Assembly: GCA_018902385.1 (NCBI GenBank)
Contig: JABSSW010000035.1
Location: forward strand, 434,001 to 498,000
Direction: 5' to 3'
Source of the DNA: Physcia stellaris
Taxonomy: Eukaryota; Ascomycota; Lecanoromycetes; Caliciales; Physciaceae
DNA length: 64,000 nt
In this document: in pieces, positions 1-64,000 of the stretch
How the letters are laid out: every line of letters starts with the position of its first letter
Position numbering within the stretch: position 1 is the stretch's first letter
The notes under the pieces: model-generated
What the model was told of the DNA's origin: nothing
What the model saw: the letters and a program-made list of their open reading frames with translations, nothing else
The model's database searches: none
Made by a program: the position numbers and the translations under genes

Positions 1-1855
1 GTTCCCGACAAGCTGAAGATTCCATTAAGCGCAGCTTTAGTGGTCGCGGTGATTCTCATTGGCGGATTCGCTAGCGCCGAGAGTCAGGACAACACTCGAG
101 GCAATCGCGCTGTGTCTCTCTTTGGCCTTGCTGTGATCATTTTCGCCATGTGGGCTACATCGAGAGATCGAAGAAAAATAAAATGGCATACCGTCATCGT
201 GGGAATGTTGGTACAGTTCATCGTTGCCTTGTTCGTCCTAAGGTCAGGGGTTGGCTGTAAGTTTCTCCCTAACATCAACACTGTATGTGTGACTGAATGG
301 ACTGTGGTAGTTGATATTTTCGCTTTCGTGTCGGAGCTTGCCAGAGATCTTCTAGGCTTTGCTGATCAAGGAACCTCCTTCCTGACGGCTGAATCGGTTC
401 CTGCCCTTGGATGGTTCCTTACAGGTGTTTTACCAGCCGTTATATTTTTTGTTGCCCTGGTGCAGCTCCTGTACTACCTAGGCTTTATTCAATGGTTCAT
501 TGGGAAATTCGCCGTCTTCTTCTTCTGGTCTATGCGCGTTTCTGGCGCCGAAGCCGTGGTCGCAGCAGCCTCACCCTTTATTGGACAGGGGGAATCAGCA
601 ATCCTGATCAAGCCTTTTGTGACCCACCTAACACAAGCGGAGCTGCATCAGATTATGTGCTCCGGTTTTGCAACGATCGCTGGAAGTGTCCTTGTGGCGT
701 ATATTGCTCTGGGCGTCAACGGGCAAGCGCTCGTATCTTCTTGTATCATGAGCATTCCAGCAAGTCTAGCGATTAGTAAGCTTCGATACCCCGAGTCTGA
801 GGAGACCCTTACAAGTGGGCGAGTGGTGATACCGGATGACGATGAGCACCGTTCGGCGAATTCCCTTCACGCGTTTGCCAATGGTGCGTGGCTGGGCCTT
901 AAGATTGCTGGTATGATACTCTCGACTTTACTATGCATTATTGCGCTCCTAGGGCTCGCAAATGGCCTCCTTACTTGGTGGGGTCGTTATCTCAATATCA
1001 ACGATCCTCCTTTAACTGTGGAACTCATCGTGGGCTATATCTGCTATCCAATTGCCTTTCTCCTAGGGTACGTATTTTTCGAGCCTTATCTTTCTACCCA
1101 GCCCCTCAGTCACTCGCCCCGGATCATATTGAGCGCCGGTTTCCTTTCTATTTTGTGTCTAGTATCATCCCAAAAACCGACCAAACGGGAAACGAATAAC
1201 CTGTAGCTCGACTTGGGACGAATACCGGATCCAACTTTTCATTCATACCACATCCAAGTCGGAAAACCCAAAAAGGGTAACCTTGATTTGACAAAGAGTC
1301 TATCCCGTTTCGACCATAATTTGCGTCCAGGGCGAGTGCATTAGGCCTCAAGACAAGTTTTCTCTGCGATCGGCCAGAGACATGGCTCTTAGCCAACGTA
1401 TACTCGAGGGTTGCAAAGCTGACTCTTGACTCATGAATAGGGTTCCGCGTACTCCTAATGGAGACATCCTGAAGGTTGGCCAATTGATTGGCACTAAGCT
1501 CATTGCTGTAGGGCGAATCCCCTCTACAACTTGACCTCTTGATCGCTGACGTTGAGCCTCACAGAATGAGTTCGTGGCTTATAAGGCACTTCAAACCGAC
1601 CCAGGATATGCTGATCTGTCCCCTCGATCCCGTCTTATTGCCACCTACGCGCTGTGCGGGTTTGCCAATCTCGGAAGTCTTGGAACTCAGATAGGGGTTC
1701 TTTCACAGATTGCCCCTAGCCGTAGCGGCGATGTGAGCAGGCTGGCAATATCAGCATTGATCGCTGGTGCTCTCAGCACCTTAACCAGTGCTAGCATTGC
1801 AGGGCTTCTTGTTACCGATCAGGCTGCATACTTTACGCCAAGCGCAGCTAGATAG
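1..1855 (+). CDS. Concentrative nucleoside transporter (CNT/NupC family), 5' partial
   Basis: Imports nucleosides across the plasma membrane by cation symport (known for the CNT/SLC28 family). The gene enters from the left edge. Exons: <1-1067, 1441-1507 and 1565-1855, giving 474 visible residues; introns of 373 and 57 bases have GT/AG ends and keep frame. The protein shows repeated hydrophobic segments and family signatures: [12 protein letters not shown] in the central gating region, then [14 protein letters not shown] and [20 protein letters not shown] near the C-terminus. Reading through the first intron gives a false stop at 1206. The first intron is long for this locus. The N-terminus lies outside the window. 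Confidence 0.9.
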
Positions 1856-2502
1856 ATGCTGATATCAGTAATCGAAAGTTGATAGTCAGCCCCCACAATG
1901 GGGTGAGGACTCGGAACACTACATCAGGTCTATGGAAGTATATCTCTAATATATGTATGCACGGGACATCTAGAGGCATCGAGTCAGTCAAGTGCTCTGG
2001 ACAGGAATGGATGCTAAGCTGAAATATATCCAATGTCAAGTCACGGATACTCGTACTCTTCTTTGATATATCATGTGTGGGGTGGTTTGGATAATGTAGT
2101 GACCTTTCAAACTGGGTGGTTAGCCTGTATTACGGTATCCTAATATCAAGAAGCAAGCTTGATCAAAAGTATCCATGGTGGACAACGACTTGACCCGCAC
2201 GCTGGTACCTTATTAAGTATTGTAGTGAGACCGACCTTGTGTGGAAGGCCACTGTACGGATACTTAACGTGAACGGCCCGCTAGCGTTCAATATGCAAAT
2301 GCCAAGACTTAAGCCCTAAATAAGCGTGCCGAGCCTACACAGAAACTTTCGGATCTGAGAATCTGCCTCTACAAGCCTTGAAAAAGAATCTGTATCGCGA
2401 AACGCGCCATCGGCATAGCATTCTCGTTGAAGATATCAAGGTAACTAGTTAGGAGGAAACCCCATCTTGCAAAGACTGACAATGTAATGTGCAGCAGCGA
2501 CA
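1856..2502. other. Intergenic, RPL31 promoter and leader
   Basis: No coding region is supported. It holds the RPL31 promoter with an AGCCCTAA motif (separate entry) and perhaps a leader intron ending just before the RPL31 ATG (possible donor GTAACT near 2441, acceptor TGCAG near 2493). Confidence 0.5.
2312..2319 (+). promoter_or_regulatory. AGCCCTAA motif, candidate Tbf1-type ribosomal-protein promoter site
   Basis: AGCCCTAA lies about 190 bases upstream of the RPL31 start. ARCCCTAA is the known Tbf1-type motif of ribosomal-protein promoters in several ascomycetes. Seen: the exact match. Inferred: that it is used here. Confidence 0.45.
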
Positions 2503-3223
2503 ATGCCTCCCCGTTCAACACCTCAAACGAAGCCCAAAGCCACCAAGAAGCAAGCCACTCGCTCTGCTATTGCCGATGTCGTGGCCCGCGAATATACCAT
2601 CAATCTACACAAGCGGGTATGAAGCTTCACATTTCCATACCCAATGCAGCCTCGTTATCTGCGCATGGGTGCAAGAGGCGGGGGCAATTCAATTAGTTTG
2701 ATGAAGTCCACTGCAACCAAGACCCTCTCGTTTGAGAGGGTATTTAGGACGGAAGACTGATTCCAAGATGCGATGTCACAGGTACATGGCGTGAGCTTCA
2801 AGAAGCGAGCACCGAGGGCGATCAAAGCGATTAGGGAGTTTGCTGTCAAAGCTATGGTTCGTTTGGCCTTAATCTCTTTCCGTCATCCACAATCTACCCC
2901 TACCAGGCTGGCGTAATATTGGGAATAATGGAGTACTATGTATCTGACATTGCGATGTTCTCCATCACGGCTTTCCATTCTTCCATCTCCTGTGCTAATT
3001 CCACCCCGCATTACAGGGCACCTCAGACGTCCGCCTAGATCCACAACTCAACAAGAAAGTCTGGGAATCCGGCATCAAAGGAGTTCCATTCCGCCTGCGC
3101 GTCCGCATTTCGAGGAAGCGTAACGATGAGGAGGGCGCGAAGGAGAAGCTATACTCTTACGTGCAAGCGGTCAACGTCAAGAACCCCAAGGGCCTGAGTA
3201 CTGTTGTGGTTGAGGAATCCTGA
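2503..3223 (+). CDS. RPL31: 60S ribosomal protein L31 (eL31)
   Basis: Structural protein of the large cytosolic ribosomal subunit near the tunnel exit. Exons: 2503-2616, 2782-2856 and 3017-3223, giving 131 residues. Introns of 165 and 160 bases have good GT/AG ends and are longer than the roughly 50-base introns elsewhere, as is common in ribosomal protein genes. Signatures include TRSAIADVVAREYTI, HGVSFKKRAPRAIK, DVRLDPQLNKKVW and VPFRLRVRISRKRN. The start gives the usual short basic N-terminus (MPPRSTPQTK). It ends VVVEES, close to the usual family end. Confidence 0.96.
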
Positions 3224-3766
3224 GCATGGAAGGTGTGGACGGGCAATCAGCAGGATGGAAGATAGAATTGTTGAGATATGGCATTGAAGATCTCCGAGAC
3301 TTTCTTGCTAATCAGCGACAATAAATTCATTCAGATCTTCTCACTTTTAGCCAACGAAACAAATACTGTGACGATGATGCTTCGATTGTAAAGTTCCGCA
3401 CTCAAGCGGTGTAACATCTTGGCCGAATCTAGGATCTTTGAAATTCCTCAGTCTAAGATGCCTCAACGCAGATCAGGAGTTCCCGAACACACATTGCCAA
3501 CGTTCGGTCATTCAGTCTTCTAGGATAAAATGAGAGAATTGGGTAGGTCTATGGACTCATCTGGTATCTTGAAAAGGAGTCACAACGAAGAATGTGATTT
3601 AATGGCAACCACATAAGAAGCGAATCAGGAAATCAATCTTATTGGAAAAGTATGCCTTCAAAGTCTGAACTCTGCGTGAACGCCAACGCTATGCAGCAAT
3701 CCTTCCTTATGCGTTGCAGGTACATGTTGGCCTCCCTCTTTTGACACTGTAAGTCAACCCTCATAC
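3224..3766. other. Convergent 3' intergenic region, RPL31 / CHK1
   Basis: Lies between the convergent ends of RPL31 and CHK1. I see no gene, repeat or structured element. Confidence 0.5.
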
Positions 3767-5437
3767 CTAAGTCTGAGGCCTAAGGACTGCATCTTTGCAA
3801 TGATAGACAACACTCTTGAAGAACCTTCTCCATGCCAAGTTATCGCCCTTAGCCTTCACAAAGTCTATGGTTAGCAGACGGCCCTCAGCATATTGTGTTG
3901 ATTCAATCACTATGTCTCCGCTCAAGGGGCATTTTCTGTTGTCGGACGTCCGGATTTTGATCCATACCGTCTCGCTGCTGCCGCCCATCGTAGACTGCGG
4001 TGCCGAGCTAGTGGGAACGCCGATTTGATGTAGGGCTTCGGATAGCGTTGAATGGAGCGTCGCCAGAGGCCAGCAAGAATAGAAACGATTCTCGTGAGCC
4101 GAGAAGATGTCCTTGAATTGGCGGGCAAATTGCGTCTTGCTGATTGGTACAGAAGGCGTAGCTGAAAATTGAGACATTGATGGTTCTTCGGCAAGCCAAG
4201 TATCCCAACCGTTGCTTCCTGTTTCCATGGCATTGCCGGCATCTGGCTGACTGGCTGACATGCCATCAATCGCAGCCATGCGCGGTGGTCTTTCCCAGTC
4301 AAATTCTATATCATTCACTATAGTCTCTGGCTGAGTAGAGGAGAAGCGTTCCACGCCATCGACGTCCATGGCGCCTGAAGAGCGTTGACTTCGCTGTGAT
4401 TGCGAGGCGATAGGGTCTTGGGAAAAGTCGACCTTCATGCTCTCGAACATTTGAGTAGCCAGAGCAACTGGATCGGCAAGCTTGCCCTCAGGGGTAAGAT
4501 ATTGATTCTTCCTTGTGAACCACGGATGCTGCCGAACGTCTGCTAGGGAGAAACGTTGTCGAGGTTCAACTCTCATCATGCCGCGCAACAATGACAGGGT
4601 CTCTGCAGGTAGATTCTGCCACAGATCGTCACTTGGCCGGCCATTGCTGGCCACATAATCATGGAACTCGTAGCTCGAGTCCAGAGGCTCGTCCCAGGGC
4701 GTATTACCCACAAGTAGTACAAACAGCACAACACCACATGACCAGATATCTACCAAGTCTGCGGAGTAGCCGGATCCAGACTGCTTTGCTTGCCTTGAGT
4801 CACAGGTCAAAACCTCAGGCGCAGTGTACGGCGGGCTTCCACAGCTTGTCGCGCAGAGCTTCCGAACCCCTTTGTACTCAAACAGCGTAGCCAGGCCAAA
4901 ATCCGCAACCTTCAAATTGCCCTCTGCAGACAGAAGAATGTTCTCCGGCTTGATGTCTCGATGTCCTACGCCCTTCGAGTGCATCCAACTGACAGCGCCA
5001 ATTAATTGGTTGAAGTAGAGGTGGGCGATATCCTCACCGACGCCGACGTCAGACTCGATCTTATCGAAGAGGTCACCACCTTCGGCAAGTTCCATTGCTA
5101 TCCATCTCCACGTTGGATCTTCTTCGCTACGGAAGAACTGAACGATGTTGGCGTGTAAGCCCAAGTGTTGGTGGAGCGTGATTTCAAGGGCCAACTGCTT
5201 CGCGGTTACTCTTCCATGTCGAGTTGCGTATTCCTTGTGTATAAATTTCACTGCGAAGACGGGCTTGGAGTCATGTAGCGGTACAGCCTTTTTGATGCTA
5301 CAATTCAGCAATCAGTCTTGAAGTTGAAACGAGCAGGAACATGCTCACCAAGCATATGCGCCAGACCCTATCGTTTTCGAAATGACACGAAATGGTACTT
5401 GAGTGGGCAGCGGCGCCAACTGACTGTGTGCTATCAT
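3767..5437 (-). CDS. CHK1: DNA-damage checkpoint kinase Chk1
   Basis: Ser/Thr kinase acting in the nucleus downstream of ATR to block mitotic entry after replication stress or DNA damage (known for the family). Exons: 5437-5349 and 5297-3767, giving 539 residues; the 51-base intron splits a Cys codon. The N-terminus holds the glycine loop TIGSGAYACIKKA; the catalytic loop HRDIKPEN is near residues 142-149, DFGLAT near 162, then a TAPEVL segment. A linker rich in SQ/TQ sites (SQSQRSQRSSG, SSTQP, SASQP), typical ATR/ATM targets, precedes a C-terminal KA1-like regulatory region. It is divergent from the E2-C gene across 387 bases with an ACGCGT site. Confidence 0.93.
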
Positions 5438-5526
5438 GTTGACCCTTACGTCTTCAGCGTCTCCAGCCGCCTCCAACTCCTGAAGAAATGCACCCAGCGG
5501 TGATACAGGCGGCTGACACGGCCAAG

Positions 5527-5532
5527 ACGCGT
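5527..5532 (+). promoter_or_regulatory. ACGCGT, candidate MluI cell-cycle box
   Basis: ACGCGT sits in the 387-base divergent promoter between CHK1 and the E2-C gene, with a related TCGCGTTT about 16 bases further on. ACGCGT is the known MBF target in fungi for G1/S transcription. Seen: the motif. Inferred: use by MBF. Confidence 0.4.
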
Positions 5533-5824
5533 TACTTGCAGCTTCAATCGCGTTTCAACACGTCCAACCTGCAGTGGTTTGATGAAAGCTACGCTAATAC
5601 GATTCCGGCCAAACGGTGCCGTTGCCATGAGGGTAACTCCGTAAACACAAGCAAATGTCGTCTGCTTTAACCCCATGATCCTAAGTCTCACTCTCCACAA
5701 AGAACATCTCAATCTGTATTTCTCAAAGCATCCAAACTATCAAGAAGCCGCATAACTCCGCAAAACCAGACTACTTTTGTCAAAAAGCATCGACCCCCAA
5801 GAGGTAAATTGTTTATTCCTCACC

Positions 5825-6514
5825 ATGAACTACGAGATGGAAGACTCTCAGAACGCTGCGCCCGGTCATGCGACGGTACATGAAGCTTCAAAGCTCTCCT
5901 CTTCGTCTCGTCGGCAGGATGCTCAGAGCGTCACAAAGCGGTATTGATCCCTTTCTCAGTCCACCGCCTTGGTTCATACCTCTGACGTTTGCCTCCAGCC
6001 TTCAAACAGAGCTTATGCAGCTGATGATGTCCTCCACACCTGGAGTGTCCGCTTTCCCTGATGATCCGAACAACCTCCTCGCATGGACTGCAACGATCAC
6101 TGGACCCGCCGAGACACCATATGCCAACCTCATCCTCAAGTTGTCCTTCGTCTTCCCCACCAATTACCCCTACGCTCCTCCTACTGTGCTCTTCAAAACG
6201 CCCATCTACCATCCGAATGTCGACTTTTCTGGGAGGATTTGCTTGGACATACTCAAGGACAAGTGGAGTGCCGTATACAATGTCTCAAGTGTGCTGTTGA
6301 GCTTGCAGAGTCTTTTAGGAGAACCCAACAAGTAAGCACTTTCTTGCCTTCTGCTTCATTCGTTGTTCAGGAACGTTATCGAGCACATCGTTAAGACATA
6401 TTTTCTTACAGCGCAAGCCCCCTCAATGGTCAGGCAGCAGAGCTTTGGGAGTCAGATCCAGCAGAATACAAGAGACTCGTGTTAGCCAGGCATCAAGATC
6501 TTGACGATGAGTAG
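5825..6514 (+). CDS. UBC11: Ubiquitin-conjugating enzyme E2-C (UBE2C/Ubc11 type)
   Basis: E2 enzyme that works with the anaphase-promoting complex to ubiquitinate mitotic cyclins and securin (known for the UBE2C family). Exons: 5825-5940, 5999-6331 and 6412-6514, giving 183 residues with 58- and 80-base introns. The UBC fold is clear: a TGPAETPY segment, [17 protein letters not shown] near residue 110, catalytic Cys about 120 in [13 protein letters not shown], then [18 protein letters not shown] and AAELW, which are diagnostic of E2-C. A variable N-terminal extension of about 38 residues precedes the fold, as in the family. Shares a divergent promoter with CHK1. Confidence 0.93.
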
Positions 6515-7193
6515 GAAACCTAGCAGTTCGCGTAGCTTGGGATAGATTTATGTAGGGGTAACGGACTGGGTAGTTGCATTGCTGGCGCGGGCATGGTTTG
6601 CATTGCGAGACGGATGATGTACTGCTGTTGGTGTTAATTACATATTCAAACAGCGTTCAGTCGAGACCCTACTCTGAAGCGCGCCGGCCGCACGTATCGA
6701 ATGTGCTGCCACCCTAAGAGCAGATGATTGACTTACACTCAACGTACATACGAAGCACGCTTGTTCACACATTGTCGTTCGGCACGAATGTTCTTAAAGG
6801 GGCTTCATTCACTATATAATACCGTAGTGTAGCCCATGCTGACGGCTTCTTATGGGTTTGTTGAAAATCATTAATGATTTTTCAACATATTCTGCCTGCA
6901 GGAAAAACTATTTAGTTCATGAGAATTACGGTATACGGTTCACACATACCATGGTAAGCTCGAACAGAAACCGATGCTATAGCGGCGCAACTACGCCTAC
7001 TCTAGCAATACTGAACATGAGATGAGTGTGGCTCATCGACTTTGCCTGACTGCCGTACATTCCGGAAAGACAGTCTTCGTGCCGCTCGATGTCAGCTATA
7101 GCAAAGGCACCTGCAATATCAATGGCGGCAAGGTTTTGTATCCGCTGAGACCGCCATCCCGAGTCTTGGAGCTCCAATTTCGCTAACTGCTGT
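6515..7193. other. Intergenic, 3' of E2-C and of the bHLH gene
   Basis: No coding region is supported. A near-perfect palindrome is at 6860-6886 (separate entry); the rest is unremarkable. Confidence 0.5.
6860..6886. repeat. Near-perfect palindrome with no loop
   Basis: GTTGAAAATCATTAAT is followed by its reverse complement with one extra T, sharing ATTAAT at the centre. It can form a hairpin or cruciform. It lies between two convergent genes, so terminator or transposon-scar roles are possible but unproven. Confidence 0.6.
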
Positions 7194-7619
7194 TCACCCA
7201 AAGCTCTTTCGACCTTCCAGATCATCTGCTTCAGCATCCTCAGTGTGATACCGGTGCCGCCCTGGAACGAAGAACTTTGCCCTCATCTCCGGATCAACGT
7301 AACCGCCACGTCTCTCAATTTCTTCGATCATCCGTTGTCCGTCTTCAATCTGCGAGTGACCATAATCAACAAGCTTCTCCAGCACCACAGCTTCACTCCT
7401 TGCTTTGCCCCTTGTACCGGGCACCATCTCCGACAAGCGATCGAATTGCTGCCTCAGAAAGTTTCGACGGTTTTGTTCCGAGGTAATGTGATTTGTCTTT
7501 TTCTGCTCGTCGGTCAAACGAGGTTTTTCATGGTCCTTCTGTACAATCGGCTGATGGAAGCTGGCGGGAGACCCAGATGTCGATGAAGCTTGAGCAGCGT
7601 TAGAAGGAGGAGTATTCAT
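7194..7619 (-). CDS. Small bHLH transcription factor, Ino4-like
   Basis: Nuclear DNA-binding factor of the basic helix-loop-helix class. The start at 7619 is the first in-frame ATG after the upstream stop (MNTPPSNAAQ), giving 141 residues and no intron. The basic region NHITSEQNRRNFLRQQF has the His-Glu-Arg pattern that reads CANNTG E-boxes. After a short loop (MVPGTRGKARSEAV), helix 2 is VLEKLVDYGHSQIEDG. It resembles the small Ino4-type partners of phospholipid-gene regulation, but assignment to INO4 is inference. Divergent from HIS4 across 366 bases. An upstream exon cannot be excluded. Confidence 0.8.
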   Translation of the reverse strand: MNTPPSNAAQASSTSGSPASFHQPIVQKDHEKPRLTDEQKKTNHITSEQNRRNFLRQQFDRLSEMVPGTRGKARSEAVVLEKLVDYGHSQIEDGQRMIEEIERRGGYVDPEMRAKFFVPGRHRYHTEDAEADDLEGRKSFG

Positions 7620-7680
7620 TTGGGGCGTAGGATTCCTGCTGGACGGCGGCAATTACTTTACGAGTGACGTTTGACCAGCG

Positions 7681-7687
7681 TGAGTCA
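7681..7687 (+). promoter_or_regulatory. TGAGTCA, candidate Gcn4/CpcA (cross-pathway control) site
   Basis: TGAGTCA lies about 300 bases upstream of the HIS4 start and 62 bases upstream of the bHLH start. TGASTCA is the known site for the Gcn4/CPC1/CpcA activator, which induces HIS4 on amino-acid shortage. The match is exact and the gene context fits. Confidence 0.55.
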
Positions 7688-7915
7688 GACCCATACTGGT
7701 CTTCTCTCACTTCATTGCGCAAGGGCAATCGCTGAATCGAGGGTGGTCTCGAAGTTGTTTAGAAAGTCTCCTTTTGAACCGCCCTCGGACCTCAATACAA
7801 CGCTAATTGTAAGCTTGTGTTTATCGTATTTTAATGTACGGACACAGTCATGTCGACCAATGAATAATCAAGCAACACCACCTAGACAGTCAAACTTTTG
7901 TGTTGTCATTTGGTA

Positions 7916-7940
7916 AATGCAAGCTTTGAAAGCTTGCATT
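7916..7940. repeat. Perfect inverted repeat, 12-base arms, 1-base loop
   Basis: AATGCAAGCTTT, one G, then AAAGCTTGCATT. It lies 46 bases upstream of the HIS4 ATG, so it may be in the 5' leader, where it could form a stable hairpin. Confidence 0.65.
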
Positions 7941-7985
7941 GTTGTCCGTGGGAAGTAAATACGCACTCAAGTTCGTTCATCCATC

Positions 7986-10794
7986 ATGGCAGAAAGTTTC
8001 CTCGTACAATTGGATCTTGAGGAGGTGCAAGATCCTGCCCGAGAAGGCACACATTTCAATGTACTTTCCTACGTCGGTGGCGCACAATTTGTTGTGACTC
8101 CAAAAATTTCTCTCGTGCAAAGGCGTTCCTGAAGTCTTCGTTCAGATATCTTTCTATCTGCTGCGATGCCGTTGCTCTAGACTTCCGTATTGTCGATATC
8201 ATCTCCCTACTTGACAATGGAGCGTCTAAAGTATTCGTTTCCGAGAGTCAATTCAGTAAAATCGTTAAAGACAAAGATTTGGCCGATCTCTCCCGTCTCG
8301 TAATTACCCTAAATTATAATGACCTTTTCACTCAGCCAACAGGTACGGCGAACGAGGTGGGAAACCGTATACAAATTTTAGGTATACCTGCCGATTGCGG
8401 CGTTGCTGTCAATGAAGTGAGCTCTCTAAATGCCTTTGAGAAACCTGGTACAGGGTCAGGGGTTCAACGGACCTGCTATGTCAAATTGGCAGAAAACAGC
8501 TTGGAATGTTATAAGCAGACCATCGCTAAAGGCCATGTACCTATCATCTCAGCGTCATGGCTTACAGTGGACCCGGAGAAACATTCACAAAAGATTCCCG
8601 CCTGGAGCTTAGTTACGAGTGCAATACACAGTGACCGTGCTGATGGCCTCTTTCCTACCGCAGTCACGGATGAGCGTGGAATTTGCTTAGGTTTGGTCTA
8701 TAGTAACCACGAAAGCATTGAGACAGCTCTCAAAACTGGAAGCGGTGTATATTGGAGTCGATCCCGGAACAAGCTCTGGATTAAAGGAGCGGAGAGCGGA
8801 GATACACAAGAATTGATATCTATTCGATGGGACTGCGATGCGGATGCTCTCCAATTTGTCGTGAGACAGAAAGGTGATGGTATGAAAGACCAAATCACAA
8901 GATACACAATAATCTAATAACACCTAGGATTCTGCCACCTGAAGCGCTCGACTTGTTTTGGCCCTTACTCTGGCCTTGCACGTCTTGAAACAACCTTGCA
9001 AGCCCGAAAGTCATCAGCGCCTGAGGGCTCATATACAGCTCGGCTGTTCAAGGATCCGAATCTACTTGAAGCCAAGATTATGGAAGAAGCGAGTGAGCTT
9101 TGCGAAGCTGAAAGCAAAGAAGACGTAGCCGCTGAGGCTGCCGACCTTCTCTACTTCGCTATGACTCGGTGCATTTCGGCTGGAGTATGCCTCGAAGACA
9201 TCGAGCGTAACCTAGACCTCAAAAGCATGAAGACCTCAAGAAGACCAGGCGATGCCAAAGCCCAATGGGCCGAGAAAGTAGGTCTCACGAAAAAACAGGA
9301 GAAACCGCAAGCGAACGGTCTGTCCAAGAATATGCCAGACCAAGAGATTGTCAAGGAAGCTGCTTCGGTACCAAAGAGCGACGAGGATTCAGCAGGGATA
9401 ATTGAAGGGAGCATTCGAATGCGCAGATTCAAGACCGCAGAAACAGCTGCGAAGACTCTTCAAGCTGCATTGCAACGGCCTTCGCAGCGGTCTACAGACG
9501 AGATCATGAGAATCGTCAATCCCATCATCCATGAAGTTCGATGTGGCGGAGACGCCGCTGTCCTAAAGTACACACACAAATTCGAAAAAGCCACCTCGTT
9601 AACTTCTCCTGTTATGCGCGCCCCTTTCCCACAAAGTCTGATGCAGCTCCCGCCAGAGACCATCGAAGCCATCGATGTCAGCTTTGAGAATATCCGCCGA
9701 TTTCATGCAGCACAAAAGGACCAGAAACCGTTGCAAGTGGAGACAATGCCTGGGATCGTCTGCTCCCGCTTCTCTCGACCTATTCAATGCGTTGGACTTT
9801 ATGTGCCTGGTGGAACTGCTGTGCTTCCTTCAACAGCCTTAATGCTTGGGGTGCCTGCTATGGTGGCAGGATGTAAATCAATCGTCTTCGCATCTCCGCC
9901 TCGGAATGACGGCACCGTCACGCCGGAGATTGTTTACATAGCCCACAAAGTCGGGGCCGAGAGTATTGTTCTTGCGGGTGGTGCTCAAGCCGTAGCAGCC
10001 ATGGCATATGGCACAGAAAGTATCACCAAAGTTGACAAGATTCTGGGTCCTGGTAATCAGTTCGTCACTGCGGGAAAGATGATTGTTGCAAATGATACAA
10101 CTGCAGGCGTAAGTATCGACATGCCTGCCGGACCGAGCGAGGTACTCGTCATAGCAGACGATACGGCCCAGCCGGCCTTTGTAGCCTCAGACCTTCTCAG
10201 CCAGGCAGAGCACGGTACTGACTCGCAGGTGGTGCTGATTGCGGTGGATCTCAATGAGGACCAGCTGAGCGCCATTGAGAAGGAGGTGCACGTTCAGGCC
10301 AATGCCTTGCCGAGAGTTGACATTGTGAGAGGTGCAATCGAGCACTCGGTGACTCTCGTGGTCGAGGACATCACAGAGGCGTTGCAATTAAGCAATCAGT
10401 ACGCACCGGAACATCTGATATTACAGGTCCGCAACGCAGAGACAGTGGTGGATATGGTGCAGAATGCTGGAAGCGTCTTCATTGGGCCATGGACTCCGGA
10501 GAGTGTAGGTGATTACTCCGCTGGTGTAAACCACTCGTTGCGTAAGTCCTGCAATCTATTCACAACTGGCGGAGTATGCGAGACTGATCATACCGATAGC
10601 TACTTACGGTTACGCGAAGCAATATTCTGGCGTGAACCTCTTCGTTTACCAAACACATTACCAGTTCTAATTTGACCAAAGAAGGATTGAAGAATGTCAG
10701 TGGAGCCGTCATGCAGTTAGCAAAAGTGGAGGAATTAGAGGCCCACAGGCGAGCAGTGAGTATTCGGCTCGAGCATATGGACCAGTTAGGATAG
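7986..10794 (+). pseudogene. HIS4: Trifunctional histidine biosynthesis protein HIS4, frame broken near both ends
   Basis: Phosphoribosyl-AMP cyclohydrolase, phosphoribosyl-ATP pyrophosphohydrolase and histidinol dehydrogenase (steps 2, 3, 9 and 10 of histidine synthesis). Segments: 7986-8879, 8928-10541 and 10600-10794, with introns of 48 and 58 bases. Cyclohydrolase: GSGVYWSRSRNKLW, SGDTQELISIRWD, then FCHLKRSTCFGPYSGLA. Pyrophosphatase: EEASELCEAESKEDVAAEAADLLY. Dehydrogenase: VGLYVPGGTAVLPSTALML, ILGPGNQFVTAGK, DMPAGPSEVL, LLSQAEHG. Two breaks are not explained by introns: near 8115-8120, where residues about 45 onward continue in another frame, and near 10635-10637, where an AC seems lost before TSSFTKHIT. 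The roughly 2.4 kb between is open and well conserved, so recent loss or base errors are equally possible. Confidence 0.85.
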
Positions 10795-11660
10795 ACGACT
10801 GGCTGCCTTCCTTGAAGTGGAGTCAGCAGCCAGCTGAGATATTATAAGACTATAAGCCTATTTCTCGCAATCCCGTCGAAATTACTCCTTGATATCAAAT
10901 CTCCCAATGCTCTCATTTGAGGTATTCTAGGTCAAGGATAATACTCCTCGCCCGAGCTACTGTCAGATATGTACCTAGGTAAGACCACGAAACGGACAAC
11001 CAAGGCATCATCCTAAGTTTCGTCTTCGTTTTTCTGCCTTCTCTAATTGTCACCAAATTTACTACATGCAGGCCCATCAATGTATTTTGCAATTTACTTG
11101 ACCATACCAATATCGGGTTTGCTACGTATCCAAGGGTCTTCCTTATTCATCCCTTACCCAACTTGCCTCTTTGCTGCTCGGCCAGCGTCAATACTTCTTG
11201 ATCGTGGTCTTCGAGATTGTCAATACGACGCATCCAATTACAAAGCCGACTAAACAGGCACACGAACATACTTGTCATATATATGCTCAACAAGCGATGG
11301 ATGATAACTCAGAAGCAGAACACAATGACATAACACTCTTCTAGCAATAGTAAAGGATAACGAAGGAATGGACCTGTGTTGATTTCATCATTTAACTTTC
11401 ACCCGGGTGTCGAGCAACTTGCGTTTATAGGGAAGCGTTGAAAGATCTGGTGAGCCGCAGAAGGAAGATCTTAAAGCTGACTTGCTGACCCTTCTTTCCC
11501 ATTAACTTTGCCTTATGCATTTTGATCGAGACCACTGGATCAGAACAGATCTTTAGACCTGGACGAAGCCCCCTAATACTACAGAAGCCGACGGAATATA
11601 TTTACCAGCTCCCTTCTAGTAAGAGTACATCTGCCTTTCCCTTCAACCCCTACTCTAAAT
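10795..11660. other. Convergent intergenic region, HIS4 / beta-MPP
   Basis: 866 bases between convergent genes. Only short, unconvincing open frames occur; I see no RNA gene or repeat. Confidence 0.5.
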
Positions 11661-13302
11661 CTATGCGTTTCGGCTCATGTCATTCCGAATGCGGTTGTAA
11701 TCGAGAAGGCCTTCAATTGAGCCAACGGCGCTGACCGCGACATCTTGATCCCACAGTTTTCTCCTTGCAAAGTCCATCACGTCCTTCTCGGTTATGCTAC
11801 CTACGACCCGCTCAACCTCCTCCGGGTTCATCCTTCGGCCTGTAGTGACTATTTGCCGCCCGATGTCTTCAGCCACAGCGGTTGTACCGTCTAGAGAGAG
11901 GAGGATAGATGCCTTAAGTTGGGCTTTTGCGCGCTCGGTTTCAGCGCCGGTGACGTTGTAGGAGAGACGAGACCATTCTCGAAGGGTGAAGTGGACAAGA
12001 TCGTCTATTTGGGTCTTATTCTCTGTCACGAGATAGATGCCCCAAAGACTGTAAAAATGTCAATAGGCATTCAGATCAGCTGATGCAGAGACTTACCCAG
12101 TGTCACTGTAGCTGGTAGAGAAACTCATGAAGCTATTAGCAAGCTTATTCTCATGAATAAAGGTGCTGAGCTTGCTGCCTAGGTAGGGCGAATTGCCCAT
12201 AGCTCGATCCCAGTTTCCAACGATCGCTTGTGTGACAAGAGCAGTAAAGTAGTCATCATCCTTCCAGCTGACGCCCTCAACCGCAATGGCGATATTGGCC
12301 GTCGGAATTGTATCATCTCTGATACGGACTTCCGAGCCAACGAAGTCAGGTTGCCGCTTTTGAAATTGGGCGATTGAGTGAGATGTAACATTCGGTGGAG
12401 CTGTAGGTAGATCGGAAAAGTATTTTTCGGCCAGTTCAACAAGTTGCTGATGGGGAACTCCTCCAGCTCCAACTAAAACCATTCGTTCAGCAGTATAATT
12501 CTGCTTGATATAATTGACGAGATCGTCACGCTTGATGCTGGCAATGTTCTCTTTAGGCCCCAGAATCGTTCGGCCAAGAGGCTGCCCTTGGAAGGCTGTA
12601 GCATGGAGGTGGTCAAAGACTACTTCCTCAAGTTGCTTGTCGACTTCTTCCTGCTCCCGCAAGATGACATCGCGCTCGCGTTCAATCGCCGACTCCTCTA
12701 GTTTTGAGTGTTGGAGGATATCTGAGAGGATATTGACGGTCGCAGGGACATCGGAGTTGAAGGATTTGGCGTAGTACACAGTGTTTTCACGCTATCTTCA
12801 TTAGTACATTGCTTCATTGGAAGCTGCAAGAGTAAGATATACAGATGTATAGGCATTAAGGTGGCCTCCCATGTTCTCAATTTCAAGCTCCAGCTGCATT
12901 TGCGTCCGGTCTTTGGTACCCTGTCGTTGTCATTGAGCTTGCATACTTTACTTCCAATTGATCCGTCATACTTTGAAGGCAAGATGTTCTAGGAAGTGTG
13001 CTGTGCCATTGGTCTGATCCGTCTCTGCCCTGCTCCCCGCGTCTATCCAGACGCCTACAGTTGAGGTTTGAGCCCATGGTGAGTGCTCGGTCGCAATCTG
13101 TAGGCCAGATCAGCGATTTCTAAATCAAAGAGCTAAAGCAGCAGATGCAGACCGTCAAGCCATTGGACAGAGTAGTGCTTTCGGTATTTATGGACTGGTG
13201 GATTGGAGTTGCAAAACCCCGTCGGACCGGCTGTATTGCCTTGAGTGCTGCGCGACTTCGAAGTGCTTGGTTCAGATTGAGAGCCAATCGCCGCGAGGCC
13301 AT
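11661..13302 (-). CDS. MAS1: Mitochondrial processing peptidase beta subunit
   Basis: Zinc metallopeptidase that removes presequences from imported proteins in the mitochondrial matrix; in some fungi it is also core protein 1 of complex III. Exons: 13302-13153, 13097-12972, 12920-12843, 12791-12097 and 12048-11661, giving 478 residues, the usual length; introns are 48-55 bases. The N-terminus ([17 protein letters not shown]) is an arginine-rich targeting sequence. The inverted zinc motif HFLEH is at residues 84-88, and [16 protein letters not shown] and [14 protein letters not shown] follow. The glycine-rich substrate loop characteristic of alpha-MPP is not what I see, which fits beta. Divergent from SDH4 across 241 bases. 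Confidence 0.95.
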
Positions 13303-13423
13303 TGCAGGATAATAATCAGGGGGTGACCAGAAGTGAAAGGCGCAGTCAAAGGAGCTCCAGTTTTCCCGATGGATACATGTATTGTACAAGCAGTTGAGCT
13401 TCGAAATCCCGATTCCGCTGCGA

Positions 13424-13428
13424 CCAAT
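13424..13428 (+). promoter_or_regulatory. CCAAT box in the beta-MPP / SDH4 divergent promoter
   Basis: CCAAT lies 120 bases upstream of the SDH4 start and 122 upstream of the beta-MPP start, almost exactly midway. The HAP complex binds CCAAT and drives respiratory genes in fungi (known). Its use here is inference. Confidence 0.35.
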
Positions 13429-13543
13429 CAGCTAGTGGCTTAGTCACCTTCAACTGAGCCGAGGCCTCTCCACCCCATGCATCATCAACAGAAGCTCCAG
13501 TCCTCTGATAATTTCTACTCCTCTGCGTTTCTAACAGCCCTCA

Positions 13544-14369
13544 ATGGCGTCTATTCTTCGGCCGGCGACTTTGCGGCACGCTTGCATGTACGCTCAAGTA
13601 CATACAGCTTTCAAAACCCAGGCTGCGAACCCCACCTCCATAAGCAAATACACCACTTTGAGCCCACATAGAGGATCAATCACATCACGTATTGCACGCA
13701 TTCGATCAGCAGCAAATCGCAATTCACTCCAAGCTGCTGCTTTTCAGACGAGTAGCAGGCGAGATATCCTACCCGCTGGACCTCGTATGTTGCCTAGAAG
13801 TAAAACGCTGAAATACCACTGACTCCTGGCTGCAGAGGTCATTGAGGGAACCGGTACAAACCATGGAATACTGTTGCTTATTACTTCAGCTAAACTGTTC
13901 CAGCGAACGATGCAGCGCCGGTACCTCACCCATCTCCGACTCATGGAAGCTACCATTGGACCTTTGAAAGGTTAGAACTAGAAGGTACTTTGATTGATCC
14001 TGTTCTAAATACTAATCATATGTAGACTAATGTCTGCGGCCCTTATTCCTCTGACCGTTGCGCCTTTTGCTGCCGGCACCCTTAATCCTATCACCGACGC
14101 TGTCTTAGCGGGCACGATCCTCCTTCATTCTTACATTGGATTTCAGTATGTCCAAGAAAAGACTGGTTAACAACGACCATTTTTGGCTAAAGACCACCAC
14201 TAGATCCGTCATCATTGACTATATTCCTGCGAAGAGGCTGCCGAAGACGCGGGCATTGTTTTGGTGGGGTCTTCGGGCGGTCACAGTCATGGTAGGGGTG
14301 GGTTTCTACGAATTCGAGACGAACGATGTAGGTTTGACCGAAGCGATCAAAAGGATTTGGACGGCGTAA
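13544..14369 (+). CDS. SDH4: Succinate dehydrogenase membrane anchor subunit (CybS)
   Basis: Anchors complex II in the inner mitochondrial membrane and shares binding of haem b and ubiquinone. Exons: 13544-13784, 13836-13853 (18 bases), 13904-13970, 14026-14145 and 14204-14369, giving 203 residues; all four introns are 50-58 bases and keep frame. A Ser/Arg-rich mitochondrial presequence is followed by PTHGSYHWTFERLMSAALIP, then three hydrophobic helices. HSYIGFQSVIIDY carries the expected haem-ligand His and quinone-site residues. The C-terminus YEFETNDVGLTEAIKRIW is typical of fungi. The micro-exon makes this gene easy to mis-annotate. Confidence 0.93.
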
Positions 14370-15112
14370 CGATAGCAGTAAGAGTTTAAATTTTATCCCT
14401 GTATATGAGCTATGTCAACGTATCTTTATTTTTCCCTTTTCTTCACGTATTGCTAGCATTGCACAGTCTTTCAAGAATCTTGTCCTGGATTCCAATGTCA
14501 CTCTGCAATGTGGTACACCTGCGAATTTCTCGAGCCCCTTTCTCTGAGCGGTGCTTCTTTCTTGCATACTCTTAGCCAAATGCTGGCACTGTATCTCATA
14601 ATTATTGATGATCACTGGTGTGCTATTCAAGAACGATCTACACTGCACCAGTTTTTTCCAAAAACAAAACTGTGGGGGTTTTGGCGAAGCCAAAGCACGA
14701 GCGTGCTAGGAAAAGCTATTCTGTGGCCTGGCACCAATAGGTACAAAGTTCCTGTTCACGTGGATAGCCCAATGGGCAGACGACTACCTGACATGAGACG
14801 GAATAATTAAGACAAAGCATTTTTTGTTGCACACAACTTAATGCTTACATAGACAGGTACACGCCACCTTACCACAGTTGAAAGCGTAATAGCTGGTCGA
14901 GGCCGGTAGTATAAAGATGCTTGAGTAGCATAATTACATGATGCTAGGTTACAAGACATTGAACCCCTAGCTGCGGCTTCCGTCACGTCGCATGTATCTT
15001 TAGTGATAGCTAGAGCGTAGGAGAATCAAAATTCGAGGGACAGCGACCAGAGCGTAGGAGAATCAAAATTCGAGGGACAGCGACTAGAGCGTAGGAGATT
15101 CAATATCAATGG
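14370..15112. other. Intergenic with a 37-base tandem repeat
   Basis: Convergent gap between SDH4 and the SDR gene. No coding region is convincing; the tandem repeat at 15011-15103 is listed separately. Confidence 0.5.
15011..15103. repeat. Minisatellite, 37-base unit, about 2.5 copies
   Basis: Unit starts TAGAGCGTAGGAGAATCAAA and ends GGGACAGCGAC: copies at 15011-15047, 15048-15084 and a partial third to about 15103. The first two differ at only one position. It ends just past the stop of the SDR gene, so it is probably in that gene's 3' UTR. Confidence 0.9.
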
Positions 15113-15968
15113 CTACATTTTACTAGGCATCCTCATCCCACCGTCCAGCCTGATCACAACCCCATTCAGCATCGAGTTCTCTACACCCTCTTTCACCACC
15201 CGTGCAAATTCCTCCGGCTTTCCAGGCCTTTTCGGAAACTCCATCACATTAGTCAAGCTGGCTCGGACCTTGTCGCTCATCAACGCCGTCATACCCGAGT
15301 CGAACAAACTCGGTGCAATGGTTACAACTCGAATTCCATACCTCGCCAGATCCCGTGTCATGGGCAACGTGAGCGACGCTAATGCTCCTTTCGAAGCGGA
15401 ATAGGCCACTTGTCCTGGCTGGCCGTCGAAAGCCGCTGATGAAGAGACCAATACAATAACACCCCTCTCTCCGTCCGGTGATTCTGGCTCAACCTGTGAA
15501 AGGTGTGGGACCACCTGCCGCACCAGATCAATTGATCCTCGGACATTAATGTTCATGACGAAATCGAAACCCGTTATATCCAAGGGCTCGCCGTGCCGGT
15601 CAATGATCTTAGCTGGACTGGAGACACCAGCCGCAGCAATCACGCCTCCAATCTCCTTTCCTGTTCGTTTAGCCCAACCCAGGGCGCCTTGAACGGCAGC
15701 GGCTATACTGTCTGTTTTTGAGACATCGGTTTCAAAGAAGATGGCACGGTCAGCGCCGAGTTCTCGAATGAGGTTTGGGCCAGCTTCGGTGTTCATGTCA
15801 AGGATGGAGACATTGCCGCCCGCAGCAACGAGGGTGCGAATAGTGGCTCGGCCAAGGCCAGACGCCCTGGAGATGGTGTTGTTAGATCGATTGTAAATCT
15901 CGGATCGGATGGGAGTAAAGAAGGACCTACCCACCAGATACTATGAATGTTCTCCCCTCGATCTTCAT
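15113..15968 (-). CDS. Short-chain dehydrogenase/reductase, HSD17B10-like
   Basis: NAD(P)-dependent oxidoreductase of the classical SDR family, nearest in pattern to type-2 3-hydroxyacyl-CoA dehydrogenases that act in fatty-acid or branched-chain amino-acid breakdown. Exons: 15968-15931 and 15866-15113, giving 263 residues; a 64-base intron sits inside the cofactor motif. Rossmann motif SGGASGLGRA near the N-terminus, acidic LDMN after beta-2 (suggests NAD), AAAG in place of NNAG, catalytic VSSSAAFDGQPGQVAYSASK with Tyr and Lys, and a C-terminal LDGGMRMPSK. The substrate is not determined by sequence. Confidence 0.88.
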
Positions 15969-16329
15969 AATCGATTAAGGAACAGCTACAAGAAATGGAG
16001 CAGGAGCAGGAGACTATTTGATGATCAGTTGAACCGAGGTTCGGATGTACCGGCGATTAGCGAGGGAGTGAGGAGGGGAGTTGAGTAGAGTTTTTAATGG
16101 CGCCATTGAAATTCACATCGCAGCCTCATTCAACCAGTGAATCCATGCAGTTATCGCATGTTGTTCTCATGGTGACTGATGTCTTAGCCTCTCCAAAAGT
16201 GCTGCGCGGCAACTCCGTAGAGAAACCGGATGTAAGGAACGAGATCGCAAAGGCGTAAAGGCCTCCTGGCGTTTCTTAAATCTGGGTATCATAGAATTTT
16301 TTGATTCGACGAGACACACTATTAGAGTG
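15969..16329. other. Intergenic, SDR promoter
   Basis: Between the SDR start and the end of UTP11, both on the minus strand. No gene or repeat seen. Confidence 0.5.
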
Positions 16330-17207
16330 TCACCACTTTCTCTCCCTCATCTTCCACTTTACCCCAGCATTGTTTGTACCACCAATGCTGTTGCTCATCT
16401 TAGCACGCTGAAGCTCTAATTCGCGATCGGCCGCAAGAAGATCCTTTTCTCGTGATTTCAATGCCTTCAACCTCGAAATCTGAGCTTCTTCAATCCTCTT
16501 TCGCTTCTTCCGGGCAATCCTGGCGGTCCTGAGAGCATTCGATTCGGTCTCCGCTATCCGTTGTGACTTAGACTGCTCCTTTGTGGAATTGGGCATTTGC
16601 TCTTCGCCTCTAGTGTTGTCTTCGCTCGACAACTCGTCGAGGGTCTCCGACAAGGTCCCTTGATCTGGTTGCTTTGATAGATGGTAGCTTTTCTGATCTT
16701 CTTTGTTATCCACGAAGAACAGTTTTCTTGTATCACCGTCTCTTGAGGCTCGTCCTCTGACTTCAACGCTCTTGCCCTCCCTCAATACAAATGACCTCTC
16801 CAGCTTCTCCCTTGCTCTCCTGGTCTGTTGTACCATGGTCTTCAGATACCCCGCATCTTGTGTTTTTAGCAGTTTGACGGCATCCTGACTCAGCACTTCA
16901 TTGCCACGGTCCGCTAACTTTTGGCCTCGATCATGTGTCTTGCTACTGTACATGCCGAAGTAGAATTCATCGGGATTACGCTCGGCAGCTTTCCGCCGCA
17001 ATATCGTTAATCGGGCTTTCTTCGCATTGTAATCGGCTGCTCGAAGCGAGTAATCCTAGAATTGCAGTCAGTCATGACGCCGGAAGAGCCCTTTTATTCA
17101 GCGAAGCTGACCTTATGCTTTTCTAACACGCCCCATTTTTCCCTTTCCTTAGGCTGCGCACGCTCTTTATGATTTCGTCGCTGAACGGCATTACGCATAG
17201 ATGACAT
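16330..17207 (-). CDS. UTP11: U3 snoRNA-associated protein 11
   Basis: Component of the small-subunit processome that matures 18S rRNA in the nucleolus. Exons: 17207-17112 and 17055-16330, giving 273 residues with a 56-base intron. The N-terminus MSSMRNAVQRRNHKERAQP and the following WGVLEKHKDYSLRAADYN are diagnostic, then RRKAAERNPDEFYFGMYSS. The rest is basic, charged helix, ending KWKMRERKW, as usual. Divergent from CMC1 across 315 bases. Confidence 0.95.
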
Positions 17208-17522
17208 GTTGAGAGGGTGGCCCAGCAAAGCCAAATAAGTAGCAGCTTTTGAACTCCGGTTGCAGATTAGGATACCTTGTGGTGGGTGTGTGGAGAGACT
17301 TGCTCTAAAAAATCGTGCCTCAAAATTCACAACCAATGGGAACGCTGACGCTTGCGCGCTTGCGCGCTTGAGCTTAATGCTAGCCCGCCTTGGTACTAAA
17401 TCGGAAACTGATACTGGGAGTGCTGTAAAGTAATTGAGTAACGTCATCATGGGAGTTCTGTTATACACACCGACCATGAATACAAAGCCACCCGCCTGGT
17501 GTCGCCCTTAGAGAACTTCTCC
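17208..17522. other. Divergent promoter, UTP11 / CMC1
   Basis: Shared 315-base intergenic stretch; includes a small GCGCTTGCGCGCTTG repeat near 17355. No gene. Confidence 0.5.
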
Positions 17523-18007
17523 ATGATGATGGCGAGCTCGGATACCAATCGTACTGCTCTACCTTCCCGAAACCCACTACCTCTGTCGTCCTCGCAGGAA
17601 GCTCAAGTCAACGAACTGTACTACAAACGAGTCCGGAACTCGTGTGCAAACGAAATTCGCGGTACATTTCCTAATTCCAAACTCAGCTATCTTATCTTTT
17701 GGTGCAGCACTATGCTGATGAAATGCCAGACTTTGCATCTTGTGCGCATAATCGGACTTTCTCCGCGACCTGGAAATGCCGTTCGCAACGTCTGGCAATG
17801 AATACATGCATGATATCGCATGCGGGACAAGACGAGCATGACGCTGCTAGGGAAGAGTGGTTCGCGACTAGAGAGGAGAGGAGACAGCAGAGGGAAGAAA
17901 AAGAAAAAAGGAAGAGAGAGCAAGAGAAGTTTCATAGGGAATGGTGGGGTCTTCCGCCGCTGGAGGACGATGACAAGAGGGTGGAGCCAACTAATGCGAA
18001 GAAATGA
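17523..18007 (+). CDS. CMC1: Twin CX9C protein, COX assembly factor Cmc1
   Basis: Copper-related assembly factor of cytochrome c oxidase in the mitochondrial intermembrane space (family knowledge). Exons: 17523-17661 and 17730-18007, giving 138 residues; the 68-base intron lies inside the first cysteine pair. Two CX9C motifs form the coiled helical hairpin: CANEIRDFASC and CRSQRLAMNTC. A charged helix rich in Arg/Glu follows (REERRQQREEKEKR). Three ATGs in a row open the gene, so the start may be 17523, 17526 or 17529. The closely related CMC2 is the alternative; the sequence order fits CMC1 better. Confidence 0.82.
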
Positions 18008-18343
18008 AGACGCAGTACCTGGTGGTTACTTTGAAAGTAAGCGCATTGAAGGTGGGCGAAAAAGCAACAACCTCGGAGCATGTGATGTTGGAGCGCAATT
18101 GATGCATACAAGCCTAGGAGTTCGGGACGGACGATGGGCTGGTGCTTGATCGCATCTTCCTTATTGGCGTATACCACTGAGGATCTTCATTTAGATACCC
18201 ATAACCTTGAGGTAATTCTTTTATATTTCCTTCTCCGACCCAACCATAGAGCTTAAGTGTCTTCGCCGTGAACGCCGGCCCCGTGCCTCGCTAAATGCCT
18301 CGATAAACCACGAAATTGGAAGTAGCCAAACGAGGCTATCACT
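18008..18343. other. Convergent intergenic region, CMC1 / TAF9
   Basis: 336 bases between convergent genes; nothing recognisable. Confidence 0.5.
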
Positions 18344-19081
18344 TCACGAGCCCTCCATATCCCTATCGGCCTCCCCTCCGTCTCCAAAGATATCTTCCAT
18401 TCTCTCATTCCCATCTTCCTCTTCATTAGCATCCTCCTCTTCTCCGCCATTAACATCCCTGTCCACTTCCATCGACCCCAAAAGCGTCCCGTCATCTTCC
18501 GCCTCCTCTTCATCCCATTCCTCCTTCAAACCCCACCCAGCGCCAGTAAGACAGTATTGCTCCGGAGGCATTCTGACCCCCCAGTCCCTCCCAACTGTAG
18601 GCAAGGCGACTCGGTTTCTTTCTGCGGCCTGATCGAGGTAGTATTCCTTCGGCATACTGGGACTAAATTGATAATGCGTGCGACTCGCGATACTCAGCCG
18701 TAAGCTCTGAAATGTGATGGCACTGAGGTCGTTGGAGGCCGCGTTTTTGGCTCCAGTAGCCGGCGGAGCAGTGCCGTAGCCTTCAGAGGTGAGGTGTAGA
18801 GCATCTTGTAGAGTAGATGAGGTGTATCGGTAAGCAAAGTCGAGAAGCTGTAGTGGAAGTCGTGGTTGGTAGGCGGTCACGCCGTTGCTTGCAAGGATCA
18901 TATGGATAAGTCGAGTATCACGAGGTCTCTTTGCGTCACTGTCGTCCGTGAAAGACATGGTCGGCAATGAAGGGTTGGAGGTTGTCGCTGTTGACTGAGT
19001 GTGAATCGGTTCGGTCTGGGAAGTATTGGGTTGAGTATTTTGGGATGGAGTCTCGTTTGATGGGGCGTCTATGTCCGCCAT
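18344..19081 (-). CDS. TAF9: TFIID/SAGA subunit TAF9
   Basis: Histone-fold subunit shared by TFIID and SAGA; pairs with TAF6 in the nucleus. Single exon of 245 residues. An N-terminal Ser/Thr/Gln-rich tail precedes the histone fold: PRDTRLIHMILASNGVTAYQ, then QLLDFAYRYTSSTLQDAL. A second conserved segment, LPTVGRDWGVRMPPEQYCLTG, contains the PLPxI-like turn of fungal TAF9. The C-terminal tail is very acidic (EEEDANEEEDGNE). Another SAGA gene, ADA3, is about 15 kb away. Confidence 0.95.
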   Translation of the reverse strand: MADIDAPSNETPSQNTQPNTSQTEPIHTQSTATTSNPSLPTMSFTDDSDAKRPRDTRLIHMILASNGVTAYQPRLPLQLLDFAYRYTSSTLQDALHLTSEGYGTAPPATGAKNAASNDLSAITFQSLRLSIASRTHYQFSPSMPKEYYLDQAAERNRVALPTVGRDWGVRMPPEQYCLTGAGWGLKEEWDEEEAEDDGTLLGSMEVDRDVNGGEEEDANEEEDGNERMEDIFGDGGEADRDMEGS

Positions 19082-19608
19082 GGCTGTGAGGTCAAATCCG
19101 CATGAGAAGAAGCGTCATCAGTATTGCGGACGTAGAGAATGGGTTTCAGAGCCGCTAGCCTGATTAGGCGGTTTGCGACAATGCCCGTGGAAACGACCAG
19201 CGTAGAAGGCAGATGAAAATGAGAACTTTTTGAAATTTCGCTGCCGGCGCGTACTTGAATCTTATAGGTGCATATCTTCACGACTGACTTGTCACTTTTG
19301 TATTTCCAAGGTAAAATCTCATGCGTGACGAAGCGTTGAATATGAAGATTCACATGACTTATCACCGTTGCCAATGCTGCACTTGCTGCACGAAAGATTG
19401 GCGAACGGGCGTCTTTCGATCACGTTAGCAACGCCTTGCTGTCCCTTCAACCCAATTTTGTAACGCCATGATGCAATGCAAAACCTGCTTGAAATGCAGC
19501 TTCGACCGGCCCCTCCTGCGCCAATGCTGCTCCAAAGAACCTTAACCTTAACAACCCATCCTCAATCCCGTCAAGCTTCTTGTTTATAGGAATGGTCTGG
19601 TGCTCCTC
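19082..19608. other. Intergenic, TAF9 promoter and lipin 3' side
   Basis: No coding region is convincing; nothing structured seen. Confidence 0.5.
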
Positions 19609-22204
19609 TCACTCTATTGTGAGATCACCGATACGCGCTCCATCTGCTTCCTTCAGACGAGGCGACTTGCCTCGTACTTTCCCTGAGCTTGTGTTTCCTG
19701 AGGTATAAGTGGCATCTTCTGTAGGGGTAATCGGATCCACGTCAATGATTGTGGACGGCGATATACCTGGCTCTTCGCTTGGCAGAGATTCTTCCAATAC
19801 AATGCCTCCATCTTCGATACTTTCTAATATTGAGTCCACGAGATCGCCTGTGGAGTCGATTGAGTCTCTTGAGATGTAGCTCTCTCCCAACTCGTCGCCT
19901 TCACCTTCATCGAGGCCTTCGCTTCCTTCATCTTCACTTTCGATGGGTCGCCAAGTCCTGACTCTACTCTGTTCGACTTCGTCATCGCTGTCGACGAACT
20001 CATCAACGTCAATTGGTGCATCTCGCCAATAATTGTAATCCGTAAACTCTTCTTCACCTCCTGTTACCAGCAAGCCTACGGGGGGGAAGAAATGATCAAC
20101 TACTTCTCTCATTGTGACGTAACTGCTCTTGTACTTAGTCAGTGTTAAAAGGTCTAGGGAAACCTCTGCGTTTGAATTGATCGTAAATATCCTTGTGGAG
20201 GGAATATTGACTGATCTGTAACTCAGAGCATCCGTGAAACGATTTCCGAACCCCGCGTAGAAGGGACTTCTCTTCTGGCCGAAAAGTGTCATGATGTCGC
20301 GCAGGCAAGCCATCTTGAAGACTTCTGGTTTGCGAAGATAAATTTCACGCCGTAAAGCTGCGATCGTTCTGTCAGGGCTCATAATGACTGGTCCATTCGG
20401 GAGTTTAAATCCTTCTTGGAATACTCCCTTCAGATACGCCCGAGTCGTATCTGCCTGACCAACGGAACGGCTAGTAAGGTATAGAATATTGTAGCCATTT
20501 GCAACAATGTCAGTGTATAGCTTTGCAACGCCGATATGAGTCCAGTCACGGCCGATCATGTTCAAGACGTGTCCTAGAGCGTCCGATCTTGAATCACTCT
20601 TGTCAGATACCAAGATAAAATTGGAGAAGGGAAAGCCTACTTTGTGATGGTGCCATCAATATCAGAGATTACAATTGGCACGTCATGTGTCCAATAGAAC
20701 ATGTGTGCTTGACATACAGCTCGATTGACGCTAAAGCTCATCGAATTCGCCCCAGGTTTGAGGTTCATGGCTTTGAGCTGGTCGCTTGTGAGTCGTAGAG
20801 TTTTGGCATAATTCCGGTTTGGATCCCCGCCAGAAGGAACTTCAGCTGGCGGTGTCTGGGGTGGTGGCACGAAACTTGTTTGTACCATATCTGATCGAGT
20901 CCGTTGATGGTTAGAGGATGCAGCAAGACCATTTGTATGCTGATCCTCGTCACTGTGATATCCCGGATCTAAGGCAGTGGCACTGACGACACGCCCCGGC
21001 GTAAAGTTTTTTTGTCCTATCTTACGCGCCGCAGCTTCCTTGGCTTCTTCGCTGCTGTAAATCCAGAGATTGCCGCGTTCGTCAGCACCGATTAGAGCAC
21101 CAATATCATAATTACCTTCAAGTTCTTCAGAGAGGATTTTCCTGGCAACAACTTCCGCTTGAAATGCTTCATCCTCGCTACTCTTGTACCCAGTCATATC
21201 GAGCATTAGGTCTCCACTGTCGTTGACACGACTTGGTATATTCGATCCTGTAAGCTTCTTGGAAAGCGATATAGCACGGTCGAAGGCTTCCCGCTTAGAA
21301 ATTGGAGGTGGCGGAGGGCTGCTAGACCGCTCTGTGGGTGAGTAAGTAGCTGGCAAAGGATGAATTGGCGAGCCCATGTCGTCATGAGTAGCAGTTGTTG
21401 TACTCGATGGCTCAACGTCCGGGATTGGAGCGTGGTTCGACAGGGACTTCAATTCTTCTGAAGCCGATCGTTGAAGGGGAATTATTGGACGAGGTATGTG
21501 CAAGTCCGAAGGACTGATAGCGGATGTCTGGTTGTCTGTTTCTGGAGACCCAGACAGCGGTGTAAGATGCCCAACTCCTTTTCGCTTTAGTTTATAGAAA
21601 CGTCAAGATACAGCCTCGTAGCGTACCGTAATCGCTCTGTGCCCTTCTTTCACTAGAAAGTGTTGGCCTTCCATGTGCGACTGCACTCGATTCGGAAATC
21701 TCTTGGCTACCTGAAGCAAGGTCAAGAAACTCAGGCTCTTGGAGCGTGGAAGTCGAAGAAAGGTCCTGTACGACTAAGCCAGGCGGACTTGTGGCTGGCG
21801 AAACGATGGGCGACGTTTGTAAACTGGCTGGTATCTCATCCGAGGTTTCGAATACAAAGAAGGCTTCTCCACCTTCGCCTAATTTCATAGCATAATTTTG
21901 CTTGATATCATTGACTTTGAACTCCACCTGCCCAAGGTGTTAGCGACAGAGTCTGACTCACTCGATGAATAAGTTAACCTTTTTTTCGTAGGGCCGGAGT
22001 AAAGAAAACTTGCCAAATCGGACGTGGAAAGGGGAGCAAGCAAGTGAACCTGGTGGTCTTTAGCCTTCTCACCCCAGTCGAGCAGCGAGCCGTACCGTCT
22101 TCTTGTTCGACTACTATAACATCGATCGCGCCGCTGAGAGTAGCTGGATTGATTGAGTTCCATGTCTTTGACACCGACCCACCCAGACTCCGCACATACT
22201 GCAT
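19609..22204 (-). CDS. PAH1: Phosphatidate phosphatase, lipin family
   Basis: Mg-dependent enzyme that turns phosphatidate into diacylglycerol at ER/nuclear membranes, balancing phospholipid and triacylglycerol synthesis. Exons: 22204-22096, 22049-21979, 21927-21627, 21577-20641 and 20587-19609, giving 798 residues; introns are 46-53 bases. N-LIP domain: MQYVRSLGGSVSKTWNSINP, PFHVRFGKFSLLRPYEKKVE. The haloacid-dehalogenase catalytic motif DIDGT is at residues 466-470, directly before the last intron, followed by TSRSVGQADTTRAYL and GFGNRFTDALSY. The tail is long and acidic and ends in a basic stretch. The start is the family's usual MQYVRS; an upstream in-frame ATG near 22327 is less likely. 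Confidence 0.95.
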
Positions 22205-22786
22205 ATCTAGCCTCTCAGCTGCCCTGTCCTCGGGCGGGGCCCCAATAAGAGTGTCTCCAGAAAACAGGATCTGTTGTAGTGATAATCTCTGGCGACAAGT
22301 GCTGATGTTGGATTGAGAGCAATACACGGTGCTCTAATCTTGGTCTAAAGCCTCAACAAGTGCCTGGAATTTGGATGGCTGGGTAGTTCTAGATATGATA
22401 CAAAGTACGAGGTACAGGAGCCGAAACGGGCAAGAATGGAGATGAGATATAAAGAAAGAGGGTGCTGAGGCAGCTGGTAAAGTTACGAATGAAAACGATA
22501 GGAGAAGCAAGGAAAAGAGAATGTAGTCAAGAAATGGTGAACAGCGAGCCGCAACGCATGGGACCTAATTATTATGAGTATTACCTCTAGAAGTCAGCCC
22601 ATGGCGCAAATGACCGTATGACGAGAGGTTTGGTGGGGGGTGACGCAGGCTTATCATGGGGGCGGCTTCGGGCCGCCCAACTCCACTCTCCAGTTAAGGC
22701 TAGATAAGCCTTTTTGAACCGTTCGCTGCACACCACCGGCAGCAAGCGTCCAGGACAACCACCAACGAGGTGTGGATTCGTAGATC
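22205..22786. other. Divergent promoter, PAH1 / FN3 protein
   Basis: 582-base shared upstream region with purine-rich stretches on the plus strand near 22430-22530. No gene. Confidence 0.5.
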
Positions 22787-25700
22787 ATGGACTTGCTACT
22801 GTCCTACTGGGCTCTGGCACAGTCCTTTGCCAAATCCGTCCCCACCGTCGCTCCTCAATGCGCGGCTCTGGTCATGCCCGCCGTTCAGGATGCTGCCTTC
22901 GTGGGATCTTTGGCGTGGCAAGTCATTTCTCTGCTGGCGAGGACTCTTTCGCTGCAGTCAGGCTTGGCTAACCGGGTTCTATCAGGATTTTGTATCGTAT
23001 CTGGCAAATCTATAAGAAACCGGTTGACGAGTTGGTCAACCTACTTGGCCTTGATATACCGCCTGCGCCAGAGGTATCGTTAGCCGGCATCACCTCGGAC
23101 TCTGTGGTTCTTTACTGGAAACCGCCAGAACTCCAATCCACATCTCTGATCCATAGTATACATGTGAACGGCATACATGGTATTTTTCTGGTAGCCTATG
23201 GTGAGATCAAGCGCTGACCAGAATGTTACGTAGTCGGCGAAATGAACAAAGGTGAAGCCTCCGTCCAGGTCTCTGGACTCAAACCTGGACATTTTTACAA
23301 TATTCGGGTCATTGCCTCGAGCTCTGCAAATTTTTCAACACTGGGACAACTGATCCGACTTCGCACATTGCCCTCCTCGGGAGCAAAGGCTAATAGCAGT
23401 GGAACTGCTGATTTGCCAGAATCAGCGGGGAAAACCGAAGGCCACGAAGCAGCAACGGTCAGACCTGCGCCTGCGCAATATGAAGCTAATGTCCTGCCGC
23501 AAATCGTCAGGGAGCCTAGCGAAGGGACAACGCCATCAAAGCGAACGACGTCTGGGCGACGAAACTCGCCTGCATCACAAGGCGTAGAGCATTCTCCATC
23601 GCATCCGAATCATGTGATAAGCATTGGCCGCACTAATTCAGATGACTCCGTTGATTGTTTGACCCGAAAGCTCGACGTGAAGAGGCAGGAGAATATAGAT
23701 CTGGAGAAACAAGTCCAGGAAGAGGAGGTGCAATCCAGTAATTTTATAGCCGAATTGACGATAGAACGAGACCAACTCAGGCAGGATTTGAAAGAGAAAG
23801 AAGATGCTACTGCCGACCTAAGGAAACAAGGCAATCAGCTGGAGAAAGTTAATAGACAAGCGCAAAGTAGAAAGGCTCAAAAGGAACAGATGTTGAACCA
23901 GAAGAAGGCAGAAAGGCAAAAAATCAAAGACGATATAGCTAAGTGGAACAAGGAGATCGAAGATATGCGGCAAGATATCCAGGAGCTTACCAATCAGAAA
24001 ATCGAAGTGCTGCGTACCAAAGATAGGGATGTGCTTGAGCTGCGCAAGAACATTGCAGAGGAGCAAGCAGCCATTAAATCCTTGGAAGAGGACATTCGTG
24101 CAAAAGGCGTCGAGATCAAAACCATGGAGAAAGACCGTGAGCGGTTCTCGGATGGTGGAGACGAAGAAAAAGAGCTTGCAAAACAGGACAGAGATAATGA
24201 AGGAGAATGGGAGATCCAAGCTCAGGCAACGCAGGGAGAATTAAGCCGGCTGTGGCAGCTCCTTCAGCAGGTTCGTACAGTATCCATAGCAATAGTTGAC
24301 TGCCGATACTGACAAGGATAAAAAGCTTAATGTTGATAACCAGCGTGCGAAAGACGATCTGGGATGGTGGATGTCAAAACATGCTAGAGAGCCTACTCAA
24401 TTTGCACCCGTATCTGCATTGGATTACACGGCTCCTGTAAGGTCCAACAAGTCTCGTCGCAACAAGCACAGCAGTTCTCGTACAAGCACAATCTCTTCCC
24501 CACAAGGTGGCTACCCACTTGGTACCACTGCGTTCAGCAGCATTTCATCTATGTCTCCGACATATTCAACGACCGCACCATTCTTTAGTATGGGAAATGG
24601 GACAATCGTAACACCTCCGAATGACCAAGCCAGCATTTCCCAAGCCGAGAGCGAACTCCTCGCTGGAGGCGGTTCAATGAGTCCTACTGCAGATGAACTT
24701 TTGCCTTCGAATTTATTCCGCGAAGAGGATACTGTGGCTCGGCGAATCTCCGCTTCAGCAGCACGGGGCTCCTTGGGAAGCCAGGAGTCCGATGTTTTGA
24801 CGAAGCAAGCGGAACCATCAGGCCATAGACCTCATACACCAATCTCCTCCAGCAGTCGGAATGGTAGCCAATTTTCTAGTCCGCGTGACAGTTCGCAGAA
24901 TCTTCCAAGTTTTTCCGCAGGGGGAGAACCCTACGTAGACAACGACCGACGCTCCACCCACTCAACCAACGCCTCTTTCCATTCTCCGACCGTTGCCGAT
25001 ACTAATCCGTTCAATTCGAGTAGATTTGCCAACCTTTTTGGTTCTTTCAATCGACAACGTGACAAAGCAAGCACAAATGATCCTCCCCAATTGGGGACCC
25101 TGCGACAAGGACAAAGTCAATCGTTCCCACGGAATTACGAGCAAGAAGGAGATTCTATAGGGGTACGGCAACGGAGAGGCAGCCATGGTTGGAGTAACGC
25201 GATGGGTCTGCTTAATCGAAACGCTCCTGGCGATCATAGTGTGGTTAGATCACTCACTGGGTCTAAGAAGAATCGACTCAACACTTTCGGTCCCAATGTC
25301 GATTCATTGCCGTCATCGGCATTTGCTGATCATTCATCGACTGCGCGACCTTCATCAATTAGCTCTTTTGACCAGGTACTTGGACGGCCGTCAAGCGAAA
25401 GTCAACGAAATCCGTGGGGACCAGGTCCAGAGAACCTTCCCAATCGTAGCAGCCCACTAGGGGCGAACTGGTCAAATGCTCTAAATGGACCGTGGTCTCG
25501 GAACCCATCGAGACGACCATCGGTGCAACATGGCTCAACTAGTAATCTCTCAGTTGGTTCCACGCCTCTAGAGCCCGACTACCAGGGAGGCCTCAGCAAG
25601 CAAGTTTCGGATCAATTACCGATTGGCACACGTCCTCGAGGTGGCTCAGGTCAGTCCTCTCAGCGACCAATGACACCCAAACTCAATCCCGCAGCACCGA

Positions 25701-26263
25701 GCTTCAAGACTCTTTTCGGTCGAGGTGAAGCGAGGAAAGCTGCAAGAGCAGACAAAGCGGCAGAGAAGGTAAAAGAAAAAGACGTTGAAGTTGAAGATAC
25801 AGATTCTGCACACGAAGAGCAGTCTCCGCAGAACCCACGCTTGTCTCGCGATGCCCAATCGATTGTGACATCTGCCTCGGTCTCTGAGTCTCATGAATCT
25901 CTCGACCGCTCTACTTCTGGTACTCCCTCTGAAGCCGCGACTCCTTCTACCCCGAAAGAGACCTTGATGCAACGGCTCAGCAGGAAAGGCAGCTCAAGCA
26001 AATTTAATGTCCCGTGGGGGAAAGACCGCAGCGGCTTTTTCGGTAGAAAGACCGGAGAGCCGTCCACTCCCAACGGCACCCCTCGTATCGAGTTCGATGA
26101 GGATGCTGGTAGTGACAAATACGAGGAAAGCCCGCATATCATAGAGAGAAGCTCAAGGAGCAGTCTATCGTGGCCGAACATCAGAAGGAAAAGCAAGAGA
26201 AACGGGATCTTGGCAACCGAGGCCAAAGACACCGACAGTGAAGGTGGCAAGGATGATGAGTAA
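22787..26263 (+). CDS. Fibronectin type III, coiled-coil and low-complexity protein
   Basis: Large protein of unknown function. Likely exons: 22787-22914 (weak donor GTGGCA), 22986-23179, 23234-24270 and 24317-26263. The acceptor at 22985 is supported by a GGCTAAC branch site; the first exon is uncertain. The N-terminus has a hydrophobic stretch before ILYRIWQIYKKPVDEL, then an FN3 domain (PPAPEVSLAGITSDSVVLYW, HVNGIHVGEMNKGEASVQV, PGHFYNIRVIASSSANF). Next comes a long coiled coil (about residues 240-430) rich in Lys/Glu/Gln, followed by some 650 residues of Ser/Pro/Asn-rich disordered sequence with SPQNPRLS-like phosphosites. This layout occurs widely in filamentous ascomycetes; a membrane-tethered scaffold is inference. 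Confidence 0.75.
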
Positions 26264-26856
26264 GTACATACGGCTCTTGGTGCCGTACTGCGCCGGTTCG
26301 ACAGAAGAGCGATACTGCGTATCGAGGCTGCTATAGTCACGTAGCTGTATAGAGCATGCAGCATAGGTACTCTCATTCCCGTCAAACGCCAAATAAACAG
26401 CTTTGAGAGTGATCGCTATTTCTCGGCCCCTAGTGTCTGTCATAATCCCATCTATGCCATCACACAATTATACTTAAGGTGCAATTTCAAACACCTCATT
26501 GCCTGCTATTTGGAGAATGTTGCCTTCTAAAGGGGTTCGTATCATCCAAAATAGCTCCACCAAAACCGTAACAATCTCAAATCTTGGACGCTCTCAATAG
26601 GAAGGCACTACAGAACTTAAGCCATCTTCCGTAACCAACTCCTAACACGCTATCGCAAAAAGGATATTCCCTTGAATCTGGTATCTCTGAACAATGGCCT
26701 GCACCACGAACGCACCGGATCCACCGGGATAGGTCAATCTTCCCAGACGCCTCCATCCTGTTAGCCATAAACTCCATACTCCTCACTTCCGGCTAATATT
26801 AGATCATGACAGAACGTTCGCTATGCTGGTCGTTATTCTTCCTTCCCTCCTCCGTC
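26264..26856. other. Convergent intergenic region, FN3 protein / UPF0658
   Basis: 593 bases between convergent genes; nothing recognisable. Confidence 0.5.
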
Positions 26857-28030
26857 TCAATCGATTGTCATCCGACTGGGTACTGGTCCATGGCTCAAGT
26901 TCGGCATCTCGGTTACGTACGTCTTCTCGTCCTCGCTTTCTACTTTTCTGCCGGCAATATGTGGCTTAAGTCCCTTTCCAAAGTTCATCGTGCATATGAT
27001 GGCGTTGATGATGGTGACAATGATCAAGATTATCGTGATGACGGCAAATGTTGTAAGAGGCTTTCGAGCAGGAAGGTAATTCGTTTCGGAATTCTTCTGG
27101 TACATGCGTACCAACTTGAAGAGGAAGTATGCTAGAGCGACGAAATAGAGTATCTACTCAAAAATCAGCGACTCAAGCTGGCAACTTTGTTTTGGTAAGT
27201 TAAAAACTTACGATTACGGCTGCCATACCCAATCTGCTCTCCCTTCGCGTGAATAGACCGGCCATGATGAGGATCAATATTGTCACAGGAATAGCGGCTA
27301 TAGTCAACCAAAATTCGATGTCGTCTCGTTTGACGACGATAACAACAAACTGGATGGTGAATCCGATAAAGAGGAAGAAGTCGAATTTGAGGAGCGCGAT
27401 ATAGATTTGGAAGGTCAGGTACCGCCTCTTCATCCGCAAATCGGCACTGATGTGTTTGTATATCGTCCAGGCAAACTCATCATACAACTTCCAGGCGATA
27501 AAAGACAGAAGGATAGTGCCAACGGCGATGATGCAAGGTATAGCGATCAGGAAGGGTTTTTCATCGGGCCAAACAGTGGTATCAATTTTGTTCTGAAGAC
27601 TACTGACCGCATCTTGAATTTGTTCCATCTGTACCGCAGCGTACAACAGCAATGCGACATTGAACAAACACAGCCCGATTATTTGGATAGTATTCTTCAA
27701 TCTGAGGGCGTCGTACGCCAAGAGCAGCTGGTACAAAAAGCCAAAGATGTAGAGGGTTAAGAAAGTTGGAATCGTCCGCGAGGCAGTCTCGTTTTTGGCA
27801 TCGTTCTTGAGGCTCGTCTGAAAGGTGGCGAACACATATCTAAATTGAATGTCAGCTTCTATGCGGAGGGGAGACCTAAAGTGCTGGTGTCCGGGTGGAC
27901 CCTGAGATTTGATGTGATAGTCTTTCGTGGTATCGGGAGGCACCTACGCTTCGAAGGCCAGAACAATGGCGGCCTGTACACTGGCGACGCCGACAAAGGC
28001 CCACGTCCAAAGAGAATTCGGTCGATACAT
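26857..28030 (-). CDS. UPF0658 Golgi membrane protein
   Basis: Multi-pass protein of a fungal family placed in the Golgi in yeast surveys; biochemical role unknown. Exons: 28030-27948, 27839-27212 and 27153-26857, giving 335 residues; introns are 108 and 58 bases. The N-terminus MYRPNSLWTWAFVGVASVQA holds the first membrane segment. About seven segments follow, among them TFLTLYIFGFLYQLLLAYDA, FLIAIPCIIAVGTILLSF and FLFIGFTIQFVVIVV. The family-typical CTMNFGKGLKPHI lies near the C-terminus, before a short soluble tail. Confidence 0.88.
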
Positions 28031-29192
28031 TTCTCTTCTGATAACCCGGACACCGCCAGCGGGCCCAGGATATCCTTCACGGTGATGGAAACCTCTGGGG
28101 TAAGGCTTATAGGCACAATCTGAAGGCTGACCTCCTAAGAGGGAAGCTTTTGCCTCGAGGCGATGCGTTTTGATGGAAATCGAATAGTTTTCGAAAGGCT
28201 CTTATTGTCAAGGTCAAGGGCCCCTTATGCAAGGTCCGGGTTTGGTGTTTGCTCGAATCGACCACGTGCTACGTGGACAGCAAGTCACCCGCTCTCTCTA
28301 AATTCTGACAGCAGCCGGTCCAACTGTTATTCTATACGACGGAGAGACCTTGTGGATCTTGTGCGTGCGAATATGTGAAAAATTGGCTCTGAGTTTCGTG
28401 GCCAGTTGCTGCTGAAAGAATCTGAAACCGAATTGGTTAGGCTTCCAAAACTGACAGTTATTGGCGCTTGAGAAGGTAGTAGAATGCCACAGTCAAGACT
28501 GAGAACGAGGGTGGTGATATAATGAAGGTTGTGCACAGTAGGATGACAGGAAGCTGGTAGACTGAGCGTGAGCAGGAGATAATGTTACTCTTCATCGATG
28601 AGGCGCGGTTCGTTGGCACTGGCAGAGACTGGACCCTGCGCTGACTAGTGGGACTAGTGAAATACTAGCGTCATGAATCGAGAAATGTGTCAGTCGTGGG
28701 AGAGTGATGTATTATTTGGTCTCATATACGATTTTGATTCATGGAAATGTGGACTGCGGATAGAACAATGAGCTCAGATCTATTACTGTTCTGTACTTGG
28801 AATTTTCTTTCTTTCTCTTGCTTACCTTTTGCCAAACATGAGTTCGCCTAGAAGCCAAGAATAATGCAAGGGAGGGCGAAGCCAGAACACGAGAGCCCGG
28901 CTAAAAATATTAATTTTAGATTGACGATTCTCACTTCTCTCTTCACCACACCGGTAGCCCTCAAACAGCTGATGAGATCTGAACTAAAATCCGTTCAATC
29001 CTATTTTCTCTCCATTCATCGATTGTCTACTCGCGGATTCGGCGGAGTGTCGCGTGCTTTCTTCCAAGCACTAGAACTACTGTAGCTGTAATCGTTAAAA
29101 ATTCACATACACGACCGGGTGAGCATCTACGGGCTGGTAAAGCCAGGAAGCACAAAGAAACAAAGGGGGAACCCATATTGCAGCAAATCAAA
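28031..29192. other. Divergent intergenic region, UPF0658 / PPP4R2-like
   Basis: 1.16 kb between divergent genes with only short, unsupported frames. A possible site for an unseen non-coding transcript; no motif decides it. Confidence 0.45.
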
Positions 29193-30635
29193 ATGAGCTC
29201 AGGTCAGTTGTCGCATACAGATGACGAAATATTGGAAGCTCTTGCGAAAGATGGCCGCATCGAGAAGTAGGTCAGAGATTGCTATGGGGTTTGTATATGC
29301 TGAATTAGAGAATAGCACGTCTTGGTCAGGCTTGCTTGAGCGCCTTCTACCCCGTTTAGACCGCGTACGCTCTTGCCTATCAATGCTTGACCTTGCCATG
29401 TATCTGATGATTCGCAGATCGCATATAACGATTTTCCGATACCCTCGATCCCACTATCAGAACCAGTAGCGCCATCTGTTATTGCGGAATCCCCTTTGCA
29501 GAAATCCTCACCTCGAAGCTCTCAGTCATCACAGAAAGAGAATAATCCGATCGAATCCCCGACTCTACCAATTACATCCGTTGCTCCACCTTCAGGTACC
29601 CTCCCTCCGCCTCTTGTCACCCTACTCAACACAGTCAAGTCGGGCCTCAACACCACCTTTCGAACCTCACCACCCCACACCGCGCAGCGTCTTGCAGAGC
29701 TCCTCCTTCACCCAAGTCTCCATTACCGCACACTCCCTTCGTTCTTGCGCGCTCTCGATCGTATAGTCTCGGTTTCGTCTCCTTTGTCCGCTTTCCCGCT
29801 CCCAAATATCCCCTTCGCATCCGCAAACCACAGCTTCCTTAATGGTTCCTCCAGCCCAGAGAACGAGCAAGACGACGAGACCTTGAGTGGTGCGACCCTC
29901 ACCCCAATCCCATGGCTCAGGAGAGATGGCTCTTCTCCTTCGCGCCCGCCATCGACATCAAGCGTGCATCCTCATCCACAACACCACGCTACAGCTTCAG
30001 ATCTGCGCACTGAATCAACCACGCAAATTGACGGTCCGAATGGAGCGGGGAGTATAGAGACCGTCACCGTAGCCGTTAATGGCCTTAACAATCGTGCGAC
30101 CAACAATAATCCAACGACATCCAGCGTCTCCAACGGAACTCCGGTCACCCAAGGCGAGCTGTTACGCCAGGAGCAAGAAGCGGGATTAGTCCCAGTTCCA
30201 GTGCAGACGCCTTTCATTTCCATGGCTGCAAGTCAAGGGCGTATCACTCGGAGGGCGAGTGCGAACGGAGCTCAGGTCAGCACAGATGCTGAGACGACCA
30301 TGCCGTCTGAGGATGGAGAAGTGGATGAGGGGGCCAGAGTCCATGCCCGCGGACCAGATGTTATTGGCATGGAGGATATGGGTCCTCAGGCTAGTCCGGC
30401 GGGTGTAGGAGGACTAGACATCGAAGGAGCCGTAGGGAGAAGAGGGGAAGCCGAGGGTATGCTTTTTGGGAATATTAGAGCGGAGACGGATGAGATATCG
30501 GATGAGGGAAAAAAGGAGCAGGATCCTAGCATCATCGTTACTGACGCTGATGGCATCGCTGAAGGAGAAGCGGGCGCTGATGTCAGTGGCCAGAACTTGG
30601 GCGGAGATTCTACGGATAGCAGTACCTTAACATGA
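29193..30635 (+). CDS. PPP4R2-like regulatory subunit of protein phosphatase 4
   Basis: Probable regulatory subunit that targets PP4 in DNA-damage recovery (family knowledge). Exons: 29193-29266, 29316-29364 and 29418-30635, giving 446 residues; introns of 49 and 53 bases are needed to connect DDEILEALAKDGRIE to NTSWSGLLERLLPRLDR and then IAYNDFPIPSIPLS. The core PPPLVTLLNTVKSGL, PPHTAQRLAELLLHPSLHYR and TLPSFLRALDRIVSVSS fits the fungal PPP4R2 pattern. The C-terminal half is disordered and acidic. The family call rests on pattern recognition and is not certain. Confidence 0.68.
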
Positions 30636-30902
30636 CCAGATCTCTAAACTGAAAAATGTATTGCTATACAGGAAGCGCCGAGGATGCGTTATGTCTTGAC
30701 GATTATAAATAATCATGATATCAAATATTTCTAGACACCAAAAGGCCTCAATGCGACGCCAGAAATCTCAGTCTCTCTTCGGGTATCTCCTAAATCGCCC
30801 ACCAACGCCGTGCCATGCTAAAATCAATTAATTGTGTAAAGTCAGATCCGCTGCGCCTCTTGGGGATGGATGTATGGCAGCAGCCGCCAGCTCCAGGTTT
30901 TT

Positions 30903-32638
30903 TTATCGAAAGCCTGGGAACACTGAGCCTACAGCCTTACGCCCTAGAAACGTCTTATTAGCAACTTCCGAAGCTAAGGAGCTCGATGTGATCATACATT
31001 TGGGGAGTCGCTCCCATCGTTCCCTTTCGTCATCATCAGCCAGGACTTGATTCCCTAGAAGCGCGCTCACTCTCCTTCGAGCCCTCTCTGTCCTGTCGAC
31101 TGGTTGCTGCGACGGCAAAGGAGGTACGGCAGCCGGGTTTCCAACTGTTGTGTCCGAATTTGCAGATCTCTCGTTCATTTCCACTGCTTGAGGCTCGGGT
31201 GCACTGAAGATTCTCCTTTCGCCATTCAAGCGGTTTACACGTCCAAATTGCCGGTGAAAGCTCGCCATGCGGCCACCAACGGCGAGCTGACGTCGGGTTG
31301 TTGTTGCGCTTGGGACCACTCCAGCTGGTAGGTCTGCTCTTTGGCGGGGAAGTCGCCTTGCTTGTCTTTCGCGGCGAACCATGGCGTTGGTGATCATCTC
31401 GGGACAGTAACCGATCGGCAAAACCTTTCCTTTACACACTGGACAGAGACTGCTGTGTGCTTTCAGAAGCTCGTCAATGCATTCGGGATGATATATGTGC
31501 CTGCATGGTAATTCCTTCACCATTGTTGAATTAGGGACAAAATCGTCTAGGCAAATGGCGCACATAGATTGTGAAAAAGTTTGTGGCATTTCGGACATGT
31601 TAACAGTGTTGAAGCCTGTAGTCTTAACAGGTGCTGGGGCAGAATTTCGTCTTGATAACTGTGTAATTGGTGCAGATCCTTCGACGGGTCTTTCTTTCTC
31701 AGAGGCGATATACAGATGAATCGGCAACTTATCCAAAACGTCTTGCGGTACCGTCAATCTCCTTACACCGAGGGATTCGAGATCGATCTCGCCTGCTGCC
31801 ACACGCCGTCGGAGGCTTCTTCTGGCACGGCGTTGGTGGTAATGCATGGCACAAGAAGTGAGGCCCACCAGGATTAGGACGATCCCAAGGACCATGAGCA
31901 GGAAAGCCCACAGACTCGGTAAATTACTGTGAGCATTCGTTTCAATACTTGTGTATAGCCTGATATAATCGTTCGGATCGGCAATAGACAAAAAGCTACC
32001 ATTCCTAATGCTACGGATGTCTCCTGAATAGATGTTCAGCTGCTGCATGATGGCAGAACCTGAAGCTCCTGGGATCGCGTAGACAGGATATGCCGATTCC
32101 GACTTCCACCGGCCGCCATCGTTGAGAAACCATTGCTCGTCATTGACTGGTGGAGGGGCATCCGTTGAATTATTAGGTACATAGGTGATCAACGCTGACG
32201 CTAGGTTATTGTTGAGGTTATTGTTGACTGCGACCAGATAAGATTTCGTACAGTCTTGGGAGATCCATGGTACAAGTGCGATGATATTGGGAAATCCATA
32301 GGGGACGTCGGCCTCATGAGGTACGCCGGAGGGTATCACAAGGTTGGACGCATTGTTGCAGGGGTCAGAAATCGGAAGCTGTGGTACATAAAGTATGCCT
32401 TCTTTCTCATCTGCATTACCAGCCTGGTTTGTAGATAATGTTCGTAGATTGTTGTGGAGAGAAAGCTCGTAGGGATCATTTGACTATCGAAACTCGTCAG
32501 ACAGCGGGTCCAACAATAGGAAGCCTACTTTGCGTGGACGCTTGCTTACTTTTACTCGCTGAATGGTATCAGTGAAGGCATTGGAGGATTGCGGACCACT
32601 AATGAGGACGACAAAGATGTCAATTTCTTGCGCGCCTG
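30903..32638 (-). CDS. Membrane RING-H2 E3 ubiquitin ligase (PA-TM-RING type), 5' end unresolved
   Basis: Probable endomembrane E3 ligase. Exons seen: 32638-32550 and 32483-30903; a further 5' exon with the start must lie upstream, as the acceptor at 32639 has a TCTAAC branch site, but I could not place it. A lumenal protease-associated-like domain (IDIFVVLISGPQSSNAF, GFPNIIALVPWISQDCTKSYL) is followed by one membrane segment (LWAFLLMVLGIVLILVGL) and a C3H2C3 RING: CAICLDDF, C-R-H-IYH, then CPVC. An in-frame 54-base intron (30997-30944, donor GTATGA, branch TGCTAAT) may be removed near the end, changing 18 residues but not the frame. Confidence 0.82.
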
Positions 32639-33412
32639 CTGATGGTTAGACGATATTCAAGCGCTTGGAAGAAATGGTTCGACTACTCATTACTGCGGCG
32701 ATTTACTGGTAAGGTCCTAAGGACCGGACGAATCTAGGTACTAGTGAAGCATTTTGATAGTACCTTAGCTGAGGGCGTTCAGCAATACAAAATCTGAGCT
32801 CTTCAATGTACTCGAGTCACATGAAATGACAGAGAAGGAGATAGGAAACGAAGGTTCTCCTGATGTAGTCGTAATCCACGTTAATGACGAGTCCGGAATC
32901 CATGCGTCAGATCTCGGCAGATTCAATGAAATCAGCCTCACGCCACCACGCTATCACGAGGAAGTCAAGGATAGCTACAGAGTGCTAAGCTCGAGATGGC
33001 TAAGCTCTTGGATGCACAACTTGATCATTCATGAACCAATGAATAACAACTGCGAAACTCCATGGGCTGATGTGAATACATCTATGAGCGAAGAGATATC
33101 AACTGTGGTGTCCGTACATTCGACAGAGAACTCTTGCTAAGACTCAATAATCTCCACACATATCACAGGCATCACATTTTCTTCAGCAACACACCACTTT
33201 TGGATCTTTTGGTCTTCATCAGACGTCAATAATATGTATACCCCAGACATCTAATCTTGTATCCGCAAGATCTCGTTCTGACTGATAGCTGTTGGGAAAA
33301 GGTCCCTCCCGCAGCAGGCCACTTTCGATAACCTTTACCAGCGAATACCTCAAGCTATCTGCTACCATTGTCTCCTTGGGTGATTTCACGACCTGGCGAA
33401 AGCCAAACGAGC
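32639..33412. other. Divergent intergenic region, RING / unknown gene
   Basis: Must contain the missing 5' exon of the RING gene. A 104-codon plus-strand frame at 32826-33140 has no recognisable motif and is not called. Confidence 0.4.
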
Positions 33413-34075
33413 ATGCCGCCGCTGGGAGGAAAGAGCAAGAGTAAAGGAAGGGAAGGCAGACAATCAAGAAGCCGACACACAACCCCAAGTTCCGGCCTCA
33501 GTGCATCCAGTGCACCTATATCCACCATGGTACAAACTCATACGACTTATCTCGAATACCCCCTTGCTAGTTTGATGGTGCCCTCAAATGTCAACTATGA
33601 TAAGATCCTCGATCGTCATGGCGGTGGCGGAGGCATTCCCGATCCACTTCACTTGCAGACCATGACTGAGGATCTCAGGACTCTCGCTCAACTTGCACGG
33701 GCGCGTTCCGAGATTCTGGACGACGGGATGCGCGAGATGGCAAAAAGGAAGAAGGAGTTCGAGCGCGATGAGAAGGAACGCTTAGAGAAGGAGCAAGCAT
33801 TGCGGGAGTTGACGGCGAAGGCCGAAGAACAAGCACGTCTGAAGAAAGAGGCTGAAGATGAGGAGAATGTTAGAGCGCGTGCAGGCGCGCAACTCAAGAA
33901 AAAGAACGAGCGAAACAATGTGCAGGAAGAAAGGCCGTTGAGCCATGGTGCTCATGGCCTGGCCAGACAAGATGGTCAGGTAGACATGCCACCTAAAGGT
34001 AAGCAAGAAGGTTCTTCTTTCGTCATCTCTCAGGCGCCTTCCCAGAACGCAGCACATATATTATCTTCGTCTTAG
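33413..34075 (+). CDS. Unrecognised conserved-looking coiled-coil protein
   Basis: Not recognised. Single-exon frame of 220 residues from the ATG at 33413 (MPPLGGKSKSKGREGRQ); the frame is open upstream, but this is the first ATG. A basic Ser-rich head is followed by an ordered segment, TYLEYPLASLMVPSNVNYDK, ILDRHGGGGGIPDPLHLQ, and LAQLARARSEILDDGMREMA, then a long charged coiled coil (about residues 115-180) and a polar tail. The ordered middle part looks constrained and may be a subunit-binding region of a nuclear complex, which is inference. A tiny GTAAGC...CTCAG stretch at 34000-34034 is too short for an intron. Confidence 0.6.
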   Translation: MPPLGGKSKSKGREGRQSRSRHTTPSSGLSASSAPISTMVQTHTTYLEYPLASLMVPSNVNYDKILDRHGGGGGIPDPLHLQTMTEDLRTLAQLARARSEILDDGMREMAKRKKEFERDEKERLEKEQALRELTAKAEEQARLKKEAEDEENVRARAGAQLKKKNERNNVQEERPLSHGAHGLARQDGQVDMPPKGKQEGSSFVISQAPSQNAAHILSSS

Positions 34076-34320
34076 AACATCCTTTTGTCTACAGTGCTAG
34101 AGCTTCTTGCCAGCTATTTCTCGTACTATCACGGTCAAGTTGCTTAACAAGCATTGGTCCATTATATCATTAGCAACATTTTAGGGCAAAGTCAGGAATC
34201 ATTAAAGCATGGCCTCACTGGAAAAACCTTCTACAGCGATGTTGGGACAGTTCAAGGGTCTATGGAGAAAAGATGCCTCCCTTAATAACTTTGCTTGACC
34301 CTTGAAATACAAGCCTGGCG

Positions 34321-35937
34321 ATGGCAGATTTTGATCAAGTCACTAACCAGCATGAAGTTCCTGTAGCAATCCGTAAACGAAGTACGGATAGTGCAGCTCA
34401 TACAAAGCGTAAACTTGACGACTTAGAATCAAGCTCCTCTTTGTCACCTGCATCGCAACTAGCCTCACCTACCGAAGCCGCTGCAACCAGTAACATACGC
34501 ACTGCACGTGTATCGCCTGCGACTTCATCAAGCTCCATGGACACACGACCACCGCCACCCGCAACAAGTATGGCGCAGTTTCAGACTTTCGGGCCTAATC
34601 CATCTACTTTTGATGATCCCACCGTATACCACATTCGTGAGGTCACAGACGACATGACCGAAGACGCAAAGAAGGAGATCTACTGCGTCAGCTCGTTTCC
34701 CAAAAGTGATTTGGGGCAATTGATCGCGGGGACTTTGCCCGACAAAGACTTCAGTAACGCCAAACCGACCAATCAAGTCAATGCAAATACTTTTATTGCT
34801 TACATTGATCCCTATGTACGACCGCTGACGGAGGAAGACATGGCTTGGCTCAAAGAACGCGTGAGTTGTGTGTTCTGATTTCCTCTTGTATGAGTGCCTC
34901 TTGATTAACAACTCTTTTAGGGCGATCGAGTTGGTCCATTTATAATGCCATCTCGTGGAAAAAGGTCCTATAAAGATGTTTGGGCAGAAGAGGATGGTCA
35001 CATCTCCATGGACGACACCCATCACGGCGAGCGGCTACCTGCAAATCAAGCTCGCGGCAGTCTCGAAGACATGGATGACGACACAGCGGAAACAGATCAA
35101 GTCTCCATGGGTCCAATGATGAACCGCTTTATGTCTACTATGCGCTTCGAGCATCGCGCGTCACCCGTAGAAGACAAAGAAAAGCCAAACGGTCTCACGA
35201 ATGGCGACTCAAGCACGAATGGTCTCGCCAATGGCACTGATCATATGGATCCCAATAATGGCAATACTGAAGACAAATCGGTTCCGGCTGCGACATATAT
35301 GCCCGAAAACATCCTCCCCGCATCTGCTCGAAATCCCAGCAACGCGCCGAAACTTACAGGCGCCGAGATGGACGAGCGTCTCAAAGCCGAACTCCGGCAT
35401 CTTGGCTTCCTAGCGCCAGACGCTGAACCAGATTACGACGGGCATTTTGACGATGAGGTAGCCGAACGTCTCCGTATCTTACAAGCGGAGCTCAAACGCG
35501 TAAGCATACTCAACGGGGCTCGAAAAGCGCGCATCGAACAGATTGCCAAAGAGCGCATGGCGTATCAAGAATACAGCACCATCCTCGACGACTTGAATGG
35601 TCAGGTGCAAACTTCATTTGCTAAGCGGTCTCGCAATGCGAAGAAGAAGGGCCAAAATGCCAAACGTCCGGGAGGTGCTGGGGGTGGTAGCCATCCGGTT
35701 TCCGCGGCTGGCGGCGCTGGAGGAAGCGGTACATCTGGAGTTGCAAGGTCCGCCGTAATTGGAGACCAAACCAGACAACTGATGCAGCGAAGAGAAAAAT
35801 GGACCAATCAGATTGGACCGATATTCGATGACGAGGTTACCAAGATCCGAGAGGATGGCGACAGTATTTTCACGGACGATGTCATGGAGCCGCTGATCCG
35901 TGCGGAAAAAGAACGCTGGGACGAGGAGGCTGAGTAG
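34321..35937 (+). CDS. NGG1: SAGA/ADA histone acetyltransferase adaptor Ada3 (Ngg1)
   Basis: Links Gcn5 and Ada2 in the acetyltransferase module of SAGA. Exons: 34321-34860 and 34921-35937, giving 518 residues with a 60-base intron at a codon border. Signatures: [20 protein letters not shown] then [20 protein letters not shown] in the middle, and the C-terminal Ada3 domain [53 protein letters not shown] Gly/Ala-rich insert ([18 protein letters not shown]) interrupts the basic region. With TAF9 it is the second SAGA subunit in the window. Confidence 0.92.
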
Positions 35938-36831
35938 CTTCCCATGTTTTTGAACCGTTTCACGTCTTTGAAATGCTGTATGAATTAAGGCAGGGCTAGG
36001 CATGCATCGCGGGGATCGATTTCTGGCATTTCCAAGGAGTTTTAAAGCGAGTGAACCGTAGGTGGTACCGGGAGGATTTCTCGAGGGGGCATGGACTATG
36101 TAGGATACGAGAGAACCACCTCCTGAACCCATCATCTTCTTTAGATAATCCAGTAGACTCATAAACAAGATGTCTGCACTGTCCTTCCTCGGTCGCTGCT
36201 AAATACTGTCCATGAAGATTTCTGGATGAACACTACCTTCAAATGTCTAGATCAGCGGCTTCGGTGATGAAGTATCAATCAGTCTTGTTGCAAGTCAGGA
36301 TCAAAGTAATTTTAAAGAAATATCATGAGTTAGGGACAACGTGAAGTGTTCCATCTTTCAAACAGAGTGTGGAAACCTGAGCTGAGGTAGATCTTATTCT
36401 TGTTCGATGCTTTCGATGACTGTGAGATGATTACTCAACATCCTGCTAAGCCGTGGTTCAATAGGAATAACCATTCCTCTGGAGAACGTTGTCTGCCACT
36501 TCAAGGCTTACCATCCGGGAACCTCTATGCTGCTTGTAGTCGATACCGCCATAGTTGAGATTGGCACCGTTTCCACAGACCGATTCTCTGCTATAAAAGA
36601 GGTTTTCAGCCGTTGTTTGACTTGCCATCAGTATCCGCACTAGTCACAGCAATAACTCGCTATATTGAGAATGTTCCTCATGCGCTGTGGGGCCAAGAGG
36701 GACGGCGCAAGTCCACTTGATTGAAAGGAGCTTCGGATATAGACACGCGCCTTTACACTGCCTTTTGCATCTCTCTTTGTCCTAGATCACGAATAAAAAT
36801 GTGAAAGGCCAACACTCTTAAAGGGCAATCT
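35938..36831. other. Convergent intergenic region, ADA3 / CYT-4
   Basis: 894 bases between convergent genes; only shadow frames and no repeat or RNA gene. Confidence 0.5.
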
Positions 36832-39800
36832 TCATGCCGTTCCCTCTTCCGCTAAGGTCTCAAAGTTGATTCTCTTTACTAGCCGTATAGGGACCACAAA
36901 GATTGATGCAGAGTAGCTATCGACGCTGGCGATCTCCACTTCCCAGCTGTCGCTTTCTCTAACATCACCTTCTGCGTGCGACGCGGCCTTGAGGTTGACC
37001 ACACACGAAATACTTAATTCTTCAATGATTCCAATGACGCGCTCGCTACTTTGAGACCAATCAAACCTTAATATATAAGCAGTCAAAGTTTTAGGGAGGA
37101 GCTTCTCATGGTAGTAAGCTCGGTGGAACCACTGTGCAATCCAATGCTGCTTACTCCTCTGTTTGGCAGTGATTGCATGTAGACTGTTTACATCCAGTTT
37201 TGTGAGCGCTTCTGCCGCCTCTGCGCGAGAGAAGGGCAAGAAGTGATCTTCAGTATTGCCGATGAGAGAAGTTCCTTTCTCGGCTTCATAACGAACAGCG
37301 GCATCAATTTGCCAATGGGTGAAGAGATCGCTGTAACGTCGTAGAGGAGACGTTGCTTTGCAGTATACCGGCATGTTGAGAAAAAGGTGTTCTATAGGGG
37401 TCGCAGACGTCGCGGTGTACCCGCTTAGAGCAATATATCGATTGAGGTGCTGCCGTGGAACAAAGCCATATTTTTTAATGGCTGGCTGCATGATGTCCTT
37501 CTCAAAGGCCTCGCGGGCTGTCTTTAACTTTGGATCTCCTCTCGTGCCGGTGTACGCAACAGGTATACCACGTTCTGCGGACCACAGCGCCGCTATTTCA
37601 CCAGCGAGCAACATCAGATCGCTCACGAACTCTGGCGAGCCGCTAGCGAGATCCGGCTGCCTTACCGGATTGTACGGCTGTATCGGCATTGTGATGATCG
37701 GATCACCCAAGAAATAACGGTTGTGATCGTAGGTAAGACCGAAGGGAGGGTGATGCTCCCCTAAATCAATTTTGGGCTCACAGAAATCGGTACCGTGGCG
37801 CACTCTAGGGTTTCGCTTTAGTCGTCTTGCGTTGCCCAATTCTTTCAACCTGGCAAGTGCTTCAATTTCCGAATCTGTCAAGCTCTGATTATCACCCTGG
37901 TGATTGACAGTAGGCCATACGCCGCCTACTGTGATGGTCGGCGATTTAGCTCGAATATCTCCTGTACCATAGACATATCTGTCAATTGTCTCTGGCACCA
38001 GGTATCGAACATTATGCAGAATTCCGTGTGTGATTTTGGTCTCCAAAATCTCGGCACCGAGGTTCATTCTAGCACTGAACGTTATTGACGGACAACCCGG
38101 AGTCAAGCTGCAATGCCTGCGAAGAGAGTCTGTTTCAAGCATGGAGTAGCGACGTTCAACAAGGTAAACAGAGCTTGAGAGCCTGGCCGCATACTTCGCT
38201 ATGATGGAATCTTTATGAATGAATGCCGACGGATTAGCAACGTGTATATGCACCCAGGATGAGGTGTCGTCTGCAGCCTCCCAAGAAACCCCATCATCAT
38301 GATCTACAGTATCAGGAGCATCCACACAAAAGACTGGCAGGTTTGCCCAGTCCTTTCGCAAGCCCTTCATAGAGTCTTCTAAGACAAAATCACGTTGGTT
38401 TGCCAGTTTTTCCATCTTGTCAATGGTAGGATCAACACCAAGGCCAGGCAGAGGCCAGTCGTGTTGATAGGCTGCTCGGTTCTCCCAAGGTGCGATGACA
38501 CCCAACTCCTTCAGCATGAGGAAACCCGTCGACCTGTCGAAGTCGAAGCCTTCATACATGCCAGTCGCGCGAAGTATGGCAGGCCCTATGGACGCAGACA
38601 ATGTATGATTCTTGATCGCCCTGATCATCACCCAATCGCTTAGAAACCGGAGAATCTTGATATCGTTCTTGTCAAAAGGGTAAATATACTCAGTACCAGG
38701 CGGTCCTGAAACCTCTACAACTGACTGAACATGACTTGTACCTAATTGACCGGTAGCCAACAGACTTCGTCCCTCCCGGGATTTTCTAATGATATTCTGA
38801 GCTTTTCGAAGAAAAGAAGTCAGAGCCTTGGGTCTACGTGAGCCTTGTTGTAGATTGGACTTATCATCGAAAGAGGCTGTCGTGTCTGAGGCTTGATATT
38901 CCTGATAGTCTCGTATCCATTCCCTGACCATTGTCCGATCGTCATAATGCTTCTGAGTCAGGAATCCATATCGAGGAGATATTCGGTGAAAGCGAGAGTC
39001 CACCAGAAACCTTTCGTCCGAGAGCATTAATCCATGAAGGCACCATAACATCGGCGCAGTAATCATTGACATGCTCGATTTCTGGAAAATTCGTTTCGCA
39101 ATATCCTCAACACTAAAAGGCTGAGCCGCTTCGGATCGTAGCATGATCTCCCATATATGATCAAGTCGATACGTGTATTCTCGATAGCATTCGCCAGCTA
39201 AGCTTGTGAGCTGTTGCATTCTGTTGATAAGCGTTGTACCGACCTCGCGAGGCACAGCAATGTGGTTCTCGATCGGTGACTTGGCTGGATCTTTCTTCAC
39301 GAAATCCTCCGGAAAGTGAGGTTTTACTTGTGCCAGCTCATTGGGCGGCACGACTCCTTCGACGGCAAAGTGCACACATCGTGCGTGGATTACAATAACC
39401 TCGCCTTGAATAGTATAAAGCTGCGACATATATTCGAAATTACGGATAAAAATTGCAGCTGTTTTCGACTGGCCGCGCCTACTGTACGTTAGCAACTTAT
39501 CATTCTGTAGCTTGGCTGAACACACACTACGAGGACCATCTCTCCACCCCTGAGCAAAGCAGGATCCGTAGCAACATTGACGACTTCGCCCTCGGCATCG
39601 ATCTCTGCTTCGGATCCTTCGGGAAAATCGGCATCATCGCCATTTGTTGAAGAGCCAGGGTCAATCTCCCCAAATTGGGAGAAAGAATTCTGTATACTCC
39701 CAGAGATATCGAAGCCGGGAAGCTTTTGGAAGGTTGGGATCTTGGGGTTGCTAGTTTGTTGCTCTTGCCACCATCTCAGGTGATTCCGTATCGCCGAACC

Positions 39801-40163
39801 CTTTCTAGGTAAGATTTCGTGCGTATCATTGAAGTGAACATGGGTCTGTTGCGCGAGTCGGCCATCATCTGCAGACAACAAAACCTACGCCGCTTGTTAA
39901 TATAGATCATAGTAAAGTCCACTCATATTTGGCTCACCTACAAATCCTGTGCTCAACCGCCGCTTTTGCAATCTCTGTTGAAGCCTGGACCTGCAGAAAG
40001 GGGTCGGCCTGCATGATCGTAACCAACGCTTTTGATCGACTTTGCAACGTCCAATGACGGCTGGTGTATCATAAGCGCAATGATATCGGACAGTAGTTCC
40101 TGTCTTCCAATTCGAGCAGTGTAATTGGTGCTGCGACTTGTAAAAAGTCTGCCCGCGGAACAT
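36832..40163 (-). CDS. DSS1: Mitochondrial exoribonuclease, RNase II family (CYT-4 / DSS1)
   Basis: 3'-5' exoribonuclease of the mitochondrial degradosome; in Neurospora cyt-4 is needed for RNA turnover and intron RNA processing. Exons: 40163-39942, 39884-39528 and 39468-36832, giving 1,071 residues. The second intron (59 bases) starts in a GT repeat, has a TTGCTAAC branch site and restores a frame that otherwise looks broken. Arg-rich N-terminus fits mitochondrial import. Active-site motif FCVDAPDTVDHDDGVSWE supplies the metal-binding Asp residues; later KATSPLRRYSDLFTHWQID is the RNB C-terminal signature. A start at 40193 would add ten residues. Confidence 0.92.
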
Positions 40164-40688
40164 GTCATAGGGTACTGCGCACCTAAGTATCATGCCCTAG
40201 GATGGATAATCAATAGAAAAACCAGAGAAGAAAGGGGGTTGTGACCTTTCTGGATAGCAATGAATTACATATGCTTTTCAGGAGCTGTCCTCGGTTGGTT
40301 TTTTGGGATGGCTTGGGCACCCCCAAAAACCCCCTGAGTAACTTTAGAACTAGTGCGACGTGACGTCTTCAGCACCCAGCTCATGTACGTACAGTGAGTT
40401 ATCTCTACTTTACTTTGGATCCCCCAATACGTTCCCTTCCTTTCTATCACAAGAGCTTCACAATAACGCAGGTATGTCAATATGTTGCTTTCAAATCAAA
40501 CCCACATGATATATGATGACATTTTTGCATGTATTATCAACAAAAGCTGCTTGCAGCTCCTCTTCTTGACAATCTTTTTTTGCCTGAACCCATTCATTCC
40601 CTGTTCGAGGAATTGCGTCGACACGCTACTACTGAAGCGATCTGCTGATCGTTAGTATAGACTGCTGGACCGAGTTCTCAGTGCAGAC
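40164..40688. other. Divergent promoter, CYT-4 / CnxG
   Basis: 525 bases with no gene; a C-rich/G-rich patch near 40310-40335 is unremarkable. Confidence 0.5.
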
Positions 40689-40985
40689 ATGCCTACGAAG
40701 CCGCCGGCAGGACACTTTAGTATATTCTACTTTGCTTCTGCTTCCACCTTCACTGGGAAAACAGCAGAGACGTTCCCTGCACCCGTCAATCTCCAGGATC
40801 TCTATGATTTCCTAGAAGATAAGTACGTAGGTATCAAGAATAAGGTTCTCAACAGTTGCGCTGTTACGGTCAATCTGCATTACGTCGATATCCAGGACGA
40901 CAGCGAATACCACGGCGAGTCCTCCGGTAGGGCCATCAAGGAAGGCGACGAAGTGGGTATAATTCCGCCTGTAAGCTCTGGCTAA
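40689..40985 (+). CDS. cnxG: Molybdopterin synthase small subunit (MoaD/MOCS2A, CnxG type)
   Basis: Ubiquitin-like sulfur carrier that donates thiocarboxylate sulfur to precursor Z with the large subunit, making molybdopterin for nitrate reductase and similar enzymes. Single exon of 98 residues. Typical start of the fold (HFSIFYFASASTFTGK), then LYDFLEDKY and the C-terminal EGDEVGIIPPVSSG. The protein ends Ser-Gly, whereas the family normally ends Gly-Gly; the terminal Gly that is activated is kept. The large subunit is not in this window. Confidence 0.9.
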   Translation: MPTKPPAGHFSIFYFASASTFTGKTAETFPAPVNLQDLYDFLEDKYVGIKNKVLNSCAVTVNLHYVDIQDDSEYHGESSGRAIKEGDEVGIIPPVSSG

Positions 40986-41266
40986 CAGGAACCTGGACTT
41001 CTGGCTGCACTTAATTCAAGTGATGGTGGGGGTAAAAAGCAGCTTGAAAAAGGAGTCCTCCTGATTGGAACTCAAATCAGCGACTTGTGTCATCACCTTT
41101 ACTTCTAAAACCTATGACTAGGGTACAAAAGTACTCTTGATTCATCTTGGACGAATGTTTTGGAAAATCAAGGAGTCGAACGGAACCTGTGAGGCTACTG
41201 CCACTTTGGCTCCACCAAAGTACCTCTTTCACAAAGTCAAGGCTATGCTTTCTAAGTGGTATATCA

Positions 41267-43467
41267 TCACTCTATCTCAAGAAGCTGGTATTTGCCACTG
41301 TGCTTATCGAGTGCGGCTTCTATTCTTTCCATGACCGCCAAAACCTTCTCCTCCTGAAGGCGCTGGCCAATAATCTGGACAGCCACTGGTAGGCCGTGCA
41401 TACTCATTGCGTTATAATGCTTATAGGCGCCATTAGCCACACCGTTCAGACTTTTGCTTCGAAAGTCAGATGGCAAGCGGTCTAATGCCTTATCAACTTT
41501 CGTCACGGGTATGATACCAGCTGGATAGTCAAGCTACAGAATGCGGTCAAACTTCTGGGATGGAAGACTCGCCGGGTTGAACATACCAAGTTGAAAAGAA
41601 AAGTGTAGCCGCAGCTACTGACGGCATCCTTCATCCCAGCATGGGGAACGGCGGGTGTTGCGTTAGGCGGTGTGAGCATAAAGTCCAGCTTGGCTTCATT
41701 CTGCCACCAATCATGCCACTCCGCTTTATAGGCCTCTCTTTTCGCTACCCACTTCCATTGCTCAAACGCACTTTTCTCGTGGAAGTTTGCCAGAAGTCCG
41801 GCCCAGATCGCATCCTGTCGAATGTATCTTACCCATAAATAGTACAAGAATTTGAACGGTTTAGGAATACCCATATACAAACTCATCTGAGCGGCTCCTG
41901 GGTCATTCCATTCTCCAGTACGAAAGAACGAACGAAAAGTTCTACATCCATCTGAGTTGAGGAGGTTGGACCCAATGACTAAAGCCTCATAGGGAGATGG
42001 CGGATCCACGTCAACAATCTCATGGCCTTCTGACTGTAATGCGGAGACAACCATGTCCAAGGCTCTCGCGCAAGCGGGAGATGGCTCCACCACACCTAGA
42101 TTGTTAGTTGGAAAAGCCGCCAGAACTCGATTTTGACATACCATCACTGTGCAACACGCCGATCTTGAACTTCGCCTTTTCTCTTGTATGCTGCTCTAGC
42201 GCCGATTGCCAGGCGATTGGGTGTACGCTGTGATCGTACTCCCAAGGCTTCATTGAGATCTGTTGGTCATTCCGGACTTAGCATTACTGTTGTCTGCTAA
42301 GCGTTGAGCTGCAAGACTTGTCCCGCCACACACTCCTACGAAATGTCTTGGAACCCTGGAAAAGATCTAAATCCAATGTGGAAGCGCTCCAAAAGACTTA
42401 CTAAACTCCGTGAAAAATATATCAGATCTTCCAAAGTTCTAGCCATAGGGCTGAATACGCTCGGTATACCTTCTTGTCCCGGCATGCTTGTGTTGATGCC
42501 CGTTTTGGGCCATCCTGTTGGTGGATCGAGAGTCAGCACTTTCAGTCCTGGATGAGAGTCGAATTGTTTGACATTCCTATCAGGCTCGGGGCTTTACAGA
42601 CACATTTCACGGCCTTGGTTTGAGTTCTAGAGAGGCTGGCGAGTGCTTCACAAAGACTTACGACCGGTTGAACATCGTAAGGAGTAAATGCCACTGAAAT
42701 GTGCCGGAGCTCGGACAGAGCCAGCAACATCGGATCCTATTCCAATCCTACCACCACCGTAGGCCAAGAGTGCACCTTCCCCGCCCGTCGAACCGCCTGG
42801 TGAATAGTTTGGATTGTGAGGGTTGGTGCACCTGCCCCAAACGTCGTTGGTGGATTCGAACGAGAGAAGTGTTACCGGAAGGTTGGTCTTCACATACGGT
42901 ATAGCCCCTGGGCGGGCTCGTCACCATGTGGCCAATAAGGAGGTTTGACATACTGACCAGCATCCTTGAGGAGTTTCACCATGATGCCATCCTGTACGTA
43001 CGGTTTACCAGTATTACACGAGTATCCCACACTAACGTCAAATCCACCAACCGCTACGGAGTCCTTCAGGGACACTGGGATTCCAGCCAGAGGGCCCTTC
43101 AAATTGATTTCGGAATCTGCCCAGCGCTCTGCGGCATGAATCATCACCTCCGTTAGACAATTGGTTTCCGCGTGTGCTTTGATTGCAAGCTTGCCATAGG
43201 TCCGAAGAATATCAATTGGCTTGAGTGTGTGCTTATGTACATCTTGCACAAGGTTCTCCACGGGCTTTTCCAATATCTCACGATCAGCACGGGAAACTGG
43301 GCCGTGGTAAGCAGCAGGCAGATTGGCGATTCTGGTTGTCCGCTCGAGCTGCTTTCTCTGGCTGATAGACAATGACGTCAGCTCAACGTGTGCTTGTCAA
43401 TATTTCTGCAACGCAATGCAACTCACCAATCTCGCCGATGCTCGAAATAATCGAATGGCGGTAGCAT
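41267..43467 (-). CDS. Amidase-signature enzyme (acetamidase/general amidase type)
   Basis: Hydrolyses amides to acid and ammonia; in fungi such enzymes release nitrogen from acetamide and related amides. Seven exons: 43467-43427, 43361-42958, 42907-42665, 42514-42402, 42259-42142, 42095-41587 and 41533-41267, all phases matching, giving 564 residues. Catalytic triad of the family: Lys in GIPVSLKDSVAVGG, Ser in SPGGSTGGEGALL and nucleophile Ser in GSDVAGSVRAPAHFSG. C-terminal GLPVAVQIIGQRLQEEKVL is typical. The intron between exons 4 and 5 is 142 bases, longer than the others. No signal peptide, so probably cytosolic; the natural substrate is unknown. Confidence 0.93.
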
Positions 43468-44700
43468 CTCGAAATACCTAGTTGAGTCATCTGTTGTGCC
43501 CAAGGTTTGTCTTATCCTCGAGATTCGGTTGGGAGCTTCACCCCGCAGCCTGCAATGGAAGCTTGGGCCACCAGGCTCTGGGCGATTGGTTTTAGCTGCC
43601 GCGGCTTCTGGACCGAATTTCCCGACTCTTGAGCTTTCGAAGGGCGGCTGGGATAAGACTCAAGATTGGTTACAACAATGATTGCAATACTATGCTGCTT
43701 GAAGTCTCAATCCTCGATCAAGTTTACATGGACTCGAAACGCTCAGCTTGGCTTTTTTGGAATTATGCCGATTAACATAATTTGATTGCGTTGGTCACAA
43801 CTCTCGAGATGAAGCAGCGAAAGTTGTACGATAATGACATCTAGGTGTCCTACCTCTTACTAAATATTATAGCCTTCATCTTTCTCTCATGACCGGTACG
43901 GATGACCTTCGGAGATCATAAGAAGACATCATCCAGAGGATATCCTAGCGGTTTTCAAGAAATTGATCCGACAAGATTGCGTCCTATCCAAGGACGGAAT
44001 CACGCCAACGTTCTGTACCACTGCACAATCAACACACTGCGCGAGATTGCTACTGGTGTCTTGATATAGATCAAAATATCAGGGTCATGTCACTCGTCAG
44101 GTTTAAATTTGGCTTGAGCTGCAGCGGAACGGTAACAGGCATTTTAGTCGACGTAATAATTGCTCTTCAGATTTACTGGTGTAGCGTAGTGTTGCCAAAT
44201 TGGGCTGTCTGGAATTTTGGTGGTTTCTCCCAGCTAGCTGGAAGTCGTGTCAGGCCATTTCAGTGGTTGTTCATTGTCGCTCAGACTGCCGCTGCACCAA
44301 AACGGGCAGTAAGCGCTGCCCGCGGAAAGACCCGAAAGAGCCCCATTCAGGGTCCAGACCACCATTGGATGAAAAAGAAACAGTCTGAAACCGATGGAGA
44401 ATTCCAGGAGCGACAGTCTTAGAAACTTGGGCTAGGAAGAATTCGGTGGTAGATGGTGTTGAATGCATATTTAAGAGGCCCAAGGTACCACCGTACTGTC
44501 TCCCATCGCTATTTACCACAGTCCATTTCTTTACAGATATCCCGTCTCTTTAATTTCCTAAGTCTCTTTTCTCCTTAAGACATTCATTATCTAGACTTTC
44601 CTTGGTCGACACTATATATCGTCCTGCCGCTCGTTGATTGAACGATTGTTCCATTCGGTACATCCAACTTCGTGCAAATCTCCTTGACATCAAATCCATA
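43468..44700. other. Divergent intergenic region, amidase / MARVEL protein
   Basis: 1.23 kb. Open frames at 43496-43681 and 44087-44422 lack any recognisable feature. Probably promoter sequence for both genes. Confidence 0.45.
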
Positions 44701-45381
44701 ATGGCCGGATCGAATGGCGCTCTTGGTGGGACCTTCAAAATCGTAAGGATACTTCAGATTGTATCCTTGATCGCCATCATCGGCATGGCTTCGAATTTCA
44801 TTTCGGAGATGGTGTCTAGCAACAATGCACCTTCCGATGTTCTAGTGGGAACGCTCAGTGTGGTAGGTATCCGTGAGACAACTACGTTGAGGACTGTGGC
44901 TTACCCGATCTTCTAGACTTGTATTGCGGTCCTGTACTGTGCGATTACGTACATATTGTATCTCGACAATATCCTACCATACCTCATTATTACCGGATCA
45001 GATGGCGTGGTGCTCGTCGCTCTGGTAGTCGTTGCGGTCGTCGTCGGTAAACCTTTATCGTACCTCAATTGCAGGGTTGTTGGAACATCCAGCATGGCCG
45101 AATCTGCGTATCAGCTCGGCGCCGAACTCAAAGACAGTCTTCACAGCGAAGGCGGGATGGTGAAATACAGCAATTGGATCGGCGCAACCAAGGTCACATG
45201 CTATGAGATGAAAGCCATCTGGGGGCTCAGCATTGCGCTATGGTAAGTACAATCCATGTAGAGCATTTGGGGTAGTACTCCGCTAAGAGATCCTAGTATA
45301 CTGTTCACCTTTTCGGCCATCTGCAGCGTCTGCCTTTGGCGTCGCAGCAAAGTGGTGGCGCCCAAGGATATCGAGGGATGA
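44701..45381 (+). CDS. MARVEL-domain four-helix membrane protein
   Basis: Small membrane protein with four hydrophobic helices, probably in plasma-membrane subdomains or vesicles (family inference). Exons: 44701-44862, 44917-45242 and 45297-45381, giving 190 residues; both introns are 54 bases. Helices: IVRILQIVSLIAIIGMASNF, TCIAVLYCAITYILYL, GVVLVALVVVAVVVG and, across the last intron, WGLSIALWCILFTFSAICSV. The tail WRRSKVVAPKDIEG is short and basic. Function is not determined. Confidence 0.8.
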
Positions 45382-46314
45382 TTGTGCACAGGGCATGAAA
45401 AGGTTAACGAGAGGAGTGGTGTGCTGTGGTCGATGAGAGGACATTGATGGTCAGCGGCGACGGCAGACGCAGCAGCTAGAGAATTACATAATCGGGGGTT
45501 TTGGGGTGTATTGTAGAAACGAGGCGTCTCCCGTAGGAGTGGTTCTGCTTAGAGTCCGGATGGGCCAGGGCGAGTACCGTGAGGCAGGTAGCGAGCTACC
45601 CAGCAACAAACTTTATGCATGCATGAATCGATTAGCACGCCTCAGGCCACGTCGTGCAGCGCTCGCCTCATGCACGGGAGATGGACACAAGCGTTCTCGC
45701 GCGGACAGTGTGAACGTTGGGTGGTATCGAAGATGCTTTGATCATGACTCGTGCTCACCGACCTGGAACAAGGCCGTGCCGAAATGGCTTGCTTGCTTTG
45801 GTCGGACGTGGGCGTAGGGTGGATTGGGGCAAGAGGAGCCGACGGCGAGGGTGAATGAAGGCAGCTCAGACAGTTGTAAAGTTGTAGCGTGAAGATTCCA
45901 GCGCTGTGGTTGAGTTGCCCGACAGCGTGGACTCGGTTCGGTGGCTGCTTCGCTAGACTCCATTTCGCTAGATGCTGATGGATCACCGTCGACCAGTGCC
46001 CGTGGCCCCGTTTCTTGGGAATCTCAGCACCCACCCCCACATTTAACTCACTACTGCTACCCTACACTAAAGGTACTCCATCCTTGCTGGCTTTCTATCC
46101 GGCCAGAGGCGCAAGCCTCCGACTAGAGTCCTCCGACTAGAGTCCCACAACTAGGTCATCAAAAACTCATCCAGTTCTCTCTTTTCGCATGGCCTGCAAC
46201 CACCGGACCTTCTCGGCCTGCTCTCTCTCCTCCTTCCTCTCCCTCCAACCTTCCAAGGAGGATGCTGTTGGATCTGTGCTCGCCATAATACTAATGCCTA
46301 TCTGACCCTTTCCA
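45382..46314. other. Intergenic, promoter of the LaeA-like gene
   Basis: 933 bases without a supported gene. CCTCCGACTAGAGT occurs twice in tandem near 46114-46143. Confidence 0.45.
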
Positions 46315-47961
46315 ATGTCCACCAAATCTTCTTCTCGCCGTAGCGCTCCGTCCAAGCCCACTTCGTCCCATCGTCTTTCGCACATGGATGGAAGCCAAGA
46401 GATCCCCATCGTGAGTTTTGCGTCACCGGGAGACACCCCGCTCTCACGCTTAATGTTTGTGGCAGGACGAAAACTATGAGGACTCTTCGCGCGAGATTTC
46501 GAGATTTGACGAAAGCTCGTAAACAAAATTTCATCCGAACAACATGCGGCGGCTGACAGTCCACAAGTCGCGCCTCCCTAGCAACGTCACTCACTCAATA
46601 CCGTTACGAAAATGGAAGACGCTATCATGCTTACCGCGAAGGTGAGCAGACGTTGCACTGTTGAGTGCAGATACGGTATGGCTGAAACCGTACAGGTCAA
46701 TACTGGGCTCCGAACGACGACCAAGCAAGCATGCTCGATACAATTGCGTGAGTAACACCTGCGAAAGCAGCATGGCTGATACTGTCTAAAACTTTCGACT
46801 TTCCGTAGACACCACCTGTTCCTTCTCACATTCAACGACAAGCTTTTCCTGGCACCTTTGGACAAGCCGAGACGAGCACTTGATGTTGGTTGTGGCAATG
46901 GTATTTGGGCTACGTAAGATTGCCACATGAGTTGTCTGTTCCTTTCTGATTATACGGGATAGAGATTTCGCAGAAAGGTTTCATGAGACAGAGGTCATAG
47001 GTGAAGCTCCCTATTCGGACTCCCAATGCGTACATAGGCTAACCTTCGGCATAGCGACTGATCTTTCTCCCATCCAATCTCAAATCGGGCCTCCCAATCT
47101 CCGATTTGAGATGGACGATTGCTGCAGCACATGGGTCTATCCAGAGGAATACTTTGACTATATCCATATTCGCATGCTGTTCGCTAGCGTTGCAGACTGG
47201 CCAGCTCTCTATCGCGAGTGTTACAAGTAAGTTCTCCTAGTTCCAGCACTTGCTTGCATAAGACTCACGGTCTCTTTGGGCAGTCATCTGGCCCCTGGCG
47301 GCTACCTTGAACATGCCGAAACGACTCCAATTACCAGGAGCGACGACAACTCCATTGCTCCCGGTTCCATGTGGGTGGCACAAGGACAATTAGCGGTAGA
47401 CTGCGGCGAAGCCTTTGGAAAGACTTTCGAGCAGATGGTACTCATGAAAGACCAGATTACCGCAGCCGGCTTCGTCGAGGTCACGGAGTTGAGGTTCAAA
47501 TGGCCCATTGGACCATGGAGCAACGACCCGAAGCTGAAAGATCTGGGACGGTGGAATATGCATATGTGGGAGCAAGGTCTGGAGGGGTGGACCATGGCTC
47601 TTCTGACAAGATACATGCACGTAAGTACACTTTTGCGAAAATCGGGGTCGACCTAGCTGCTGACAGCCAGTTCAAGTGGTCCTACGATCGCGTCAAGGAA
47701 TGGATCAGGCAGATGCGCGAGACCTTGCTGGACCGGCGGGTTCACGCCTACCAAGAGATGTACGTACCTCGACGTGTTGCTTTTACTATTCCTGATGGTA
47801 AAGCAGGAGAGTCGTTTTCGCAAGGAAACCCATGTCGCCAGCAGCAGCAAGCAAGAGATAGCAACGATCCGAAGCAGGAAGAAAGCTACGACGTGGCTCA
47901 GCCTTCTTTTTATTACGATAGCGGTCTGATGGCAACAGACACTTCACCAACAACTCCTTGA
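46315..47961 (+). CDS. LaeA-like SAM-dependent methyltransferase
   Basis: Class I methyltransferase of the LaeA/TAM group, some members of which act on secondary metabolism; target unknown. Eight exons: 46315-46410, 46560-46641, 46696-46747, 46809-46913, 46963-47000, 47055-47226, 47284-47620 and 47671-47961, all phases matching, giving 390 residues. A Ser-rich N-terminus is followed by RYENGRRYHAYREGQYWAPN and HHLFLLTFNDKLF, then motif I LDVGCGNGIWATDFAERF and EVIATDLSPIQ. DYIHIRMLFASVADW and HLAPGGYLEHAE follow. The C-terminus is long and polar with a Gln run. No biosynthetic cluster is nearby. Confidence 0.88.
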
Positions 47962-48589
47962 TTTCAATCCAGCAATTTAGCGTGGGTAGGCCGCACTCCA
48001 AGGCAACATGACTGGCGCGGCGTTGTTTTGATTTCCAAACTAAACGGGTAGTCTGCTTTTTTTCTTTGTTTTTAAAAGAAAAAGAGATATGTTTTTTTAC
48101 AGAATTACAGTCCTGCTTCATCAAGACTCGGGAACCGCAGTCTTTCCAATGTTCTTGAAGTAGATAAAGATTGCTTTAGCCTAGCGCACGGACGTGGCGT
48201 TGTTGCATCACTCCCGTTCGATGAGGGAAAGGAACGATGAGGCTAATTGTTGTAGATGAATCGGACCGCTCTCATCGTCCCGGTTTCGCTTTCCGAGAAA
48301 AATGAGACTCGATGGAAACTTCGCTCGATTCATCTCTGCTGTTTTCGTTGAAACGGAATCATCCTTTTTTTGAGAGTTGAGTGCCTTTTGCTTCACGACA
48401 GACTCCACTAGTATTTCTACCTTCATCCTATTGCTTACCCAAGACCCCGAAACCGCGCAAACCTTGGGTCTGGAGTGGAGTAGAGAATCACCATCCTGGC
48501 TCACGGGGTAAGATTCGATGGCACGCACCCAGAAAGCCACCACTCGATTCTATCGCCCTCCACCCCATCCTCGAGGGAAACTACCTACG

Positions 48590-48776
48590 TATTCCTCCCA
48601 TCTTTTTCCCTCTGTCTGTACTTACCCTCTCTCCCTCTTTGTACAAACCACCCCTAACCAACCAACTATCCCCTTTTATTTTCCTTCCGTTTTCTATCAA
48701 TGCTCTCCTCTCCTTTCCCCCTCTTGTTCTCAACTCTTTCTCTCTTCTTTTCTCTCTCTCTCCCCCCGTCTAGTTT
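48590..48776 (+). repeat. Pyrimidine-rich tract
   Basis: Long run dominated by C and T on the plus strand, becoming almost pure near 48700-48770 (CTCTCTCTCT then CCCCCC). Such tracts occur in fungal promoters and long 5' leaders and can form triplex DNA; no downstream plus-strand gene is evident. Confidence 0.6.
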
Positions 48777-49022
48777 CCTGAATCCGTGAAACCTCTCTCA
48801 ATCTTACTTGAAGGCTCGTTCTTATGCTGGGTGCAGGAGGACGGATGATGATGTTCGGGAGGGGAGAGCTAGGATATGGGGGTTTGGTGGTATGGGGGTG
48901 GATAGGAGGGAGGGGAACGAGGAGGACAGAATTAGTCGAATCTGAATGGAGAATGAATGGATTGAGAAGAGGAGGAGAATGATGAGAATGAGGAGTTGGT
49001 GAGATGATGAAATGACGATATT

Positions 49023-49086
49023 GACGGTCTGACGGTTGGACGGTTGGACGGTCTGACGGTTTGATGGTTTGACGGTATGACGGTTT
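49023..49086. repeat. Tandem repeat, 8-base unit GACGGTTT, 8 copies
   Basis: Eight contiguous units of GACGGTNN (GACGGTCT, GACGGTTG, GACGGTTG, GACGGTCT, GACGGTTT, GATGGTTT, GACGGTAT, GACGGTTT). Confidence 0.9.
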
Positions 49087-49429
49087 GGGGGTACATTTGA
49101 CATAGTAGATGTCAATGGCTACGATTAACAAGGACAGAAATCAAACCTGAAGTTGAGATAAATCATGTTTCTCTCCAAGCGAGTAACAGCCAAAGGAAAG
49201 ACCACGAAAGGCGAGAGATTACAGGATAGCGCAGACGAAGCCTGAGAAACAAATTTTCCAAAACGAGGGTGTTTTCATATCATAGATTCACCTCGATCCT
49301 CCCTCACATATCCAACAACTTCATCCTACCTTCACCCCCAGAGCTTCCTCCCCTTCCTCCCCCCCCCTTCCCGTTCCCACCTCCCTTTCCCACCTTCATC
49401 ATCCATCGCAGTGAGAAAGCCAGCCAGTC

Positions 49430-50055
49430 CTAAGAAGGCGGAGGCCCCTCAAACGTATGCCCGACCTCAGGCTGCCAGTCCAAGCGGTCCTTGCCGAAGA
49501 TCTCCGCCGCGACCTTGAAGCTCTTGCCGCCCTGCAGCAGGCCGGTACGCACGACGATCTTGTCGCCCAGCGCGGTCTGGTGGTGGTAGGCGTGGGTGGT
49601 GCAGTTGGGGCAGTAGTAGCAGTGGACGGGGTTTCCTGGAGGGGGGTTGTTAGTGAGGTGGGATTGAGATGGGAGACTGTGTGAGAGGGTTGGGGGTAAA
49701 TGGGGATAGCTGTGAGGACGGTTGGGCAAATGGAGGATATTTGGGATGTTTGGGTAGGAAAGGAGGTTGAAAGGGAAATGTACCAGAGTCGCCGGTGTAG
49801 GTGTACGTCTTGACGGTGCCCTTGGTGATCTTCAAATCGTCCTTTCCAGCGATCTGGTTGAGGGTGTTTTCACCGCCGCTGAGAAGCTTGCAGGCATCGC
49901 AATGGCTGTACGAGAGTTTAGCATTGGTGGAGTGAATTGCCATTGAGTGTGAAGGTGGTTAGGGCATACCAGAGGATGTGAGCCTGAGACTCCTGAGGCA
50001 ATTCGACGGTCCATTCGGTTTGGCCGCAGTGGCATCGTCCGGTGAAAGAAGGCAT
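49430..50055 (-). CDS. GFA / CENP-V-like zinc-binding protein
   Basis: Member of the glutathione-dependent formaldehyde-activating enzyme fold. Exons: 50055-49970, 49905-49784 and 49635-49430, giving 137 residues. Zinc ligands lie in CHCG near the N-terminus, HCDACK at the start of exon 2 and CYYCPNC in exon 3. The first intron has 64 bases; the second (148 bases) is long and T/C-rich on the coding strand. Many fungal members are of unknown activity, so the formaldehyde role is only a family label. Confidence 0.88.
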
Positions 50056-50958
50056 ATTGTTGTCGTGTTGTTATTTGGAGGGATGTTTTCGGTTGCAGGG
50101 CTTGGTGGTTTGGAATGGTCAAAGGGAGAAGAAGAGAGGACAGGAATCAAAAGAACCGGGAAGGGATGAAAAGGGCTTCGAAGATGGTTCAATGGACGAT
50201 AGAGGCAGTCGGGAAGAAGTATTTGGAATTGCCAGACACGAGCCCCACCTTGCTTTGTTACCCCACATGGGACGGAAGTAGAGACGGAGCATGGTTGGGG
50301 AGCTCAGTCTCCGATTGGCTGCTTCCTTGATCCTTGTTCAAGCAAGATATCAGTATGTTAAGATGGTCAACGCTCAACGTCTACACGCGCCGCTTGGACG
50401 CCATCAAAGGCCTTTCTTGATTCCTGGCACACGGAGATGATGCAAGCGGCTTCGCTGCATGGAAGCCATTCCGAAGCATCTGGCCCGCACGGCATTCAGC
50501 TGCAGTAGTCTGGACCTGCTACTGGCGGGAACATGATGTATGCAGCGTTGGATCCCCTCCGATGCCAACCCCTCATCTCACTACGATGTCAATGATTTGG
50601 AATTGGAGATCCAGCCTGGGGCGAATCATGCCACATCGTCTCCGTACTATTGTCGTCATACCAAGGAAACCAGACAAGCCCACTTGCTTGTTTGCTCTAC
50701 CCGTCTGTGCATCTCTCCTGGAAGCTACAGCGGCATCTCAAGGAGGGCGTGGGCAGGATAAGGGGAAAACTAGATATGCTGAAAGTTTGAGGGAGCTGAC
50801 AATGCAAACCGTGCTGTATTCCCAGCACCGTTATAGGAATAATGCAAAAGGGGGATCTCGCTAACTGGTTCCGGGCGTGCTCTTCCTGAGGCTGTGCAGA
50901 TCCAAAGAGCGGCTGTGACTTACATACTGCTCTCCACTTGGACCGACTCTCGCTCAAG
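50056..50958. other. Intergenic, GFA promoter and 3' side of the Zn2Cys6 gene
   Basis: 903 bases; no convincing gene, RNA or repeat. Confidence 0.45.
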
Positions 50959-53546
50959 TCACCCGTTCTCCTTCTCCAGAGCACTCGAGGCCGTTTCGAC
51001 AAGCGTCAAAAACCCTCCAAAATAGCTGAGGTCGATGTCTCCCGGGTCAAGAACCAATTTCAATGCGCTGCCCAGGCCTGAATGCATCACGGGTAAGTCC
51101 AAGCTGTTTCCCTTTGTAGAGTCCTCGTGGATCAATGTACCAAGAGTGGTCCCTGCATTGGCCGAGTAGAAGTTGCTGGCTTCATTGTATGTGCTCCCGG
51201 GGATACCCGCTGCTTTCTGGTTCAGAACATGCAAAGGGTCTCGGTCAAAGGAGACGCCGTCTGTTTCAAGCACTCGCCTGGATGCTGACGTAGGTAAAAC
51301 ACTGATCCTTAGGCAATACTGATGCATCCAGTCCTGCAAAACAGTGAGTAGCATCATGAAGCTCATGATCGAGCTAGACGGGCGCTCGACTGAGATTTCT
51401 CGGAGTAGCGAGACTATGCCATCCAGGTACAGTTGGGTTTTTAGCTCTTCGGGTTGACAAGGCTGCTGATCCTTATCGTCAATTGACTCAAGTACTCTCT
51501 GCGCCATGACGAGAAGAAAGATAGCATGCGTGATATGCGTAAGCTGGAAGACAGGAATGGCTCGAATTCCATCCTCAGAAAGCCTCAGAAAAGATTCGAA
51601 GAACCGGTGGAACTCGGCCACGCAACGGCGGAAGACGCTGGTAGAGTCCGCACTATCTTCGCTCTTGGCGTTACTGTGTAATCGAGCAAGCATAAATTGA
51701 AGTTGGGCAGCAGGCTGGGAAGTATGTAAACTGATAGCATGAAAGCCTACCGTCCGTACTTCTACGTGTGGATCAGCACCCAATCGGTAGTACCTACTCT
51801 TAGTCGTCGTGCAAGCAAGAAACACTTACTAGCACTGTAATGGCCTGGAACCTGGGCGTACCAACGCTCAAGCTGTGCCTGACTGTTGGTGATACTCGCC
51901 TGTAGGCACTGCCAATTGTCGTGTTCCCATTTGTTTTCGACAAACCCTGTCTTCAATGGCGATCCTGGATGACGCAGGATTCGCAGCAAATGTGCCCAAT
52001 GTCCGACAGCTGCTTTGAAAGGAGATGCATCATAGGACGAATTTAAGGCGTCGATCACATGATCCACGAAGGGTTTATCAAAATTCCGAGAGATACTCGA
52101 CCCTTTATGTCCCATTGAAGTGCTATAGAATGTGTAGATTAGCAGAGGTAATGTGTACCATCAGCTGAGTAGGCAACCGTCGCACAAGGTTGAGACATAC
52201 ATAGAGTCAATAATAAAGCAACCTACGTAAGCTCTTGCGCCTTCTCCCGCTATTCCAGGATGCTTTGCCGACCATGAAGACCAATGCGAGTCATCTTCAC
52301 TTGGGGTGCTCATATCCAAGTATTGCAGCATGGTAGTGGCCATACTACAATACTGGTCGCAAAGAGCGTCCCTACCAAAGGGAGGAAAGTGCCATAACGT
52401 GATCACTTGAAGGGCTTGGATGAGCTCCAAAGACTTTTCATTGTTGACGACGATCATGTCACCTAGTATATGCAATACTTCGGTACCCAGGGGAATCTGG
52501 ACTTCAACCGGAGCTGCGACACTGAGGATGGCCAGGAACAGCGTTGGCTTAGTTGCATTGATTTCCTCTGCGTGGGTGTACTCTGGAAAGACCACAATCG
52601 GCATCTGAGGAGCCATCCACCTGACATAGTGATAGAAAACCGAATCCGAGTCAGCAGCGTTTGGGAAATAGCGTTCCAAAACATCAGCACGTCCGTGACG
52701 ATAAGGAGCAATGCCAGTATCTCGAACATCTGGCGGGATCACCAAATGCTGTGCAGCTACCGGCGTCGAGCGCCGGTCTGCTGATCGCTGGGCCGTGTGG
52801 CGGGCCATGTTCGGCGCGAGGTGAGCTTGCCAGGTATTAGCAGGTGCGTCGTGGCTAGACATGCGTTTCTGACCAGTGGAAAAAGGAGAACTCGAGAAGA
52901 CGTCCGAAGGGGTCAGGCTAGACTGCTCATCATACCTCCTAGGGTAATCGGGCGGTCTCATCGTTGTCTGGTCATAGAGAGAGGGGATAAAGGGCACAGT
53001 CCTCGGGCTACTCGAGCTGTACATCTCAGGAGGCGTTCGGCCTTTTCCATCATAACCAGCTCGCTCGTCGCTTCCGTTGAAGGTTTCATTTCGCACCGTG
53101 GCCAGTTCACGTGTCAGGCTCTGGATATGGCCCTCTAATTCCGCGATTTTGTGGCTCTCCTGTTTCCTTTCCTTTTTCTCCGCTCTCCTCCGATGTGATT
53201 GCGGTATGCGACATTCTCGGCTCGCTTTGATACATCTGTTGCAATCGGTATTTCCTGGGTCAATGACACAGCGAGACTTGAATGCGCGGCAATTTTCGCA
53301 AGCGAGTGAAGCTCTCCGTTGTCGGTGTCGGGAAACATCAGGCTGCTGATCGGGCGGTATAGGCTCGGCGGGCCGGAGCTGCTCATTCTCGCCTGCATCT
53401 GGCGGTAGAGACGGGTAAGGAGAGGCATACTGCCGTTCTTCATGTGTGTAAGACTGAGATATCCGAGTAGCGAGCAGATTGTCTCGGCTGGATTGATGTA
53501 AAAAGTATGGGGGTGAGGCTGAACAAGTTTGAAATGATTCGTCCAT
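50959..53546 (-). CDS. Zn2Cys6 transcription factor with fungal-specific domain
   Basis: Nuclear regulator with a binuclear zinc cluster. Exons: 53546-52201, 52122-51830 and 51761-50959, giving 813 residues; introns are 78 (donor GTATGT, branch GCTAAT) and 68 bases. Cluster: CENCRAFKSRC, then CNRCIKASREC, spaced by VIDPGNTD, in an Arg-rich context. A coiled coil follows (SHKIAELEGHIQSLTRELA). The fungal-specific region spans roughly residues 270-720 (YVRWMAPQMPIVVFPEYTHA, GHWAHLLRILRHPGSPLK). It resembles War1-type regulators of weak-acid stress in layout, but the target genes are unknown. Confidence 0.88.
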
Positions 53547-54371
53547 GTCCGCGACAAACTAGCAGCCTCTTTCCGTCCGCGCCTACAATTTGCCGAATCA
53601 TCCCAAAGCTAAAATCGAGGATGCAAGTGTGCCTGAGGCATCCTGGTACGAGTATGGTATTCAGGCTGAGGTCCTGCTTGCCATCAGTCTTCCCTTATTC
53701 GATACTTATCATTCGCAGTCTGAGATCACCCATTCATTTCAGCTCCTCCCAGCAAGTCGACAAGAAGAGTGAACTTCTCTCACTATATTCTCGTAGGATA
53801 TCCCTCGAATGGCAAGCGATAAAGTGTTATGAGTGGTCATTGAATTGTTTCGTCGTTTCGCATCCAAAGCCTCACTTCTTGTCTTGCCTTTCTCAAAGCT
53901 AAGGACAGTGCGAGTTCTATAACCCTAAATCACGATGACAACGATCATAGGGTAAAAGCCTCGTAAGCATTGCACTTCTCAGAAGATCTACCATCGCTCA
54001 ACTCAGACACAACTGAGCGCCGATCTGATATGAAGGGGTCCTATTGCGACTAGGGGAGAATATCGATGCCCAAGCTTCACTCATTTCAGAAATGTTCAGT
54101 AGCGTTCTGGAAGCAGGAGGCTCGGTCTCATCGCAAGCAGTAAGAATTACCACTGTTGATATAGAATCTCATCGTTATCTTCTCTTCTCACAGATTTCGA
54201 ACAAGTAACATGGATGGCTCGGGTTTGTATATAGTATCGTAAGCGAGACATAGAGCAGACGATTCTCCAGATGATCGTGGGTATCTATGCAAGATGTGAG
54301 ATAGCGTTACTCTCTCTTCTCATGAGGTGCTTGTGGATTATCCTTCACGATTCTAGATCTATCTCCTTAGC
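53547..54371. other. Intergenic, promoter of the Zn2Cys6 gene
   Basis: 825 bases with no supported gene. Confidence 0.45.
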
Positions 54372-54898
54372 TTATTCGGGAGCCATAGCCAGCGCGCCCC
54401 AAAGCTCTTCAATCTCATCACACAGAGCTTTGTAAGTATCCCCAATCCTATCCAAGATTTCCGCAAAATCGTCAAATTCTTGTTCTAACTGCTCCGGGTG
54501 TTGTTCCGGGTGCTGCTTGGTATCGGGTAGTTCATTTAAATCTGCAAGTTTTCTTCTCGAGTGTTTCAGCCACTCTCCGGTTTCAGTGAAATCTTTCAGA
54601 GTGGTCCGGCGCTGTTCTTCTGTATTGGCCATAATGGACCGGAGGTGTTCTCGAGAGGGGCCTGTAAAGCAGATGTGAGAACCCAGTACTTCTAGATAAG
54701 AAGCAATCTCCTTGAAGGAGCACATTTACCTTGCTTCGGCTTGACGTCCGGAAGGACAAAGACCGGGGCATTTGGATCTAGTGGTGAGTCGAGCTGTCGG
54801 TTAGGGTAATCGGGCTGTGGTGCTCTGAGATTGTTTCGTTGCAGCGGCTCGGATCTATTGTAGGAGGCAATGGAGTGAGGGCCGATCGAGGGGACCAT
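54372..54898 (-). CDS. Small hypothetical helical protein
   Basis: Not recognised. Likely exons 54898-54730 and 54661-54372 with a 68-base intron (donor GTAAAT, acceptor TTTACAG) joining VFVLPDVKPKQ to GPSREHLRSIMANTEEQ, giving 152 residues from the ATG at 54898 (MVPSIGPHS). The first half is Pro-rich; the second is acidic and helical (EEQRRTTLKDFTETGEWLK, FDDFAEILDRIGDTYKALC) with a Q-H-P-E-Q-H-P-E repeat. The helical part resembles mediator- or tail-type coiled coils only vaguely. The start could lie further upstream (ATG near 55017). Confidence 0.5.
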
Positions 54899-55733
54899 GC
54901 TTGCTGGCCTTGAGATTGTGTGCTTGTGGCTCGGAAAATGTAAGGTACTTGTCGACAACAATCGATGTTGACAAAGCCAGAATGTCCCCGGAGTTCAATG
55001 AGTGAGTCTCTCGGCATAAGTCAAGGAAGTGATGGAGATGATGACACACTGAGGTCTTTGTCATGCTCAGTCTTGTTCGATTTAGGAGAAGACTGTAAGT
55101 GCCAGATCGAATTCATCACTCCGATAATGTGATACTCAACATCTTAGACCTTGGAGTCTTAATTCCTTGTTGCTGCTTGCTTACGAAATTGCTCCAAAAA
55201 AACCGGACTGTTGATGTAGACTAATGTGCAAGTTATAATAGATTAGCTGGAATTAACTAGAATATTCCTGTGACCCGAGTAGCTCACAATCCTCACGACG
55301 GAAAAAGACATGAAGAGAAACCGTATCGACACTACTCTGTGAAATTTTGGAGGAAGGTGCTGACCAATTGACCACGATAGACCGGTCATATCCCACCCAC
55401 GCATGTGCGGCGGTCATCAATTACTTCACCTCAGCAGGATTAGAGATCTGAAGGATGAACCACCATAGAGTAGATTGTGCAATAAGTCGACCATTAGACT
55501 TCAATCGTGTCAAACGTAGGATTATATTTTGATCGATCCAACAGATAGTGATTTAACCAATGCGAACGCTCTGCACCCGCAAAACTTTTTTTATAGATCC
55601 CCAACTGCGCCAATCGCCAACGCTTCGGAAATGCCTTAACGCAACCCCAATGAAACCACGAATCTCTGACACCAAAGCACCAAACTTGGAAGAGGCGTAT
55701 CATCTCTCGCAAAGCTCTGCTGGCGGCAGCGCG
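54899..55733. other. Intergenic, promoter of the small hypothetical gene
   Basis: 835 bases, AT-richer than its neighbours around 55150-55270. No supported gene. Confidence 0.45.
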
Positions 55734-57433
55734 TTAAGGAATCCGCACCTCTGGTGCATCCTCAGCCTCGTCCTCTAATCGGTCCCGAGCCATGTTTCGA
55801 CTTTTATGCCAGACGTAGCCTACCAGAGCGACTCCAACCACAAGAGCGACAATAATCAAGATGACATTGATTGGTATGGGATCGCGATGAAAGATCTTAT
55901 GAGTAGCAGCGTCTAGCGCAGACTGAATAAAGTTAAGTACCCCGGCGAGACAGATGATGAGACCGTAGACCTTTCCGAAGGTATGGAAGCCAAAGACTTT
56001 GGCTGAATAGTCAGAGACGGCCGTGTAGTAGAAAGGTCGGTAAAGCGTAAATAGAATAACGTTTGCATAGGCTGCCCACAAATATGGTAGAACGCCAAGA
56101 ATGCCGATCGTTGTTGCGACAGCCACAAGCACACCAAGCACAAACGGAGTACTGGTATTATCGAGAATAAGACCGATGAACGGGATTGAGAAAATACCAC
56201 CTACTGGCAGCGCGACATCGAAAATGTTATTGACATGTTTGGCCTTCAGGTCGTCGTTGAGCAGGTACTCATACTGTGTCCGTATTGTCGCAACAAAGTA
56301 GTTAATTCGGGTCATTTGAACTACTGTGAAGCCGGTGATCAAGATGAACCAAGGCGATTTGATTTGTTGAAGTGCCGAGCGTCCGTGCTGAGCTCCATGC
56401 ACTCCGCTTATCTTTTGCTTCTTCTGTTCCTCGCTTTGCTGCTTTGTAGCTCCTTTACTTCCAAGGAGCGACGTTAACTCGGAGACAACACTTTCTCTAT
56501 GCGCGCGACGCTCGTCTCTCATTTGCGTAACTTGATCTTCATTCCTGTCGTTCCAGTCCGCAGGGTTTTCGTCGTTCTCTGGATTTTCCGCATTGCTGAC
56601 AAGCTCACCCACAGTTTTGTAAGACCTTGACGGCATGAAGAAGATTTGGACGACTAGAAGGAACGCTGGAACAACTAAATAGACGAGGAAGAATTTTTGA
56701 GGCTTGAAGGTCCCATCCGAGGCTTCATACGCCAAACGATAGAATAGGAATATTGCACTGGACGAGTCGAAAGCTCCAGTAAGGAGTGCTAGGATAAGCC
56801 CAGAGTGATTCGGGAACGTATTTGAGAGCTGAAAAGAAGAGATGAAGATGAAGGGCCCGCCGAGAGCAAGGAAGAGGTAACCTGGAATGTAGGCGTCAAA
56901 CGGCAAATTTGGAGCTAAAGCAAGAAAGATAGCCCCGATGGCCAGTAGGACGCTGCCTATGATCCCACTGACTCGAGGGCCATACCTATCAAGTAAGGTA
57001 CCAACGGGTAATGCAACGACATTAGTCGCAACCGCCGCGGTCGTGAACATGATGTTAAGCCTGATGAAAAGAACGATAAGCGAGCCATGACGCTGGGTAA
57101 GATGGTGAATGCCTACCTGATTTCTTGCTCGTAGCACGCTCTCTCGCCCTCGATCGCGGACTCTGATAATGATGAGCAGTACTGGCTGTAAACTCCTTCT
57201 TGTACAAAAACCGGTCTGATGGCAGCATAGCCAAACACCACACCGGCGGAGAAAAGACAATAGATCACCGCAATAGCGACTTGTACTGTACGGGGAACTT
57301 CAACACACCACGAAACACAGAGATAGATGGATTTGTACTAACGTATTCGCTTCCATTTAGGTACTTCGAACGCTCCGATCGGCTCCTCTTTGGCTGCTGG
57401 AGGTAGGCTTGTTCCCACTGGGTTCAAGGACAT
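55734..57433 (-). CDS. Major facilitator transporter, Fmp42/SLC43-like
   Basis: Twelve-helix transporter of the group that includes yeast Fmp42 and animal SLC43 amino-acid carriers; substrate not known. Exons: 57433-57343, 57297-57117 and 57060-55734, giving 532 residues; introns are 45 and 56 bases. Short polar N-terminus (MSLNPVGTSLPPAAKEEP), VPKWKRI before helix 1, and FSAGVVFGYAAIRPVFVQEG. MFS loop motif LLDRYGPRVSG between helices 2 and 3. A central charged loop (NPENDENPADWNDRNEDQ) separates the halves, and RPFYYTAVSDYSAKVFGFHT is typical of the group. It is the last gene before the AT-rich block. Confidence 0.88.
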
Positions 57434-57980
57434 CTTGCGATACTCGGATCGAGCAGGTGAGGAGCCACGAACATGCTCGTAGGACTATTCAGAATTCCGG
57501 AGTCAGTGATCCCGATCCGAGGTAAACGCCGAGTGAGATGGATGTTGTAATTATCCAGTTGATACTTCCCAAATATATCTCGTGACATCGGACGGATCAT
57601 GAAGGTAGAAACTGGGGGAAGACTTACGCCCAAAGAGCTAACTCTATGTAACGACATAGCGGCAGGAAGAGAAAGAGAAAAAGAAAAGGGATGTCCTTCG
57701 GAGAAGCCCGTTAGGCTCTGACAGATACAATGAATAGATCAATGATGAACATAGCGAGAATACAGGGTTGACTATCCAAAAAGCAGCCTGTCAAGTGATA
57801 GCTTGGTGTAACATATCGCGAGTGGGATGATGCTAAATAAGTACGGGTAGGGAGATTTTAGTCAAGGCGGGGGTGGAGGCAAATGTGACAGTGCTAGGAG
57901 CTTACAGCTCAACCGCTTTACGAAATATCTCGGCCACCCTAAAAACTATCGGCTTGGCATATGTGACAAGTTTGTAAAGC
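57434..57980. other. Intergenic boundary to the AT-rich block
   Basis: Promoter of the MFS gene in normal composition. The switch to AT-rich sequence occurs over some tens of bases near 57950-58000. Confidence 0.6.
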
Positions 57981-58193
57981 GATTGAACATTTAACGCATG
58001 CAAAAATTGACGCGTTCATCGCATTATTTCGTAAATAAACAAGCATTACAAATAACATGATTAAAATACATTGAACATGTGTTGATTTTATGTTCGATCG
58101 CATGCGCATGATAAAAAATGTGATTGATTTCGATAAAAAAAATAAATCAACAAAAAAAGTGAAAAATTGATGTCATTTAATGCAAATGTTTCG

Positions 58194-60025
58194 CATATGC
58201 GATCAATAAATTTGCGAAAAACGACGAGACAAAATAACAAATTGCATGTGTTTCGCATATGTTGACAATTCGTTCGAAAATTTCAATGTTTTGATTTTTC
58301 ATTTTTCGTTTTTTTTTCGATGAATTTTTAATTCAACATATTTTCAACACGATTATAACGCAAGTTCGTCAATATTGCATCGCATATATTGTAATAATCA
58401 ATTTTTTATCAAAATTTCAACATAAGTACAACATATCGTCAACATAAGCGAAATCGTGAACGTCGAATATCGATTTTTTATTCGTTCGACAATTGACGAA
58501 ATTGAAAATTGAATTGAAAAATTTGATTGAATGCATGATAAACATATGTTTTGTATGTGCGAAATTTATGATTAATCGTTGCAAAATCAATTTCGTACGC
58601 GAACAATGATTGATTGTTCGAAAATGAACATATGTAAAGCATGTGTTGTTTGTTTTTATTGACGTTCACAACGATTCAAAAAATGATGAATCGTGACGAA
58701 TCAAATGAAAAATACATGAATTTCGATAATAACATATGTTGAACATATTCAAAATTTCAAATAATTGTTGAAATGAACGCGAATACGATTTGTATTATGT
58801 TTCAAATGCGCATATGTTGAACATTTGCAAAAAACGACGAATTGACAAAAATATTAAATCAATGCAATATTCGCGTGTGAATATCGCATATATTGAAAAT
58901 TCAAATATTTGAAACATGTGTTGATCATATGTTAAATGCGATGTAATCGTAAATGATCACGAAATCATGTGCGACGTCAATTTTGATTCGCAAATGACGA
59001 TATGTTTATTCAAATTCAACATTTTTTCAATATATGTTAAATTGTCAAATTTCGTCGTCACATTCGTAACGTTCATTTCGATGTCGATAAATGACATACG
59101 TCAATTCAAAAACATATGTTAAATTTATGTAATAAAAAATTTCGATCGTTTTAATTTTGAAAACATCGAACGACGCAAAAACGAAAAATATGTTTTGCAT
59201 GTTTTCAACATATGTTAAACTAATATTGTTTAATGTTATTTTTTTTTGAATTCGTTCGAACGAATGACGCGATGTCATGTATCAAAACGAATTTGAATAA
59301 ATTCATCATATGTTCAATATTTACGACGACGAAACACGACATATGTTGAATTTACACAATATTGATTCATTCAATGAATATTTCGATTCGTTGATCATCA
59401 AAATGATTATTTTGACGTTTATTATTCAACACATGATACGCATATGTTCAATTTACATTCACAATCGTCGTCATTCAATTTTTCGTGTCGAATACGAACA
59501 TCGATTTCATCGCGAAACATGTGTCAAAATTTTTGATCATCATTGAGCATATGTTGAATATTTGTAACGAATTTTTTTTTTTTTTGATTTCGAATTTCGT
59601 CGTCGCAAAATATGTTGTCATGATTTTGATCGATTCGACATATGTTGAATTTGTGAAAACGTGATTTCATTTTTTCAATTCGTTTTTCGTCCAAATTTTC
59701 ATTATCGAAAAAACGTAAATCGAATTTTTATTTAACATATGCGAAATTGATGTCAAACAAATAATTCGTTCGTCGCAAAAAAACGTGCGTTTGATTCAAA
59801 TGTTTTGCGCAATGTTTTCGATAAATGTTTATATTCAGCATATGATACGCATGTTTGACAGTTGATTAATTTTGCGTTCAAATAAACGTTAAATTGTGTC
59901 AACTCGTTTTATGATAAACATATGTTTTGCATGTAATTGAATGATAAAAATTGAAATGATGAAAAATTCGTTGAAAATGTTTGATATTTGAAAGTGTGAA
60001 TGATCATGCATATGCATGACATATG
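58194..60025. repeat. Spaced CATATG-centred repeat motif, about 18-19 sites
   Basis: CATATG starts at 58194, 58256, 58543, 58629, 58733, 58811, 58926, 59113, 59209, 59307, 59340, 59441, 59548, 59639, 59736, 59839, 59919, 60009 and 60020. Most read CATATGTTGAA or close to it. Many neighbours are 78-115 bases apart; a TATATG at 59031 fills the largest gap after 58543. This may be an eroded satellite with a unit near 100 bases, or an array of binding sites. Confidence 0.75.
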
Positions 60026-60120
60026 CGTTTTTGTTTGTAAATTTGCTTTAATTGTTGTTCGATTGAGCAAAAAAAAAAATTGTTTATGTTTATTCAAAAT
60101 CATTGTGCAAATTGTACAAA

Positions 60121-61075
60121 TCGTTAAATCGTTAAATCGTTAAATCGTTAAATCGTTAAATCGTTAAATCGTTAAAATGTTAAAATGTTAATCGTTAAAT
60201 ATTAAATCGTTAAATCGTTAAATCGTTAAATCGTTAAATCGTTAAAATGTTAAATTGTTAAATTGTTAAATCGTTAAATCGTTAAATCGTTAAATCGTTA
60301 AAATGTTAAAATGTTAATCGTTAAATCGTTAAATCGTTAAATCGTTAAATCGTTAAATCGTTAAATCGTTAAATCGTTAAATCGTTAAATCGTTAAATCG
60401 TTAAAATGTTAAATCATTAAATCGTTAAATCGTTAAATCGTTAAATCGTTAAAATGTTAAATCATTAAAATGTTAATCGTTAAATCGTTAAATCGTTAAA
60501 ATGTTAAATCGTTAATCGTTAAATCGTTAAATCGTTAAATCGTTAAAATGTTAAATTGTTAAAATGTTAAATCGTTAAATCGTTAAATTGTTAAATCGTT
60601 AAATCGTTAAAATGTTAAATTATTAAAATGTTAATCGTTAAATCGTTAAAATGTTAATCGTTAAATTGTTAAATCGTTAAATCGTTAAATCGTTAAAATG
60701 TTAAAATGTTAATCGTTAAATATTAAATCGTTAAATCGTTAATCGTCAAATCGTTAAAATGTTAAATCATTAAAATGTTAATCGTTAAATCGTTAAATCG
60801 TTAAATTGTTAAATCGTTAAATTGTTAAATCGTTAAATCGTTAAATCGTTAAAATGTTAAAATGTTAATCGTTAAATCGTTAAATCGTTAAATCGTTAAA
60901 TCGTTAAATCGTTAAATCGTTAAATCGTTAAATCGTTAAATCGTTAAATCGTTAAATCGTTAAATCGTTAAATCGTTAAATCGTTAAATCGTTAAATCGT
61001 TAAATCGTTAAAATGTTAAAATGTTAATCGTTAAATGTTAAATCGTTCGTTAAAATGTTAAATGTTAAATCGTAA
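60121..61075. repeat. Minisatellite of TCGTTAAA units, about 120 copies
   Basis: Continuous array of an 8-base unit TCGTTAAA with variants ATGTTAAA, TTGTTAAA and TCATTAAA and some 7-base units. Runs of pure units alternate with a composite marker AAAATGTTAAAATGTTAATCG, seen near 60175, 60300, 60695, 60855 and 61012, so a higher-order repeat exists. Confidence 0.97.
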
Positions 61076-61263
61076 AATAATTAATAAATTAATGAAAAAT
61101 TGAATAAACATATTTTATAAAAAAATATTGTTTTTTTTTTAAAAAATTATTATTTTATTGAATTAAATCAATTTTAACAAAAATTATTAAACATTTAATA
61201 TTATTTTTCGCACATTGCATATCAATTAAAAATTTAATATAATTTTTGTTTATTTAATTAAAA

Positions 61264-61415
61264 TTGTTAAAAATTGTTTCAAAAATGTCACGTGACAATT
61301 TCAATAAAATTAACGTCGTCGCAAAACGAATATGTAAATATTTTTTATACACATTCAAATAAAAAATCAATTAATATTTATTCAATCACAAGCAATTCAA
61401 TTTTCGTTGTAACAA
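61264..61415. repeat. Duplicated segment, copy 1 (152 bases)
   Basis: Same orientation as 62959-63111 and about 97% identical (about five differences by eye). Begins TTGTTAAAAATTGTTTCAAA, contains GTCACGTGAC and ends GTTGTAACAA. Confidence 0.93.
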
Positions 61416-61846
61416 TTGATAACATCATTTATTCGATGACGTTCGTTTAATTATTATGTAACATTCATTTGTTGTGCAATATTTAATTTCAATAAAACAT
61501 TTAATTTGTTTGACGATAACGATTTCAATTGTTTTGCAACATTTAATCAGAATATTTCGTTCGAAAACATTTATTCATCTATTCATTTATTTATTTATTT
61601 TTTTATTTTTTTACGAATTTTATTTCGCAATATTTTATTTTTTATTCGCACGTCATGATTTTATTATTGTTCGTATTTTTATGTCATTGTTTTCGTGACG
61701 CATTCAAATTTGAATTTTTTTAACGATTTTACGAAATTCATCAAAATTACGATTTCGATTGCGAATGAATTCGAAAAATTCGCAAAATTTTTAATCAAAA
61801 TTACGATCGTTCAGAAATCGAGCAAATATTTCGAAATTCAAAACAA

Positions 61847-61948
61847 CAACAAATCGAACAAACTCGTTTAATCAAAAAACGTCAAAAAATCGAACAAATT
61901 TGTTTGATCAACAAACGTCAAAAAATTGAAAAAATTCGTTTTTACAAG
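61847..61948 (+). repeat. 36-base imperfect tandem repeat with coding-like reading
   Basis: Copies at 61847-61882, 61883-61918 and a partial from 61919. Thirty-six bases is twelve codons, and one plus-strand frame reads as a repeated RQKIEQI / LIKK pattern like a coiled coil. A similar stretch occurs again near 62010-62070. Confidence 0.65.
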
Positions 61949-61996
61949 ATTTATTTGATTCGTCAAAAACAATAAAAACGAAACGAACAAACACGT

Positions 61997-62410
61997 ATGT
62001 TCAAAAAACAACAACAAATCGATAAAAAAATCGAACAAATTCGCATTGCGAAAAAGCAAAAAGAAATTCGTTTGACGATTTTTGCATATAAACGTTGTTT
62101 TGTCAAATATTTTAACAACATCAAATTTCATAAACATATTCGCGATTATCATACAAAAAAATCGAAATTTGTTGTTTCGAATTCGTTTATTTTTTTATTT
62201 CATTTTTTATTTCATTTTTTACGTCATTTGAATCGACAATTTTTTCAAAATCGATATTTTTTTGATTTGATAATTCGAATTTTGCATCGCAATCGAAAAT
62301 TTTATCGTTTATTTTATTTTTTACATTTTCAATTTCGATATTTTTATCATTTTTTACATCGAAACGAATCATTTTATCGAAAATTTCATTTTTTTCGAAT
62401 TTTGTATTAG
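61997..62410 (+). other. 137-codon open frame in the AT block, doubtful
   Basis: Opens MFKKQQQIDKKIEQIRIAKK and then turns into Phe/His/Arg/Tyr-rich sequence. The amino-acid content mirrors the base bias of the block, so it may be chance or a decayed gene. No domain recognised. Confidence 0.2.
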
Positions 62411-62958
62411 AATTCGTATTCAAACGTTCAAAAAATGCATTGTTTATTTCGTTTTTTTCGTTTTTTCAAAAATTCGTTGCAATGCGATCAACAGTTTTTT
62501 ACAATTTATTTTCGAAATTTTATTTGACGATAAATGATTTGTTTCGCATATTTGTTGAAAAATTCAAATCAATAAATTTGCAATATCATTCAAAACATCA
62601 ATTTTTTTCGCGCATTTTTGACATTTCGAAACGAAATTTCACGCAAACGCGCATTATCGTTTATTTTTTATTTATTTTTTTTGTTTCGAAATCGACGAAA
62701 TTCGAAATTTTCACATTAATGTATGATTCGATTAAACAATCGATTCGCATATCATTTTCGCGATTTTTTTTTCATTTCGATTTTTTTTTAATACGATTTT
62801 TGTTTTCGACAATTTTTTATTTTTTTTTTGTTTGTTGACGTTGTCAAAAATTTTTCGTCATTTATTTGTTTAACGATTGATTTTGATTAATTGTCGCAAA
62901 AATTGAAATATTTATGAAACGACGAAAACGTCGTTTTTTTTTTAAAAAAATGAACATG

Positions 62959-63111
62959 TTGTTAAAAATTGTTTCAAAAATATCACGTGACAATTTCAAT
63001 AAAATTAACGTCGTCGCAAAACGAACATGTAAATATTTTTTCGTACACATTCAAATAAAAAATCAATTAATATTTATTCAATCACAAGCAATTCAATTTT
63101 TGTTGTAACAA
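62959..63111. repeat. Duplicated segment, copy 2 (153 bases)
   Basis: Partner of 61264-61415. Contains ATCACGTGAC where copy 1 has GTCACGTGAC. The flanks of the two copies are unrelated by eye, which marks clear duplication edges. Confidence 0.93.
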
Positions 63112-64000
63112 AAATTGTAAAATTCGATCAAAACAACAAAAATTCGATTAAAAAAACAAATAATATCGAAAATATTCAATTTTTTGTATATTAATCGATT
63201 GTTTTTTGTTTGTTTTATATTGTTAATATATTTTATGAATTTTTTACAATTAAATCATATAAAAATCAAATTATTAATATTTTTTTCGTGTTCAATTAAT
63301 GAAATTTAATGTGTTTTTACACGATTTTTTTAATTATTATTATTTCATTTAATTTACGTATAAATATACATAATTCAATAAAAAAATTCGATAATATACA
63401 AACATTTAATAATTGAAATATAATTACATTCGAAATTTATTTGAAATTATCGATATATTTTCAAATATTTCGAAACGTTTTCAAATTTTATTATTAATTA
63501 AAATATTTGTATAATATTTTTTTCAAATCATGATAATTTTTGAAATATTTATATAAAACATTTTTTATAAAAAAATGTTTTGTGTTTTTTTTTTAAATTT
63601 TAAATTAATTGAATAAAAAATCACAAAATTTTCAAAATTCAAATCACGAATATCAAAATTTGATTATTGCGTTTATGTAATATTTTGTAATTTGCATATC
63701 AATCAACAATCACGTATAATTTTCAATTATTTGATTTAAATTATAAAACAAAATAAACGCAATTCAACGTTGCAATAATAACAAAAATTGATTCATATTT
63801 GCAATAATTATGAAATAAACAAATAACATTGTACGCGAAATTGTTGTCGAAAAATCAATTTCGAATTCATTATTCAAAATACGTTTACGTATTCATTTTC
63901 AAAATATTATTTCAAACATTTTATATTTATTATACGATTTATTTTGAATTTCGATTTGTTTATTATTGCAAAAACACGTTAAACGATATTACGAAAACAA

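What the first reader, a model, noticed from the sequence alone, without database searches (positions are those of the whole stretch)
57980..64000. AT-rich block in which C before a pyrimidine is nearly eliminated while CA and CG are kept
Read directly: in 58681-58800 (30 C+G) and 59281-59520 there is no CC, CT, GG or AG at all, yet CA and CG are plentiful; rare exceptions occur elsewhere in the block. In 58681-58740 TA occurs 4 times and AT 12 times. Canonical RIP converts CA to TA and would give the opposite (low CA, high TA/AT). Loss of methylated CG would deplete CG, which is not seen. The pattern suggests either an unfamiliar C-to-T process acting on C followed by a pyrimidine, or growth of the whole block from motifs lacking those pairs. 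I know of no named fungal process with this context.
Basis: partly seen in the sequence, partly recalled or inferred. Interest (0 to 1): 0.85.

Follow-up and report, generated by a model that had tools for sequence, protein, structure and literature searches.

The report
Fungal repeats purged of CC and CT
A 6-kilobase repeat-rich stretch of a fungal chromosome has lost almost every C that stood before a C or T, while Cs before A or G largely remain, which points to a repeat-mutating process with a target preference opposite to the known fungal one.

Summary
In 57,980-64,000 (octamer array left out) 28 of 2,490 pyrimidines before a pyrimidine are C, both strands; the flank has 44% before C and 50% before T. 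C before G is at flank level (0.447 vs 0.442). C before A is nearly kept in 57,980-60,100 (0.556 vs 0.600) and lower further right. The edge near 57,979 is sharp. Three unlike kinds of sequence share the signature: a CATATG-box region, an 8-bp tandem array, and an LTR-retrotransposon relic with an AAAAT target duplication. Converting the flank by CY->TY (rates read from the block) reproduces the block's dinucleotides (r = 0.98); the RIP-like rules tried do not. Best reading: a RIP-like, both-strand C-to-T process aimed at C before a pyrimidine, with CpG spared and CpA spared or mildly lost. In the passages read, CpA, CpT or CpG dominate, and CpC is last where ranked. The host looks like a filamentous ascomycete; no genome is held, so the enzyme, the repeat trigger and the genome-wide extent are untested. 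A new variant of a known kind, if it holds genome-wide.

The parts
57980..64000 (.). CY-free AT-rich block, running to the window end (GC 0.09-0.28 by sub-block)
57970..57985 (.). sharp left edge: last ordinary-density RG/CY dinucleotide starts at 57978, the next ones at 58042 and 58158
57980..60117 (.). sub-block B1: complex sequence with 19 CATATG boxes, 13 of 18 spacings 78-115 bp; cleanest CY->TY signature (C/(C+T) counts taken on 57980-60100)
60118..61078 (+). tandem octamer array (AAATCGTT), 122.5 copies, no CC/CT/GG/AG
61260..61264 (+). target-site duplication AAAAT, left copy
61265..61414 (+). LTR 1 (TGTTA...TAACA)
61769..62407 (+). open reading frame relic inside the LTR element: open stretches 61769-61972 and 61976-62407 with one stop between them
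62266..62835 (+). second open frame relic, 190 codons without a stop
62960..63110 (+). LTR 2; 4 substitutions and one gap against LTR 1, the 4 substitutions being C/T transitions at CA or CG
63111..63115 (+). target-site duplication AAAAT, right copy
1..57978 (.). ordinary fungal gene-bearing flank (GC 0.49) used as baseline

Best explanation
The block is a cluster of repeats that has been through a RIP-like mutation process whose target is a cytosine followed by a pyrimidine. Shown by composition: on both strands C before C or T (G after G or A) is nearly gone, about 97% of the flank level for CT and over 99% for CC, with CG at flank level and CA spared in B1 and lower elsewhere; the edge is sharp; an LTR element, a tandem array and a CATATG-box region share this. 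Inferred: that these sites were once CC/CT and became TC/TT; that a host enzyme recognises repeated DNA and deaminates C, directly or via 5-methylcytosine. Because specificity lies in the base 3' of the C, as in CpN-reading DNA methyltransferases, a RID/DIM-2-type (DNMT1-family) enzyme with shifted recognition is likelier than an AID/APOBEC-type deaminase, which reads the 5' base (recalled). The changes are transitions, so the purine/pyrimidine pattern of the original is kept and the end product does not depend on the order of hits. The only sense codon it can turn into a stop is TGG, so it would disable genes by missense more than by nonsense.
For: C/(C+T) before C and T collapses (1/560, 27/1930) while before G it equals the flank. 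CY->TY (99/96%, rates chosen after seeing the counts) applied in silico to the flank gives r = 0.977 with B1 and 0.978 with 61079-64000, summed absolute differences 0.158 and 0.172; CA-only gives r 0.218/0.376, a Neurospora-like mix 0.532/0.672, CG-only 0.430/0.494, uniform 55% loss 0.835/0.915 with differences 0.372/0.322. TpA/ApT is below 0.89 in 11 of 12 500-base windows, as expected of a rule that makes no TA. Both strands are hit. Loss follows A, G and T alike (sites after C too few, 12 in B1), so the 3' base decides. Residual sites are not random: 10 of 28 are TGCT, odds ratio 7.0, P 2e-5, as an enzyme with sequence taste would leave. Exposure -ln(C kept/flank) in B1: CC 4.77, CT 3.13, CA 0.08, CG 0.03. 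The LTR element has paired LTRs and a 5-base target duplication. Open frames in 61079-64000 (190 and 144 codons) exceed all of 400 dinucleotide shuffles; for the LTR interior alone 4 and 1 of 400 reach them. Long frames are expected if coding DNA was converted by a nonsense-poor rule.
Against: One 6-kb block in one window; no genome to show that other repeats carry the signature. No unmutated copy was found: a purine/pyrimidine-coded search of the flank gave only chance-like matches, so every change is inferred from composition. C before A is low in parts of the block (0.384 in 61079-64000, 0.291 in 63116-64000, 14/66 in 61079-61259), which needs AT-rich starting sequence or real CA loss; counting it all as loss, the preference of CT and CC over CA falls to about 13- and 20-fold outside the array and 15- and 23-fold in the LTR element (exposures). 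TA is above the CY->TY prediction (0.062 and 0.085 against 0.045). In the LTR element CA is below (0.475) and CG above (0.509) the flank, so its starting composition was not that of the flank. In the array CA is 0.128 and CG 0.824, set by its unit, which could have been amplified after mutation, and uniform loss fits it as well (r 0.893 for both). The four LTR-to-LTR substitutions are all before purines. Both LTRs keep the same single CY site, which fits copying after conversion as well as site resistance. Residual CY sites are 6 on the + and 22 on the - strand, unexplained. No methyltransferase or deaminase domain was found in 27 of the window's 30 ORFs of 150 aa or more; genes split by introns into shorter pieces were not covered.
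Confidence: 0.6

Rival explanations
1. Slow decay of heterochromatic methylation: a DIM-2-like enzyme methylates CpT and CpC in silent repeats over a long time, and spontaneous deamination of 5mC empties these sites; no dedicated mutator.
For: A 2026 review states that Neurospora DIM-2 methylates mainly non-CG contexts with a CpT preference (PMC13297926, passages).
Against: The LTRs differ by only 4 substitutions and a gap in 150-151 bases, while in the element 12 of 984 pyrimidine-before-pyrimidine sites are C where the flank rates predict about 477, so about 97.5% are gone (computed). If conversion followed insertion, CY sites changed roughly 60 times faster than C before purine, well above the roughly 10-fold effect of CpG methylation known from animals (recalled). 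The argument fails if the element was already converted when it inserted or if the LTRs were homogenised; the shared surviving CY site would fit that.
Confidence: 0.2
2. A zinc-dependent cytidine deaminase (AID/APOBEC-like or toxin-derived) acting on exposed single strands with a 3' pyrimidine preference.
For: Clean C-to-T signature on both strands in repeats.
Against: Known members read the 5' base (recalled); here loss follows A, G and T alike, and TCA keeps 0.616 in B1 against 0.671 in the flank. No such domain in the 27 scanned ORFs.
Confidence: 0.08
3. Growth of the block from short motifs that happen to lack CC and CT (motif expansion).
For: 60118-61078 is a tandem octamer array without those pairs.
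Against: B1 and the LTR element are not one tandem array; the LTR element holds open-frame relics, and C before G is at flank level in B1.
Confidence: 0.04
4. UV-type damage at dipyrimidines.
For: CC and CT are dipyrimidines.
Against: UV would also remove C in TC followed by a purine; in B1 TCA and TCG are 0.616 and 0.458 against 0.671 and 0.443 in the flank. In 61079-64000 TCA is lower (0.374), as is every CA context there, and TCG is 0.428. The edge is sharp.
Confidence: 0.01
5. Sequencing or assembly artefact (chemical conversion, chimaera).
For: None seen beyond the sharp edge; raw reads were not available.
Against: Bisulfite-like conversion would not spare CA, and conversion limited to CY on both strands is not an error mode I know of (recalled). 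A structured element with LTRs and a target duplication lies inside.
Confidence: 0.02

Closest known systems
Repeat-induced point mutation (RIP), Neurospora type, RID-dependent
   Same: C-to-T and G-to-A signature on both strands in a repeat-rich block of what looks like a filamentous ascomycete; AT-rich product
   Different: RIP prefers CpA>CpT>CpG>CpC in N. crassa (PMC5496416, passage); here CpC and CpT are nearly gone and CpG, and largely CpA, are kept. The two usual RIP indices are met together in 1 of 12 500-base windows, inside the octamer array.
CpT-signature RIP (Magnaporthe, Botrytis, Sclerotinia, Anisogramma, some Colletotrichum truncatum families)
   Same: CpT to TpT is a strong component (PMC4352252; PMC10998396; PMC6180176; passages); also in LARD alignments of RIP-capable control fungi (PMC7882544) and in Neurospora Tad1 (PMC2621366)
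   Different: In Magnaporthe, Botrytis, Sclerotinia and Anisogramma it is reported beside a CpA signature, and the C. truncatum CpT families have TpA/ApT of 1.61-1.67; none of the passages read pairs CpT with CpC while sparing CpA.
DIM-2 heterochromatic cytosine methylation
   Same: non-CG methylation with CpT preference in repeats (PMC13297926, passages)
   Different: described as all CpN contexts, not restricted to CpC and CpT; the passages read do not report mutation to saturation by it.
CpG-type repeat mutation (Microbotryum) and CpG methylation decay
   Same: methylation-linked C-to-T change in transposons (PMC4352252, passages)
   Different: CpG is kept here (0.447 vs 0.442).

Membership tests
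RIP (Neurospora type) | C-to-T/G-to-A transitions on both strands | tested here: met
   inferred from composition, no unmutated parent was available
RIP (Neurospora type) | confined to repeated DNA | tested here: inconclusive
   block holds an LTR element, a tandem array and a CATATG-box region; copy number elsewhere unknown
RIP (Neurospora type) | CpA is the preferred target; TpA/ApT at least 0.89 and (CpA+TpG)/(ApC+GpT) at most 1.03 | tested here: not met
   11 of 12 500-base windows of 58001-64000 have TpA/ApT 0.37-0.84; 60501-61000, inside the octamer array, meets both thresholds (0.96, 0.31), and 60001-60500 meets the second only
RIP (Neurospora type) | CpC is the least favoured target | tested here: not met
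   CpC 1/560 kept against CpA 643/1405
RIP (Neurospora type) | RID gene and sexual-cycle timing | not testable with these tools
   no genome held
CpG methylation decay | CpG depleted | tested here: not met
   C before G 520/1163 against 0.442 in the flank
DIM-2 type CpN methylation decay | CpT among the preferred targets | tested here: met
   CT 27/1930 kept; CC is lost at least as fully
DIM-2 type CpN methylation decay | all CpN contexts affected | tested here: not met
   CG at flank level, CA 0.556 vs 0.600 in B1
AID/APOBEC-like deamination | specificity set by the 5' base (recalled) | tested here: not met
   loss before C/T after A, G and T alike; after C only 12 sites in B1
UV dipyrimidine mutation | loss of C in TC followed by a purine | tested here: not met
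   B1
LTR retrotransposon (for 61265-63110) | paired LTRs with TG...CA ends and a target-site duplication | tested here: met
   (chance of a 5-base match about 0.0045 at fixed ends, AT-rich composition allowed for)
LTR retrotransposon (for 61265-63110) | Gag/Pol protein domains | tested here: not met
   Pfam scan of three read-through pieces of the element gave no match at a curated cut-off; a short non-autonomous element is likely (inference)

The most novel reading that the evidence does not exclude
This fungus carries a dedicated repeat-directed mutator that recognises CpY (CpC and CpT), with a preference over CpA of about 40- to 60-fold in the cleanest sub-block (13- to 20-fold if all CpA shortfall outside the array is counted as its work) and higher over CpG, and drives it to near saturation. 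It would erase a repeat's composition while keeping its purine/pyrimidine pattern and, because glutamine codons are spared, much of its reading frames: a genome defence with logic and enzyme recognition distinct from RIP.
Probability: 0.45. Interest if true: 0.87.

Novelty: new variant of a known kind. Interest (0 to 1): 0.75.

Why it matters
How RIP enzymes choose their dinucleotide is not settled: RID shows no detectable methyltransferase activity in vitro (PMC13297926, passage). A species with a nearly digital preference for the opposite 3' base would be a natural specificity swap to compare by sequence and structure. It also warns that the usual RIP indices, which look for CpA loss and TpA gain, would call this heavily altered block unaffected (met in 1 of 12 windows), so genomes with such a process could have been scored as RIP-free.

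Tried and rejected
Motif growth, UV, CpG decay, canonical RIP and uniform C loss were each compared with the counts and rejected for B1 and, except for its altered CA level, the LTR element. Uniform loss is the next-best composition model.

Searches that led nowhere: own-genome search (none held); Pfam on read-through frames of the block (nothing at a curated cut-off; best Lge1, E 0.035); purine/pyrimidine-coded search of the block against the flank (9 and 4 exact 26-mers for the right-hand part, 0 for B1; the printed ones look like chance); the LTR 30-mer in viral contigs and genome contigs (0 and 0); the octamer x4 in viral contigs (1 contig, L001, GC 0.57 with ordinary CY, so a chance match); Rfam and tRNA scans of the window (none). 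Two papers were not held, the second being the DOI I recalled for work on DIM-2-linked mutation in Neurospora.

Ten paper searches listed no paper that, by title and start of abstract, is about CpC+CpT-specific mutation. One search listed 30 of 244 papers; the others listed all they found. This speaks for those terms in the CC-licensed part of PubMed Central only. Of 15 papers opened, all were seen as passages from term searches, none whole; in four the passages gave nothing on the point (PMC7493409; PMC10246852; PMC2973830, where CPT is camptothecin; PMC13207899, C-to-G changes under 5-azacytidine). A recalled resemblance of the LTR element's open frame to a family of ascomycete repeat-borne zinc-finger proteins could not be tested and is not used.
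Full report
What was checked. The block 57980-64000 was compared with the ordinary left flank (1-57978, GC 0.49). For each following base I counted the share of pyrimidines that are C, on both strands. With the octamer array left out the block gives 643/1405 before A, 520/1163 before G, 1/560 before C and 27/1930 before T; the flank gives 0.600, 0.442, 0.438 and 0.498. In B1 (57980-60100) the values are 328/590, 246/574, 1/269 and 15/687; the CA difference from the flank has P 0.035, the CG difference P 0.55. The tandem array has 0/88 before C and 0/385 before T. The lowest value for C before a pyrimidine in any 2,121-base flank segment (50-base steps) is 0.427.

A mutation process, not a mere composition. 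Starting from the flank and converting C before C (99%) and C before T (96%) on both strands, rates chosen after seeing the counts, gives a sequence whose 16 dinucleotide frequencies correlate 0.977 with B1, 0.978 with 61079-64000 and 0.893 with the array; GC falls to 0.251, against 0.278, 0.204 and 0.212. CA-only, Neurospora-like, CG-only and uniform conversion fit B1 worse (0.218, 0.532, 0.430, 0.835). For the array uniform loss fits equally (0.893), so the array does not discriminate. CY->TY makes no new TA, in line with the low TpA/ApT (0.37-0.84 in 11 of 12 500-base windows), though TA itself is above the prediction (0.062 and 0.085 against 0.045). The losses follow A, G and T alike, so the 3' base sets the target. 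Of 28 remaining CY sites 27 are CT and 10 are TGCT (10 of 190 TG-preceded sites against 18 of 2,299 others, odds ratio 7.0, P 2e-5). Residuals number 6 of 1,336 sites on the + strand and 22 of 1,154 on the - strand; I have no explanation and did not test this further.

What the block is made of. (i) 57980-60117 is complex DNA with 19 CATATG boxes where 1.04 are expected from dinucleotides; 13 of 18 spacings are 78-115 bases; a weakly conserved core spans about 22 bases, and no column beyond it within 40 bases passes the 99% threshold. (ii) 60118-61078 is an array of 122.5 octamers; splitting it at TTA gives TTAAATCG 68 times, TTAAAATG 23, TTAATCG 10 and TTAAATTG 7. (iii) 61265-63110 is an LTR-retrotransposon relic: LTRs 61265-61414 and 62960-63110, TGTTA...TAACA ends, target duplication AAAAT at 61260-61264 and 63111-63115. 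Inside it 61769-62407 (+, one stop) and 62266-62835 (+, no stop) hold open stretches of 144 and 190 codons. No shuffle of 400 of 61079-64000 has a longest frame as long as 190 or a second as long as 144; for the LTR interior alone 4 and 1 of 400 do, and B1 shows no excess (275 and 144 of 400). Pfam found no domain at a curated cut-off. (iv) 63116-64000 (GC 0.163) and 61079-61259 (GC 0.088) are the most AT-rich parts, with no CY site left, C before A only 88/302 and 14/66, and C before G 56/144 and 2/16.

The repeat pair. The LTR copies (150 and 151 bases) differ by four substitutions and one gap. All four substitutions are C/T transitions, two at CA and two at CG, one of them beside the gap. 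With 33-34 C-before-purine sites per copy, four changes mean roughly 6% loss there since the copies parted, against about 97.5% loss at CY sites of the element (12 C where about 477 are expected). If conversion came after insertion, this is a roughly 60-fold preference, near the 40- to 60-fold from B1 composition (exposures 4.77 and 3.13 against 0.08 for CA). Over all sequence outside the array the CA exposure is 0.27, which would make it 13- to 20-fold. The shared surviving site is also what one would see if the element had been converted before it inserted.

Edge. RG/CY dinucleotides keep ordinary density up to 57978, then the next ones begin at 58042 and 58158. The 500-base windows next to the edge show no partial conversion (56501-58000).

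Host. Flank ORFs match three cyt-4 domains, phosphoribosyl-AMP cyclohydrolase, PRA-PH and histidinol dehydrogenase in neighbouring ORFs (a fungal HIS4 layout, recalled), Ned1/lipin, Utp11, TFIID-31kDa, Ada3, an INO4-type bHLH and a sub-threshold Zn2-Cys6 cluster: a filamentous ascomycete (inference). Of 30 ORFs of at least 150 aa 27 were scanned with Pfam; three (25891-26385, 34528-35025 and 35614-36168, all -, overlapping + strand ORFs) were not. No DNA methyltransferase or deaminase domain was found in the 27; shorter exons were not scanned apart from three frames of 43300-45902.

Mechanism. Shown: context, both strands, near saturation, sharp edge, repeat-rich content. Inferred: that the missing sites were once C, repeat recognition, the enzyme and its timing. 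A DNMT1-family enzyme is preferred because these enzymes read the base 3' of the cytosine, whereas AID/APOBEC enzymes read the 5' base (recalled). By enumeration, CY->TY can turn only TGG into a stop, while CA->TA can do so for CAA, CAG and TGG; the open frames in the LTR element fit this.

Comparison with print (passages only). N. crassa RIP: CpA>CpT>CpG>CpC; T. reesei: CpA about equal to CpG, CpT>CpC, the sign between being lost in the held text (PMC5496416). Signatures in ten fungal genomes: CpA, CpT, CpG (PMC4352252). Anisogramma: CpA and CpT (PMC10998396). Colletotrichum truncatum: CpA or CpT, with TpA/ApT 1.59-1.68 in its Copia and Gypsy families (PMC6180176). [quoted passage not shown] Neurospora Tad1: CpT change above CpA change; Stagonospora: CpA dominant, with unexplained CpT change in short rDNA repeats (PMC2621366). 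So CpT change as such is common. Monacrosporium haptotylum: no drop of CpA in repeats but high TpA and low TpG, read by its authors as another preference (PMC3828140). rDNA pseudogenes: CpA, with CpT higher in N. crassa (PMC5555474). Monilinia: CpA plus double changes including CpC to TpT (PMC8959702). Mycosphaerella graminicola: CpA (PMC4522978). DIM-2: all CpN, CpT preferred (PMC13297926). None of the passages read describes joint CpC+CpT loss with CpA and CpG spared.

Verdict. Observation confirmed; process reading supported; kind: new variant of RIP-like mutation, with membership in RIP proper not granted because the CpA preference was tested and not met.

Noticed in passing
57980-60117: 19 CATATG palindromes (1.04 expected), 13 of 18 spacings 78-115 bases, with a ~22-base core and no conserved columns beyond it; a decayed satellite or a row of protein-binding sites. 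None in 61079-64000.
   Followed up: partly
60118-61078: 122-copy octamer array TTAAATCG with a second unit type TTAAAATG; it ends about 190 bases left of LTR 1.
   Followed up: partly
61391 and 63087: Both LTRs keep the same single CY site (TTGCTTGT), so conversion may predate insertion or the site is resistant.
   Followed up: partly
57980-64000: Remaining CY sites outside the array are 6 on the + strand and 22 on the - strand, an unexplained strand difference.
   Followed up: no
49012-49087: Short tandem array of TTGACGGT in a stretch (48001-50000) with raised CC and lowered GC dinucleotides.
   Followed up: no
15012-15103: 2.5 copies of a 37-base tandem repeat just beside a short-chain dehydrogenase ORF (15113-15934).
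   Followed up: no
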